Source of the DNA: Membranipora membranacea
Lineage: Eukaryota > Bryozoa > Gymnolaemata > Cheilostomatida > Membraniporidae
Direction of reading: 5' to 3'
Length of the DNA: 64,000 nt
Assembly: GCA_914767715.1 (NCBI GenBank)
Contig: OU612069.1
Span: 7,378,001 to 7,442,000 of the forward strand
Shown: piece by piece, positions 1 to 64,000 of the stretch
Layout: every line of letters starts with the position of its first letter
Position numbering within the stretch: position 1 is the first letter of the stretch
Translations under genes and position numbers: made by a program
Notes under the pieces: model-generated
What the model was told of the DNA's origin: nothing
What the model saw: only the letters and a program-made list of their open reading frames with translations
Database searches by the model: none

Positions 1-300
1 TATTTTCACCTACACTTAGCCAATGTGTTGGCACTGATTGGCTGGTGGGAGAGGGAGATTGAATGCTAGGTAAGATGGTACTTTCCTGAAAGAACCTATT
101 AGTGTTATAGTGACATGTAAGAGTAATTCATTTTCACTTTCACTGTATTTCACTTGTTACATTTTGTGAGCTAGCATTGGCTCTCTCTCCCACCCAAAAG
201 TCGATCAGATAAGAGCCCTCACTTTGGCTACCTACCTTGTGGGAAAAATTAAATTGAAGCAAACTTGATAAGCTTGTAAAACTCATATTTTATCTAACAG
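1..300. other. Non-coding left edge (probable intron)
   Basis: No supported exon. The stretch ends in a splice-acceptor-like tract (tatctaacag) just before the candidate exon at 301, so it is probably an intron of the plus-strand gene that enters from the left. Confidence 0.4.
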
Positions 301-353
301 ACTCTCTGTGTATACACCAAGTGGTGAAGTGACACAAAAACTTGGACACAGTT
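301..353 (+). CDS. Candidate upstream exon of the PP1-motif gene
   Basis: An acceptor (ctaacag) at 300 and a weaker donor (gtaacg) at 354 bound a frame reading LSVYTPSGEVTQKLGHS. It ends in phase 1, which is what the next exon at 413 requires, and it begins in phase 2. The same frame also runs on past the weak donor to a stop at about 383. The exon is therefore plausible but less certain than the later ones. Confidence 0.4.
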
Positions 354-412
354 GTAACGAGCTGTTAAAGATTGGCAGTTGGTGAATCTTTTGAACTTAC
401 TTTTAACTTCAG

Positions 413-711
413 ACTATACAGACTCTGAGGCAGAGAAGCAGTCTCAGAGTATAGGTGAACGTTTACTGAAGCAGGCCAGTCCTCATATAGCAGAGTATCT
501 CAACTCTCAGTCTGAACAGTATAACAACAAATCTACCGCTGAGACAGGGGAGCTTAGTCATCGGTCGGCAGACCCGGCTCATCATCAGTCCGCTGACCCA
601 GCTCCTAACATGGAGGGTTTGGTGGAAAGTGAAAGCGATCATCTTCCCGAGGAGTATACTGCGGGTAAATCTCCCAATGAAGCTCATGTAGCAAGACTAC
701 GCAATGAATCT
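413..711 (+). CDS. PP1-motif gene, exon with acidic S/E-rich segment
   Basis: Acceptor ttttaacttcag, donor gtaagt. It enters in phase 1 and leaves in phase 0. The roughly 99 codons are rich in S, E, Q and H, with a short internal repeat (HRSADPAHHQSADPAP). No known domain is visible. It joins in frame to the exon at 1263. Confidence 0.8.
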
Positions 712-3700
712 GTAAGTTTAGGGTAAAATATGTAAATAGACGTTGGGCAATTTTCTACTAGGTCTATGTTCAAAATATTTAAGAGCCAAACATTACAACA
801 ATGATATGGTGGACACAAAGTTAATCTGACCGCGCTGACACTCATCAACAGGCTCACGGAGAGAGACTCATACACAATAAGATTAAAAAATCAGTAAATA
901 CAAGCTGCTTTGCTGCTGTTATTCTTTTTGTAAGCTCTTTATTGGCTGTCTATATCATTACAACATTGAAATGATTTCTAAATAGTGCGGGAAAAAAGGT
1001 GAAAAGTAAAAAATAGCAAAAATGTTAGAGTGAGAATATAGTAACGTAAGAATGAAATCTGAATGTATCTTTACTTCCTATCTTATGAATATATAAAATT
1101 TTATTGGCAACCAAAGTCATCTCATTAGAAATGTTTTGCATTCAGTGCAAGAAAAAATTTTGAAAATAAAACAGGATAGAGTAGCATTAACATTGTCGAT
1201 TAATTTGATAACATTTGGTTGAATAGCAATGCTCTAAATGATCTGAACTCCTATTTGTACAGACACCAAGGAAATCTGACCTCGCTGACCTCGCTGACCC
1301 TGATCGGCAGCTGAGGCAGCAGGCCGGTAGTCTAGTAGATATGGAGAGAGAAGAAGCCCAAATGACTACAGAGACAGGAGCTGCTATATTAGACGAGATT
1401 AGAGATATGCAGTTTATACTAGATCAAGCACAAGGTATGATAGTTATATAATATGAAAAATAATATGAAATAAAGTATGAAGTTTCAAAAAAGGCAAAAA
1501 AGGTCATCATTATTACTGATTCAAATATAGTACCCGCAAGGAGATAAGTATCCGCAAGACAACAAGTTTGCTTATATGCACAGTTTTATAACAGCAAAAT
1601 TTGTGGCTAGCTGAAATTCATAAACCTTATAACATTACGCTTAGCTTCTGGTAAGTGTAGGCTGACATTGAATCACCCAAGACTTGCTGAACTGAACTCT
1701 AACCCATATTTCCTCTCTTAGGATTTGCTCACTCAGTAAATACAAGCTGAGAGAATAAGATTGTAGAGTCACTACTAGTGACCTGTTTTTTATTTTTTTA
1801 AAGAGGAACAATACACTTCTGATTTCTGTTTGACAGCCAACGCAGCTCTGAAAAATGTATGCACATACTAAAACTCTGGTATTATAGTGTAAAAACCCCT
1901 GTTCTGCTCAAATATGCATTCAAAATTGAAGTTGTGCATCCCCAACAAGAAATAAGACAACTAATAGAATCAAGTTTTTAGCTGACATAGTCTGATTTTC
2001 TCAATAGGTTGTCTGCTCCTACCTTATGAAATAATACAGATGTATCATAATGCGCATGTGCATGATGTAATATTTTCTAGCCACCCAAACATTTTGCTTT
2101 TAAGCCACATCCGGGAGGTTTTTCAACAGAAATGACTTGCAGCAATCAGAGGATTTTCTGAGTTTTATCAAACATTCACTGTTGAAACTAAAGGATGACT
2201 TCAAAACCTTATGCTTTTGCTCCAACCAAGAATGGCCAGAAGCTTCCTTGGGAATTGGGGATACCTGAAGATGGCAGAGTTCTGCCTCCTGTCCCAACTG
2301 GACACAGAAATACTAGTGGGAGTACCAGTCAGGATCACCATCATCTGCTACTGGGAGTGCTGACCCCTCACCTTACCGACCAGGCAGGATGTGGGAGGCC
2401 TTTAGAGAGCAACAGAATGAGCAACAACATGTTGATCAGGTAATGTTTTGTAAAATTGCTTCAAGCTTTCATATAACATTGATCGCATCTGCATCCATAT
2501 TCACACTTACATTACATTGGTCAGATCCTATAAATCTAAAACAGCTAAGCAAATACAATCCTTATTCAGATTTTGTTGCTAAATACCTATTTCAGAAGTG
2601 GTTAGAAGGGTTGCCTCAATTCTGGCAGCATGTGAAATGGTAGATACTTTTTTATTAGAGCATGATTCCAGGTTGAGGTAGTATATTGACTTCCCTTTGA
2701 TTATTATTTAGGTCGAACAAAGACCATCGCCGCCGCCTCCACCACCACAGTGCAGGCAGATGCTGTAGTCAGGAGGAGAGATGTCTGTACCTGCCAGAGA
2801 TGTCCAGCAGATCCAATCACAACACACACCCACATGCATGGCACAGCATCAAAACAAAACGATCACACTTTTATTATACATAAATTTCCCCAAATCCCGG
2901 CTATCGAGGATACATAGATACCTTGTCATATTGGGTGTAAGGGGTATAATTGTATGGAGGCAGCTGTTAACAGTGAGAAAGTCCGTTGTTAGCAGCTAGA
3001 ACTGTATCTATAATAATTGTTACAGCCCTGTATATCCAACCCTGATTGGGACGAATTCATTTAGAATTTGTGAAGATGAAGCTCCCATTTGACTCCGTGC
3101 TTGTTACGTGCAAAATAAGTAGTATATGAGCAATATTATTTCAGCATTATTGCTCTCATGTTTATAGAAAACATAATTGTGCCTTTGGTTCTCCGCTAGC
3201 AACTCATAATTTACAGAATAACGTTTTAATCATAAGTCGTGTTCATTGATTGATTGATTGATTTATTAGCTATCACAAACATTAAATGTTGCGAAAAATG
3301 GATGCATATACTTTGTCATAATAAGAGCTTGCTACCAGTGTATGGAACTATGGACTTTTTTTAAAAAAGAATCTCATTAAGTGTGATGCACATTTGCCTC
3401 AGAAAACTTCAAATTTTTCACAGTTTGGTATCAGCTGTTGACCTTGAACCACGTTCAGCTCTTATTAGCACAATGACAGGACACATCTAGCGTGTAAAAT
3501 CATCCAACATCTTCCTGTGGGAGGTTGTGCTAGTCTTTGTTCAACCGAGATAAAAATGTCCCAGTAGCAGATGATGATGATCTTGTGTACTGGTACTCCC
3601 ACTAGTATTTCTGTGTCTAGTTGGGACAGGAGGCAGAACTCTCCCATCTTCATAAGTCAACCGTGTCGCACTGTGTTAGTGGTGAACATGGAAACCTTGT

Positions 3701-6700
3701 ACATATGTGTAATTTTATTAAGAATTCTTGATCTCATGGTTGTAAAAAACATAACTCTTTGACTTGATTCTTTGCATGCAACTCAGGAAAAATCAAGATG
3801 ATATTATGTGCAGCTAATTTTATGTGTACATTTATAAGCATTTTTTACAGAATAGTATTTCAACTTTTTGTAAGAATTTAGCTGTATTTCGGATTCATAT
3901 TTTTCAAACTTAGTGGTGTCTTTTTATGTATAGTGTGTTATTTGTTGTCTTGTATGTCCGCTGAATCCTGTATTTCCTGGAAAAAAAAATTATTTAGGAT
4001 AATAAAAAAGTTCATAATCATTATTGGCTTCAATAGTTGTCTGTTGTGAAGCACCAGATATTTTTAGTTCTAAATCTGCACTGACCCACTTGCACATGGC
4101 CGCTCAGAGCAATGAACTCCCTCTCATTGCTCAGAGGGTCTCTATCATGAAACTTGGTTCTAGAGTCAATGGTCCATTTACATTGCAGTGGCCAGTAAAA
4201 GTTTATGTTCAGTGGCAACATTCTGTACACCATTGCAAGAATTTGTTAAAATTGTCTTTTGATGCTGACTATACTTACTCCGACTAACCTCAGCATCAAG
4301 TACTTCAAATTTTTCACAGTTTGGTATCAGCTGTTGACCTTGAACCACGTTCAGCTCTTATTAGCACAATGACAGGACACATCTAGCGTGTAAAATCATC
4401 CAACATCTTCCTGTGGGAGGTTGTGCTAGTCTTTGTTCAACCTAGATAAAAATGTCCCAGTAGCAGATGATGATGATCTTGTGTACTGGTACTCCCACTA
4501 GTATTTCTGTGTCTAGTTGGGACAGGAGGCAGAACTCTCCCATCTTCAGGTATCCCCAATTCCCAAGGAAGCTTCTGGCCATTCTTGGTTGGAGCAAAAG
4601 CATAAGGTGTTGGTTTTGAACTCATCTTTTAGTTTCAACAGTGAATGTTTGATAAAACTCAGAAAATCCTATGATTGCTGAAGTAATTTCTGCTGAAAAA
4701 CCTCCCGGATGTGGCTTAAAAACAAATTGTTTGGGTGGCTAGAAAATATTACATCATGCACATGTGCATTATGATACATCTGTATTATTTCATCAGGTAG
4801 GAGCAGACAACCTATTGAGAAAATCAGACTATTTAAGCTAAAAACTTGATTCTATTAGTTGTCTTATTTCTTGTTGGGGATGCACAACTTCAATTTTGAA
4901 TGCATATTTGAGCAGAACAGGGGTTTTTACACTATAATACCAGAGTTTTAGTATGTGCATACAATTTTCAGAGCTGCGTTGGCTGTCAAACATAAATCAG
5001 AAGTGTATTGTTCCTTAAATACTTTATTTGCAATCTAAATCATTTTGCCAAAACAGAAGAAAAAAAGACAATGGAAAGAAAGCATAATGGTTTTACCAGA
5101 AATACTGCATTTTATTCAATGTCATAATAATAGCTCATGAAAATTTGCAAAAAGCCTTAAACCCCAGTCAAGTTTATCTACCTTCAGGTCATACAACTAT
5201 AGAGTGTAAATTAAATGCTTTAACAAATTTTGCACGTTCGTTCGCTTCAAGATTTAGGCTTTGTGATGATTTTGATGTGCAAATTAATAATCTACCCTCC
5301 CCATCCCAATAACTACAGGAAAAACCTTTGTATACGATCAAATCTTTTTTTTCTGTGAATAAAGTAAACGGAAATAAGTAAAATTCAGATGTGCATAAAA
5401 CAACTTAGGAAAGACCAGTCAATTCAAATGAGCAGAATAATTTTGTTGTATTTCAGAAGCCAGAGAGTATGAGATGTCGGCAGCAGCAGCAGCAGTGTTG
5501 TATGAAGAGCCAGCGGAGATTGGCAGCATCTCACAGATTCATAATTACTCAGTACCAGATAACTCTGTACCGCGGGCCTGTTCACTATCTCCCGCTGAGG
5601 GTGAGTCATAGCTACACTGATTAAAGGTTGATTTAAATCTAGCTGTTGCACGCCACATCGTCAAGTGTGTGTAGAGAAATTTGAATTGCCTTAAGGTTGG
5701 TCGTAGTTTGTAGGTAAGTCGGAGCCATAGATTTAAAAACAGTATAGATAGGACATTGCGCTTCAATAACTTTGCATTATGTCCCCACCCGTATCGTCAT
5801 TGTGCCACCCGCAGTGTAGCGTTATGCATAGCGTAACTGCTAGTGGGTTTATAGTCAGCACTTTTTGCCCACCAACCATATTGGCCTGGATGGCTGAGCT
5901 GTTAGCGCTGTTGTCTTTTGTTCAAAGAGTTGCAAGTTCAAACCATACTGCAATAGTTTTAGTTATTTGATACAGCAGGAATACAAGTAGTGCTCTATCT
6001 GATCTTCAAGCGCACCTGTTGGATAGATTTGTGTTTACAAACATACTTGTATCTTATATTTTAGTCACCTGATGAATCAATTTTCTGTAGAATTATATGC
6101 TAAACACTTGAATAATTTACTTGTCATAACAAGCAGTAGCATACATGACAATGAATTCAAAAGTGCTGCCCCAGGATTTTCAGTTGAAAGAAGCTATTTC
6201 ATTGTTGGGCTCTCGGTGTACACGCAGACATGTAACAATTGGTTTCGATGCATTTATTGGCATGAGAGCAACCCATCTCTCCTCCCCTGGAAAATAATAG
6301 CAGTTTATGATGTATAACACCAATTTAATGATGAGTTGTCCTCTCGTATGTCATGATAATACCTCATATTTGGTATATAATCCTCATCAGTTCCCAAGAG
6401 AACATAACAGGGAGTCCCTTGGCCCAAAAGATAATGCATCAGGCTTGGATAAATTAAGACATCAAACTATTTCAAAGGAAAACTAACTTTGTTTATTTCA
6501 GTGCAACATGGTACAGGAAATATATATTTTAGCAAACTCTTCTGCTTTTAAGGGCGATGAACTTTTTCTTAGCCCTCTGAAAATTAAATAATGCTCTCTC
6601 AGGGCCTCAAATGTTTATTAGCATGGAATTGTCCAGATAAGTTTCAGCCAGACAGTTTCTCAGTGCTACTCTCCCACAGGTTGTATATGTTGCGACATCG

Positions 6701-9700
6701 GCTATCATTATATATGTGGTACAGCCTGTTCGTTCCATCTCTCGGGCCCATGTTAACGAGTCTGCTCACTGTGCTAATGATCACCTCCCAGTCTGATTGA
6801 AGCACTGTCCTCTCTATATTAAAAAACCCGAAGAGAAATATAAGTTTAGAACATTTTGTTCACCAAAAACACCTAACAAGCTAAATGTGGCGATTCTTAC
6901 AATAAAGTAGGACCTTGATGTTTGAGCAGCAACACAGATCTTAGATATCCAGGGCATTATGGTTGGATTAACATTTGGCTTTAAGACATTCATATCTCAA
7001 ATGCAGCGAAAATTTATACCAACCTCTGACTGCGCCTGTCTAAAGCTATCATTATCCTCATACCCACTGGGCCACTACCACTGCAAATTGTGGCTGTCCC
7101 TTCAACGCCAATGTATTTTTTTCTGGGAATCTGTGGCACATATTACCAGCAACCTCATCTAGGTAGGGCAGATGAACCTGAAATAATCATAAGATGCATC
7201 TTGTCATATGACTACGGCAATGGCCATTCTCTTGTTAATTTGAAGAACCTGACCTGACTAGTTCTCTCCTTTGCTCTAGCATAATGATCTACCACACTCA
7301 ATGAGTGTGTACAGACCAATAGTAGGACAGTTATTGTTCTTAACTTTATGAATCTCTAATAGCAGAACATGATACTTGTTGGTCTGTTGAGAACTTAATT
7401 CATAACATCAATCAGCCAAGAACATATTTATATATCTACAATTTAGGTTGTTACCAATAAGCTAGTATTGAATAAGAAAAACTTCAGCAGTTACAACTTA
7501 CCAGTGAAGACTTCTTTCATCATTGGGACCCTGTTTACACTTGACACAAAGTAGAGGCAGCTCTAGTTTTGTATGAATGAAAAGAATGTATGTAGAAAGT
7601 AGTTACTGGAGGAAAGTACATGTAGTAGTGCAACAATTAATAAGACATGTCCATCACTTTACTCAACTTTACCTTTAATGATGTTAACCTTATCAGAAAG
7701 TGTCCAATGAGAGAAGGCTATACTGAGTAAAACGACTTCTGAGCCAATTACAATGTTGTAAGAACATGATTGGCTGGAAGGTCGTTTTACTAACAGTCAT
7801 GTGACACCCAGCCTTATGGTCTAGATTGCTAAAATTCCCAGATCTGAGGCTAAAGTAGGTATCATATTATTGGATAGACAGGAGCACACAATGACCTATC
7901 TATACTGTTTTTTAAATCTATGGTCGGAGCACACCTGGCGGCCAACCAAACCCAGTGGTCGGTGGAATGCAGTGGGTATCGAACCCACGACCTTCAGCAT
8001 TTGCGTGCTGAAGGACCAGTGTTCTAACCGACTGAGCCACCTTCTACTGATATACGAGTTGATCCACACTAAGCGACAATGCCACAAAGAAGACCAATAA
8101 ACAATATTTTGCTGAGGAAGCTGATATTTTCCAAAGGCAGATAGATCAGTTTCAAGTTCAGGCTGAGTTATGTTAAGTTCACTATCTCTTGCTGAGGGTA
8201 ACACCCACACTGCTGGTTTATCTATCTCTGAGATGCAAGTCTCTCTGCAGCATAGTGACGTACATATAAGAAGACCTACTGGTTTACGTTTTGTTTATCT
8301 GTCTGGTTTTAAGTTTAGGAACTCCAGCACATTTGAATCAATTCAGTAGCTACTGCAATGTGAATATAACCAACAGTAATTGATAGCTTGCACATGCGCA
8401 AAGTTGGTGAGCGGCTTAGTTGCTCAGTACCCTGTTGCTTTTCTGCAATTAACAAAACCAAAATTTTACGAAATGATCCATCAGAAGAAGTGAGGTTAAA
8501 GTGGCAGCACACCATCTGACCCTCCTGTTGTACGCAAAATGTTTCGTTGACTGACCTCTCCAGAGGCGCGCTGATATCACTCATACTACAGGAAGACACA
8601 ATCAGGCATCAATACATTTCAATGACAGAGATTTCATTTCTGTTGTGTTGATTACATAGTCATGGGTTCAAGCCCATGAATTGAACATTCATAATCAAAT
8701 GTCCCGTCCGCAACACATTTGGGTCTATCTAATTTCTACATGTTGAAGGCAGAGATTTCTTATGTTCGTTTTGTTAGTTATGAGACATCAGCTATGTCAG
8801 CTATTTGGTCCGTATTTTCTGCCTGCCTATAACCCTTATATTTTGAGCTCTGAGTCATTATACTACGATACCTACGATGATTTAGTTAGTATTATATTTT
8901 GACGCAAGAGTTTTCATCTGTTATGTCATTGGTTGTTAGATCTCAGCCAGGTCATTTACTAAGTCCGTACTTCCTGTTTGTTCTGTGCCATGATCCCACG
9001 AGCCTGAGAGTTATCATACTACTATACCTACAATGTATTAGTTAGTATCATATGTTTATCATACATTACAAAGTCCATATACCCTGTTTGCTGAGTCTCC
9101 AGATCTGTAGAGTTATGAGTATCTCTATACCCTGTGACAGGTGGTAGTTACAATGATAGCAGTAGTCTCTCTAGTGAGCCGATAGTTAAAAGAAGAAGAA
9201 GAGCAGCAGCAGGAGGCAGAGTATGTAAGGGTAAACTATACTCTAGCTCTGACTGTAAGTAAACAATACAAACTTAAACGTATACTAAAACTACACAGGC
9301 CTCATGTGTTTATTCATTCACAAACAATGCAAACTTGAACCTCCTAATGTAAGCTACACATGATAATAAGTGACATTGTGTCGGGGTTATAAAAATATAA
9401 TACCCTAGAACTCCACTGGTATTTGGATCTTCCAACTACAACATACCTTAGAATAGTAAAGTTTTCCCAGCAGGAAATGTGCCTCTTATTGCACATGCTT
9501 GCAAAATTACCACACATATTATAATATAGTATAGTACTGCCTCTACCAGATTGCCATCTTGTTGGATGTAAAACAAACACATAATACCACCGAAAGATTT
9601 TGGTTCAACTTATCATCTTATTTTATACAAATATTTGGCCAGTCTGATAATAGGATTGACTAAAGAGAGAAAAGTTATAAATGTTATTGCCATAAACATA

Positions 9701-12700
9701 TAAACGCTATATGTTAATGGGTATTGCATAACAAATTTGGCATTTGTCTCCTTAATGCCTTCTAAGTTTGGCTGTACATAGTGGAAGTTGATAGGTTCTC
9801 AAACTCATCCTGAGGGTAAACAATTCTCTAATTTTCTCATGGGAATTCATTTATATTTATTTACACACATACAAGTTGTAGTTATTTTCATTTGGATAAA
9901 AGAAGGAATTACTCCGAATGAAAATTGCTAGATTTTTGTACTGTTGTTTACAGCTGAAGGAGAGGGAAGTGCTCAACAGAAAATGATTGTCAGGACAAAG
10001 AAAACTAAGAGTAAGCTTTCTTCGCTACAGCATATTATTGGTTGCATTTTGCAAGTAGAAAATTTCAAATTTTCCCATGCCGATCTCCCCAGAAGTCAGT
10101 ATAAATCTGGTCCTCCTAGTTAGACTAAGAAGTGGATTAGACCATGACAGAGTTTTATCTGTTGTCATTGACTTGTTTTAATTGGAGAATTTCAGAGCAT
10201 TGCATTGTGGGATACTCTGTGATATGCCCATTGTTCACAGACCTTCCTGCTTTTTTTGGGAATTTCAAAAAATGTGTTATGGGATATTCTTAAAAACGCC
10301 CACGGATCATAAGCCCGCCCATTCTACTTGGGAATTCCAGGATGGTGCATCATGGGATATTCTTTGACATGCCCACAGTTTGCGTTATGGGATATTCTTT
10401 AATATGCCCTCTTATTGGTATCCTGTTTTGACGACACATAATCTGTACCAATCAATTTATAGAGAAGAAAAGAGTACAAAATAGCCGGAGAAATCTCCAG
10501 CGCTGTAAGGCTATAATTTCTGATATCAGTAGTGAAAACAACCGAGACGTTCATTATCAGGGTGAGTGTGAACCATAGACGTAGGCGTAGACTTGGACTT
10601 GGACTTGGACTTGGACTTGGACTTGGACTTGGACTTAGTATGAGATGTTACATGACTGCTGTTTTGAAGAGAAAAGCATATTGTTGTATCTTCAACTGTA
10701 AGATGTGTGTGTGTTCTTTTCACGGGTGTCAATCAGGACAGCCCAACCTGTAGTAGTATACACCAAGTTTGGTCCATTTGCGGGCGTGATCAGTTGAAGG
10801 AAGTAACTGGAATGCAGGCAATTGGATTAAACATGATCTAGTAGTAGTCGGACTATCTGGCGGAGCCCTTGCTTTTGCTTTGCTAACTTTTTGTTTTATT
10901 CAACATCTAAATTAATGGCATAAATATTCAAAAAGAGAAGAAAAAATGCTTTTTGGATATCGACAATGTCAGCTGACAGTTACTGATTGACTCCTTGCTT
11001 CTGTATTTTGTGCTGATTTGATCGTAAAATGAGTTTATATTACTATTGCCAATTCTTTTAGCTATTCATAGATGCCTTATTGGAGAGCGTCAATTTTTCT
11101 TTTTAAATACTGGTTGGACTGAGTGATTGTACTTTTCTATTTTAGACAAGGGGGATGGAGACCAGTATACACCACCAGGTCAGAGTACCAGTAGTAGAAT
11201 CTGCTCTGTGACTCCAAACCCATCTCACTCACTTAGTAAGTTAGTATCTAAATCTCTGGCACAGCAAGTCATACAAAGTGAAGATGGATCCTCTGGTGAC
11301 ATCAACCAATCATATGTCTACCCTGTAGCCGGCAGCCGATCAGATGACACCCCTGTAGCAGCAAACATTCCTCAGTATAAAGCCGAGAAAGATGTCAGCA
11401 CAGCCGAAGCTTCCCAACATTCATCTAATGAAGAGCTTTCTGTCTCAAGAAAAAGAAACCGTGTACTGCCATTTCCCTCATCTCAATCTGGCAGTGCTGT
11501 CTCTATTGATTATGGGGCTGCTGCAGCACAAGCTAAGCGTTCTGTTGATTATGAGACCGCAGTATCAGGTTCTCCAACACCTGCTCAATCAACCGATGAC
11601 GACTCAGTAGATGATGGAGTTGCTGTCCTCAGCGGAGCACCCTCTATTGACTACGGGGCAGGAGTCAAACCAGCCCTGACCCTCCCTTCGTCTCAGGCAG
11701 TTAGCTGTGCGTCTGTTGACTACGGAGCTGCGGAAGAACTTGTAGAGAGAGGCACAAAGAAGAAAATGACAGTCGGGGGTACAGCCAGCGATGTTTCTGA
11801 GGACCACAGTCGTGTTCCTGCAGATTCTTGTAGAGTGTTACCTGAGCCCAAAGTTGACTGCACTCCTATTTTGATAGGTCCTAATCTGGAGATTAATATC
11901 CCAGTGCCAGAAGCCCCAAAATCTAGAAAGAGAAAGAAATCAGTGCCCAGACAACAGAAGACACCCCGCCCAAGGAGGCAAGCTGCTGCTAAAGCTCTAC
12001 AAAGAATAAGTAGTGAGGTGAAGAACTATGAGGCTGTCAATAAAATGCCAGGCAGATCAGACAACTTACCTGATGTTGTGATACAGCATACAACACCTGT
12101 ACCTAACCTCTCATTTTCAGTAGCTCTAGCAGGTAGCACTGGGGGAAGACTGACACATTCCACTCCATGTCCCACGCTGGCTTTTAATGATGGCCTTAAA
12201 TCATCCAATAAGTCACCTGGGTTCACACCTATTGCTAAAAAGAAGCGCATATCCAACATCCAACCAAAAAATAAAAAGGTTTCTGAGCACAAGCAAGATC
12301 AGAATGAGCCTATACAACCACGTGAAAACACACAGCCAAGACGCTCATTCAGTCATGATAAAAGTATTGAGAGTGTCATTGGCTCAGTAACTTTACCATG
12401 GGAAGGTAGGAAAGTGTTCTCTCGAGTTAACCGCTCACAAAGCTCTCATAACTCGGTTAGATTAGCTACAAAAGAATCAACTGACCATGTTGTGGTTGAT
12501 AATGTGGAGAGCGAACGAATGAAGCCTATGCAGAAGCCCGTTGACATTGAAGGCACCTCACACTCTGGGCCTTCTCTGACCCTCAACTCTGTAATTAGTC
12601 GGCATCAAGAACCTGACGTCACACTGAAAGAAGGCGCAGCGGTCGGGTCTGCTGCACCTGATAACGATATGATTCTCGCTGAGAATAAAACAAATTTGGA

Positions 12701-15700
12701 AGTCAAAACCAAACCATTTACACCCAAACAGTTTCAGAAAACAGTCAGTATCGAGCTGGATGACAGCCCAAGTATAACCTGGGATCAACAGCGATCAGAT
12801 GAAATCAATGTTCAGGTTGACCCTGAGTCTGATGTTATGGGAAATCCCCTTTTTGAAAACCAAGGTGTAAGTGTAGCAACAAAAGGAACAACATCAAAAA
12901 TCATGAATTTAAAGAAGCCTGTTGCTAAGTCCGACAGTCCCCCAGCGGTTTATATACGAGATCAGGTATGTGATAAGTTTGCTGACGTGAGCTTGTCGCA
13001 ACAGATTGAAAGCTCCCCACAGGAACCTATTGATAGAAGACCCATCGTGAAACAGAACAAGCAAAAGATGAAAAAGAAGATCACAAAGAAAACATTTACT
13101 CTAAAGAAAATAGAGAATGATGAAGTTGTTACTAATAATTCACTAAATTCTAGTCGCATCAGGACAACCAGAAGAAGCCGATGGCGCAAAGTTTTGCCCT
13201 TACCAGTCGGTCCTGAGTCATCGATCCTGAGTGCAACAGAACCCGATCAAGTAACAACTAAGGTGATACCTGCTGATATTAGTCATAATGTCTCAAAGGG
13301 ACAAATGCATAAAATTGCTTCAGGCATAGGTCGTTCCATGTCGGCTGCGAATGAACAAGGTGATGTGGAGGATGAGAAAAGGCGATGCGACAGAGCTTCA
13401 CTTACAGCTGACATTGAAGTTACAGAAGTGAAGCACAGCCCTGGAGGTAATCAGAGTGTTCCTGGCATTAATCCCAGATATAAAGATGATGATCTAAATA
13501 TATCACCAGAAACTAGGCAAATATGTAACACCACATTTACCGTTTGTCGACTGGCTCATTCTAACAAGTCCTCTATATCTGTATATGAAGCAACGAGTGG
13601 TCAAGATAATTCAAGTAACTCAAACAACAAAACACCCAACTCCCCACTTCATGAATCTACTGCAGTGAAGACCTACAATAATGAACTACATGTTAGTGTG
13701 GAATCCTCATATACAGAGAGTCCAAGTGTGTCATTTATAAGTCAGAAGCGCTTGTCACGCAGTTCGCTGAACCTCTCTGGAGGTTCCATACGTCAGCCTT
13801 CTCCCTCAGAATCAGATGAGCCTGAGACCCATGTTTCCTTGGCAGCTAAAGAATCCCTCCTCTCTGAGAATGTACCGGCTATGGATAACACTGACGAGAT
13901 TATTGATGATATCATGAAGTCTTCTGATATGAACTCCATGGTTTATGATATGACCACTCTTCTGTCTGAACCTGGACAACCAGATCGGAGTCGATCCTTC
14001 CTCACCCCAACCGGAGACCCATCGGATCAGGTAGATCAGGGAAATGGTCAAGCAGACACGCGACCTCTAACACAATTAGTACCTGTAACCCCTTCCTCAC
14101 CTTTACTGATTAAAATGGCTCAACCTTCAAAAACTAGGAAAGTGAAACGAGCTGACCCTGTAATGGATGCAGAAAAAAGCATGCAATTAAATGCCAGTTT
14201 GGCAGTTACTGGTCATTCTAACAATATTGCCTCAGCACTCATCTCAAACAAAGCACATGACAATGATGTCAAACCCTCTAGTACAGCCCTACATCACAGT
14301 TCAGCTCATAGAAATCCATCAGAGAAGCTCTGTGCTGTATCAGATATTACACCAATAGACAACGATATTGTGCCAGAAACACAAAATGCTCCTCCTGTCG
14401 CTACAGTTATGAGCGATGATGAAACGAAGTTTGAAACTGTACCTGACACTCATCAGTCTACGCTGGAGACTGGCGGAGATGTTGAGGCTGAGGTGTCAAA
14501 AACACCATCACAAGTTCAGTGTGACAGCAATCATGTGACTAACAAAGAAAATGTGAATTCTCAGCCTATTGAGGGTAATACTGACCCATCTCCAATCAGT
14601 GAGCGCCCTAAGCGCAGGAGACCTGCTATGAAAACCCGGACAAGAACACGATCAGAGCCTGCTAAACCAGCTACTACAACAAGAGCAGAAAGTAAGCGAA
14701 CGAGGAGCCTATCAGAGCCACAACCCAGAGCACCTGCTGGTGATGGTGATGAGGAAATCATAAGTGTGTCGACAAAACCTAGAGTATCATTTGCTGACAT
14801 AGTGAAGTATGCCATGACGCCCCGCTCTAGAGGTAAAGCTATAGTAGCTATGTTTGACACGCCCGAGCCAAGTAGTGCCATCACACCTAAGTCTATACTG
14901 AAGTCAACTGGATCAACTCCAAGTAAAGAGTTACATGCAACCAGCTTTGATTGCTACAATGCTGTGGCCAGAGAGATAACTCCCAAGGCCATGCCAGCCA
15001 GTGATGGTTTGGTAAAGGAGACTAGAGATGAAGTATCATGCAATTCAGATGACACTACAGTGAAGGCCCATCGTATAGCAGCTGTCACAACAGGGAAGGC
15101 CCATAATATAGCAGATGACACCACTACAGTGAAGGCCCATAATATAGTGGATGACACTACAGTGAATTTCTGTAACCCATGTCCGACTCAACATGAAAAC
15201 AGCAACAGCAGTCACTTCATGTTCATTCATCCACCTGTTGAGGTGAGTGATCAGAATGATTTAATCTAATTTTGGTTATGGCGGACCATAAATTGAATTT
15301 CTTATGTTTTATTGAATTCTGTGTCTTGTTGTCATCGACGTTTAACTATTTCCAAACAGAAATGATGATTAATGAGGGACTATCAGAATATGCCCCAATG
15401 ATAGCTCACAGTTACAGATAAAAAGACACATACAACGAATAATTGCGTAAAGTAACAAGGTCTGTCATCAATATACTGCTATGGGATTTGAGCCCATTGC
15501 TTCAAACACTTGCGAGTTGCCCTAACCGTCAGAGCTACACTGCCTTTTGTTCTATTGTGTTGGAGGTACTGTCTTGAAGCCCTTCTGATTTGCAAGCATT
15601 CATCTGAACAATCACAAATTCGACAAGCTGACACGAAATCATTTCAAGTTCTTTCTCTTTGCTGCAGACAAAACCGAAGACTAAAAACAGGCGCAATAAG

Positions 15701-18700
15701 AGCATTGTCCATGATGTCTCCTCAGCCTTTGATGAGTTTGATAATAAGCTGAGAAACTTTCTACTTGATGAATCTATAAATGAGAATAAGAGAACTACCA
15801 CACCTACGTCTCACCCTCATACACCCGGTAACTATACCTACATCTCAAAATCCCACAACCGCTAGTTGATTGTTTTTATATGTGTCGATGAAGCGGGCAT
15901 TGATTTTAGGAGATATCTGCTCACAAACGACAATTAATATTAATGTTTACTTGCTGCATTGCCTGCTTGGTAAGTTGTATAAGTAAATCGAATATAAGAT
16001 AAATTGACTAACTGGAGGAATACAAGGTGGCTTGTACATGTTAATATGCCAAATGTGTAAGAAGGTGAATTCGTGACATGGATAGAGTGTTTCTGTGATT
16101 TTATTCATACTGATACCTTGACTCAGCAGAGAATGATGAGATGAGAGGTGGTAGTGACGGAGGATTGTTCTTCAGTCGACGGAGAAAAGAAAGAATCTCC
16201 AGATACAGCCTTCTATCAACATGTCACGGCAAGTTCAAGTCTGTCTGTACCAGACAATCTCTAAATACCAAAACCCCACAACAAAAACCAGCGCGTAAGT
16301 TGATAGTTTATTCTTGCAAGGATAGAAAGGAGATGAAATATTAGATGCCCAACCTTTTTGGCTTCCTGCTTCAAGATGTTTTTATTTGTACTGTTTTGGG
16401 TTATATTTGTCAAGTGACCGTTCATATAGAATGAGCAAGATTTTCCGAACAAAGTCCCAAAAATATATGCGCTCAGGATTATCGCTATCTGTTATTGCTT
16501 CATGATGTTAGATGTTATCTTTACCGCACGTTGGGCTCACATTTTGACAGCAGGGACTTTGAATTAATATCATTGAGATCGTTTCTTGCAACTGGGTTCA
16601 ACTCTTTCCTAGTCATTTGCTCGGAATATATTTTGGAGCTGAGTGATTTGGAAACAATACCTCTAGCAGCTCTCTGTCATCTAAGCAATGAACAACTGCA
16701 GGATCTCGATCCATTAAGCTCCCCACTTAAGATACAACTACATCATGCAGCCGCTGCTGTATCGTCTAAACTCTTCTTTACAGTGACGCTGAGTTCATCT
16801 CTGGGTAAAATAAGATCCAGATCAGCATCAATACCTCCGAGTAAGTCAAACTCTAACTCCATCACCGCAACACCTCACAAACCTAGAGTGACTGTCTCCA
16901 AAACACGGAAATCTAGAGCTGACACTACAACACGAGGAAAGAGTAGTTCTGCAATAAATGCCAAATCTCTCAAGTATACTGGGCTGGCTCCTTCTGTGTC
17001 CGCCAAGTAAGTATCTCAGCTGTGTTAGCTATCAAATTGTCGACATAGAGAAGAGAAAGGGAAGTGACTATTTCGGCATGGTTATTCTCAACCTCTTCAG
17101 CATCATCAAACTAAATTTCTTGTTTAGTTGCTGTTTTTCCTAATGTGTGCAGATATTTGCTTGACCCCCTATCAACTAAACAGAATATGAAACTTTTCTT
17201 GTATGTTTCGATGTAATAGGCTTTTATCCAATACATAAATGCCACTACCATCACACTGGCATAGTCTGAGCATCCTATTAGCCGGTGAACAAGTCCGCAG
17301 GGGCAACTCCAAATACCGACAAAAATATCAGAGTTAATATCTAAGGTCTCCTTTAAGGTACTCCTTTTTTGTGTGGGTATATCTTAGCGAGATTTTGCTA
17401 TATGAATTTGGTTGACTATAGAATGCAACTGCCAGCTACTCAGGTAGAGTTTCAGTACCTAAACCTTTGCCCCTTTGTTTTCTGCATTTCTTGGACAGCA
17501 TTTCACTCTTGAAATAAATCAAAGGTAATAAAATAATAGAAAGCACTAATAAAATATAATATAATAATAAAATAAATATTAATAAGTTATTTTTAAATCA
17601 AAGGATGAGACACAGCGCCGGAGGAGATGACCCATACAATATGAGCAGTGATAGTTCACTGATAGGGCAGGATACAGACACACTTAGACGTCAGTGTTTC
17701 TCTGGTGTAGATAGAGCTCATATACAGAGTGACCTTCAGATGACCTCGTCACTACTAGACATTAGTATTATATCGTCTGTAGAGAGCGAGCAATCTTATA
17801 CTGATACACTCACAGCTCCTACTTATTTATATCATCAGGTATAATATGATCCTTTAAATCAGGGAGAATTGAAGGGGGAGGAACTTGCACTCCATGGGCC
17901 ACGCCATGATCTAACTTTTGTTTTTGAGTTATGCCCCTTCGATTCTTCCTGTTTAAATGTACCAAATAAGTCCCTCATCATTACAGGAGAGGAAGATTTA
18001 CCATAGGTCTAGAGGAGTTAGTTTCTTTGCAGGAGAAAAAAATTCACGCTTGAAAAAGCAGAATCTGTGGTTATCTTGCATTAAGGCGGTTATGTGAACC
18101 CCTACCTTAACTCGCGAAGAATTTGTGCTTGCTAACATCTAGTCAATCCAAGACTAGCTAATATTTACAACTCTAGGGTGGTACTCTACTATTTGAGATT
18201 TACCATAGTCTGGATTTTGTTCATGCTTACATATTTTCAGCAACAAATCCTCCCTTGAATCGGACAACGAGACTTACAATATAAAGTAATAGATTCTAGT
18301 CTGCTTTGTGTCCCCTTAAATCATGAAGATGGTAAGAGTATGGGCGAGATACAGAAGTCATGTTGTCTAATCATAACATAATTGAATTGATTGCCACAGT
18401 GGGATTTTCTTGGTTACCTGCCACTAAACTTCTCTCCAATGCAGAGAGGTTTGTCCCATCTAGAGTCTTGTGCTGGAAGCCATAATACTCATACAACACC
18501 CAGCTTCTCGGATTCCCGGATACGCTGGCTTGTTAGAGTTTTAAGGCCAAAATCACAATCTGATTGTTCACTCAATGAATGAGCGATATCTGTTACGTTC
18601 TTTCTCAGAAATTGCTCCCTCATTGTTGGAACTATATACATTCTGAGTGAGCGAATTTAGGAGGGATTTTGTAGAATTGAAAGACCAAGTAAGTGCTACT

Positions 18701-21383
18701 TTTTTTTATCAATGTAGTAGTGATAATTTGCTTCAGTAAAGTATCACTCATTCTAATTGAAGGACACTTTGGCTAGAATGATAGGCCTGCCACTACCAAA
18801 TTATAATTAATTGCCGGTGCCGTTTATTGAATCCCGACCTTGGAGATCGCAGGTCCATGAAGTTAACAATTAGTAGACTATTCCTCACACTCAATATCCA
18901 TGTAGCCGATGAATACTATCACATGTTCTTATCTTTAACAAGGATGGAGACATACCGTTAGTATATTATAATAAGGCTGCCCCTTATGACGATGATGATG
19001 ATGAGAATTGTTCACCGAGGAGCTCAACAGATGTTATATCTAAAGGTAACCACAAAACAGTCAGCAAGTCAGCTGTCAAAAGCGTGCGGCTGATTTATGC
19101 TTCTATGGACCACCCAGAAGTAGACCAACCAGAAGCAGACCACCCTGATATAGACCAACCTGATGTAGAACAAAAAACTCTGATAAAGGCTGTCAGCTCT
19201 ACTGTCAAAAGTAGGTGAAACATTTAAATCTAAACCGATGGTCAGTACTAAATCAAGTTTAATCCATATGCCTGCCTTCAGAGTTGCTCCCTTCTACTGG
19301 TCACTCCGGTGTGACATGTGGAGGGGATGCAACTCCTAATGCAGGCAAATAGAACAAACTTGGTCTAGGCTCGTACCCACAACTCAACGTCAGGTTCTGA
19401 AAGCTCTAGACAAACCGATATTTGAAAATTATTGCTAAGGTAGTGTTACTGGTTGTTTAGCAATCGCTGTTTTATTTTTAAATCATTTACATTATTGATT
19501 TATGGGGGGGGGGGGGCGTCTGACGGGGGCGAAGTCGATGGGGCTCAGACTAATGTCTCTTGTCCTTATGGTATATACAGGGGAGGCCAAAGATAATAAC
19601 TTGACAGCTGATAATGTGACAGCATCCGAAGTTAAAGTGGAGAAGAAAACTCCTAAAGTAGTGGATCCGAGCACAGCTAGTAGAGCTAAACAACCTGTTA
19701 AATCTAAAGCCATAAGAAAGTCAACAATAAGTGAGTCATGACCTGTGTCAATATTTAATGTGTGTGGTTGTGCTTTCACCTTGGGCTATCATCATATTCA
19801 TATTTCAACACAATGATGTTAAATGGTTGATCACGGGTTGAGGTTGTTGAATGAACCGGCAGGGCTGTCTCTGACAGGGGAAGGTAACAGATGGTGCTGT
19901 TACTTTGTTGAAACTGGCTAATATTTGGTTGAATTGAGAGCCTTGTGGTAGGCTGAATAGCAACCTTAGGACACAGTTGATCCTTCAAGCTGAAAGAAAA
20001 TTCTTCTCAATCTTCTTCAAACACCTGAGTTGTCCCCAATTATAGCTTTACAGGTTATAATCAATTGTGACAAATAGACTTTTTTTGAGCATATTCCCTG
20101 AATAGCCATAGAATATGTGGTATGAGATAAGTCACATTAAGTATTTGCCACAGTAAATATTTCAACCCTTAGGCGCAACTATTCCTTAAAAGTTGTTTTA
20201 TATTTGTTTTGTTCAGTTGAAGTGAGTTCAAGGCCATCTAAAAACCGAGAAATCAAGGTGAAGGAATCCTCTGTGGAGAAGAGAACTGCTAATGCAAAAA
20301 CTTGCTGTCCCTCAGCTACAAGCAAAATGTCGACTGCAACAAGCAAGACTCCAAAAACTAAAACACCAGGTAATGAACTGTATTTTTTATGATAAGATAA
20401 GAATTTATTGAAACTCTCGCAGAAACTATTCGGTAGTTTTGAACGAAGAAAAGGAAAAAAAATTAAAAAATGATGTTATTATAAAAAGGTATTGGGGCAG
20501 GGAGGGGAGGGGTCTTTGAAGAGACTAATGCCATAATTGATAGGATATTGTTACCGGCATGAAACCTGCCAAAAGTTTCGTTTCGATTTATTAGCTGGTG
20601 ATCCCTCATTTTCACAATTTTTAGCATGATGTTTCAGATTCAGGTTATCGCTCAGTGAGGAAGCTGTACAACGCTAACTCAGGATACAGACTAGGTAGTG
20701 ATGATGATCTGAGTCAGACTTCTACATGTAGTAGTTATCCTAATCAGGGTACGGGACGCGGGTGTAGAACCCTCAAATATAACAAAAAATCCAACAAGCT
20801 CAGGTAATTATACATATTCTAGTCAAGGTAAGGGACGTGGGCGTAGAACCCCTAAATATAAAAAGAAATTCAACAAACTCAGGTAACTATACTTATTCTA
20901 GTTAAAGTACAGGACCCAGGTGTTGAGCCCTCAAATATAACAAGAGGATTAACAGACTCAAGGAATTGGAACTTCTTACAGCATGCTGTGCTCTTATAGG
21001 CTTGTATCACTACAATGTAAAATAAAGATATATCAATGTCTTACAACGCTATAATTTTACAGTGTTGAGTTGTCAATATTTTGAATGATGATCCGATGTA
21101 GCAGTGGCAAGTAAGTCTGATCACAAGAACTTTTGGTACAAATTATCAATGACTCAACACGTCTAATTATCGTCATGTCCTTAGCATGGGTCAGCATCTT
21201 TGATCTGTATGCTGGGTAGTGATATGGAGTTGTCTCCACACAAAACAAGGGAACCTAACTTCTAGTTATTATCAAATTTGAAATGTTGTATCTGCAAACT
21301 ATATATACTCACTTTACAGTAAGAAAAGAAATCTGGCTACACCAACTAAACTGAAGGAGATTATGAATCTGATCAAGTTCTAA
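413..21383 (+). CDS. Multi-exon gene for a large, disordered, basic protein with PP1-docking and KEN motifs (gene-level entry)
   Basis: Sixteen exons: 413-711, 1263-1434, 5457-5600, 9141-9254, 9954-10010, 10463-10561, 11146-15242, 15668-15827, 16130-16294, 16784-17006, 17604-17838, 18943-19210, 19581-19730, 20217-20369, 20638-20803 and 21320-21383. All have GT/AG boundaries, and the phase leaving each exon matches the phase entering the next, giving about 2,188 residues before the stop. The product is rich in S, T, K, R and P and has no membrane segment or recognisable enzyme fold. Short motifs point to nuclear, cell-cycle work: RVSF (14,781-14,792) and SILK (14,892-14,903), both PP1-docking types; a KEN degron-like triplet (14,544-14,552); many S/T-P sites followed by K or R; and several basic clusters resembling nuclear localisation signals. 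Mitotic PP1 scaffolds such as KNL1, Ki-67 and Repo-Man use such motifs, but no MELT array or RWD domain was seen, so none is assigned. The gene may start left of the window. A possible ATTAAA polyadenylation signal lies at 21,703-21,708. Confidence 0.88.
1263..1434 (+). CDS. PP1-motif gene, short coiled-coil-like exon
   Basis: Acceptor tttgtacag, donor gtatga; phase 0 to phase 1. It opens with a short duplicated ADLADP-like segment. A highly charged helical stretch follows (MEREEAQMTTETGAAILDEI), suggesting a small coiled coil, possibly for self-association. Confidence 0.78.
2195..2772 (+). pseudogene. Captured two-exon gene fragment in the left arm
   Basis: From 2195 a frame starts with MTSKPYAFAPTKNGQKLPWE and runs into an S/T/H-rich segment. 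A second, offset frame encodes an S/G/P-rich stretch followed by RMWEAFREQQNEQQHVDQ and then a gtaatg donor at 2441. An acceptor (ttatttag) at 2711-2712 opens a phase-matched proline-rich tail (VEQRPSPPPPPPQCRQML) ending at a stop near 2769. The frame change between the two halves suggests a frameshifted copy of a once continuous gene. The family is not recognised. Confidence 0.5.
3246..3268. repeat. (GATT)n microsatellite
   Basis: About five tandem GATT units (gattgattgattgatt) in intronic sequence. Confidence 0.8.
4437..4625 (-). pseudogene. Inverted copy of the captured gene fragment
   Basis: Reads MSSKPTPYAFAPTKNGQKLP and continues as in the plus copy at 2195. Relative to it there are two in-frame insertions (6 nt and 3 nt) and several synonymous changes (CAA/CAG, CAT/CAC, GGG/GGC). 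It leaves the shared sequence after the H-rich run and stops soon after. The synonymous pattern hints that the frame was translated before or after duplication. Confidence 0.5.
5457..5600 (+). CDS. PP1-motif gene, alanine-run exon
   Basis: Acceptor gtatttcag, donor gtgagt; phase 1 to phase 1. The exon contains a five-alanine run encoded by gca repeats and an acidic segment around YEEPAEIG. It joins in frame with the exon ending at 1434 across an intron of about 4 kb that carries the inverted duplication. Confidence 0.78.
5883..5960 (+). repeat. tRNA-derived SINE head (decayed)
   Basis: A-box-like tggctgagctgt at 5891-5902 and B-box-like gttcaaacc at 5936-5944, at tRNA-like spacing. Flanking sequence does not form an acceptor stem, so this reads as a decayed SINE promoter region. 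Confidence 0.45.
7727..7790. repeat. Imperfect 24-bp inverted repeat hairpin
   Basis: gtaaaacgacttctgagcca pairs with the reverse complement of the arm ending in gtcgttttac at 7790, leaving a loop of about 16 nt. It may be a MITE remnant. Confidence 0.6.
7915..8050 (-). repeat. tRNA-derived SINE (head intact)
   Basis: On the minus strand an A box (TGGCTCAGTCGG, 8028-8039) and a B box (GGTTCGATACC, 7975-7985) match RNA polymerase III consensus. Between them a hairpin (CTTCAGCA, 6-nt loop, TGCTGAAG) replaces a normal anticodon arm, and no 7-bp acceptor stem forms. It is therefore a SINE head, not a functional tRNA gene. About 55 bp of non-tRNA body (7921-7975) follows the B box. Confidence 0.7.
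8760..9120. repeat. Degenerate tandem repeat, period about 150 bp
   Basis: Two to three diverged units share the order: aagtccgta-like, cctgtttg-like, gagttat, tactac-atacctac, ttagttagtat. The block ends just before the exon at 9141. Confidence 0.55.
9141..9254 (+). CDS. PP1-motif gene, Ser-rich and basic-cluster exon
   Basis: Acceptor cctgtgacag, donor gtaagt; phase 1 to phase 1. It encodes a serine-rich stretch and then KRRRRAAAGGRVCKGK, a strong basic cluster that could serve as a nuclear localisation or nucleic-acid-binding patch. Confidence 0.78.
9954..10010 (+). CDS. PP1-motif gene, 57-nt microexon
   Basis: Acceptor tgtttacag, donor gtaagc; phase 1 to phase 1. Encodes about 18 residues (EGEGSAQQKMIVRTKKTK), acidic then basic. 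Symmetric phase means it can be skipped in frame. Confidence 0.75.
10182..10415. repeat. Four-copy short direct repeat around atgggatattctt
   Basis: Copies of a unit with core (a/g)ttatgggatattctt followed by an atgccca-like end recur four times at spacings of about 50-100 bp, some preceded by ggaattyca. They lie in the intron before the exon at 10463. Confidence 0.65.
10463..10561 (+). CDS. PP1-motif gene, basic exon
   Basis: Acceptor atttatag, donor gtgagt; phase 1 to phase 1. Encodes KKRVQNSRRNLQRCK and then a Ser/Asn/acidic tail. It adds another basic patch and joins cleanly to the large exon. Confidence 0.78.
10591..10637. repeat. (ACTTGG)n microsatellite
   Basis: About seven tandem acttgg units directly downstream of the exon ending at 10,561. 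It yields artificial Gly-Leu or Ser-Lys frames that are not genes. Confidence 0.9.
11146..15242 (+). CDS. PP1-motif gene, 4.1-kb central exon with RVSF, SILK and KEN motifs
   Basis: Acceptor ttctattttag, donor gtgagt; phase 1 to phase 0; about 1,365 codons with no stop. N-terminal part: four spaced (S)(I/V)DYGA-type repeats (about 11.50-11.75 kb). Next come basic patches (SRKRKKSVPRQQ, TPRPRRQAAAKA) at about 11.92-12.0 kb and many S/T-P sites. A KEN triplet follows at 14,544-14,552, then an R-rich block (PKRRRPAMKTRTRTR) at about 14.61-14.66 kb. RVSFADIVK starts at 14,781, and SILK lies at 14,892-14,903. At 15,045-15,170 there are tandem DDTTVKAHNI-like repeats. RVSF and [GS]IL[RK] are established PP1 docking motifs. 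RVSFAD followed by a hydrophobic-K pair resembles the KNL1 docking site, but no MELT array was seen. An unusually long exon of repetitive disordered sequence is typical of chromosome-scaffold proteins. Confidence 0.92.
15478..15545 (-). repeat. tRNA-derived SINE head
   Basis: Minus-strand A box (TAGCTCTGACGG, 15,526-15,537) and B box (GGGCTCAAATCCC, 15,483-15,495) at tRNA spacing. It lies in the intron after the large exon. No matching acceptor stem, so it is treated as SINE-derived. Confidence 0.5.
15668..15827 (+). CDS. PP1-motif gene, exon after the large exon
   Basis: Acceptor tttgctgcag, donor gtaact; phase 0 to phase 1. Starts basic (TKPKTKNRRNK), continues with an amphipathic segment (SAFDEFDNKLRNFLLDESI) and ends T/P/H-rich. 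Confidence 0.8.
16130..16294 (+). CDS. PP1-motif gene, RRRK-containing exon
   Basis: Acceptor actcagcag, donor gtaagt; phase 1 to phase 1. Encodes GGSDGGLFFSRRRKERISRY and a K/Q/T-rich tail. The RRRKER cluster is another potential nuclear localisation signal. Confidence 0.8.
16784..17006 (+). CDS. PP1-motif gene, Ser/Thr/Lys-rich exon
   Basis: Acceptor cttctttacag, donor gtaagt; phase 1 to phase 2. Low-complexity S/T/K/R sequence with several S/T-P and basic sites (RSRSASIPPSKSNSNSITAT). The open frame upstream of 16,784 is intron read-through; the polypyrimidine acceptor marks the true start. Confidence 0.8.
17513..17600. repeat. A/T-only low-complexity tract
   Basis: Runs of aataaaa and taatataat motifs before the exon at 17,604. 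Probably simple-sequence intron. Confidence 0.7.
17604..17838 (+). CDS. PP1-motif gene, acidic Ser-rich exon
   Basis: Acceptor aatcaaag, donor gtataa; phase 2 to phase 0. About 78 codons, S/D-rich (SSDSSLIGQDTD, SSLLDISIISSVESEQS). No domain recognised; the phase match with both neighbours supports it. Confidence 0.78.
18943..19210 (+). CDS. PP1-motif gene, exon with (D-H/Q-P-E/D) repeats
   Basis: Acceptor tctttaacaag, donor gtaggt; phase 0 to phase 1; open throughout although it lacks an early ATG. A run of Asp (YDDDDDEN) is followed by about four short repeats, DHPEVDQPEADHPDIDQPDV. These may be a spacer or an acidic binding segment. Confidence 0.75.
19502..19514. repeat. Poly-G tract
   Basis: A run of about 12 G followed by another G-rich stretch, just upstream of the exon at 19,581. 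Confidence 0.8.
19581..19730 (+). CDS. PP1-motif gene, Lys/Val/Ser-rich exon
   Basis: Acceptor gtatatacag, donor gtgagt; phase 1 to phase 1. Encodes EAKDNNLTADNVTASEVKVE and then a basic S/T/K tail. The open frame upstream of 19,581 crosses a poly-G tract and is intronic. Confidence 0.8.
20217..20369 (+). CDS. PP1-motif gene, basic Ser/Thr/Lys exon
   Basis: Acceptor ttttgttcag, donor gtaatg; phase 1 to phase 1. Encodes EVSSRPSKNREIKVKESS and a T/S/K-rich tail with several T-P and S-K sites. Confidence 0.8.
20638..20803 (+). CDS. PP1-motif gene, exon whose 3' end is tandemly repeated
   Basis: Acceptor gtttcag, donor gtaatt; phase 1 to phase 2. Encodes SGYRSVRKLYNANSGYRLGS, an acidic Ser-rich link, then GTGRGCRTLKYNKKSNKL, a basic segment resembling an AT-hook neighbourhood. 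The last 60 nt plus the start of the next intron are repeated twice downstream. Confidence 0.8.
20740..20965 (+). repeat. Three tandem copies (about 76 bp) of an exon 3' end plus donor and intron start
   Basis: Copies begin near 20,743, 20,826 and 20,906. Each contains ggacg(c/t)ggg-type sequence, a ctcaaatata-like core and, in the first two, an intact ctcag|gtaa donor and a tattctag acceptor. The third has lost the donor (ctcaagg). Confidence 0.85.
20823..20882 (+). CDS. Potential in-frame cassette exon (second tandem copy)
   Basis: Bounded by a tattctag acceptor and a gtaact donor. It is 60 nt, phase 2 on both sides, so it can be included without shifting frame. It would add QGKGRGRRTPKYKKKFNKL, a more basic and more AT-hook-like version (GRGRR) of the upstream segment. 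No transcript evidence is available. Confidence 0.5.
21320..21383 (+). CDS. PP1-motif gene, terminal exon
   Basis: Acceptor actttacag; starts in phase 2 as required. Encodes KKRNLATPTKLKEIMNLIKF and stops at taa 21,381-21,383. Confidence 0.78.
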
Positions 21384-22042
21384 AGCCTGACTTCTACCAT
21401 CAAGCTACGGCACTGGGTCATTATCAGTGTTAGCAGTTATTATCTTTTTGTTGATGACCCTGATTTACTATACCTTTTTTTCATACCTTGATGTCTGAGA
21501 AAGGGCACACAATCACAAACACGTTATTTTGATGTATTTTTTCATTGATGACTTTTTTTTGTTTATTCAAATTGTTTGTTGACTTGTTGACATATTTTTT
21601 GGTATTCGTAATTGGTAATTTGTATTCGGATAATAACATTATTTTTCCCTGTCCAAAAAATGTTAACAACTGTTGTTTCTAGTTTTTATCAACCTGTTTC
21701 AAATTAAAGATTGTATTTGATAATACCATACAAATATCCAGGCATCCTATTAGGTGTACTGTAAAGTCTGTATTGTGCAACAAACAGCTCAAAAATTAGT
21801 TTGAAAGTATGCAGCAACTACCTAGCTGGTCTTAAAAGGCGTCTAGTCATCATAATCATTGATATAGTGGCATATAATCAACACTTGGTTCTTTTCTTTC
21901 AACACACATACTTCATAGCTATCTTATTTTTATGTGGCAACTGTTGGATACAACTTCAACATTGTGCAGTAACTGAGGACAGGGAAATTAGGAATATTCA
22001 ACCCGAAATCCCTGATGAATGTAACTGTACACATAATCATTC
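21384..22042. other. 3' untranslated and intergenic sequence
   Basis: AT-rich and without a supported gene. A possible ATTAAA polyadenylation signal for the upstream gene is at 21,703-21,708. A plus-strand frame from 21,801 runs into the MITE and has no coding features. Confidence 0.5.
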
Positions 22043-22050
22043 ACCTAGAC

Positions 22051-22566
22051 CAGGGGTGCCCAACCTATGGCTCATGAGCCACCTCGGCTCATTTTGGCTT
22101 TTTGGGTGGCTCATTTTAATATTTGCAAATTTCACGCGCTTTTTGGCGCGAATTTCATGCGTTCAATTCATGCATGTACAATGTACATTAAATGTATGTA
22201 TAGTGTATACAAGTTCATTGTACTGGGTGCCTGCATTGTAACATGTGTGTAGAGTTGTCTTCTTGCAGACTTGCCAACCTAAATTTTCCAAAATGCTTAC
22301 AAAAATTTGCAAAATGCTTAAAATGCTTACAAAACTCCAGGGCGCCTTATATGACCAGAAATTGCCTCAACAGTTTTTTCGCGCTACGCGCATAATCTCA
22401 CACAATGACTTTGCTTTGGAATTTTTGCCAACACTTATACATGAATGAATATGATACATATATATCACTGACTGTTTCCATGTTGTCTGCATGCGACGTG
22501 GTCAGCTCATTTGGTTCAATTGATTTTTGAAATGGCTCATGTGAGAGAAAAGGTTGGGCACCCCTG
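22051..22566. mobile_element. Non-autonomous hAT-type transposon (MITE), 516 bp
   Basis: Perfect terminal inverted repeats: CAGGGGTGCCCAACCT at 22,051-22,066 and its reverse complement ending at 22,566. Both ends are flanked by an identical 8-bp direct repeat, ACCTAGAC (22,043-22,050 and 22,567-22,574). An 8-bp target duplication and CAGGGGTG-type ends are diagnostic of the hAT superfamily. The interior has no transposase and reads as non-coding sequence with repeated ggctcat motifs near the ends, so it would need a transposase from elsewhere. Confidence 0.95.
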
Positions 22567-22704
22567 ACCTAGACCTTATTGAGCTGAAGTGAGGCACTTT
22601 TTAATCTTGGGGTGACATAAAGCAGTTGTGTGTTGTTATCATTGATTGGGAAATCAAGGTTTTGTTGATTATATTTGTCAGTTTCAATGATAAATGCAAT
22701 TCAA

Positions 22705-22748
22705 TTATAACCATAGATATAAAAACTGGTTTTATATCAATGGTTATA
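22705..22748. repeat. About 20-bp inverted repeat hairpin
   Basis: ttataaccatagatataaaa is followed after a short loop by its near reverse complement ttttatatcaatggttataa. Confidence 0.75.
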
Positions 22749-24060
22749 ACACTATTGCTTCTGAATAATTGAATGTTGTTACTTTACTATCAAATGACGC
22801 GTTCGATACTATGGCACCATATAGTGTCTTCTCTAGGATTATTACTAGGCCTATGAGAATAACCAAACTTCACTGTTTCATTAAAATACCATCGGCTTCC
22901 AGAGGACAACATAATCCCAGGATTCAAAGTGTACACTCTGAACACTCCCTTGTAATGATTCAAGGTTACAAATAAGATAAGATGATAAGAAGTTTATTGA
23001 GTTGAATGATATACATTTCTTAACTGATAAATCGAACCCACCAAAGACTCAAGTACTTAGCATAAAACAATTTATCTGCAGTATGATGTATCTCCTGTTG
23101 TCATGGTGATTCTGACGCAGAATGTTCAATTCTTGCATTTTTATTCTACCCTATTGAGAAATCTAGAGAAGACAGAGCGCCCCTGCCACCCTTCTAGAAC
23201 TTTGGGCTTGAATCCCTGATCTAACGATCAGATTGACTTACCATCGCGCTGATCTCCTGAGATTACAGATTTTCTAGCTGAAAATAAAACCAAAATAACA
23301 CACTGCACACAATCTGAAAATGTCTATAATAAACACACTGAACACACTGACATTGAGACTACACTATTATCATGTTTATCTCTGATCGTTAGAGACGATT
23401 TAGAAAGAGTACCTAACTTGAACCCGCTGATGATGGTACTTCCCTGAACATACCTAGTGAATCAAATTGAAAGTAGAAATAAAGCTATTTCAATAATCCA
23501 TACTGTTCTGAAGGGGCACTTAAATCAGGTGCTGGCGAGGGGTGTTGTAAGGCCAGTGGCAGGTGCTATATTACAGCACTCGATGTCTATATAGCAGTGT
23601 TGTGGTTGCTGTAGGGGCTGCATAAGTGCTGTAAAGCATGTCCCACATCCTACAACAGTGGCCGTACTGGGCGTACATTGGTGTTGAATTGTAAAAAGTA
23701 CCTAAAATCTATCCTAGCATGCACTATGGACTGCACCAACGAATCCAGTGGTATTGTGAGGAAACTTTTCATACCCCAACTCTAACAATTGGAAAAAAAT
23801 TCTACCTCAATTTTACCCCAATCCTGTGCAATACAGTGGGCAGCAGGAAACTTAGGTCAAACCCAAGCTGTGCGCGGCCGACACAATGAAACCATGAACT
23901 GACTAAACTGATACTTATATCATTTGGAAATTTAACTTATTTACTCACCAATTATACTCTGCAGGGTGACACCGATTTGCTCACACTGATCAAATTCAGA
24001 CATAAATGAAATTGGAATGAATTGTTCTGATTTAAGTTGCATTGGCTGTAGCCTACTGCT
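22749..24060. other. Intergenic, no supported gene
   Basis: No exon with paired splice sites was found. It contains a weak tRNA-like SINE relic on the minus strand at about 23,203-23,252 (GGGATTCAAGCCC-type B box). Confidence 0.45.
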
Positions 24061-24061
24061 T

Positions 24062-24067
24062 TTTATT
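24062..24067 (-). terminator. Polyadenylation signal (AATAAA, minus)
   Basis: Reads AATAAA on the minus strand about 48 nt past the stop codon at 24,115-24,117. The position supports the exon above it being terminal. Confidence 0.6.
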
Positions 24068-24114
24068 ATTGTAATAAACAATAGTACACTAAACAGTTTA
24101 ACAGTTCTGTGAGT

Positions 24115-24456
24115 CTACAACAATTCCCATAGAGGCTGGTACCTGTCCTGTTGCTTGTTTGTGTCAGCTTTCTTGCTTTTGAAGAACTCTACTGATCTGT
24201 GGGATTTCAGCCATACCTTGACATAAGGCTTAGGGTTGAACTTCTTCACAGGTGGTCCTACCAGAGAGATAAACATGAGACTGTTGATAGTGTCAGATAA
24301 TTGTAAGTGCATAGAGTAGGCAGAGAAACCAAGAACTAAGATGAAAAAGCCTTACTAACCTCATGTACGGTATCATCTTTCCTGAATTCGGGTGCTGGAA
24401 GATCCTCAGGTGATGGAATACCCTGTTCCTCCTCTCCATCTTGAATACTTCTTTTT
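24115..24456 (-). CDS. Last two exons of an unidentified minus-strand gene
   Basis: First exon 24,456-24,356 (acceptor gatttcag, donor gtaagg; phase 2 to phase 1) encodes an acidic segment, RSIQDGEEEQGIPSPEDLPA onward. Second exon 24,257-24,115 (acceptor ctctggtag) continues in phase with PPVKKFNPKPYVKVWLKSHR and a Lys-rich tail to a stop. PYVKVWL resembles the strand that opens many C2 domains (PYVKV-L), but the rest is too short and lacks the usual follow-on motif, so no family is assigned. A polyadenylation signal follows. The phase does not fit the end of the Roco-caspase gene, so this is probably a different gene. Upstream exons were not found. Confidence 0.5.
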
Positions 24457-25401
24457 CTGAAATCAAATGATGACATGATCATCATGATGTGGGTGACTGG
24501 ACTGGTAGCAAGGGGAGAAATGATCTGCCAGGCTTATTAGGTGACTGGCTAGTGGCTAGTCCAACTCAACTGTTAAATGATTGCCTTGAATTGTTGAGGG
24601 ACCTGCTTTAATCCAACTCAAAAATTGTAATAAAAAAACCAATCTACATCTAGTTCACTACACTACACTGCACAGTTACACACTCACTTTACTAATAACC
24701 TGTGTCAAATGACAACCACAATACAATTCCAAAAAATAGATTTGATTCATCATCATTCACTGCTTCCCTTCATTTCACTTTCAGTTCAAAAAGTCCTAAC
24801 ACTCAACAGATTGTTGTATTTGTGTTTTAGGTTCAAGTTTTAATTTATTCATAAAACATAGGCCTACCTTCTTTTCATAAACAGGAGCAGATTGGTCTGA
24901 CTCATCATTCTCCAAACCCCACCAAAGTACAAACACCTTTCTTTTTCTTTGATTGATGAGCTGAGCCACACACACTTGCCTTTTCTCTCTCTCTCTAATT
25001 TTTTCCTCCTTCAGCATTGTTGTTTTGTTACCAAAAACTGAAGAGTTTAGCTTCAGTTCCCCAGCTAAAAGTGGGCACTCAGTCATATTTCTAAGAATAC
25101 TATGTTTAGTGTGTGTTTCTAATGATGTTTAACATTAAGTAATGTTTGGTAACAATCGTTGTTACCAAACAATACTAAAGTAGCTGCATTTTCTCAATTC
25201 AATGTAGAGCTGCTGAATTGACCACCCATTGTATTGCATAGATTACTGGCAAAGCACTGTTCTGTTAATAGGAAGGTAGGAATTCAGCCTTCTTGTTCCT
25301 TAGCAAAACAATAACACAATCGAACTGAATAAATTGAGATGGGCTTGCTCTCAATTTGTCAGCATAAACAGGACTTTTTTGGATGGATATGTATAAATAG
25401 T

Positions 25402-25475
25402 CACCCCAACGTTTTCCTAAGGCGTTGGGGTGGGTGTCTGGCCTTACCCCAACGCCGTTGGGGACCGTTGGGGCC
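25402..25475. repeat. Cluster of CCCCAACG / CGTTGGGG inverted repeats
   Basis: CACCCCAACG (25,402-25,411) and its exact reverse complement CGTTGGGGTG (25,423-25,432) form a 10-bp stem with an 11-nt loop. CCCCAACGCCGTTGGGG (25,447-25,463) is a near-perfect palindrome, and a further CGTTGGGG follows. The block is GC-rich in an AT-rich setting and lies about 210 bp upstream of an EF-hand gene exon. Confidence 0.85.
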
Positions 25476-25685
25476 TCACAACACCACTGAACGAATCCCT
25501 CCTCTAAATTGCTATCACATATGACTGGATGTGATGCTGTATTCCTTTGTCAATTATGATGTCTACAATGCAGTGGCTATTCCTTTTTTATAAGAACCAT
25601 GTTACATGCTAGATGCCTCTGTAATTGCTCCCAATAATAAATCCATAAACAACACAAACAAACATACGCAATAATGGTGACACAG

Positions 25686-27627
25686 GCTGGTGAAAGTTTA
25701 CTCAGACTATGAGGGAAGCATGCAGTATATTGAAGATGAACTAGAAGACAAATTCCTGGCAAACCTATACACTGAAAACAGAGCACCTAAGAGAAACGGC
25801 TACAACATGTCAATAGGTAAGGTACCTGAATATGATTGTAAAGATAAATAGCCAACGAGGCAACTGCTGCTGCTAAACAGAAAAACATTGTTTTAACTGT
25901 GATTGGTAATGAAACTCTGAACTTACTTATAAGCTTGAGCGTCCAAATCAAGTAAAGGATTCCACATTTGATGCTCTTGTTACAATACTGGATTATATTT
26001 AGAGCTGGAGTCAATGCGGTGTCGGAAGCTCTTAGGCTTGACATAAGAAATCAATTGCCTAATTAATCTGTTTCAAATTATGTTGTAGCTTTATCAAACT
26101 CAGCATGAATGCAGGGTTTGCTAAAGTAACTCTTCATACATCCTCTTCGTAATAAACTGATTTGTGGCCTGCATGTTAGCCAAAATGAATTGTGAGGCAT
26201 TGTTGAAAGAGGGTGATGCATTAACCTAAATTATTGTGACATCTATAGACATGACAATTGGGATGTGGCACATAAGCAACCAAGCTCAAACAATAGCCAT
26301 CCAGCAGCAAGCAGCTTGCATACTGGCGTGAATAGAATGCGTCTTGAAAAACCTCATCATAGTAGAGAAACACGCATTTGCTGGTCCCAACAAGGTTGAT
26401 GACTGTCAAAATGAGCACATGGTCATGATATGTAGAAATTGTTCTAAAATAGGTCATTTCCTAAATGCTGATGACCATGACAAAAGTGGTAACTTGAGTG
26501 CTGTAGAGATGGTCTTCACGCTAGAAATCAATATCATGGCTGATCGTCGCATACCAATCAATAAACCAATGAATGTTGAAGGTAAATATGTCAATTTATA
26601 GTTGGATCCGGGGTGTTGTTGGTGTCTTTTATCATAAGAAACGTATACCAGTCAAAATTCAGTCATTGTAAGTTCTCTGCTTGTTTTGACTTGACATTAA
26701 ATGATTATAGTGGCAATCCATTGAAGGTTTTAGGTGAGCTTTCTTTGTTGGGTATCTATTTTGGGTTGTTGATCGAATCCCCAACCATTATTCTTAACTG
26801 TCACTGTCCTTCTCTTCTACGGTTTCAAGCCAAAACTGCATTAAGGTGAACTGATAACTCTAACAGAACATTTGCCTGTCACAGAGAATATAGTATCTAC
26901 TGTTGAAGTCACAATAACAATGAGCTTCCCAAAGTAAATAATCCGTCATTTCTGCATATGGTTTGCCTCACATTGGGTCCTCATCCAGTTAACCAAAGGG
27001 ACCTACTTGAGCTAAAAAGAAATGCATAAAAGATGATTTTGCTTCTGGTGCGCAATGTCCCAGAATATAGAAATTGCCCTTCATGGGTGCTTCAGAGGTG
27101 TCTTTTAAACAATATTCAGGTATTTGTCCCAAAAAATCCTTCTCGAAGATGATTATCACTTTTAACAAAATAGCACAATGCCATGACATGACGTCACGCT
27201 GAAACCATGATTTTCAGAATCAGTGTTTGATCAAATTTCCAATGATTTATAAAATGTTCAAATCGGTAAACATTGGAATCATAACCTTAACGCCACCGTG
27301 TTCTGCTCAAGTTATCCTCTAACTCTTACTTGAAACTACAGTGCAGTTCACTTAATTCAAATCTCTTGAGACCCAAAAAAATTTGTTCTAATTAAGCAGA
27401 GTTTTAAATAAATGACATGAGATTGCATTGAGTTGAGATCTGACTATAGGGACCAATTTTCCTTGTCTGAATTAACAGGAATTTTGCATTACAAAGTTTG
27501 AATTAACCAGCTTACACTGAACTTTCTTTTTTTCTGACTCCTTGATAGGTTTACAAAATTGACAGTCTAACAAAGTCCTTCCCTGACCATTGACTGTGTT
27601 GCAGGTAATATCCAGACTAAAGAATAA
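25686..27627 (+). CDS. EF-hand protein gene, last three exons
   Basis: Exons 25,686-25,816, 26,453-26,581 and 27,605-27,627, with phases 2-1, 1-1 and 1-stop, all consistent. The first encodes VKVYSDYEGSMQYIEDELED and a basic link. The second encodes a canonical EF-hand calcium loop, DHDKSGNLSAVE (D1, D3, S5, G6, L8, S9, E12), flanked by helical sequence (GHFLNAD before, MVFTLEINIMADRRI after). The third adds only NIQTKE before the stop. AATAAA lies at 27,751-27,756. The 5' exons were not found, so the full protein and family are unknown. The gene converges tail-to-tail with the Roco-caspase gene, whose stop is at 28,444. Confidence 0.65.
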
Positions 27628-27750
27628 TACTACAGAGACAAATTAACCCTGCCACCATTTATTTTGCATAATCTAGCTAGAGAAAAAGAAGAAGAATTAG
27701 AAATCGGAAAACATCATGTTTTAAAAAGAATCTAACTATTGTATATGGTC

Positions 27751-27756
27751 AATAAA
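27751..27756 (+). terminator. Polyadenylation signal AATAAA (EF-hand gene)
   Basis: About 125 nt downstream of the stop at 27,625-27,627, a suitable distance for a short 3' UTR. Confidence 0.55.
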
Positions 27757-28443
27757 AAATGTTCAAATACTAAGTTTAAATACATATCTGAGTTCTGCCT
27801 GTCTATAAAACAAAGCATTCAAAACAACTAGAGAAAGGAACCCATCATAGAACTCTCCTTATCAAGTTAATGATAATAGTAATGTGTAGTAAGTAAAACC
27901 ATAGTGGTTTGTAGAATGTCATGACAAACTTGTCATAGGGATGTCAGTCAATCCTTGAGCATCCTATTCAAAACAAGACGCAAGTTTGTGACATTATGTG
28001 TTACCTGCGGATGTATAAATATAAATCAAGACATTAACTCAAAGTATCCAATATCTGATAGGGAAATAATCTAACCTTGTAAAATAACCTTAATCATACT
28101 GAAGCATGATACACATGGGATTGCAGTGTAATATAGGAATGAAGCTCTACTGTCCACTCTAAGCATTATGTTGATAATAAGGTTCAGTGTGAATAGAAAA
28201 TGCAAGGAGCAAAAAAACATGTGTAGACATTTTCTATATTAGTCATTACACCAACTTGCTCCCTGAACTGATAGCAGCAGATTACTATAAAAATGGTAGA
28301 AAATATGTAGCATATGGGTGCCTTTTACGGTATAATGTTAGCTCATTGTAAGAATGTGATTGAATATGATGATGGCGCGCTATTACATTCACCAAGTACC
28401 CTTGTCTTGTTGTATGAGTGCAACCACTGTGAGAGGATGGTAG

Positions 28444-28526
28444 TTATGTATGTGTGACAGTCCACTTATAATACTCAGCAGACTGGACTACACGCCCCCC
28501 TCGTTTTATCTCTCTGACTTCTTTCT
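28444..28526 (-). CDS. Roco-caspase terminal exon
   Basis: Acceptor tttttttctacttgtag; enters in phase 1, matching the exon above. Encodes KEVREIKRGGRVVQSAEYYK and a short tail to the stop TAA at 28,446-28,444. It lies after the caspase fold as a short basic tail. A possible minus-strand AATAAA is at about 27,663-27,658, inside the convergent gene's 3' UTR. Confidence 0.7.
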
Positions 28527-31500
28527 CTACAAGTAGAAAAAAATCTGATTACAACAGATAGAGATTATTAAATTAGCAGATCAATTCTACTGACAGCATT
28601 CAGGATTATTTTGGATATAATTATATACATTATGAAATTATCGTCAGATGCCCTGCTCATCCATAATAATATCTTTAACTTGCCTCATTTATAGTACTAG
28701 TACATGAGTCAAAAATACAGTATCATATAAGCATCCAAATAAGAGGAGTGAGCTTACCTAGAAGTGGTTCAATCCTAGTAACCACCTGGTTTGGCACATT
28801 CGCAAACATCTCAGGTGAGTTCTGAATTTGGACTCCAGGTAGCAGATACAGTTTTCTCAGATTAGTGAATGTGCAGACAGTTTTAGGCATCTGAGAGACA
28901 TAAGAGGCAGCAGTGGGAGCTGCAGCAGCACCTCTGTTCAGGTTCTGATCTGTTCTCTCCACTCCATATCTTGTCACTGATTCTCTTACCTGCAATTTTG
29001 ATGGTTGAAAATGGTAATGCATCATCTGTAAGAGTTTGAATGACTTCATGATTGGTTAAATGATTTCAGAGAGTGTAAGGTTGAATTATATTTATGAAAT
29101 ATTAGAGGTGAGAATGACTCCGATCAAGAGATTTACTTCAATTGATGCATCAGTAGTTTAGAGTAAGTTGGGTTAGTCAGTTGCATTTATAGGCACTTAA
29201 CCGTTTGTGTCCATGAAGAAATATCTCAATATAACAAGGAGCTTATGCAAGACTTACTATTTCAGCCAGAGATACAACATCATGCCTATGTCCCAGGGTG
29301 TAAAAGGTCGCCACCAAAGCCCTGATGAAGGGTGATCCAACGCCAGGGTTCCTTGGTGCAGCAAAAGCTACAATAGAAATTACTCTATGATACATAACAA
29401 ATCCATTGACCCATTAATACCTAAGGTGGCTGTAGTTCTGCTGTAATTTTATTATGGAAGAATTCTTGAAATAATCTTCAAATGATAATACGAGGGATAG
29501 TCCCCTCTAGTGCGATGGAATCATGACTGTACTGTACTGACTGTACTGTACAACCCCAAACAACTGCCACTTCTAAACTTATATTGCTGTTTAAGCTGAA
29601 TTTTTCTGCTGTTGAATACTCACAATCAAAGCTGGACTGCATAATGATCATATCTGATACAGATATGTCTTGTGTATCATTGTCCACTTCAAAGTCATTA
29701 GAACTCGGCATTGTCACAACTTGAGTGCTGCTATCAGTTTGGGGAGCTCTAACAGCTGCTGTTCCAGTAGTGAGGTCGTCTCTCAACATTTCCCGATTAC
29801 CTTTTTGAAAAAACGCGGATATGATCATCAGCTGCAAGACTAAGTAGATATGCTATAAGCCTGTACTGTATTGTATCAATTTCTTGATTTTATAAGCTAA
29901 CTGTCTTGTTGTTTATGTCCTTTCAGTTTCAACTTCAGACATAATGTTATAAGCTACATTCTACTTAAAAACAAAATCTGGAGTTGCTGCCTGATATTAT
30001 TTCTCATTCAAGTTTAACAATACTTACTGCCAGCACATGCTTGTATGATCACAATCTTTGGTCGGCCTCTCATCACCGAGAAGTTCTTAGGAGAGAGTAG
30101 ATTGTAAATATCCGTTAGTCTGATGAAGACTCTGTCAGAGCCAATAATACAGCCCTCGTCTCCATGACTGGTCAGAACGAGTACAAACGCCCCCATATGC
30201 TTGTGTACTGATTGACCGACTTGATCTGTTAACTGTGTCTCGCAGTGTATGGCTTCGATGATTTCCTAGTAAAAAAAAACTTACGTAAGTCCTCCATAAA
30301 AGGTTTAGTTTCTCAAATTATTGACTGAGATAGTTTACTGCATTGATGTCATAGAGCAGTTACCCTGGAGCGTGGTCTGATATTGTCAAGGAGGGATGAT
30401 TCTAAAGCCTGGTCATTCGTCACAATCAGTCGTACATGTAAACAATTCACAGATTGTAAATGTTCAGCTTACCCTTGCAGTGTAGGTTTTGTGTTCACCT
30501 ACAGTAACAAACCCTAGTTTGTCAAGCATACACTTGATATTCTGATAGTCATGTTCAGAACCACTCCTTGTCTGGTTGTAGTCGTTAGAGACAATCAGAG
30601 CACGTCCTCGGCATTCTGTCATCTGGTAAACAGTCTGAAAATAATCAGAAAACGAAGCCTTGATTATATTTGAACTATTTTGTTGCCTCATAAGCTTTAA
30701 GATCTGAGAATTGTACCAAGGAACTTCCGAACCACAGCTGTAATTATTCACTTCATAGACACAGCCTTCTAAGTTTGTGTGAAGACATGAAAATATCGAT
30801 CAAAATCATAACAAAGTAGCAGCTTTATAAACCTGGCTTTCAGGGATTAAACTCTGATCTGCTTGTTGTGGTTCCATATCTATCTGGGGTTGCCTTCTTT
30901 TCATGATCTCCACTACATCCTGAACTTCGGACATCTGGATCTCTGGTATGCTCTGGCCAGGATCATCTGCTGTGAGAACAGGAGGAGGGTCAGGTTTCAC
31001 ATAGTGCTTATTAGAATTTGAATTTTCTCTGCCTGTTTTCTTTTTACCGTAGAAACCAAGTTTCGCATGATTAATTCAGTAAAAGAGAGCTGTTGACTGA
31101 CCTGATCCCGCAGTTGTCTCCTCCCTTCTTATGTAGTCATCAAGAATTCTGACTCCCTCCTCACTGATCTTAAGACCTGTTTGAAACAACAGCAAAAATG
31201 GCAAGGTTAGCACCCCTATTGAAACAATCACTTGGTTAACATGCAATCCCGAAAATTAATGCTACAAATGGTAACAAATGAATTAATCGGATCTGCTGAG
31301 GCAGATAATGATATTTTTCCATGAACTTACATGGATATCTGAGAGGTAGCGGGACACGCCTCCTCCCATCGTTGGTGTCACATGGACAAGTCTCCTCTCC
31401 AGTGTAGGTGGTATGACGGGGCTCTGGCAGTTTGTATCTGACACGCCTGTTGAACCACTCAGGATTGACAAATGTTGCTGGTGATGACTGTTTGGTCAGT

Positions 31501-34500
31501 AGGCAATGAGAGCAGTAGAAGACATGGTCATATCGAACTCCTTTCCACACAGAATCCAATTCAGATGTAAGCCGCTTCATTGTTTCTAGTTGGGTCTTCC
31601 AAGCATCGCTGATAAGCCTGGCCGGTGTTTGCGTGATGAGTGTCACTTGTTTTTCTTTCTCATTATGCAATAGATACCGCAAGACTCCGTTCATCTCTTG
31701 CACACTCGCTCCATTTATACCAGCTTCAGGTGTGTTGAATGGATTGACGCATATGTCTAGAAATCTTGCAGTGATTACATGATATACATATTGCGGAACG
31801 TTGAGGCCGTTCAGATACAGATCGACTCTCAGCTGAAGGTGATTTGTGCCTTCTGTTGGGTTTGGTATGTTCTTAGTGCTGAAGTAGGGAACGATGAACT
31901 TCTCACTGCCATCACTTTCTATAGGTCCACAGATCAGGTGAAATGTTTTCAGCAGCGTGATACCAACATCAACAGGTAGTTCCGATTCATTGCTGAGCAG
32001 ATTGTGAAGTAATGCAGCTCTTATGATTCCTGTGGCTTTGAAATCATTGACCATGCTGACATACTCTCTTCTGTCCACAGGTCTTTCCTTATATCTGTAG
32101 GGTCTAAATTTGGTTATGCGATATTCCCATGCTTGAGCATCTGCATGATCGTAAAGTGTCCTTATGACATCAGCAAGAACTGAAGGGCGATGGAATAAAT
32201 AGTCACTCAGCTTCTCAACGTCCTGAAACCACATTATTCTTCCTGCTTCTTTGACGTACTGCAAAGCATGCTCACTGTGCTTACTGAAACCTTGTATGAA
32301 GTCAGTAACAGAAACATAAGGCTTTTGCTCTTCAGCAGTAAGCTTATTCAGCACTTCATACCAACTACCGGGTATATCAGTGATCAGCTTAGCCCCTGCT
32401 TCCTTCAGTGCACTCTTTAGTGATTTGATATCCATCTTGCTCGATGAAGCCGAGAGCTCTAGTATTGTTGTGATCAGGGGCTGTGCTCTGTCGATGAAAC
32501 ATGTCATAGAGAAAAATGAGCTGTCAGGCATAGCAACACCCTCTTCTGATTGAATTACATCTAAACGCAGCTTCTCTGTTGCTGATAAAAGCTGTTTCTT
32601 CCTCAGTTTGAGGGTCTCGTTGCTAAGCAAATCACCATGAGTCAGTACGAGCACTGGTCTTCCTAGGTTTGGTTGTGATGTATATAGGTGCGCTATCCAC
32701 TGGAAGCATACATCCTGAGCTGCAGCCTCTACTCCATGCGCATGTACTAAACTGTCAAACTCTGCTATATCTACCACTAGAAGTGGTACAGATTGTACTT
32801 TGGCGTTCACTTGGTAGGCAAGGTGATACACCTCATGCCCTCCCAAATCAGTGAATACCAACTTCAATTTCTCATCAATGTCAGCCTCGCATACATTGAA
32901 GACACGTGTTGCCTCATCAAGCTTGATGTCGATATCGGAACGGGTTGTCAGCACACGCTGATCCTTCTGTACGCTCCTCACAATGCTTGTCTTTCCTGCT
33001 TTAGTCTTGCCTATGACTGTTACCGGAAGGAGTCTGAAAATGTTTTCTTTTTCAGCATGAAGATCATGCAGATACTTCCTTACAGCTTCTATACCCTGTA
33101 TGCAGACAGCATAGGGAGGAGATACTAGTGCTTCGCAGTTGTCACATTCGAAGGTCTTTAGCGTGCTGATATTGAAGATACTTTCGGGTATAGAGGAGAG
33201 TGATCTGTTTCCGCTAATATGAAGTCCTTCCAGTTTGGTGAGTTGTCCCAGGCTGCATGAAAAAATAAAAATATATTTACTTTTAATCATAATGAGCGTT
33301 GCCGACATGGGGATGAACTTTCAATCATGACTAGACAAGTGCAAGGTACAATGAGTGGTATGGTGGGTTGGCCAATGTTGCACAAGAAGATACAAATGTG
33401 TTTAAATTCAAAATTGATGCCATATTGCATAAACAACTTCCCAGCAGTGTCGAACAGGTCCTGGCATATTTGAAATTTGGGGAAATTGGCGCAGTCATTG
33501 CAGTCTCGCCCTCAAGGCACACACTATTTCACCGCCACGATGTGGTGAGTGACAAACACTTGTGATTTTATCCAAAATTTTTTAAGCCAACTAATGACTG
33601 AGTACTAAATTGTGAGTTTGTTACTCGCAGCAGGGCCAAATGATAGCAAGTATCACAACACCCGCTATCCCAACAAATTAAAGAAAAAGTTTACTTTCAT
33701 TTCCTTTTCGATGAAATGCAATGTTATGTAGAATAATAAGTCATTCTTTCGTTTGTTATTTATCACTTCTGTTGTGACAGCCCATGACCACCCTATTAAT
33801 TTGATCAAAATTGTAGCGCTGATTGTTTTTCATTCTTTTGCTAATCTGCTAACCAATTTCAACATAAGACCACCTCCAGTATGCAGTGAATTTATTACTT
33901 TGTGAGGCCTTATGCTGTTCTCTAGGCTTTGGGAGTCAAGGTTCAACCCTGAACCCCGTATCGGGGGGTTGTGGGGGGGGGCTTACAGCGCTTTTCCCAA
34001 AGCTGAGAATAATTGATATGACACTGCGCTGCACAGGATACTCAATGATGGCAGGTTCACATTCATCATTGAACTTGGGAAATTTTAAGTTCGATAGGCC
34101 ACATAATCGTGAAAACACCGTCATTTCGCTCTATTTTTCAGTAACAAAGTTTTCTTATTCAATGGTAATCGGCTACATTTAGTTATTTTTACAGGATAAT
34201 ACACCCTTGGCATCGTAACTTTTAACATAATATTACTTGATAGAGTTAAAAGTCTCAGATTATCACTATCAAAAAACTTGTCTTCTTGAGTTACTGTACA
34301 AATTATTTTATTTTAAATTGAGGAGGACTAATAAATTTGCTAAATATAGTCTCATCATAATGCATTTTCGTTCTGGTCGATTTTCTTGCTAATTGCCAAA
34401 AATAGATATAATTAATTAAATTAATATTATGCCTTATTGATAACTTCCCTCCTACTAGGAAAGGTTGCTCCAACATAATAAAATGATAATAATAATAATG

Positions 34501-37500
34501 AAAATTTAAATAAAGATAATAAAGATATATGTTTGTATTATGCACAAGTATCTTATTGGATTAATAAGTATTGCCCCTCATGTTAATGGAAGATGACAAC
34601 TCAATAGAGCGATCAAGGTGTAAGGTCATTGATACAATATCTGATAGTTATTTTGTATCAAGTTTACCCTGTTTACTTAACAAAATTTGAAAAGGTTACA
34701 GTCCAGTAGATCTAGGATAGGCAAGATGTATTCCATCCCATAGAAAGATAAGTAAAGTAGATATTTCATGTCATCTTGGAAAAGCTCCATTGGGGTATGT
34801 ACTGAAATCCGATAAGCTGCAAACCCAACATGAGGAGCATAGAGCACCATTGACAAGTGCTGCTTTACACCCTCAAGGATTATTACTTTCCCTATGTTAA
34901 TTATAGATCAGTTTTTGAGAATTGGCACCGGTATCGTAATATTTCGGATAGTTTTAATGACACATAATATTATATCATGCCTAATTTCATTCCGGCAAAG
35001 TCGCAATTCAAATCCGTATGCAGCATTACTTTGAAGAGTATTAAGAAACCACATCACTTGCTGGTGTCTCGCTGAACATTGTTCCGGTATGTTGTTTATA
35101 CTTGTCTTCCAAAATACTATTTCCAAGGTGGTATAGAAACATTGCGACAGCAGAAATCATATCCCATTACACTGATTATATTGGTTGAGAGGACAATCTA
35201 ATGTTCTCAGATTATTGGAATGAGAAGTGTCACCATTATGAGGAGAGAAAGCACTGTACGTTGTGACAGTTTTACGAAAAAAACATTACCACAATGCATT
35301 TAATTTTGAAAATCATCGGTGGCTATGAGGTGGTTGTCACGGCATTATAAAACAAACTTCATGGGATGATCATAAAATAATTCTGTAGTGATAGAAGAAC
35401 TGTGATGCTATAACATTACTAAGATTGAAAAATTTTTGATAGCATGATCATAACATCATTAAAGTGCTAATTATAAGCTGTTTTCTCGCATTTAACAGTG
35501 ATGTACCGTCATGTCAAAAATAATGTTTGACTAATACTTAGAACCAAAGATTCTGCTATATCTGAATCTGAACATTGTGATTACCATTCTGTATCCTATT
35601 AGGCAATAACCAAATCCCATCATTTACACACCATGTAATACTTGATAAAATTTTATGCAAAACAATGTTACAATGTTCACCGTTTGCTGGGTTTTTGACC
35701 TGCATTTGTAACAAGAAGTCAAAAAGTTATGAGGTTCTGGAATATAGGGATCACAAAAATTCCCAGGGATCAATTAGCATTTATAAACTTGGATTTTTAG
35801 CTTTTGATAGGTAAACTATAAAGATTAATCCCTTTTCTTTTATATCTACTGGTAGGAACACATAACAATTGTCTTAAACAAACTGATCACATGGATTTGT
35901 AAATAAAAGGCAGTATCACCATGTCTAGCATACTCTGCAAGTCCTCGTCGAAAAGGTAATGAAACTGCCAACACAGGTCTCCAAAATTTAAATTCACACT
36001 TCTGCTTTTAAATTTTACTAATCGCAGTCACGTAGATATGTTGGTAGTTGGTTGTTTGACTGAACTAAATACAAAATCTTTATTTTCAGTTTTAACGCTT
36101 TGTATATTTGGTATTTTTTCAGGTCCTTGCCATCATTCTAAGGACAAATCCTCCACCTGTACCATTTAAACAATTGTAAATATATTCAACTGTCAACAAA
36201 TTGATTATAAACCTAGACATGACACTATATGGATATTGAGGCACTGAGGGACTCAATTGTGGGCAACGTTACGTCATTGGAAGGTGTAGAAGCAATGATG
36301 CTATCATTGATTTTCTGTCTACAATCCAGATTTTTTGTTCATAACTCGATCAATTTTGATCGGATTTTGAGATTAAAAATTACAATAGATTTAGCAGCTC
36401 ATCTCATTTACGCCATAAAAGATTTGGAACTCAGTGACCTGTAACCCCACAAATTTGATATACATATAGAAAGTCTTTTGTTCTGCTATGAAAAATCCAC
36501 ATGAAATTTAGAAGAATAGAAACAAAAGACAGTGGATATTCTAGTTTGTATCAACTGTTGTGTCTTTTGATTGAAAGCCCAGCAGTTTTGAATTTGACAC
36601 CCTATACTAGAATTAAATATAGATTTAATTTCACACAGTTAAATTTTAATTTGATTTTGCAAGGTTTTGGTCTTTATATTTTTAAATATGCCTATCGTAT
36701 ACCATGCTCACTGAGTTAGAACTTTATCGACAGAGGACTGAGGACTAGGGGGTATAAAGATTCCTTAGCAAAACTTTTCAAATTGATGATAATCCAGAGC
36801 GGCAGAATTTCACTCAGGATGGCAGCATTAGAGCTGCAACAATTTAATATCCAACAGTTTCCTCTACTCTTTTGTCTCTATGATACTTTTGAATTTCTTG
36901 CCACAAGCTGGTATTGCTGGTATGTCGGGTAGATGCAGTAGTGAATTTGCCTAGGGGACTTGACCCTACCAATTTTCAGCGTGTCAATTTTGAAAAACCT
37001 CTTGTTTTTAATTACCAAGTGCCCAGAGGGCCTCATTGTGAGATTAGTTGGAATTATGAATGGATTACGCTGGTTTACTTGGTGCAATAGCCAATTACCA
37101 TGATTTTCCCCTTTGATCTGAGCAAATAACTATAGCCAACGTCACTAGGCACTGATTTTCTTCATCCTTGATTTCAGTACACCAATCTACACATATTTAA
37201 AATTAAGACCAATAAAACGATGGTCTTTTATAAAAGACTCAGGCAATAAAATTTGAGTCCATAATGGCAAACAATATGATATGGTCTTCTACTCTAAAGC
37301 TCATCTGCAGGAGTGAACTCTCACTGCAGGAGCCATCGAATGTTCTCAGGGTTGACAATAGTAGGATAATCTCATTTATTGAACCCACCATACACAGACC
37401 ATTTATGAGAGATTTCACAAAGGAACATTACACAGGACAATTTTTTGTGTAAATACCTAGAGATAATAATCAGCCTTCACTCTATTGTTTCTTTGGAGAT

Positions 37501-40500
37501 TAGGCATCACATCCATTTTAAATTTAATGTAAATGAAATTATCCTAAGAAGACAGGAGACACCTATACTTGTTTAGGTGAACAAACTCAGAGTAGTTCTC
37601 ACAAGATGATGTCTCAATAACAATAACAAACCCAGGTGAAATCAACAAGCGGAATTTATGGTTATGGTTAATCTATCACATTTGGCCTATTTTAAAACTG
37701 GCAACATACAAAAAATGTAAACAATTTGTATTTAAGTGTTAACAGCTGAGAATAAATGTGTTTCCCTGATCTGACAAGACACTAAGACTTGACGAGTTAT
37801 CTTATAGGTATTAAAAAATTAAGAGTTTACTGTGATAACATTAACCCCCTTCAGGTGTACTGAAATGACTTAGGTAAGATTTCCAAGATTTCTGGTTCTT
37901 CTATCATACTTGAGTACTTTTTGTATTCTGCTTTCACAATTAAATTTTGGTTCCATTTTCATATTAAGAACAATAATTTAAGTCGGCATTCAATAATCTG
38001 ATATTATTTTAAGTGATGTCATGTTAGAAGACAAGACTACAGGTTCACATCAAATCATCATTGTGATATTAATATTGCATCATCGTATTGTGCTGAGTGT
38101 GAGGCTTCTACACGATTCAATCCCTTTCATTGTTTTAACCTTTTGTAAACAAAAGAAATCCTTTATATGCTGAGCCTGATTTTTTTCAATAGAGGATAAA
38201 TGTAGCATGTCAGCTTGCATCCAAAGTTTATATGAGAAAACTGAGAATAAATTTTAAGAAATGCTGCATTAAATGAATGGAAAATGCGATAGAGTGACCC
38301 TAAATGATTCATCCATAGGCAACGTCACAACTAAGTCACACAAAAAATTTGACGCTTCTAGCATTTGTAGAAGTGAATTTTAATTGAATGATCTGGTTAA
38401 TAAAAGATATTTTTTTGCCAACATTTCATCACGTTGTATGAAATTCATGATTTTTTGCATTCATTTCGTTTATCAAATAGTAATTACACCACCAAGCCTG
38501 GACAATAACTTTCAATCATTTCGTGATGGTTTTTGCATCAAATTTAAAAAATGTAGTGGGAGATAAAGAGGAAACCATATAAGTCACTGAGAAGCAGAAA
38601 TAACATCAATTTGATAACAAGATGCTGCTGTTTGTAAAGCAATTTTGAAACTCGATATCCGATCGAAATTGATTGAGTTATGAACATAAAACCTGAATTG
38701 TTGACAGTAAATCAATGATAATATCATTGCTTACTACACCTGCCAACGACGTTGCATTGCCCACAATTGAGGCCTCAATTCAGCTATATGTAGTGTCCTG
38801 TCTAATTGTATAATTAAGTCTATGGGTGCTTTTGATAATGTTACAAAAATTAATACAAATTTGTTATCATATTTCAATTAAGGTGCAATAATCTAGTATT
38901 TACCCTGAAATATACAGCCTATATCTTGCTCATAAAATTGGTCACAGCTTTAGAGTTTCACAATACACAAGTTAGTAATATTTACATCTAAACTTATCCG
39001 TGATAATTTACTATCATTTCGTTGAGGGACAAAAAATTATGCTGCTAGATACTTTTTTACCACTCGCACATACAAATCAAAAAAGTGTAGGTATCTTCAT
39101 CAGTAGGGGATGATCTAATGACGTCATTTGCCGAACAATCATGTAGGGTTATTGACATTTTAAATTTCGGAATGTTTTTCCATAAAGTGATTGTTATTAT
39201 TATAATTACCTAACTATGGCATTAATTACTTCTTGTTATGAGAATAATACAGAATATTCAGGTGGGAGATGTGGGATGAAAGTCAACAAAAGTATTTTAA
39301 TATAGAAAAAAAATTTTGTGTGATATGGTTATTGCAGTATTTTGAGCAATAGTAGGGGTGTTGGTTAGAAGATGTCTCTTTGCCGATTTAAGCCTGCATT
39401 ACAAGACTAAAATCCATGTTTTACAGCACAATTGGAGCAATTGAACTTGTAAGAAGATAATTCCTAATTAAGCGATATGTTGGTCAGTGCTGCCAAAAAA
39501 ATGAATTTATAATGTCATTCATCGTAAATATGTAGCAAATTCAATTATTCTCAGTAGCGAGCCTGTCTGCCAACATGTCTGACAATCAACAAAACCAATA
39601 AATTGGTAACAACTGTGAAAATTATTACACAGGGTGTACTAGTCAAGGATTGAATATTCCACTTGATTTCCTCATTGCTCCAATGAATATATTTAAAATA
39701 GTCCTAGGAGTGGATAACAAATGCTTAAACATCCTAAATCTAATTTGACTTAAAACTGTCACAAGGCAAAGGCATATAAATTCTATCATCAAGCGGTACC
39801 GTTATTTATACCTTGAAAGTATTCAAATGCATGTAAGTGATGATGTAATAATTGTTTGAAATAAGCTTGTGTTCTTAACCATCTGGATTCATATTCCTTG
39901 GGTGGCTCTGAGGCTGTTATTTGAGATTACTGTAATGTTGTTAGTGTGCACACCTAATTCAACCTGTTGTAGGTGAGAATTTGGCTATTATTCATATTGT
40001 GTAGCTTGCTGTATGGTCATTACCTTTGTGTGTGATACTACCATGGTTATGATGATTGTGTATACATTTTGGATTCCTATTTGTATATATTTTTTTGTTT
40101 ACCTGTTCTGCAGCTAGCTGCCTACCAAATCTGTTTCTCAGTTTGTACCTAACTTTGAGAAGCCTAGGTGATGACAGTGATATATTGAGTTGTTTCTTCT
40201 AAAATCTTTCATTCAAGTAAGTTTTTGCAAAGAGCAAGTGTCGTTATAAATGACTTCTTAATTTTTGTGATGTTTTTGTTACGTCCTCTCAAGCAAAGTT
40301 TTATTTGTTTTACTCTTTCACTTGAGCTTTTAAGCAGGAAATCTGAGAGTTGCCACATCTTTGCGTCTTGATCTTGAATATCTTTCACAGAACAAGAAGT
40401 TCCTTATCCATAAAAAATAAGCTATAATCAATAAATTGGCCTGTGCCATAAACAGAAGTCAAATTTATCCCTGTTGTCAGGGGAACACCATGGTTACTGG

Positions 40501-43500
40501 GATTTAATAAAAAATTGAAAAACAATAAATCTATTACAGAATAGGTGCTCAATTAGTCTGTGTCCCAATCTCTTACAACTCAGATGTTTCTGTCCAGTGA
40601 CCAGCAATGCTTTATAAGTAACACCAGACAATACTTAATAACTTTGTCAAGGTATGTAGGCCTACTACGATACAATACAATTCATTCTATATATGTGTGG
40701 TACCCAGTCACAGGTTACGAAGTGCAGTGAAGTGAATAAGTTATGGTTGTCATCTAACATGTCAGCCCTTTGTTGTTTGATCTCAACCAAATTTTGTATG
40801 CAGTACATGCTTGGCACTGAGAATAATATAAGAAAATATGACTGTGTATACAGAAGCTTACTGTGCAAGTCAACACAAATAGTTTCCTGAATTGATATTG
40901 GAAACAATATTATTGTGCTGATGTTATTAGAGTAATGTACGGCTTTCGGTTAGAAAATGTGTTGTTCCCTTATTTAAGCCTGCATGACAAGAATAATAAT
41001 ACCATTTTTAACAGCATGATTAGATCGTTTGAATTTGTAAGAACACATTACCTATTTGAGCAATATGTGGGTGTAGACGTGTGATACAGATAGTGGTGTG
41101 ATATGTGCTGCCCAAAATTATATTCATATTTATTATTATTTTTATTTATCGTGATATTCATTGTTTAGTTGAGCCAATTGTAACATATTAAAGGCTATTA
41201 TTTTCAGTTACATATATTATGAGCCTGCCTGCCAGCATGTCCGACAATCAACAAACCTGATCAGGTGGTAACGACTGTGACAATACTTAATTTCCTTTTT
41301 TTACGGTATATACTTTTGAGAAATAAACTCCTTTAGCTCATATAATCGAGAAAGGGTAGCCTAGTAGCTAACATTGCATTTTACAAGGAAAAATAGAGCT
41401 GCATTGAAACCTTCAGCAGGTACTGATTTTCGTATTTGATCACTCACTCACTGCAGCTGATGGAATTCAAAACTATCCACCTGTGTCCATGTATCCTGTG
41501 CCCATCTGTTGGACACTGTTGGCATGCGACCTGTACTGGACAGGTGTTGACTGACGGGCAATATGTTTTAATGGATGGACAGGGTTTTGCTGGAGGGATA
41601 GACAAAGAAGTATGGCCAATTTTTTTCAGCATTTTCCACCTCTTCTGACTTGCGCTAAATAATATCACTTGGCGGCAAAGTGTTTTTAAACTAATCAATT
41701 TAGCAAGCCATCTGGGAAAGAGGTGTGTGTTGTGTAGTGCCCCTATACAATGAGCTGGTTACATTGTTATAGACACAGAGGGGCAACAAAAAATTACATA
41801 GTATACCACCTGTTTTATTGGACTAGACCTTATCAAAAAAGACCTAAATAGACCTAGATGAACATGGATGCAATGGCTGGTTCATGCCACAAACTTAAAA
41901 TTGAAAAACCGATCATTGCATCCTCATATGACACTTAGATGTACTTCTTGTGTTTTATATATTGCCAATGAAACGTCAATCAAACCAAATCACAATATAT
42001 TGAAGCAGTCTTTTAGAAACAAGTCTTTGATTTGGTCAATCACTTATTTTCTCTTGACATACTCATTCGAGAACGAAATGCTGCAGCCTGTCTAGCAATC
42101 CTGTATAAGGAGGGCTAGTCGTGATGGTGAGGTGATTGGACTGTCCACCTGTGTCCATGTGTCATTGCCCATCTGTTGGACGCATTCGATGGGAAAACCT
42201 GTACTAAAAAGGCATAGGCAGATGGAAAATTAATTTTAATGGAAGGACAGTCTTAGCTGGACGGATAGACCAAATTGAATGGCCAATTTTTTTTCAGCTC
42301 AATGACCTCCTCCCACGTGCTCTAAATGAAATTACATTGGCGGCAATTTAACAAGCCACCTGGGAAAGAGGTATGTGTTGGGTACACCATGAATTGGCTA
42401 CATTTTTTATAGAAACAGAGGGACAAAAAAAAATAGCATAGTATACCACCTGTATTATTGAACCTTATCGGAACAGACCTAAATAGACCTAGATGAACAT
42501 GCATGCAATGGCTGGTTCATGCAACAAAGCTAAATTTAAAAAACGCTCAATTCATCCTTATATTAGCTATATGATAGCATGATCATAATATCATTAAAAT
42601 GCTAATTATAAGCTGTTTTCTTGCATTTAACAGTGATGTATCATCGTGCCAAAAATAATGTTTGACTAATACTTAGAACCAAAGACTCTGCTATAACTGA
42701 CTCTGAACATTTTGAATACCATTCTGTATCCTATTAGACCATAACCCAATCCCATCATTTACACACCATGTAACACTTGATAAATTTGTATGCAAAACGT
42801 TGTTACAATGTTCACTGTTTGCTGGGTTTTTGACCTTCATTTGAAACAAGAATTCAAACAGTTTTTAGGTTATGGAATATAGGGATCACAAAAATTCCCA
42901 GGGATCAATATAATATTAGCATTTATAAACTTGGATTGTCAGCTTTGTGATAGGTAAACTATAAAGAATAATCCCTTTTCTTTCATGTCTACTGGTAGGA
43001 ACATTTTTAATTACCAGGTGCCCAGAGGGCCTCATTGTGAGATTGGTTGGAATTATGAATGGATTACGCTGGTTTACTTGGTGCAATAGCCAATTACAAT
43101 AATTTTCCCCTTTGACTGCCGTTAAAAGAGGATTGCATCATGATATTCCTGTGACGTAGAATAGTATGTAATGTATTTCCTATGTTTGTGCCTACAATCT
43201 GAGCATCTGACTATAGCCAACGTCACCAGGCATCCATCCTTGATTTGGGTACACCAATCTACACATATTTAAAATTAAGACCAATAAAACGATGTTGAAC
43301 CCACCATACAAAGACCATTTATAAGAGATGTTATGAAGGAACATTACACAGGACACTTTTTTGTGTAAATACCTAGTGATAATAATCAGCCTTCACTCTA
43401 TTGTTTCTTGGGGGATGAGGCATCAGATCGATTGTAAATTAAAATCTATTCGAAACGTCACAACGAGGGCAGAAAGGAAAGTTGACGTTTCTAGCATGTT

Positions 43501-46500
43501 TAGAAGTGCATTTTATTTGAGTTATCTGGTTAATAAAAGATAATGTTTTGCCAACATTTCATCATGTTTTATGAAATTCATGATTTTTTGCATTCATTTC
43601 GTGGATTAAATAGTAATTAAACCACCAAGCCTTAAGAATAACTTTCAATCATTTTAAGCTTATTCGCCTGTCAATAGACGTCCGTTGTCAAGGCGACCAC
43701 ATTATTTACCAGCCGTGCATTCAGGTGAATGTAATGGCACTTAAAATTATTTTTAGCAAATAATAGAGGCGATCAAGTCTGATGGAAACAGATTTACAAC
43801 AGCGATTCGAATAAACACATTAATCACAATTTTACCATGTTTGTTTTTGAGTAATGGCTGGTGACCTTGACTTCTTTGCTGCTGTCCTGTTATCATAACC
43901 TTGACGCCTAGAATTATATCTGTTAGCCACTTGTTAGGCGTGCTATTATTAAGGGGTCTAAAATTAACTCAAGCAGGTATGATCACGGCCAGGTTTTATT
44001 GAGTGCCTCTCCTTCAATAAATGCCTATAAATCATTTATTGAATTATTATCTTGGACGTGTATTAACCAGCGAATAAGCTTTTTGTGATGGTTTCTGCAT
44101 CAAATTTAAAAAGACGTAGGGGGAGATAAAGAGGAAACCATATAAGTCACTGAGAAGCAGAAATAACATCAAGTTGATAACAAGATGCTGCTGTGTGTTA
44201 AGCAATTTTGAAACTCGAAAACCGATCAAAATCGATTGGGTTTATAATTAAGTATGTGGGTGCAATTGATTGTGTTACAGAAAATAATAAAACATTGTTA
44301 CCATTATTTCAATTAAGGTGCAATAATCTAGTATTTACCCTAAACTATACAGCCTATATCTTGCTCATAGAACTGGTCACAGCATTAGAGTGTCACTATA
44401 CACACATTAGTAATATTTACTTCTAAACTTGTCTGTGATAATTTATAATCATTTAGTTGAGGGACAAAAAATCATGCTGCTAGATATTTTGTTATCCCTT
44501 GCGCATACAAATCTTCTGTAAATAAGTGTAGGTATGTATACTTTTAATCTTTACCAGTAGGGGATGATGTAATGAAGTCATTTGCCGAACAATCAAGTAG
44601 GCCTATTGAGATTTTCAATCTTGGTATATTTTTCCGTAAAGTAATTGTTATTATTATCATTACCTAACTAAGGATTTAATTACTTTTTTTCATAAGAATA
44701 ATACAGAATCTTCAAGTGGGAGATGTGGGATGGAAGTCAAAAGTATATTGATATAGAAAAACATATTATTGTAATAATTATGGTTATTAGAGTATTTTAA
44801 ACAATAGTAGGGCTTTTGGTTAGAAGATGTGTCTTTGCCCATTTAAGCCTGCGTTACAAGATTAAAAGTCCATTTTTCAACAGCACAATTGGAGCAATTG
44901 AATTTGTAAGAAGATAATTCCTAATTTAGCGATAATATGTTGGTGAAAACTTGTGAAACAGATAGTTGTGTGAACTTGATCAGTGCTACCAAAAAAATTA
45001 ATTTACTATTGTATCCATCGTATATATGTAGCAAATTGCTACATATTGAATTTAATTATTTTCAATAACTTGGAATATGAGCCTGTCTGCCAACATGTCT
45101 GACAAACAACAAAACTGTAAGTGCATGGTTGACAGGATACCCGACCGTCAGCCTGTTTCCATGCGGACACAGTGGGGGGAAAACCTGCACTGGACCGGTA
45201 TAGGAAGGGCAACTTGTTTTACAATTGGCCATTCATATTGGTCTATCTGTCCAGCTAAAACTGGTCGGATAGACCAAATTGAATGGCCAATTCTTTTCCG
45301 CTCAATGACCTCCTCCCACTTGCTCTAAATTAAGTTACATTGGCTGCAAAGCGATTTTGGACTGATCAATTTAACAATCCACCTGGGAAAGAGGTATGTG
45401 TTGGGTATACCATGAATTGGGTACATTTTTCTATAGAAACAGAGGGGCAACAAAAAATCACATAGTATACCACCTGTATTATTGAACCTTATGGGAACAG
45501 ACCTAAATTAGACCTATATGAACATGCATGCAATGGCTGGTTCATGCCACAAAGTTAAAATTAAAAAACCTCCCAATTCATCCTTATATTAACAAATAGG
45601 GTACTTATATGAACTTCTTGTGACACGCCTATTAAGACAAATATAGGGGAATGAGTGACAAAACAGCAGACCGATCAGATTAAACAATCCTTCATCTCTA
45701 GCCCACATTTTGTGAAACTCACTTCTCTTTGCAACCATTGATTTAAGTTTCATATATTGCCAATGCAGCGTCAAACGAACCAAGTCACAATTTATTGAAG
45801 CAGTCTTATAGAAACAAGTCTTTGATTTGGTCAATCACTTATTTTCTCTTGACATACTCATTTGGGAACAAAATACTGTAGCATGTCTAGCAATCATGTA
45901 TAAGGAGAACAAGTTGTGATACTGTTGAGATATTTGAATACTAGATGCAACAATTTACATACTTAGGCACCATTATTACCAACAAACTGGATTTTACTCT
46001 GAACACCTTGAAAACTACAGCGAAAGCTCGCCAAAGGCTACATATAATCGCCAAGCTATACCATCTCGGTGTCACTGAGAAACTAATAACGACCTGCTAC
46101 AAGTCCTTCATAGAGTCAGTAATCACCTACCACCTGGTTTTGCTATATAGTCATCTGAGCGCAGACTCTAAGAAAAAGTTAAAATCTGTGATAAGAACTG
46201 CATGTTACCTATCAGGCGAACTTACGTTCACACCCGTAGACGACCTTTACTCTAATATACTGAAAGTAAAGAGCCTCCGTATGATTGCCACCGAAGATGA
46301 ACCACTACTCCGTCTTAACCAGCTGCCGTCAGGCAGATATCAATCAGTCAAGTTCCGCGTGCAGATCCGTGCCAAATGTTTTAGAGCAGAATGTATCAAA
46401 TACCTAAATAGTGTCTTCCAAAAGTAATTGTATTTTTTTTATGGTCTTATCATTTTATTTATTTTTACAGAATCAACAGTTTTAACAATTTTTACAGAGC

Positions 46501-49500
46501 ACCCTACAGAGACAGTTTTATTTCTCAGAGATTGAGACCAAAGATAAACATACATACATAAAAATGACAAAAAGAGAAGGTAAATTTAATTTTAAAATGT
46601 CCAGTTATGTCTTTTCTCTTGACATGAGAGCTCCAATTCGGTGTCGATCAGTGAAACTTAATAGATGACCAATTTTGAAATTTGTGCATGATAAATATTG
46701 CTAATATTGTTAAATTGTTAATATCGAATCGTAATATAATTGCATATGTATGTGCTTTCATTTTCCTTGCGCCTAATTAAATTGATGAGGCACCGACTAA
46801 ATTATTTGCACTGAAGACCAGAGTTCCCAATTTTAAGTTTTCAAAGGAAAGTTAGTGTAATGGGGTCAGACCAATGTTGTCCTGACCTCTTTTAGAGCCG
46901 CTGTAGGGAAGTGCATCTTTTTTACTGAAAGGTACTACTGTTACAAGCATCTGACTCACATTCACGTTAGTTTCAGATATCAATAGGTATATCTAGTGAT
47001 GCAAGTTGCATGATTCAGATGTGAAACCCAATCTATAATTGCTGACTAGAAATATAGACTTAATATGTAAATATAAATGCTTAACTAAACTTTCTTTCTA
47101 GTGATGCAATTTATCAATCCATAGTGACTTTTCAATCCATCCATAATAAAATGTGGAATATTCATTAGCCTTAGCTTCTGACTGGTATAATTGTGATGCA
47201 TTGACACTCGATGCATCAAAGACAGATGTTATGACAGTCTCCTATTTAGGAGTAATTTTAGATAAAAATATGACTTTAAATCCCATGTCAATGAGATTAA
47301 ACAAAACCTAACCCAGTCATAGCAAACTTTAAGAGAAGTCACCATACTCAGAGGGAACAAACTAATTGTACAAAAAGTCTGATATACAAGCATCTGACTC
47401 ACCTGTCTGGAAGGCCAGTTAATCCACAGTAAATGGCATCTATACTCTTCAATGATTGAATTTCCCCCAATCTCGCAGGTAATGTCTGTAGTCCCCAATT
47501 CACACCAACCTCTAACGACTCCAGTCTTGGCAGTTTGCAGATGCTGTGGTGGATAAATAACAGAATGTTAAAATGCCTTGCAATACTGGTTGTTAGTTGA
47601 TGGAGCAAAGACAATTGAGCAAACGCATTCTATTAATAGGAGGGAGTTTTAGATTGATCAATTACCCATGTAAGTTGTAACTATCAGATAGATATCTGAA
47701 TTAAATTTACAGCGCTTCTCCCAAAGCTGAGATTAATTGGTATGACATTGCGCTGCACAGGATAGTCAATAATGGCAGGTTCACATTCAAAAGCTAGAAG
47801 TCCCCCCCTGTTTAGGGAGCCCTAATCTGAGCAGCCCTGATTGTCACAATGATCAACATGGAAAATGAATTATGGTGATCTATTAATAATATTAGTAAAA
47901 TTCGTAATTGAAAGATCATTGGGGAACCTGAGGAAATTTTAAGTTTCATAGGCCACATAATCATAAAGACAGCGTCATTTCGCTCTATTTTTCAGTAACA
48001 AAGCTTTCTTATTCAATGGTAATCGGCTACATTAAGATATATTTACAGGATCATACACCTGTCGCATCGTAACTTTTAACATAATATTACTTGATAGAGT
48101 TGAAAGTCTCAGATTATCACTATCAAAAAAACTTCTCTCATTGACCAAATGTACAATTGATTTTTATTTTAAATTGGTACAGAGTTGATTTATTATTACA
48201 TGAGGTGATGAGGACTAATTAATTTGCTAAATATAGTCTCATCATACTGCATTTTTGTTCTGGTCGATTTTCTTGCTAATTGTCAAAAATTAATATAATA
48301 ATATAATTAATTAAATTAATATTATGCCTTATTGATAACTTCTCTCATACCAGGAAAGGTTGCTCCAACATAATAAAATGATAATAATAATGGAAATTTA
48401 GATAGTTATAATAATGATATATGTTTGTATTATGCACACATATTATTGGACTAATAAGTATTGCCCCTCATGTGAATGGAAGAAGACAACTCAATTGAGC
48501 AATCAAGATGTAAGGTCATTGATACAATATCTGATAGTTATTTTGTATCAAGTTTGCCCTGTGTACTTAACAAAGTTAGAAAAGGTTACAGTCCAGTAGA
48601 CCTAGGATAGGCAAGATGTATTCCATCCCACAGAAAGCTAAGTAAAGTAGATATTTTATGTCAGCTTGGAAAAGCTCCGTTGGGGTATGTACTGAAATGC
48701 CGATAAACTGAAAACCCAACATTAGGAGCATAGAGCACCATTGAAAAGTGCTGCTTTGCACCCTCAAGGATTATTACTTTCCCTAGATTTTTTATAGATC
48801 AGTTTTGGAGAATTGGCACCGGTATTGTGATATTTCAGACAGTATATATGACACATAATATTATATCAAACCTAATTTCAATTCGGTAAATTGCAATTCA
48901 AATCTGTATGCAGCATCAATTTGAAGAGTATAAAGGTATAAGATCATTTGCTGGTGTCTTGCTGAACATCGTTCCAGCTATGCATCTTCCAAAATACTAT
49001 TTCCAAGGTGGTATAGAAACATTGCGGCAGCAGAACTCATATCCCATTACACTCATGCTATTTGTTGAGAGGACAATCCAATGCTCTAATATTATTGGAA
49101 TGAAAAGTATCACCATTATGATGAGAGAAAGCACTGAACGTTGTGACAGTTTTATGAAAACACATTACCACAATGCATCTCATTTTGAACATTATCGGTG
49201 GCTATAAGGTGGTTGTCACATCATTATATAACAAACTTCATGAGATGATCATAAAATAATGCTGTAGTGATGGAAGAACTGTGATGCTATAACATTGTTA
49301 ACATTGAATACTTTTTGATAGCATGATCATAACATCATGAAAGTGCTAATTATAAGCTGTATTCTCACATTTAACAGTGATGTATCATTATGTCAAAAAT
49401 AATGGTTGACTAATACTAAGAACCAAAAATTCTGCTATATCTGAATCTGAACATTGTGATTACCATTCTGTATCTTTTTAGACAATAACCCAATCCTATC

Positions 49501-52500
49501 ATTTACACACCATGTAATACTTGAAAAATTTGTATGCAATACGTTGTTACAATGTTCACCGTTTGCTGGGTTTTTGACCTTCATTTTTAACAAGAAGTCA
49601 AACAGTTTTTAGGTTATGGAATATAGGGATCACAAAAATTCTCAGTGATCAATATATTATTGGCATTTATAAACTTGGATTGTCAGCATTGTGATAGGTA
49701 AACTATAAAAAAAAATCCCTTTACTTTTATATCTACTGGTAGGTACATATAACAATTGTCTTAAACAAACTGCTCACATGGATTTGTAAATAAAAGGCAA
49801 TATCTCCTTGTCTAGCATACTCTGCAAGTCATCATCGAAAAGGTAATAAAACTGCCAACACAGGTCTCCAAAATTTAAATTCACACTTCCGCTTTTGAAT
49901 TTTACTAATCGCAGTCACGTAGATATGTTGGTGGTTGGTTGTTTGGCTGATCTAAATACAACAGCTTTATTTTCAGTTTTAACGCTTTGTATATTTGGTA
50001 TTTATTACAGGTCATTGCCATCATCTTAAGGGCAAATCCGCCACCTGTACTATTTAAATATTTACAAACATATTCAACTGTCAACAAATAGTCCATTGAA
50101 ATAATGAAAGTGAAAGATTTGAAAGAGTTCCAAAAAAGTTGCCACCTCTATAAATGGGGTGCAATCATAGACTTGATTATAAACCTAGACATGACACTAT
50201 ATGGATATTGAGGCACTGAGGGACTTAATTGTGGGCAACGTAAGGTCATTGGAAGGTGTATAAGCAATGATGCTATCGTTGATTTTCTGCCTACAATCCA
50301 GATTTTTTGTTCATAACTCAATCAATTTTGATCGGATTTTGAGATTGAAAATTACAATAGGTTTAGCAGCTTATCTCATTTACGCCAAAAAAAGATTTGG
50401 AACTCAGTGACTTGTTACCCCACAAATTTGATATACATAAAGAAAGTCTTTTGTTCTGCTATAAAAAATCCACAAGAAATTTAGAAGAATAGAAGCAAAA
50501 GACAGTGGATATTCTAGTTTGTATCAACTGTTGTGTCTTTTGATTGAAAGCCCAGCAGTTTTGAATTTGAAACCCTATACTAAAATTAAATGTAAATGCT
50601 AATTTCATGTATCCAATTTGGCACTCTAATCGATTCCACACCGAGATATGGAAACATAGTGATTTTGAGATAGAATTACAATGGGCAAAAAATGTTGCTA
50701 AACTGAACTAATACTAAGCAAAAGTAATGGATACAAATCCATGCAGCAGCAGTGAATTTTTGTCAATTGTAACTTCAATAACATCCGAAAATTAATAAGT
50801 GTTATTATAAATACACACAATTAAATTTTATTTTGATTCTGCAAGGTTTTGGTAGCTTTGGTCTTAGCCTTGTATGATAGGTATAAAGTTTCCTTAGCAA
50901 AACTTTTCAAATTGATGGTAATCCAGAGCAGCAGCATTTCACTCAGGATGGCAGCATTAGAGCTGCAATAATTCAATATCCATCAGTTTCCTCTACTCTT
51001 TTTTTTCTATGATACTTTTGAATTTCTTGCCACAAGCTGGTATTGCTGGTATGTCGGGTAGATTCAGTAGTGAATTCACCTAGGGGACTTGACCCTACCA
51101 ATTTTCAGCGTGTCAATTTTGAAAAACCTCTTGTTTTTAATAACCAGGTGCCCAGAGGGCCTCATTGTGAGATTAGTTGGAATAATGAATGGATTACGCT
51201 GGTTTACTTGGTGCAATAACCAATTACCATGATTCTCCCCTTTGACTGCCCTTAAGAGAGGATTGCATCATGATATTCCTGTGACACAGAATAGATGTCT
51301 TTCATATGTTTATGCCTACAATCTGAGCAAATAACTATAGCCAACGACACTAGGCACTGATTTTCTTCATCCTTGATTTGGGTTCACCAATCTACACATA
51401 TTTAAAATCGAGAGCAATAAAACGATGGTCATTTATAAAAGACTCAGGCAATCAAATTTGAGTCCATAATTGCAAACAATTTGATATGGTCTTCTAATAT
51501 ATAGCTAATCTGCAGGAGTGAACTCCCACTGCAAGAGCCATTGAATATTCTCAGAGTAACCTCATTTATTGAACCCACCATACACAGACCATTTATAAGA
51601 AAGTTTATAAAGGAACATTACACTGGACACTTTTCTGTGTAAATACCTAGAGATAATAATCAGCCTTCACTCTATTGTTTCTTGGGGGATTAGGCATGAC
51701 ATCCATTGTAAATTTAATGTAAATGAAATTATCCTAAGAAGACAGGAGACACCTATACTTGTTTAGGTGAACAAACTCAGAGTAGTTCTCACAAGATGAT
51801 GTCTCAATAACAAAAACAAACCAAGGTGAAATCAACAAGCGGGGTTTTTGGTTATGGTTAATCTATCACATTTGGCCTATTTTAAAACTGGCAATTTTGT
51901 ATTTAAGTGTTAGCAGCTGAGAAGAAATGTGTTTCCCTGATCTGACAAAACACTAGAGTCTAGAAGTTTTGAAATATTACAACATATTGCAGTGGTATTG
52001 TTGTGTGCGCCGCTGTGCGATGGTTGAGATCAATGCTTGGATGCTGCTTGAATTTGCTACTCTGTACCATATAAGCCACTGAGAAGCAGAAATAAGATCA
52101 AGTTGATAACAAGATGCTGCTGTTTGTAAAGTAAATTTGAAACTAGATCGATCGATTTGATTGAGTTATTTATGGACATGAAACCTGAATTGTTGACAGC
52201 AAGTAAATGATAATATAATTGCTTACTACACCTTCCAATGACGTTGCGTTGCCCCCAATTGAGTGCCTCACTTCAGCTATATGTAGTGTCCTGTCTAGGT
52301 TTATAATTAAGTCTATTGGTGCAATTGATTATGATACAAATAATAATATAAATTTGTTACCATATTTCAATTAAGGCGAAATGATCTAGTATTTACACTA
52401 AAATATACAGCTTTAGAGTGTCACGATACACAAATTAGTAATATTTTCTTCAAAACTTATCCGTGATAATTTATAATAATTTAGTTGGGGGACAAAAAGC

Positions 52501-55500
52501 CATGCTGCTAGATATTTTGTTATCACTCTCACATACAAATGTTCTGCAAATAAGTGTAGGTGTACTCTGTATCTATACCAGTAGGGGATGATCTAATGAA
52601 ATCATTTGCCAAACAATCAAGTAGGCCTATTGAGATTATCAATCTCGGAATATTTTTCCATAAAGTAAGTGTTATTAGTATAATTACCTAACTATGGATT
52701 TAATTACTTCATTATAAGAATAATATGGAATCTTCAAGTGGGAGATGTCGGATTGAAGTCAACAAAAGTATTTTGATATAGAGAAACATATTATAGTGAT
52801 ATGGTATGGAATGTTTTTAGCAATAGTAGGGCCTTCGGTTAGAAGATGTGTCTTTGCCCATTTAAGCCTGCATTACAAGACTAAAATCCATTTTTTACAG
52901 CACAATTGGAGCAATTTAATTAGTTAGAAGATACTTCCTAATTTAGCTATATGTTGGTGTAGACTTGTGAAACAGATAGTGGTGTGAACTTGATCAGTGC
53001 TGTCAAAAAAATGAGTTTCCTATGGTATTCATCGTATATATGTAGCAAATTGGTACATATCGAATTTAATTATTTTCAATAACTTGGACGATGAGCCTGT
53101 CTGCTAACATGTTTGACAAGCAACAAAACAGATAAGGTGGTAACAACAGTAATTATTTTGTCTTTTTGTAATGTGACAGTGATTATTTTATCTTTTTGTT
53201 TTTGTAAATACTCTTGAGAGAGAATCTGATTTAGTTCATCAAATTAACAAAGTGTAGCGGCACATCTGACAGTTCAATGATTCGATGAAAAATCAAAATG
53301 TGTTGAGACCTTTAGTCGCTGTTGATTTTTATTATTAAGCACTCACCACCAGGTAAGTGGCTGACAGGATACCCGACCGTCAGCCTCTGTCCATGGGGAC
53401 ACAGTTGGGGGGACAACCTGTACTGGACCCGTATAGACGGAAGGGCAACTTGTTTTAATGGACAGACCAATTTTGCTGAACAGGCATGAGCGGATAGTCA
53501 AAACGGAATGCCAAACTTCTTCAGCTTGATCCCAAGCCTTTACCGACTGGCCCCTAGTGAATTTACATTGTTGCTAGCATGGTGCCTAGTTGACATTATG
53601 CTGAGAACAGCTTAAATTAAGAGATTGTATGTGCCAGTTAAAAGTCTTCATCCACAAGAAGAGATGTTAGAGCCTGTGTAAAATTGCACAGGATAGTGAA
53701 TGATGACAGGAGCACATCTGAGAGCTAAAAATCCCTACTGGTTAGATAGACCTAACCTGAGCAACCCTGATTATCACAAGAGACATTATTTTAAGTGACT
53801 TAGATTTATATATGTTTATAATTTTAGCAATCTGAGAAGTTGTGCCCATTTCATATTTTCTTAAAAGTTAGTAATTGATAGATCATTGAACTGAGGCAGT
53901 TCTTGACATTTGACGGGACAACCTGTACTGAAAAGGCATAAGCAGATGAAAAACTTGTTTTAGTGGACAGACAGTTTTAGCTGGACGGATATACCAAATT
54001 GAATGGCCAATATTTTTTTCAGCTCAATGACCTCCTCCCACTTGCTCTAAATTAAATGACATTGGCGGCAAAGCAATTTTGGACTGATCATTTTAACAAT
54101 TCACCCGGGAAAGAGGTATGTGTTGGGTATACCATGAATTGGCTACTTTTTTTATAGAAACAGAGGGGCAACAACAAATAACATAGTACACCACCTGTAT
54201 TATTGAACCTTATCGGAACAGACCTAAATAGACCTAGATGAACATGCATGCAATGGCTGGTTTATGCCAAAAAGTAAATATTAAAAAACCGCTCAATTCA
54301 TCCTTATATTAACTAATATGGCACTTATATGTTCTTCTTGTGACTTGCCTTTTAAGACAATAATAGGGGAATGAGTGACAAAACAGCAGACTGATCAGTT
54401 AAAACATTCCTCCATCTCTAGCTCACATTTTGTGAGACTCACTTCTTTTTGCAATCATTGATTTAAGTTTCATATATTGCCAATGCAACGTCTATCGAAC
54501 CAAGTCACAATTTATTAAAGCAGTCTTTTTGAAACCAGTCTTTGATTTGGCCAAACACTTATTTTCTCTTGACATACTCATTTGAGAACAAACCACTGCA
54601 GCCTGTCTAGCAATCCTGTATAAGGAGAGGAATTTGTGACACTGTTGAGATAGTTGAATACTAGATGCATAAAAATGACAAAAAGAGAGGGTAATGTTAA
54701 CTTTAAAATGTCCAGTTTTGTCTTTTCTCTTAACATGAGAGCTCCAATTCAGTGTTAATCAATGAAACTTAATAGATGAGCAATTTTGAATTGTGTGCAT
54801 GATAAATATTGCTAATATTGTTAAATTGTTAATATTGAATCGTAATATAATTGCATATGTATGTGCTTTAATTTTCCTTGCGCCTAATTAAATCACTGAT
54901 GCACCAACTAAAATATTTGCACTTAAAACCGGAGTTCCCAATTTTATGTTTTCCTCAAAGGAAAGTTAGTGTAATGGGGTCCTGAACTCTTTTAGCGCCG
55001 CTGTAGGGAAGCGCATCTTGCTTACTCAAAGGTACTACTGTTGCAAGCATCTGATTTGAAACTCAATCATTAATTGCTCACTAAAAATATAGACTTAATT
55101 TGTAAACATAAATGCTTAATTATTTCAATTTATCAATCCATAGTGACATTTCACTCAATCCATAAAAAACGTGGAATATTCACTAGCCTGGTATAATTTT
55201 GATGCATTGATAGTCGACGCATCAAAGACAGATGTTATGAAAGTCTCCTATTTTGATTTTGAGTTGATTTCTTTAACTAATTTTTTGTCCTCAATCATTC
55301 TGACAAATTTAAATATTTTGAAGTAATTTTTGATAAAAATATGAGTTTCAAATCCAATGTCAATGTCAATGCTGACCCTTTTTATGAGACAAAAATTGAC
55401 TGCAAATATAATTTGATATTTATTATATTATATAATATAATATATATATCATTAAAATAAAGCAAAACCATAATATTTCAGCTTCGAATTTTGAATGTTA

Positions 55501-56130
55501 TATAAATCCAACCTGAAAATATTGATTCGGAATACAAAATATATATTTTATGTTATTGTTATACAAAACAATTCTATATTTAGTACAATCATTTAATATA
55601 TATATGGAATTTTTACAAAACAAACTTAGCTGTATATTCATGACACCTTCCTTCCTGATACAGAAATTCATTGTGATTGATAAGGTTTTTTTATAATTTA
55701 ATGTATTATTATTCAATTTTAATTGTATTAAAAATCAAGATTTTCCGATACCTTTTTTATATCAGCATAAAGGTCAGATTTATGGATTTCCGAATATAAA
55801 TATCAATTGAAGTTAGCAGAAACCGAGGAGTTTTTACAGCAAGATGTCTCATCTGCTTCCTTTATGGCTGATGTAAAACTTTGCAAAAGTATGGTCTCAT
55901 CTGTAAATAATGAAGGGAAATTACTCAGAAAAACACAACCCTATTGTACAAAAGGTCCGATATATTACTGTTGCAAGCATCTGACCCACCTGTCTGGAAG
56001 GCTGGTCAAGCCACAGCTCCAAGCCACTATACTCTTCAATGATTGAATTTCCCCCAATTTTGCAGGTAATGTCTGTAGATCCTCATTCCCAGTAACATCT
56101 AACGACTCCAGTCCTGGCAGATTGCAGATG
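28444..56130 (-). CDS. LRR-Roc-COR-caspase fusion gene (gene-level entry; 5' end beyond window)
   Basis: Twelve visible exons in transcript order: 56,130-55,990; 47,543-47,403; 33,252-31,331; 31,176-31,102; 31,032-30,833; 30,634-30,473; 30,408-30,364; 30,265-30,028; 29,800-29,624; 29,367-29,258; 28,989-28,758; 28,526-28,444. Every junction keeps phase, giving about 1,175 codons to a stop. Domain order: LRRs, Roc GTPase (P-loop GKTKAGKTS, G3 DLGGHE, G4 THGD), COR with a CSHC/CPC cysteine cluster, a Pro/Gln/acidic linker, then a caspase domain with SHG and QACAG and a small subunit. LRR-Roc-COR modules are nucleotide-switched scaffolds (the Roco family, which includes LRRK and DAPK proteins); caspases cleave after aspartate in apoptosis and inflammation. 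The fusion implies that LRR sensing and GTP state control protease activation, which is inference. The introns separating Roc-COR from caspase are short (about 55-200 nt), and I saw no polyadenylation signal between them, which argues against two genes. Confidence 0.88.
28758..28989 (-). CDS. Roco-caspase exon: end of caspase small subunit
   Basis: Acceptor aaaattgcag, donor gtaagc; phase 0 to phase 1. VRESVTRYGVERTD is followed by an Ala-rich insert, then MPKTVCTFTNLRKLYLLPG. The latter matches the typical caspase C-terminal pattern (mp-x-sTLrk-lyl-P). Confidence 0.85.
29258..29367 (-). CDS. Roco-caspase exon: caspase small-subunit core
   Basis: Acceptor tttctattgtag, donor gtaagt; phase 1 to phase 0. 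Encodes FAAPRNPGVGSPFIRALVAT and continues to HDVVSLAEI. It matches the substrate-groove segment of caspases (S-x-RN-x3-GS-x-FI-x-x-L) followed by the helix before the last strand. The Arg of the RNP stretch sits where caspases carry the S1/S3-contact arginine. Confidence 0.88.
29624..29800 (-). CDS. Roco-caspase exon: inter-subunit linker and start of small subunit
   Basis: Acceptor ttcaaaaag, donor gtgagt; phase 1 to phase 1. Completes QACAGS, then a T/S-rich linker with several Asp residues (NDFEVDNDTQDISVSD), suitable for Asp-directed autoprocessing. It ends with SDMIIMQSSFD, the small-subunit strand pattern (aD-lia-ST-xGy). Confidence 0.85.
30028..30265 (-). CDS. Roco-caspase exon: catalytic His and Cys of the caspase large subunit
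   Basis: Acceptor tttttttttactag, donor gtaagt; phase 0 to phase 1. Contains GAFVLVLTSHGDEGCIIGSD with the catalytic histidine in SHG, and RGRPKIVIIQACAG with the catalytic cysteine in QACAG. Caspases usually read QACRG, but QACxG is the family rule. All residues needed for a cysteine-histidine dyad are present, so an active protease is likely. Confidence 0.92.
30364..30408 (-). CDS. Roco-caspase 45-nt microexon in the large subunit
   Basis: Acceptor gaccag (weak pyrimidine tract), donor gtaact; phase 0 on both sides. Encodes ALESSLLDNIRPRSR. It fills the helix between the TYTA motif and the strand leading to SHG. It could be skipped in frame, which would probably disrupt the fold. Confidence 0.65.
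30473..30634 (-). CDS. Roco-caspase exon: start of caspase large subunit
   Basis: Acceptor ctgattattttcag, donor gtaagc; phase 0 on both sides. Encodes YQMTECRGRALIVSNDYNQ, then RSGSEHDYQNIKCMLDKLGF. It matches the caspase opening (Y-x-M...RG-alIInn-F...R-x-G...D...l...l-lGF). Confidence 0.88.
30833..31032 (-). CDS. Roco-caspase exon: Pro/Gln/acidic linker
   Basis: Acceptor gaaaacag, donor gtttat; phase 1 to phase 0. Encodes a disordered link rich in N, P, D, Q and E (KPDPPPVLTADDPGQSIPEI). It contains TADD and acidic-Asp sites that could be caspase cleavage points releasing the protease from the Roco scaffold (inference). Confidence 0.75.
31102..31176 (-). CDS. Roco-caspase exon: short helical link after COR
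   Basis: Acceptor tttcaaacag, donor gtcagt; phase 1 to phase 1; 75 nt. Encodes LKISEEGVRILDDYIRREE, a charged helix directly after the COR C-terminus. Confidence 0.78.
31331..33252 (-). CDS. Roco-caspase exon: last LRR, Roc GTPase and COR domain
   Basis: Acceptor tttttcatgcag, donor gtaagt; phase 2 to phase 1; about 640 codons. Residues 1-45 (exon numbering) are one to two LRRs (LTKLEGLHISGNRSLSSIPE). Roc domain about 75-280: P-loop GKTKAGKTS (81-89), G3 DLGGHE (135-140), G4 THGD (204-207, cf. THLD in LRRK2). COR about 300-640, including an SSFFSMTCFID region, many aromatic residues and a winged-helix-like centre. Near the C-terminus YCSHCLL (31,502-31,516) and CPCD (about 31,375-31,390) form a possible zinc-binding cluster. 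P-loop Lys and Thr are intact, so nucleotide binding is expected. Confidence 0.93.
33253..33680. other. Start of the giant LRR intron
   Basis: Directly upstream of the Roc exon on its coding strand. A plus-strand open frame (about 33,368-33,545, ending at a consensus gtgagt donor) is present but unsupported; it could be chance or a gene fragment. Confidence 0.35.
33680..34135. repeat. Segmental duplicate R1, copy 1
   Basis: Closely matches about 63,085-63,550 (offset about 29.4 kb) including a poly-G tract and the run cagtatgcagt-aatttattactttg. Part of it also occurs at 47,705-47,830. Confidence 0.85.
34083..36720. repeat. Segmental duplicate R2, copy 1
   Basis: Collinear with about 47,935-50,600; part (35.44-35.86 kb) also with 42,575-43,010. 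Many indels and substitutions, no conserved coding frame (for example, the frame from 36,229 is broken in the sister copy). Confidence 0.85.
36204..38815. repeat. Unit bounded by about 185-bp inverted repeats, copy 1
   Basis: The left arm (36,204-36,390; attataaacctagac, then cactatatgg and cgatcaattttgatcgg) recurs inverted at 38,640-38,815. The interior has no transposase-like frame. The same arms bound 50,175-52,309. It may be an old non-autonomous transposon or foldback element carried along by the duplications. Confidence 0.7.
36730..39660. repeat. Segmental duplicate R3, copy 1
   Basis: Collinear blocks recur at about 43,003-45,120, 50,870-53,140 and 57,480-59,180. Marker strings shared by the copies include gtgcccagagggcctcattg, gaacccaccatac and gagcctgtctgccaacatg. 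Confidence 0.85.
40490..41270. repeat. Segmental duplicate R4, copy 1
   Basis: Matches 60,520-60,900 and, for its second half, 61,880-62,215 (taagcctgcatgac, gagcc-gcctgcca). Confidence 0.8.
41430..42540. repeat. Segmental duplicate R5, copies 1 and 2
   Basis: Two consecutive diverged copies of a block also found at about 45,125-45,945, 53,330-54,660, 59,380-60,260 and 62,270-62,830. Shared strings include gacaacctgtactgga-like, ttgaatggccaat and gggaaagaggtatgtgtt. Confidence 0.75.
42575..45120. repeat. Segmental duplicates R2 (partial) and R3, copy 2
   Basis: An abbreviated version of 35.4-39.6 kb, with internal deletions that remove most of the inverted-repeat-bounded unit (both arms missing or truncated). 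Confidence 0.75.
45125..45945. repeat. Segmental duplicate R5, copy 3 (5' flank of the LINE insertion)
   Basis: Runs collinearly with 53.35-54.67 kb, with gaps, up to ctagatgca at 45,949, where the LINE fragment interrupts it. Confidence 0.75.
45950..46556 (+). mobile_element. 5'-truncated LINE insertion (RT C-terminal end and 3' tail)
   Basis: An uninterrupted frame of about 158 codons (stop 46,425-46,427) starts with FTYLGTIITNKLDFTLNT and ends with LNQLPSGRYQ, RAKCF and YLNSVFQK. It matches the end of non-LTR retrotransposon ORF2 in L2/CR1-like lineages (YLG; Y-x-SFIES; LPSGR; final ai-x-LN). The catalytic palm and the endonuclease are missing, so it is inactive. The 3' UTR is about 130 nt and ends in short acat repeats. 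The empty site is seen in the sister duplicates at 54,661, 62,830 and 60,262, where ctagatgca- or tgca-like sequence runs straight into taaaaatgaca. The intact frame suggests a fairly recent insertion. Confidence 0.85.
46557..47402. repeat. Segmental duplicate R6, copy 1
   Basis: Collinear with 54,666-55,260 and partly with 60,265-60,480 and 63,690-63,850. It contains a relic string (caagcatctgactcac at about 46,947) matching the intron side of the LRR exon donor. Confidence 0.75.
47403..47543 (-). CDS. Roco-caspase LRR exon, copy 1 (two LRRs)
   Basis: Acceptor ccaccacag, donor gtgagt; 141 nt, phase 2 on both sides. Encodes ICKLPRLESLEVGVNWGLQT, LPARLGEIQSLKSIDA and CGLTGLPD: two 23-25-residue leucine-rich repeats. 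It splices in phase to the Roc exon (AG plus C gives Ser, leading into LGQLTKLEGL) across an intron of about 14 kb, and accepts the upstream LRR exon. Confidence 0.88.
47705..50600. repeat. Segmental duplicates R1 (partial) and R2, second copy
   Basis: Collinear with 33.99-36.6 kb. Begins with the cttctcccaaagctgag / cactgcgctgcacagg block and continues with the full R2 series of shared strings. Confidence 0.85.
50175..52309. repeat. Unit bounded by inverted repeats, copy 2
   Basis: Left arm from gattataaacctagac at 50,175; right arm ends with ctaggtttataatt at about 52,309, its reverse complement. Shorter than copy 1 because of internal deletions. Confidence 0.65.
50870..53140. repeat. Segmental duplicate R3, copy 3
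   Basis: Collinear with 36.75-39.65 kb, with its own insertions (50.6-50.8 kb is unmatched in copy 1). Confidence 0.8.
53330..54665. repeat. Segmental duplicate R5, copy 4 (LINE empty site at its end)
   Basis: Long version of the R5 block. At 54,661-54,680 it reads directly from ctagatgca into taaaaatgaca without the LINE. Confidence 0.8.
55417..55452. repeat. A/T dinucleotide tract
   Basis: tatt-tatataatata-type simple sequence flanked by AT-rich unique sequence (55.4-55.8 kb) absent from the other R6 copy. Confidence 0.75.
55990..56130 (-). CDS. Roco-caspase LRR exon, copy 2 (two LRRs)
   Basis: Acceptor ccaccacag, donor gtgggt; 141 nt, phase 2 on both sides. Encodes ICNLPGLESLDVTGNEDLQT, LPAKLGEIQSLKSIVA and CGLTSLPD. 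Same length as copy 1, no stop or indel, and mostly substitutions at solvent-type LRR positions (VGVNWG versus VTGNED). It is the most upstream exon visible; the gene continues beyond the window. Confidence 0.85.
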
Positions 56131-56299
56131 CTGTGGTGGATAAATAACAGAATGTTAAGATACCATGCAATACTGCTTGTCAGTTGATGGAGCAAACACA
56201 ATTGAGCAACACATTCTATTATTAGGAGAAAGTTCCAGATTGATCAATTACCCATGTAAGTTGTAACTATCAGATATAGATAAATGTCTGAATTTTAAA

Positions 56300-57470
56300 T
56301 CCCATGTCAAAGACACTTTGAGAGAAAAAGTAAGTTTTTGAATGAAACCTTAGCTGCAGTCGTGTGCACAGGGTAAATAAAACCAAAGATTGAATATAAC
56401 TTTATTGCTCTAATTAATATATCTAAAAGAGTCCTAACAGTCGAGAGCAGATGTTTAAACATCATAAATCTAAATTGACTTAAACTTAGCCAAGGCAAAA
56501 GCATATCAATTTCATCATCAAGCGGTACCATTATTTATACCTTTTAACCATTTTCAAACTGACTTGAATTGGTCTCACTAGTGAACTATGGTGCCAAATT
56601 ATTTAATGACTTGCCTCTGACCATTAAGCTGTGCCCTGAGCTCAAATTATTCAAGTTAGACATAAAAATCCACCTTTTTGTGCAGAATTATTAAACTTTT
56701 CTACATCATTTTACTTGTATGTTTATTCTTCTTATTCTAAAAATTTCAACCGTAATCTCTTTATTTTTTACGTTTTGGTTTTCCTAGTAGGCCAAACACA
56801 CTTTCATTATTTATTCTTTTAAAATAAATCCTTGGTACCCATGTTATGGACCATATTCCCTTGACCTATAAATACTACCAGAATGAATATGCAATATATA
56901 TAAGTGATTATGTGAGCATTGTGTTAATTAAGGTTGTATCCCTGTTGATTAATATTACTTTTCACAGGTTTCAAGATTATATATCACAAAGCTAGAAGAT
57001 ATCCATAGATTGGTTCTCCCAAATGCAAATAATACTGATATACCTATGGCATAAAATAATTAAATTAAAAATGGCAATCAGTTGCCACAACTCTGGAAAT
57101 TGGTATTGCATATCTTTTTCAGCATATCAACAACACTCTGAATCATCAAAATCAAAAATATAGTCTGCTGTGCCTGGCCGGTGGCTTTATTTTTGTGTGC
57201 CTAATACTGTTTGCTGACAAAACACTAGAGTCTAGAAGTTTTGAAATATTACAACTTAACGCTGTGGAATTGCTTTGTGTGCCCCTGTACGAATTAATAT
57301 GGTTGAGATACAATGCTTGGATGGAGCTTGAATTTGCTACTTTGTGACAGGAATTTGCGAGATCTGGTCTCTATTATCAGTGCTAATAGTGATGATGTGT
57401 AAATTTGCTGTAAGGTATGATATGGGCAGGATACTGAAACCTGGTGGCCTGAAGTTAGGAGAGACAAGCT
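56300..57470. other. Intron sequence between duplicates
   Basis: Mostly unmatched AT-rich sequence, with short matches to other copies (56.40-56.54 kb to 39.64-39.81 kb; 57.22-57.34 kb to 51.95-52.06 kb). No supported exon. Confidence 0.5.
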
Positions 57471-57479
57471 CATAAGACT

Positions 57480-60400
57480 TGACAAGTTATCTTATAGGTA
57501 TTAAAATAATTAAGAGTGTACTGTGATCACATTTACCCCCCACCATGTGTACTAAAATGACTTAGGTAAAATTATGAATAAATCTGCCAGTCCCTGTTTT
57601 AGAATCCCAATATTTCTTTGTCATGTGGAGGGTTCTAAAATTACTGGTTCTTCTATCATACCTAGGTACCTTATATATTCCGCTTTCACAATTAAATATG
57701 GGTTCCATTTTCAGAACAGGAACATTAATCTAAGTCGGCATTCAATACTCATAGTCTGATATTATAAATGATGTCATGTTAGAAGACAAGAATACAGGTT
57801 CACATCAAATCTTCATTGTGATATGAATATTGTATCATTGCATTGTGCTGATTGTGAGGCCTCTATAGAATTCAATACTTTTCTTTGTTTCAACTTTTGG
57901 TAAACAAAAGAATCCTTTATATGCTGTGCCTGATTCTTTTCAATAGAGGATAAATATAGCATGTCAGCTTGCATCCAAAGTTTATATGAGAAAACTGAGA
58001 ATAAATTTCTAGAAATGCTGCATTAAAAGAATGGAAAACACGATAGAGTGACCCTAAATGAATCTTCTTTTAGCAACGTCACAACGAGGTCACACAAAAA
58101 AGTGGACGCTTTTAGCATTTGTGGAAGTGCATTTTAATTGAGTCATCTGGTTAATAAAAGATAATATTTTGCCAACATTTCATCACGTTGTATGAAATTC
58201 ATGATTTTTTGCATTCATTTCGTGGATTAAATAGTAATTACACTGCTAAGCCTGGACAGTAACTTTCAATCATTTTGTGATGGTTTCTGCATCAAAGTAA
58301 AAAAAATGTAGGGGGAGATGAAGAGGAAACCAAATAAGTCACTTAGAAGCAGAAATAACACCAAGTTGATAACAAGATGCTGCAATTTTGAAACTCCAAA
58401 TCCGATCAATTGAGTGCCTCATTTCAGCTATATGTAGTGTCCTGTCTAGGTTTCTAATTAAGTCTATGGGTGCAATTGATTATGTTACAAAAATTAATAG
58501 AAATTTGTTATCATATTTCAATTAAGGTGCGATAATCTAGTATGTACCCTAAAATATACAGCCTATATCTTGCTCATGAAATTGGTCACAGCTTTAGAGT
58601 GTCACAATACACAAATTAGTAATATTTACTTCTAAACTTATAACTACTGATAACTTATAATCGTTTAGTTGAGGGACGAAAAATCATGCTGCTAGATATT
58701 TTGTCATCACTCGCACATACAAATCTTCTGCAAATAAGTATAGCTATACTCTTAATATGTACAAGTAGGGGAAGATTTAATGAAGTCATTTGCCGAACAA
58801 TCAAGCAGGCCTATTGAGATTTTCAATCTTGGAATATTTTTCCATAAAGTAATTGTTATTATTATAATTACCTAACTATGGATTTAATTACTTATTTTTA
58901 TAAGAATAATACGGAATCTTCAAATGGGAGATGTGGGATGGAAGTCAACAAAATTATTTTGATATAGAAAAACATATTATTGTGATATTGATAGTAGGGC
59001 TTACGGTTAGAAGATGTGTCTTTGCCCATTTAAGCCTGCATTACCAGACTAAAATCCATTTTTTACAGCACAATTGGTGTGAACTTGATTAGTGCTGCCA
59101 AAAAAAATGAATTTACTTTGATATTCAAGAGCCTGTCTGCAAACATCTCTGACAAACAACAAAACCGATAAGGTGGTAACAACAGTAATTATTTTGTCTT
59201 TTTGTCCTGTGATGGTAATTATTTTCTCCTTTTTGTTTTTGTAAATGCTTTTGAGAGAGAAACTGCTTTAGTTCATAACATTAAGAAAGTTTAGCGGCAC
59301 ATCTGGCAGTTCAATGATTCAATGAAAAAGAAGCTGTGTTGATACCTTTAGTCGGCGTTGATTTTTATTTTTAAGCACTCACCACCAGGTAAGTGGCTGA
59401 CAGGATACCCGACCGTTAGCCTGTGTCCATGCGGACACAGTTGGGGGGACAACCTGTACTGGACCGGTATAGAAGGAAAGGCAACTTGTTTTATTGGACA
59501 GACCAATTTTGCTGAATAGGCATGGGCTGATAGTCAAAACGGAATGCCCAACTGCTTCAGCTTGATCTGAAGCCTTTACCGACTGGCCCCTAGTGAAATT
59601 ACATTATTGCTAGCAAGGTGCTTAGTTGACATTATGCTGAGAACAGCTTAAATTAAGAGATTGTATGTGCCAGTTAAAAGTCTTCATCCACAAGTAGAGA
59701 TGTTAGGGCCCGTGTAAAATTTACACAAATTTGGAGCAGTCCAGTGCTCTAAATAGCAAGATTGCTCTTGTATGATGACTGTAATGACTGAATACTTTAA
59801 AACACCACCTGTATTACTGACCCTTTTTTGAGCAGACCAGAATAGACCTAGATGAGCATGCATGCAATGACTGGTTCATGTTCTAGCTTGAATTTAAAAA
59901 ACCTATCATAGCAAGCAAGCATTTTCACTTTTACTACACGGCACTTAGACGTACTTCTTGTGTTACACTTGTTTAGACAAAGAGGGGAATAAGTGACAAT
60001 AACAGCAGGTACTCCCATTATTATGTCATAAGACTGATCAGTGTAAACATCCCTCAATCTCTAACCCACATTTGGTGATGCTCGCTTCCTTTTGCCATCA
60101 TTGTTCTAAGCCATGGATCTTGCCAATGCGACGCCCATCGAATTAAGTCACAATATATTGAAACAGTCTCGTAGAAACCAGTCTGCTCAAACACCTACTC
60201 ATTCGAGAACAAACTACTGCAGCCATTCTAGCATTCCCGTTTAAGGAGAGCGAGGTATGAAACTGCATAAAAATGACATAAAGAGGAAGCAATCGTACTT
60301 GAAAAATAGCCAGTCTTGTCTTTTCTCTTTACATGAGAGCTCCAATTCAGAATCGATCAATCAAACTTAATGTAGATGATCAATTGAAATGTGTGCATGA

Positions 60401-60480
60401 TAAATATTTGCAGAGTTTCCAAAAAATTATATATACGCAAAAGGAAGTTATTTAATATTAAATCAAAATCGAGTTCCCAA
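57480..60480. repeat. Segmental duplicates R3 (copy 4), R5 (copy 5) and R6 (partial)
   Basis: Collinear with 37.8-39.6 kb, then with 53.33-54.7 kb. The left arm of the inverted-repeat unit is missing and the right arm (58,385-58,460) is truncated. Confidence 0.8.
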
Positions 60481-60519
60481 TTTTAGGTTTTTTTCAAAAG
60501 ACAGTTAATCATATTTGGG

Positions 60520-62830
60520 AACACCACGGCCACTGGGATTTAATAAAAAATTGAAAAAGCAATAAATCAAATACAGCATAGGTGCTCAATTAGTCTGTGT
60601 CCCAATCTTTTACAACTCAGATATTTCTGTCCAGTGACCACCAATGCATTATAAGTAACACCAAACAATACTTAACAACTCTGTCAAGGTCTGTAGGCCT
60701 ATTATGATACAATACAATTCATTTAATATATGTGGTATCCAGTCATTACGAAGTGCAGTGAAGTGAAAAAGTTATGTTTGTCATCTAACATGTCAGCTCT
60801 TTGTTGTTTGATCTCAACCAAAGTTTGTATGCAGTACATGCTTGGCACTGAGAACTTTACTCTGAATAATATAAGAAAATATGGCTGTGTATACAGAAAC
60901 TTACTGTATTAGCCGAATGATTACTGAAAATAAGCGAAGGCTCTCAAAAATTATTGATCCTACTAATCTGTGCCTTTCCCTTGTACAGAGACAGCTAGAG
61001 ATTGATAGCTGTATCATCAAAGAATGCAGCAGTGTCTCCGTTGGAGGGGAGGGGAGGGGAGGGGGGGGGGGCCTCACAGCGCCTCTGTCAAACCAAAAAA
61101 GCTTGATCTCTTTAACCCAAGAGTTCATTTGGTGTTCCACTGCCCTGCACAGGATAGTCAATGATGACAGGATCACATCTGAAAGCTAAAACTCCAAACT
61201 GATTAGGAAGCCCTAACCTGAGCAACCCTGATTATCACAATAAACAACACTTTAAATGAGTTAGATTTAGATATGTTTATAATCTTAGCAATCTTAGAAG
61301 CTGTGCCCATTTCATATTTTCTTAAGGATGTCAAATAACTCTTTTTTAGTAAAAAATCTTTTCGTACGTGATAGTACATTTTAGTAATTACTAAGGGATA
61401 ATACACCCTAAGCATTGTAATTTTGAACTTAATATAACTAATTGGTATTGGAAATCTCAGTTTATCTTAATTTTTACCAGAAAGTGATGACGTCACGGAG
61501 TCATTTGCCCAATAATCAAGTTATTGATGTTCCTAAACTGGTTTGGCAGATCAAGCTGGTCTACATTGCCATACAGAGCAGCGCCAACCTTTCTTCAACT
61601 AATTAACAACAGTCCAAGGCTGTGAATATCATATTAAAACTCTGTTGATTTGATGACTTCTGGCCTGTTTCATACCTGGGGTGTATTGCTATGTAGGCGA
61701 ATTGAGATTTTCAATCCAAGAATAATTCTTGCCAAAGTAATTGTTATTATTATAATTACGAAATTATAGATTCACTTGGTTGTTTTATAAATACAGGATT
61801 TTCAAGTGGGAGATATGGCGTTAAAGTTATCACAAATATCTTCCTGAATTAATATCACAAAACATATTATTGTGATAAAATTATGGTTATTAATGTACTG
61901 TACAACTATCGGTTAGAAACTGTGTCGTTTGCTTATTTAAGCCTGCATGACGAGAATAAGTACCACTTTTAACAGCATGACAAGAGCTTTTGAATTTGTA
62001 AGAACAGGATTCCTAATTTGGCAATACGTGGGCGTTGACTTGTGATACAGATAGTAGTTTGAACTTGATCTGTGCTGCCCAAAATTGCTTATTATTATTA
62101 TGATTTATTATGATATTGATTGTTTATTTGAGCCAATTGTTACATATTAAATGAAATTATTTTCATTTGCAAAGACTATGAGCCAGCCTGCCAGCCTGTC
62201 AGACAATGAACAAAACTAATTAGTGAAGTATAGCCTAATATCTGACTGTGCATTGATACAATGGTAAATCGTTGATTTTTATTTTTAAACACCCACCCGA
62301 GGTGTGTGGCTGATGGGATTCGAAACGTTCCACATGTGTCCATGTGCCCCTTGACCATCTGTTGGACAAATTTAACGGGACAACCTGTACTAAAACGGCA
62401 TAAGCAGATGGAAAATTTGTTTTAATGGACATACAGTTTTAGCTGAATGGATAAACCAAATTGAATGGCGAATCTTTTTTCAGCTCACTGACCTCCTCCC
62501 ACTTGCCCTAAATGAAATTACATTGACGGCAGAGCGTTTTTGGACTGATCAATCCAACAAGCCACCTGGGAAAGAGGTATGTGTTGGGTATACCATGAAT
62601 TGGCTACATTTTTTTATAGAAACAGAGGGGCAACAAAAAATTACATAGTATACAACATGTATTATTGAACCTCATCGGGACAGACCTAAATAGACCAAGA
62701 TCAACACCAGTCTTTGATTTGGTCAACAACCTATTTTCTCTTGACATACTCATTCGAGAACAATCTACTGCAGCCTGTCTAGCAATCCTGTATCAGGAGA
62801 GCAAGTTGTGATACTGTTGAGATATTTGAA
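60520..62830. repeat. Segmental duplicates R4 (copies 2-3), poly-G repeat and R5 (copy 6)
   Basis: 60,520-60,900 matches 40,490-40,860; 61,880-62,215 matches 40,930-41,260; 62,270-62,830 matches the R5 family. A poly-G-headed repeat lies between (61,035-61,250). Confidence 0.75.
61035..61072 (+). repeat. G-rich run (ggagggga-type then poly-G)
   Basis: At least four runs of four or more G within about 35 nt, fitting the G-quadruplex pattern. It heads the repeat whose other copies start at about 33,960, 47,705 (G run lost) and 63,390. Confidence 0.8.
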
Positions 62831-63084
62831 TATTAGATGTATAAAAATGACAAAAAGAAAAGTACACACTCAAAAATCATAACCTTGAAATAATCCTTTG
62901 AAAGTATCAAGTTAAACTTCCTCGCATTCAAACCAATTAAAATATTGTTTTGAGCAAATACACATATTCTAATTGACCACATGACCAGAGCAACACTTGC
63001 ATCTATTAGACATGAACTGAACAAAGTTTCAAAACTAGCCTTTCCTGTAAAATTCTAATCAGGTTAATTTTGAAACCATGGTCA

Positions 63085-64000
63085 ACAAATTAAAAAAAAA
63101 GTTTACTTTTATTTATTTTTCAATGTAATGCAATGTAATGTAGAATAATAAGTCATTCCTTCGTTTGTTATTTATCACTTCTGTTGTGACAACTCATGCC
63201 CACCCTATTAATTTGATCAAAATTTTTAGCGCTGATTGTTTTTCATTGTTTTGCTAATCTGCTAATCAATTTCAACCTAAGACCACCTCCAGTATGCAGT
63301 AAATTTATTACTTTGTGAGGCCTTACGTTGTTCTCTAGGCTTTGAGAGTCGAGGTTCCACCCTGAACCCCGTATCGGGAGATTGTGGGAAGGGGGGGGGG
63401 CTTACAGCACTTCTCCCATAGCTGAGAATAATTGATATGACACTGCGCTGCACAGGATAGTCAATGATGGCAGGTTCACATTCAAAAGCTAGAAGTCTGT
63501 TTAGGGAGCCAAAATCTGAGCAACCCTGATTGTCACAATGAACAACATGGAAAATGAATTGTGGTGATCTATTAATAATATTAGTAACACTAGTAATTGA
63601 AAGATCATTGAACCGATTTATTGCAAGTATCGGAGGTGATAATAGTAACCATAAATCAATTGAATTGCAATCTGACGTTTCAGATATGAATAAGTATTTA
63701 TAGTGATGCAAGTTATTTGATTCAATCTGTCAATTGATAGTGACATTTCACTCAATCCATAAAAATTTATGGAACATTGGTTAGCCTTTGCTTCTGACTG
63801 GTCTATTTGTAATAACATGTCACTCAATGCATCAAAGACAGATGTTATGACCTTGTTCTATTTCGATATTGATTTGATTTTCTCAAACTTATTTATCAGG
63901 GCATGTCCTTCAAGCAGTCTGACAAACTAAAAGCTAAAGCAATTTGAGAAAAATGAGACAAAGGCATATCAATTCCACCATCAAGTGGTACCATTATTTA
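63085..64000. repeat. Segmental duplicates R1 (copy 2) and R6 (partial) at the right edge
   Basis: 63,085-63,550 matches 33,680-34,100. From about 63,700 it follows 46,990-47,240 (tgatgcaagtt, catcaaagacagatgttatga), the block that precedes the LRR exon elsewhere. Confidence 0.8.

Follow-up and report, generated by a model that had tools for sequence, protein, structure and literature searches.

The locus examined here raises the question of whether a Roco GTPase switch can carry its own protease. The first-pass annotation of the window (the whole stretch of 64,000 nucleotides of Membranipora membranacea DNA that was analyzed) had read a Roco GTPase joined to a complete caspase, and both sequence and fold bear out this joining, as do a second bryozoan species and the majority of the Roc-COR loci in the home genome. 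The architecture recurs in an expanded gene family in which the LRR part diversifies.

Gene model and domain architecture

Nine minus-strand exons (28,444-33,252), joined in phase, are predicted to code for the last part of an LRR domain followed by Roc, COR and a caspase, and the C-terminus of the predicted protein is complete to the stop codon (Table 1). Upstream of these exons lie at least four LRR-pair exons, two inside the window and two past its end, with which the whole gene extends over about 62 kb, as well as a degenerate, stop-containing LRR exon (locus L009). The start codon and N-terminus were not found in the 20 kb past the window end (loci L009 and L010, and scans). The polyadenylation signals AATAAA and ATTAAA are absent from the stretch that links the Roco and caspase parts, an observation that is neutral because they are equally absent from the 544 bases that follow the gene's stop.

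Table 1. Features of the LRR-Roc-COR-caspase gene in the window
Feature	Position	Strand	Details
LRR-pair exon, two LRRs, phase 2 in/2 out	55990..56130	-	AG/GT flanks; ends derived from flanks; 75% identity to 47.5 kb exon
LRR-pair exon, phase 2 in/2 out	47403..47543	-	Ends derived from flanks; donor in frame with Roc exon (AG+C = Ser)
Exon 1: LRR domain end, Roc GTPase, COR	31331..33252	-	Reading frame, domain and fold matches
P-loop (G1) GKTKAGKTS	32985..33011	-	Residue 81
Switch II (G3) DLGGHE	32832..32849	-	Residue 135
Exon 2: post-COR linker	31102..31176	-	W. subatra proteins align across junction
Exon 3: linker	30833..30969	-	Linker pN/pS 0.28
Exon 4: caspase large subunit start, S1-pocket Arg motif RSGSEHD	30473..30634	-	
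Exon 5: caspase core; catalytic His codon 30164-30166, Cys of QACAG codon 30035-30037	30028..30265	-	
Exon 6: intersubunit linker, candidate self-cleavage site FEVD/N, then small subunit start	29624..29800	-	
Exon 7: small subunit, second S1 Arg (APRNPGVGSPF)	29258..29367	-	
Exon 8: small subunit end	28758..28989	-	Acceptor corrected from 29025
Exon 9: C-terminal tail and TAA stop	28444..28526	-	

The profile check that had been proposed for Roc and Peptidase_C14 succeeded for both domains: Roc, with its P-loop present, matched PF08477 over the cut-off (E 3.3e-6) and is directly followed by COR, and Peptidase_C14 was matched at the C-terminus. The best matches of exon 1 in the fold search were LRRK1 and LRRK2. 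The caspase match covers positions 1-204 of the 233 in the Pfam profile in the window protein, and up to 233 in its relatives, and includes both the large and the small subunit. The catalytic His and Cys, within SHG and QACAG (QACxG type), are intact, as are both arginines of the S1 pocket for Asp at P1 (RSGSEHD and APRN); in sequence, fold, catalytic dyad and S1 arginines, this part is like the animal caspases (CED-3 and caspases-1, -2, -3 and -8). The fold search says little on the small subunit because the pLDDT of the respective model (P0030) is mostly below 55 beyond residue 1010. The classical caspase motif SWRN carries a Trp, which in the window caspase is replaced by Pro (APRN), so the substrate preference may differ. 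The motif FEVDN is present in the window copy and in 12 of 12 paralogs. With E values up to 1 considered, the window protein, whose N-terminus is incomplete, showed no Pfam match to kinase, death or NACHT/NB-ARC domains.

Family size and arrangement in two bryozoans

The two Roc-COR searches of the M. membranacea genome together yielded 134 loci, a lower bound in which a few matches are incomplete (C9:609724, for instance, covers just residues 1-281). With all 150 divergent caspase places counted, 114 of the 134 loci have a same-strand caspase place no more than 6 kb downstream, and none has one within that distance upstream; 20 loci have no nearby caspase place, and 168 of the 282 caspase places have no listed Roc-COR. 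In the first Roc-COR set, 68 of 69 loci had a caspase, counting the best 55 of the 150 divergent caspase places; a classification of 44 of these 69 loci as caspase-free was rejected, both sampled ones carrying a divergent caspase.

All 12 near-identical C5 paralogs contain Roc, COR and caspase in this order, with no internal stop in the covered exons of the fetched copies, and the scored matches are mostly open (68/69 and 72/74 for Roc-COR, 102/104 for LRR exons). Roc-COR identity among the C5 copies is 95-99%, their introns being roughly as alike as their exons; in one copy (L016), the AG is missing in front of the Roc exon. Around caspase places, 22 loci were fetched with several kb upstream (L011-L032), and in 20 of these Roc, COR and caspase share a strand; L023 had no match to the queries, and L027 showed only a caspase, with a Roc-COR place 2.8 kb beyond the fetched stretch. 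The eight short loci, which extend only 1.5 kb to either side of the match, contain COR and caspase (L003, L004 and L006), caspase only (L001, L002, L005 and L007) or nothing that matched (L008). On C5, each gene has an array of 1 to 11 LRR-pair exons, and the four intact ones inspected with their flanks are all of phase 2-2. NACHT was detected at a single place in the genome (27/27 candidates scored) and CARD at nine places, two with stops (17/17 candidates scored).

In a second bryozoan, Watersipora subatra, we identified 14 protein models that combine PF00656 with Roco similarity, two of which span 95% of the window protein. All 14 retain [S/C/T]HG, QACSG and the first S1 Arg; for the second S1 Arg, the script located the motif in 12 models, 2 of which have Lys instead, and did not locate it in 2 more. 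In the protein homology searches, which depend on 5-residue words in common, 7997, 1144 and 7993 candidates were scored and 26, 10 and 30 matches obtained, respectively; W. subatra was the only named species among the matches, the rest being metagenome fragments. The rarity originally attributed to the fusion holds outside bryozoans, within the reach of these word-based searches, but not inside the home genome, in which it is the norm for Roc-COR loci to have a caspase.

Diversification of the LRR face

Among the 13 copies of the window's cluster, the pN/pS ratio is 2.02 at the LRR end compared to 0.33 in Roc, 0.57 in COR and 0.36 in the caspase; these ratios come from proportions summed without correction over pairs that are not independent, and gene conversion may bias them in the C5 cluster because the copies are so similar. 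The variable LRR positions comprise 10 of 10 on the concave face versus 6 of 32 others (Fisher p 5e-6), and across 40 LRR exons pN/pS is 1.95 at concave positions versus 0.47 elsewhere. In the window's cluster, then, the concave-face residues of the LRRs diversify whereas Roc and the caspase are conserved. The pattern recurs, with a less pronounced ratio, in the second cluster: the variable positions are 10 of 10 concave versus 10 of 32 others (p 1e-4), non-concave positions vary too, and pN/pS over amino acids 1-42 is 1.0, that is, not above 1. The upstream LRR exons, the family expansion and the hypervariable LRR face, all missed by the first-pass annotation, are the main interest of the locus.

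Proposed mechanism and alternative explanations

A hypervariable sensing surface coupled to a conserved switch and protease is what a self-contained receptor for immunity or self-recognition would be expected to show. We propose, with a probability of roughly 0.6, that these genes encode a large bryozoan family of intracellular LRR-Roc-COR-caspase receptors in which LRR recognition would lead, through Roco-controlled dimerization, to caspase self-activation and cell death, the ligand, trigger and lethal outcome being those that we infer. The concave LRR face would bind a variable ligand, either a microbial product or a marker of self or non-self; by analogy with CtRoco and LRRK2, binding might alter the nucleotide cycle and oligomeric state of Roc-COR. 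Two C-terminal caspases brought together in this manner could be activated by proximity and would cut their own intersubunit linkers, probably after FEVD, whereupon the activated protease would cleave cellular substrates and kill or alarm the cell. Judging from what is known of the protein families involved, the best reading is that the Roco switch would act as its own executioner.

A real fusion could also serve a non-immune or non-lethal role, such as local proteolysis in the cyclic breakdown of zooids, with the LRRs reading endogenous partners. Non-lethal roles of caspases are established, the death or immune role of the fusion is the one being deduced, and the regular dismantling of zooids in bryozoans (polypide regression) would fit such a developmental role; however, a count of more than 130 loci and diversifying LRR faces are typical of the recognition of variable targets rather than of one developmental partner, and we regard this explanation as fairly unlikely. 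That two adjoining genes, one for an MFHAS1-like LRR-Roc-COR protein and one for a caspase, duplicate together appears highly improbable: a caspase exon could in principle begin at an internal Met, but the in-phase splicing with conserved linker exons, the caspase places that lie downstream of 114 of 134 Roc-COR loci but upstream of none within 6 kb, and the alignments of single W. subatra proteins, which continue through the COR-linker junction, all speak against it, and the reading is further weakened because 14 models of that species hold both the Roco and the caspase parts.

Equally remote is a non-functional array, in which segmental duplicates drift or are homogenized by gene conversion without a working product. 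The near identity of the C5 copies in exons and introns alike, the missing AG in L016 and the stop-bearing LRR exon in L009 would fit such an array, but the stop-free C5 copies, the mostly open scored matches, the purifying selection on Roc and the caspase and the presence of the family in W. subatra argue against it.

A broader extension of the receptor reading is tentative and, in our estimate, rather doubtful: bryozoans might possess a large, germline-hypervariable repertoire of intracellular receptors, most members with their own death protease, in place of expanded NLRs and adaptors. Given the phase 2-2 exons and the arrays that such exons form on C5, alternative splicing could add somatic combinations of LRR modules, for combinatorial recognition of microbes or for colony fusion and rejection.

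Relationship to known systems and implications

We know of no earlier animal receptor family with a sensor, a GTPase switch and a caspase in one chain. Among the papers listed by literature searches, judged in part on titles and abstract openings, there was no Roco-caspase fusion, and a single search on bryozoan immunity and colony recognition yielded no paper. Group 1 Roco proteins (MFHAS1 and CtRoco) are described as LRR-Roc-COR chains ending after COR, and DAPK1 of group 3 as having a kinase before Roc-COR plus a death domain (PMC6337361). The bryozoan protein shares LRR-Roc-COR with group 1 but adds the C-terminal Peptidase_C14 domain; its core is like that of group 2 (LRRK1 and LRRK2) but the effector is a caspase, with no C-terminal kinase. 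As in DAPK1, the Roco module would be tied to cell death, but LRRs precede it and a protease, not a C-terminal death domain, follows. LRR-Roc-COR-caspase would be a fourth topology of Roco proteins. In contrast to the animal caspases, the protease is preceded by LRR-Roc-COR in place of CARD or DED. A variable LRR sensor, a nucleotide switch and a presumed cell-death output are common to NLR receptors and inflammasomes; nevertheless, the protein is not an NLR in the part covered, with a Roco GTPase in place of NACHT or NB-ARC and the caspase in the same chain. Its proposed action would resemble that of an NLR with an inflammasome caspase, or of Apaf-1 with caspase-9, combined in one chain without a CARD or death-domain adaptor. 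Caspase domains also occur in multidomain proteins of bacterial conflict systems, and so, separately from them, do GTPase-COR modules (Kaur et al. 2020, PMC7159879); no LRR-Roc-COR-caspase chain appears in the passages of that account consulted here.

How Roc-COR dimerization drives an effector is still debated for LRRK2 (PMC6337361), and the bryozoan fusion allows a direct test of such control, since proximity can be read out simply as caspase activation. The family members are also candidates for a role in bryozoan immunity and colony recognition.

A probable single gene for switch and protease

The cheilostome Watersipora subatra, whose suborder differs from that of Membranipora membranacea, encodes 14 protein models (P0017, P0018, P0028-P0036 and P0042-P0044) that combine PF00656 with similarity to Roco proteins; a P-loop was detected in 11 of these models, and P0032, P0035 and P0042 begin at or inside Roc. 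Alignments of P0017 (32% identity) and P0018 (28%) each take in 95% of the window protein and continue across the junction between COR and the linker. A fragment on a 5122-base ENA contig, P0002, is 99% identical and may represent bryozoan DNA within an environmental sample.

Roc-COR was searched for twice in the home genome, with 69 scored out of 539 first-look candidates in one search and 74 out of 229 in the other; merging gave at least 134 separate loci. A caspase match lies on the same strand within 6 kb downstream of 114 of the 134 scored loci (only canonical at 69; only divergent at 43; both at 2), versus none on either strand in the 6 kb upstream. Because the caspase lists are partial (140 of 515 candidates scored in one search, 150 of 236 in that for the divergent class), some of the 20 loci that lack a listed downstream match may have an unscored one; in the reverse direction, a listed Roc-COR match lies upstream of 114 of the 282 caspase matches. 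The predicted Roco-caspase fusion is therefore the usual state among the Roco genes scored in M. membranacea, and it is very unlikely that the two parts are independent neighboring genes. The reading of Roc, COR and caspase as a single gene, advanced in the first-pass annotation, is thus supported by the W. subatra models, the junction-spanning alignments and the 114 loci, and, in line with the search of invertebrate proteomes that it proposed, Roco and caspase parts occur together in those 14 models.

The absence of a caspase initially assumed at two Roc-COR loci of scaffold C3 (14.20 and 25.87 Mb) was rejected: both contain a divergent caspase domain that has SHG, either QACQG or QACQP, and a stretch resembling a small subunit (Peptidase_C14, 1.8e-14 and 6.5e-12), and the one at 14.20 Mb shows weak similarity to caspase-8 (E 2.7e-4).

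Roco proteins fall into three groups, LRR-Roc-COR alone, with a kinase, and DAPK1, in a review (PMC6337361) where the word "caspase" does not occur. Roco modules are joined to other immune domains elsewhere, given that Roco-TIR proteins have been reported from the mollusc Aplysia (PMC9334734). No published Roco-caspase fusion was found in the literature searched, which covered few subscription journals; we rate the domains as known and their architecture as new and strongly expanded.

Extent of the gene and the C5 array

The window corresponds to C5:7378001-7442000. The previously proposed extent of the gene, 28444..33252, proved too short, with LRR exons located further upstream in the window (Table) and past its end. 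The two exons within the window could be spliced in frame to the Roc exon; two more lie outside, so that the gene, measured between its stop codon and the most distant LRR exon located (C5:7468730), spans about 62 kb. Its start was not found in a search that included 20 kb past the window end. We infer that the LRR exons are joined to the window Roc exon on the basis of their strand and phase and by comparison with the W. subatra proteins.

The 19 Roco loci scored at C5 4.1-7.7 Mb form one array; 13 carry the canonical and 6 the divergent caspase, with the two types interspersed, and a stop interrupts one divergent caspase exon among the six. Among 1394 candidate LRR exons genome-wide, 150 were scored, and all 104 that fall in the array are assignable, by strand and position, to a downstream Roco locus, 102 of them with an open frame. 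Genes of the array have 1 to 11 scored LRR-pair exons, and the outermost of these is separated by 17-173 kb from where the Roc-COR match ends.

Features in the window and at related C5 loci
Feature	Position	Strand	Properties
LRR-pair exon	55,990-56,130	minus	141 bases, two LRRs, phase 2 at both ends
LRR-pair exon	47,403-47,543	minus	141 bases, two LRRs, phase 2 at both ends
Open frame	11127-15266	plus	1380 codons
Open frame	16435-17007	plus	191 codons
Open frame	45945-46424	plus	
Short-frame pair	36881-37129 and 42919-43137	minus	long near-identical stretches in common
Short-frame pair	53346-53573 and 59382-59603	minus	long near-identical stretches in common
Degenerate LRR exon	1103-1165 of L009, a stretch past the window end		contains a stop; located upstream of the window gene, with intact LRR exons on both sides
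Paralog locus (L016)	C5 5293000-5302500		Roc exon without AG acceptor and without DLGGHE; possibly defective copy

The 1380- and 191-codon frames may be exons that together encode a single low-complexity nuclear protein, with an RVSF that we take to be a PP1-docking-like motif; the third frame resembles the terminal part of a reverse transcriptase from a non-LTR retrotransposon. At E values of 0.01 or less, Pfam gave no match for any of the three. The short-frame pairs are probably copies of interspersed repeats.

Selection on the putative binding face

The window copy and 12 paralogs of the C5 array have no internal stops in covered exons, and exons wholly inside the fetched stretches align without gaps; all nine exons are covered in three copies, the others being cut at the ends of these stretches. 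Summed across the 13 copies by the Nei-Gojobori method without correction, pN/pS reaches 2.02 in the LRR end (aa 1-74), as against 0.33 in Roc, 0.57 in COR, 0.28 in the linker and 0.36 in the caspase. The x positions of the general LRR pattern LxxLxLxxN are variable at 10 of 10 sites in aa 1-42, versus 6 of the 32 remaining positions of that stretch (p 5e-6), a test that is partly post hoc because these positions were picked after the first alignment had been seen. They were left unchanged for another cluster, which comprises 11 copies (C3 22.8-23.6 Mb, 57-59% identity to the window, two seemingly identical in the stretch compared), with 10 of 10 versus 10 of 32 variable (p 1e-4). In this cluster pN/pS is about 1.5 when x positions are taken by themselves and 1.0 over aa 1-42 as a whole; it is 0.92 over aa 43-74 and 0.25 over aa 75-216, in Roc. 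A third test, with positions assigned by the same pattern, examined 44 of the 104 C5 LRR exons, using the 40 of 48 residues and omitting four of 47, and yielded a pN/pS of 1.95 at x positions versus 0.47 at the rest. The LRR changes fall on the concave face; switch and protease are conserved and the putative binding face is diversified.

A putative receptor-protease

The gene has one reading frame, identifiable domains and intact catalytic residues, and belongs to an expanded family. Initiator caspases activate by proximity. In the proposed mechanism, the LRR would bind a variable ligand, with a microbial or allogeneic trigger, and Roc-COR would link nucleotide state to oligomerisation, by analogy with CtRoco and LRRK2, where the two are coupled (in part after PMC6337361). 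Caspases brought together in pairs would self-activate, the linker may be cleaved at FEVD, a motif that the window copy shares with all 12 paralogs, and the outcome would be death or alarm of the cell.

The home genome has one NACHT match (27 of 27 candidates scored) and nine CARD matches (17 of 17 scored, two with stops), few enough to be consistent with a system independent of NLRs and CARD adaptors, but other lophotrochozoans are, to our knowledge, NLR-poor as well.

The predicted N-termini of P0017 (MGAKSS) and P0029 (MGCSLS) resemble what we take to be myristoylation signals; this modification, if true of these proteins, would put some receptors at membranes.
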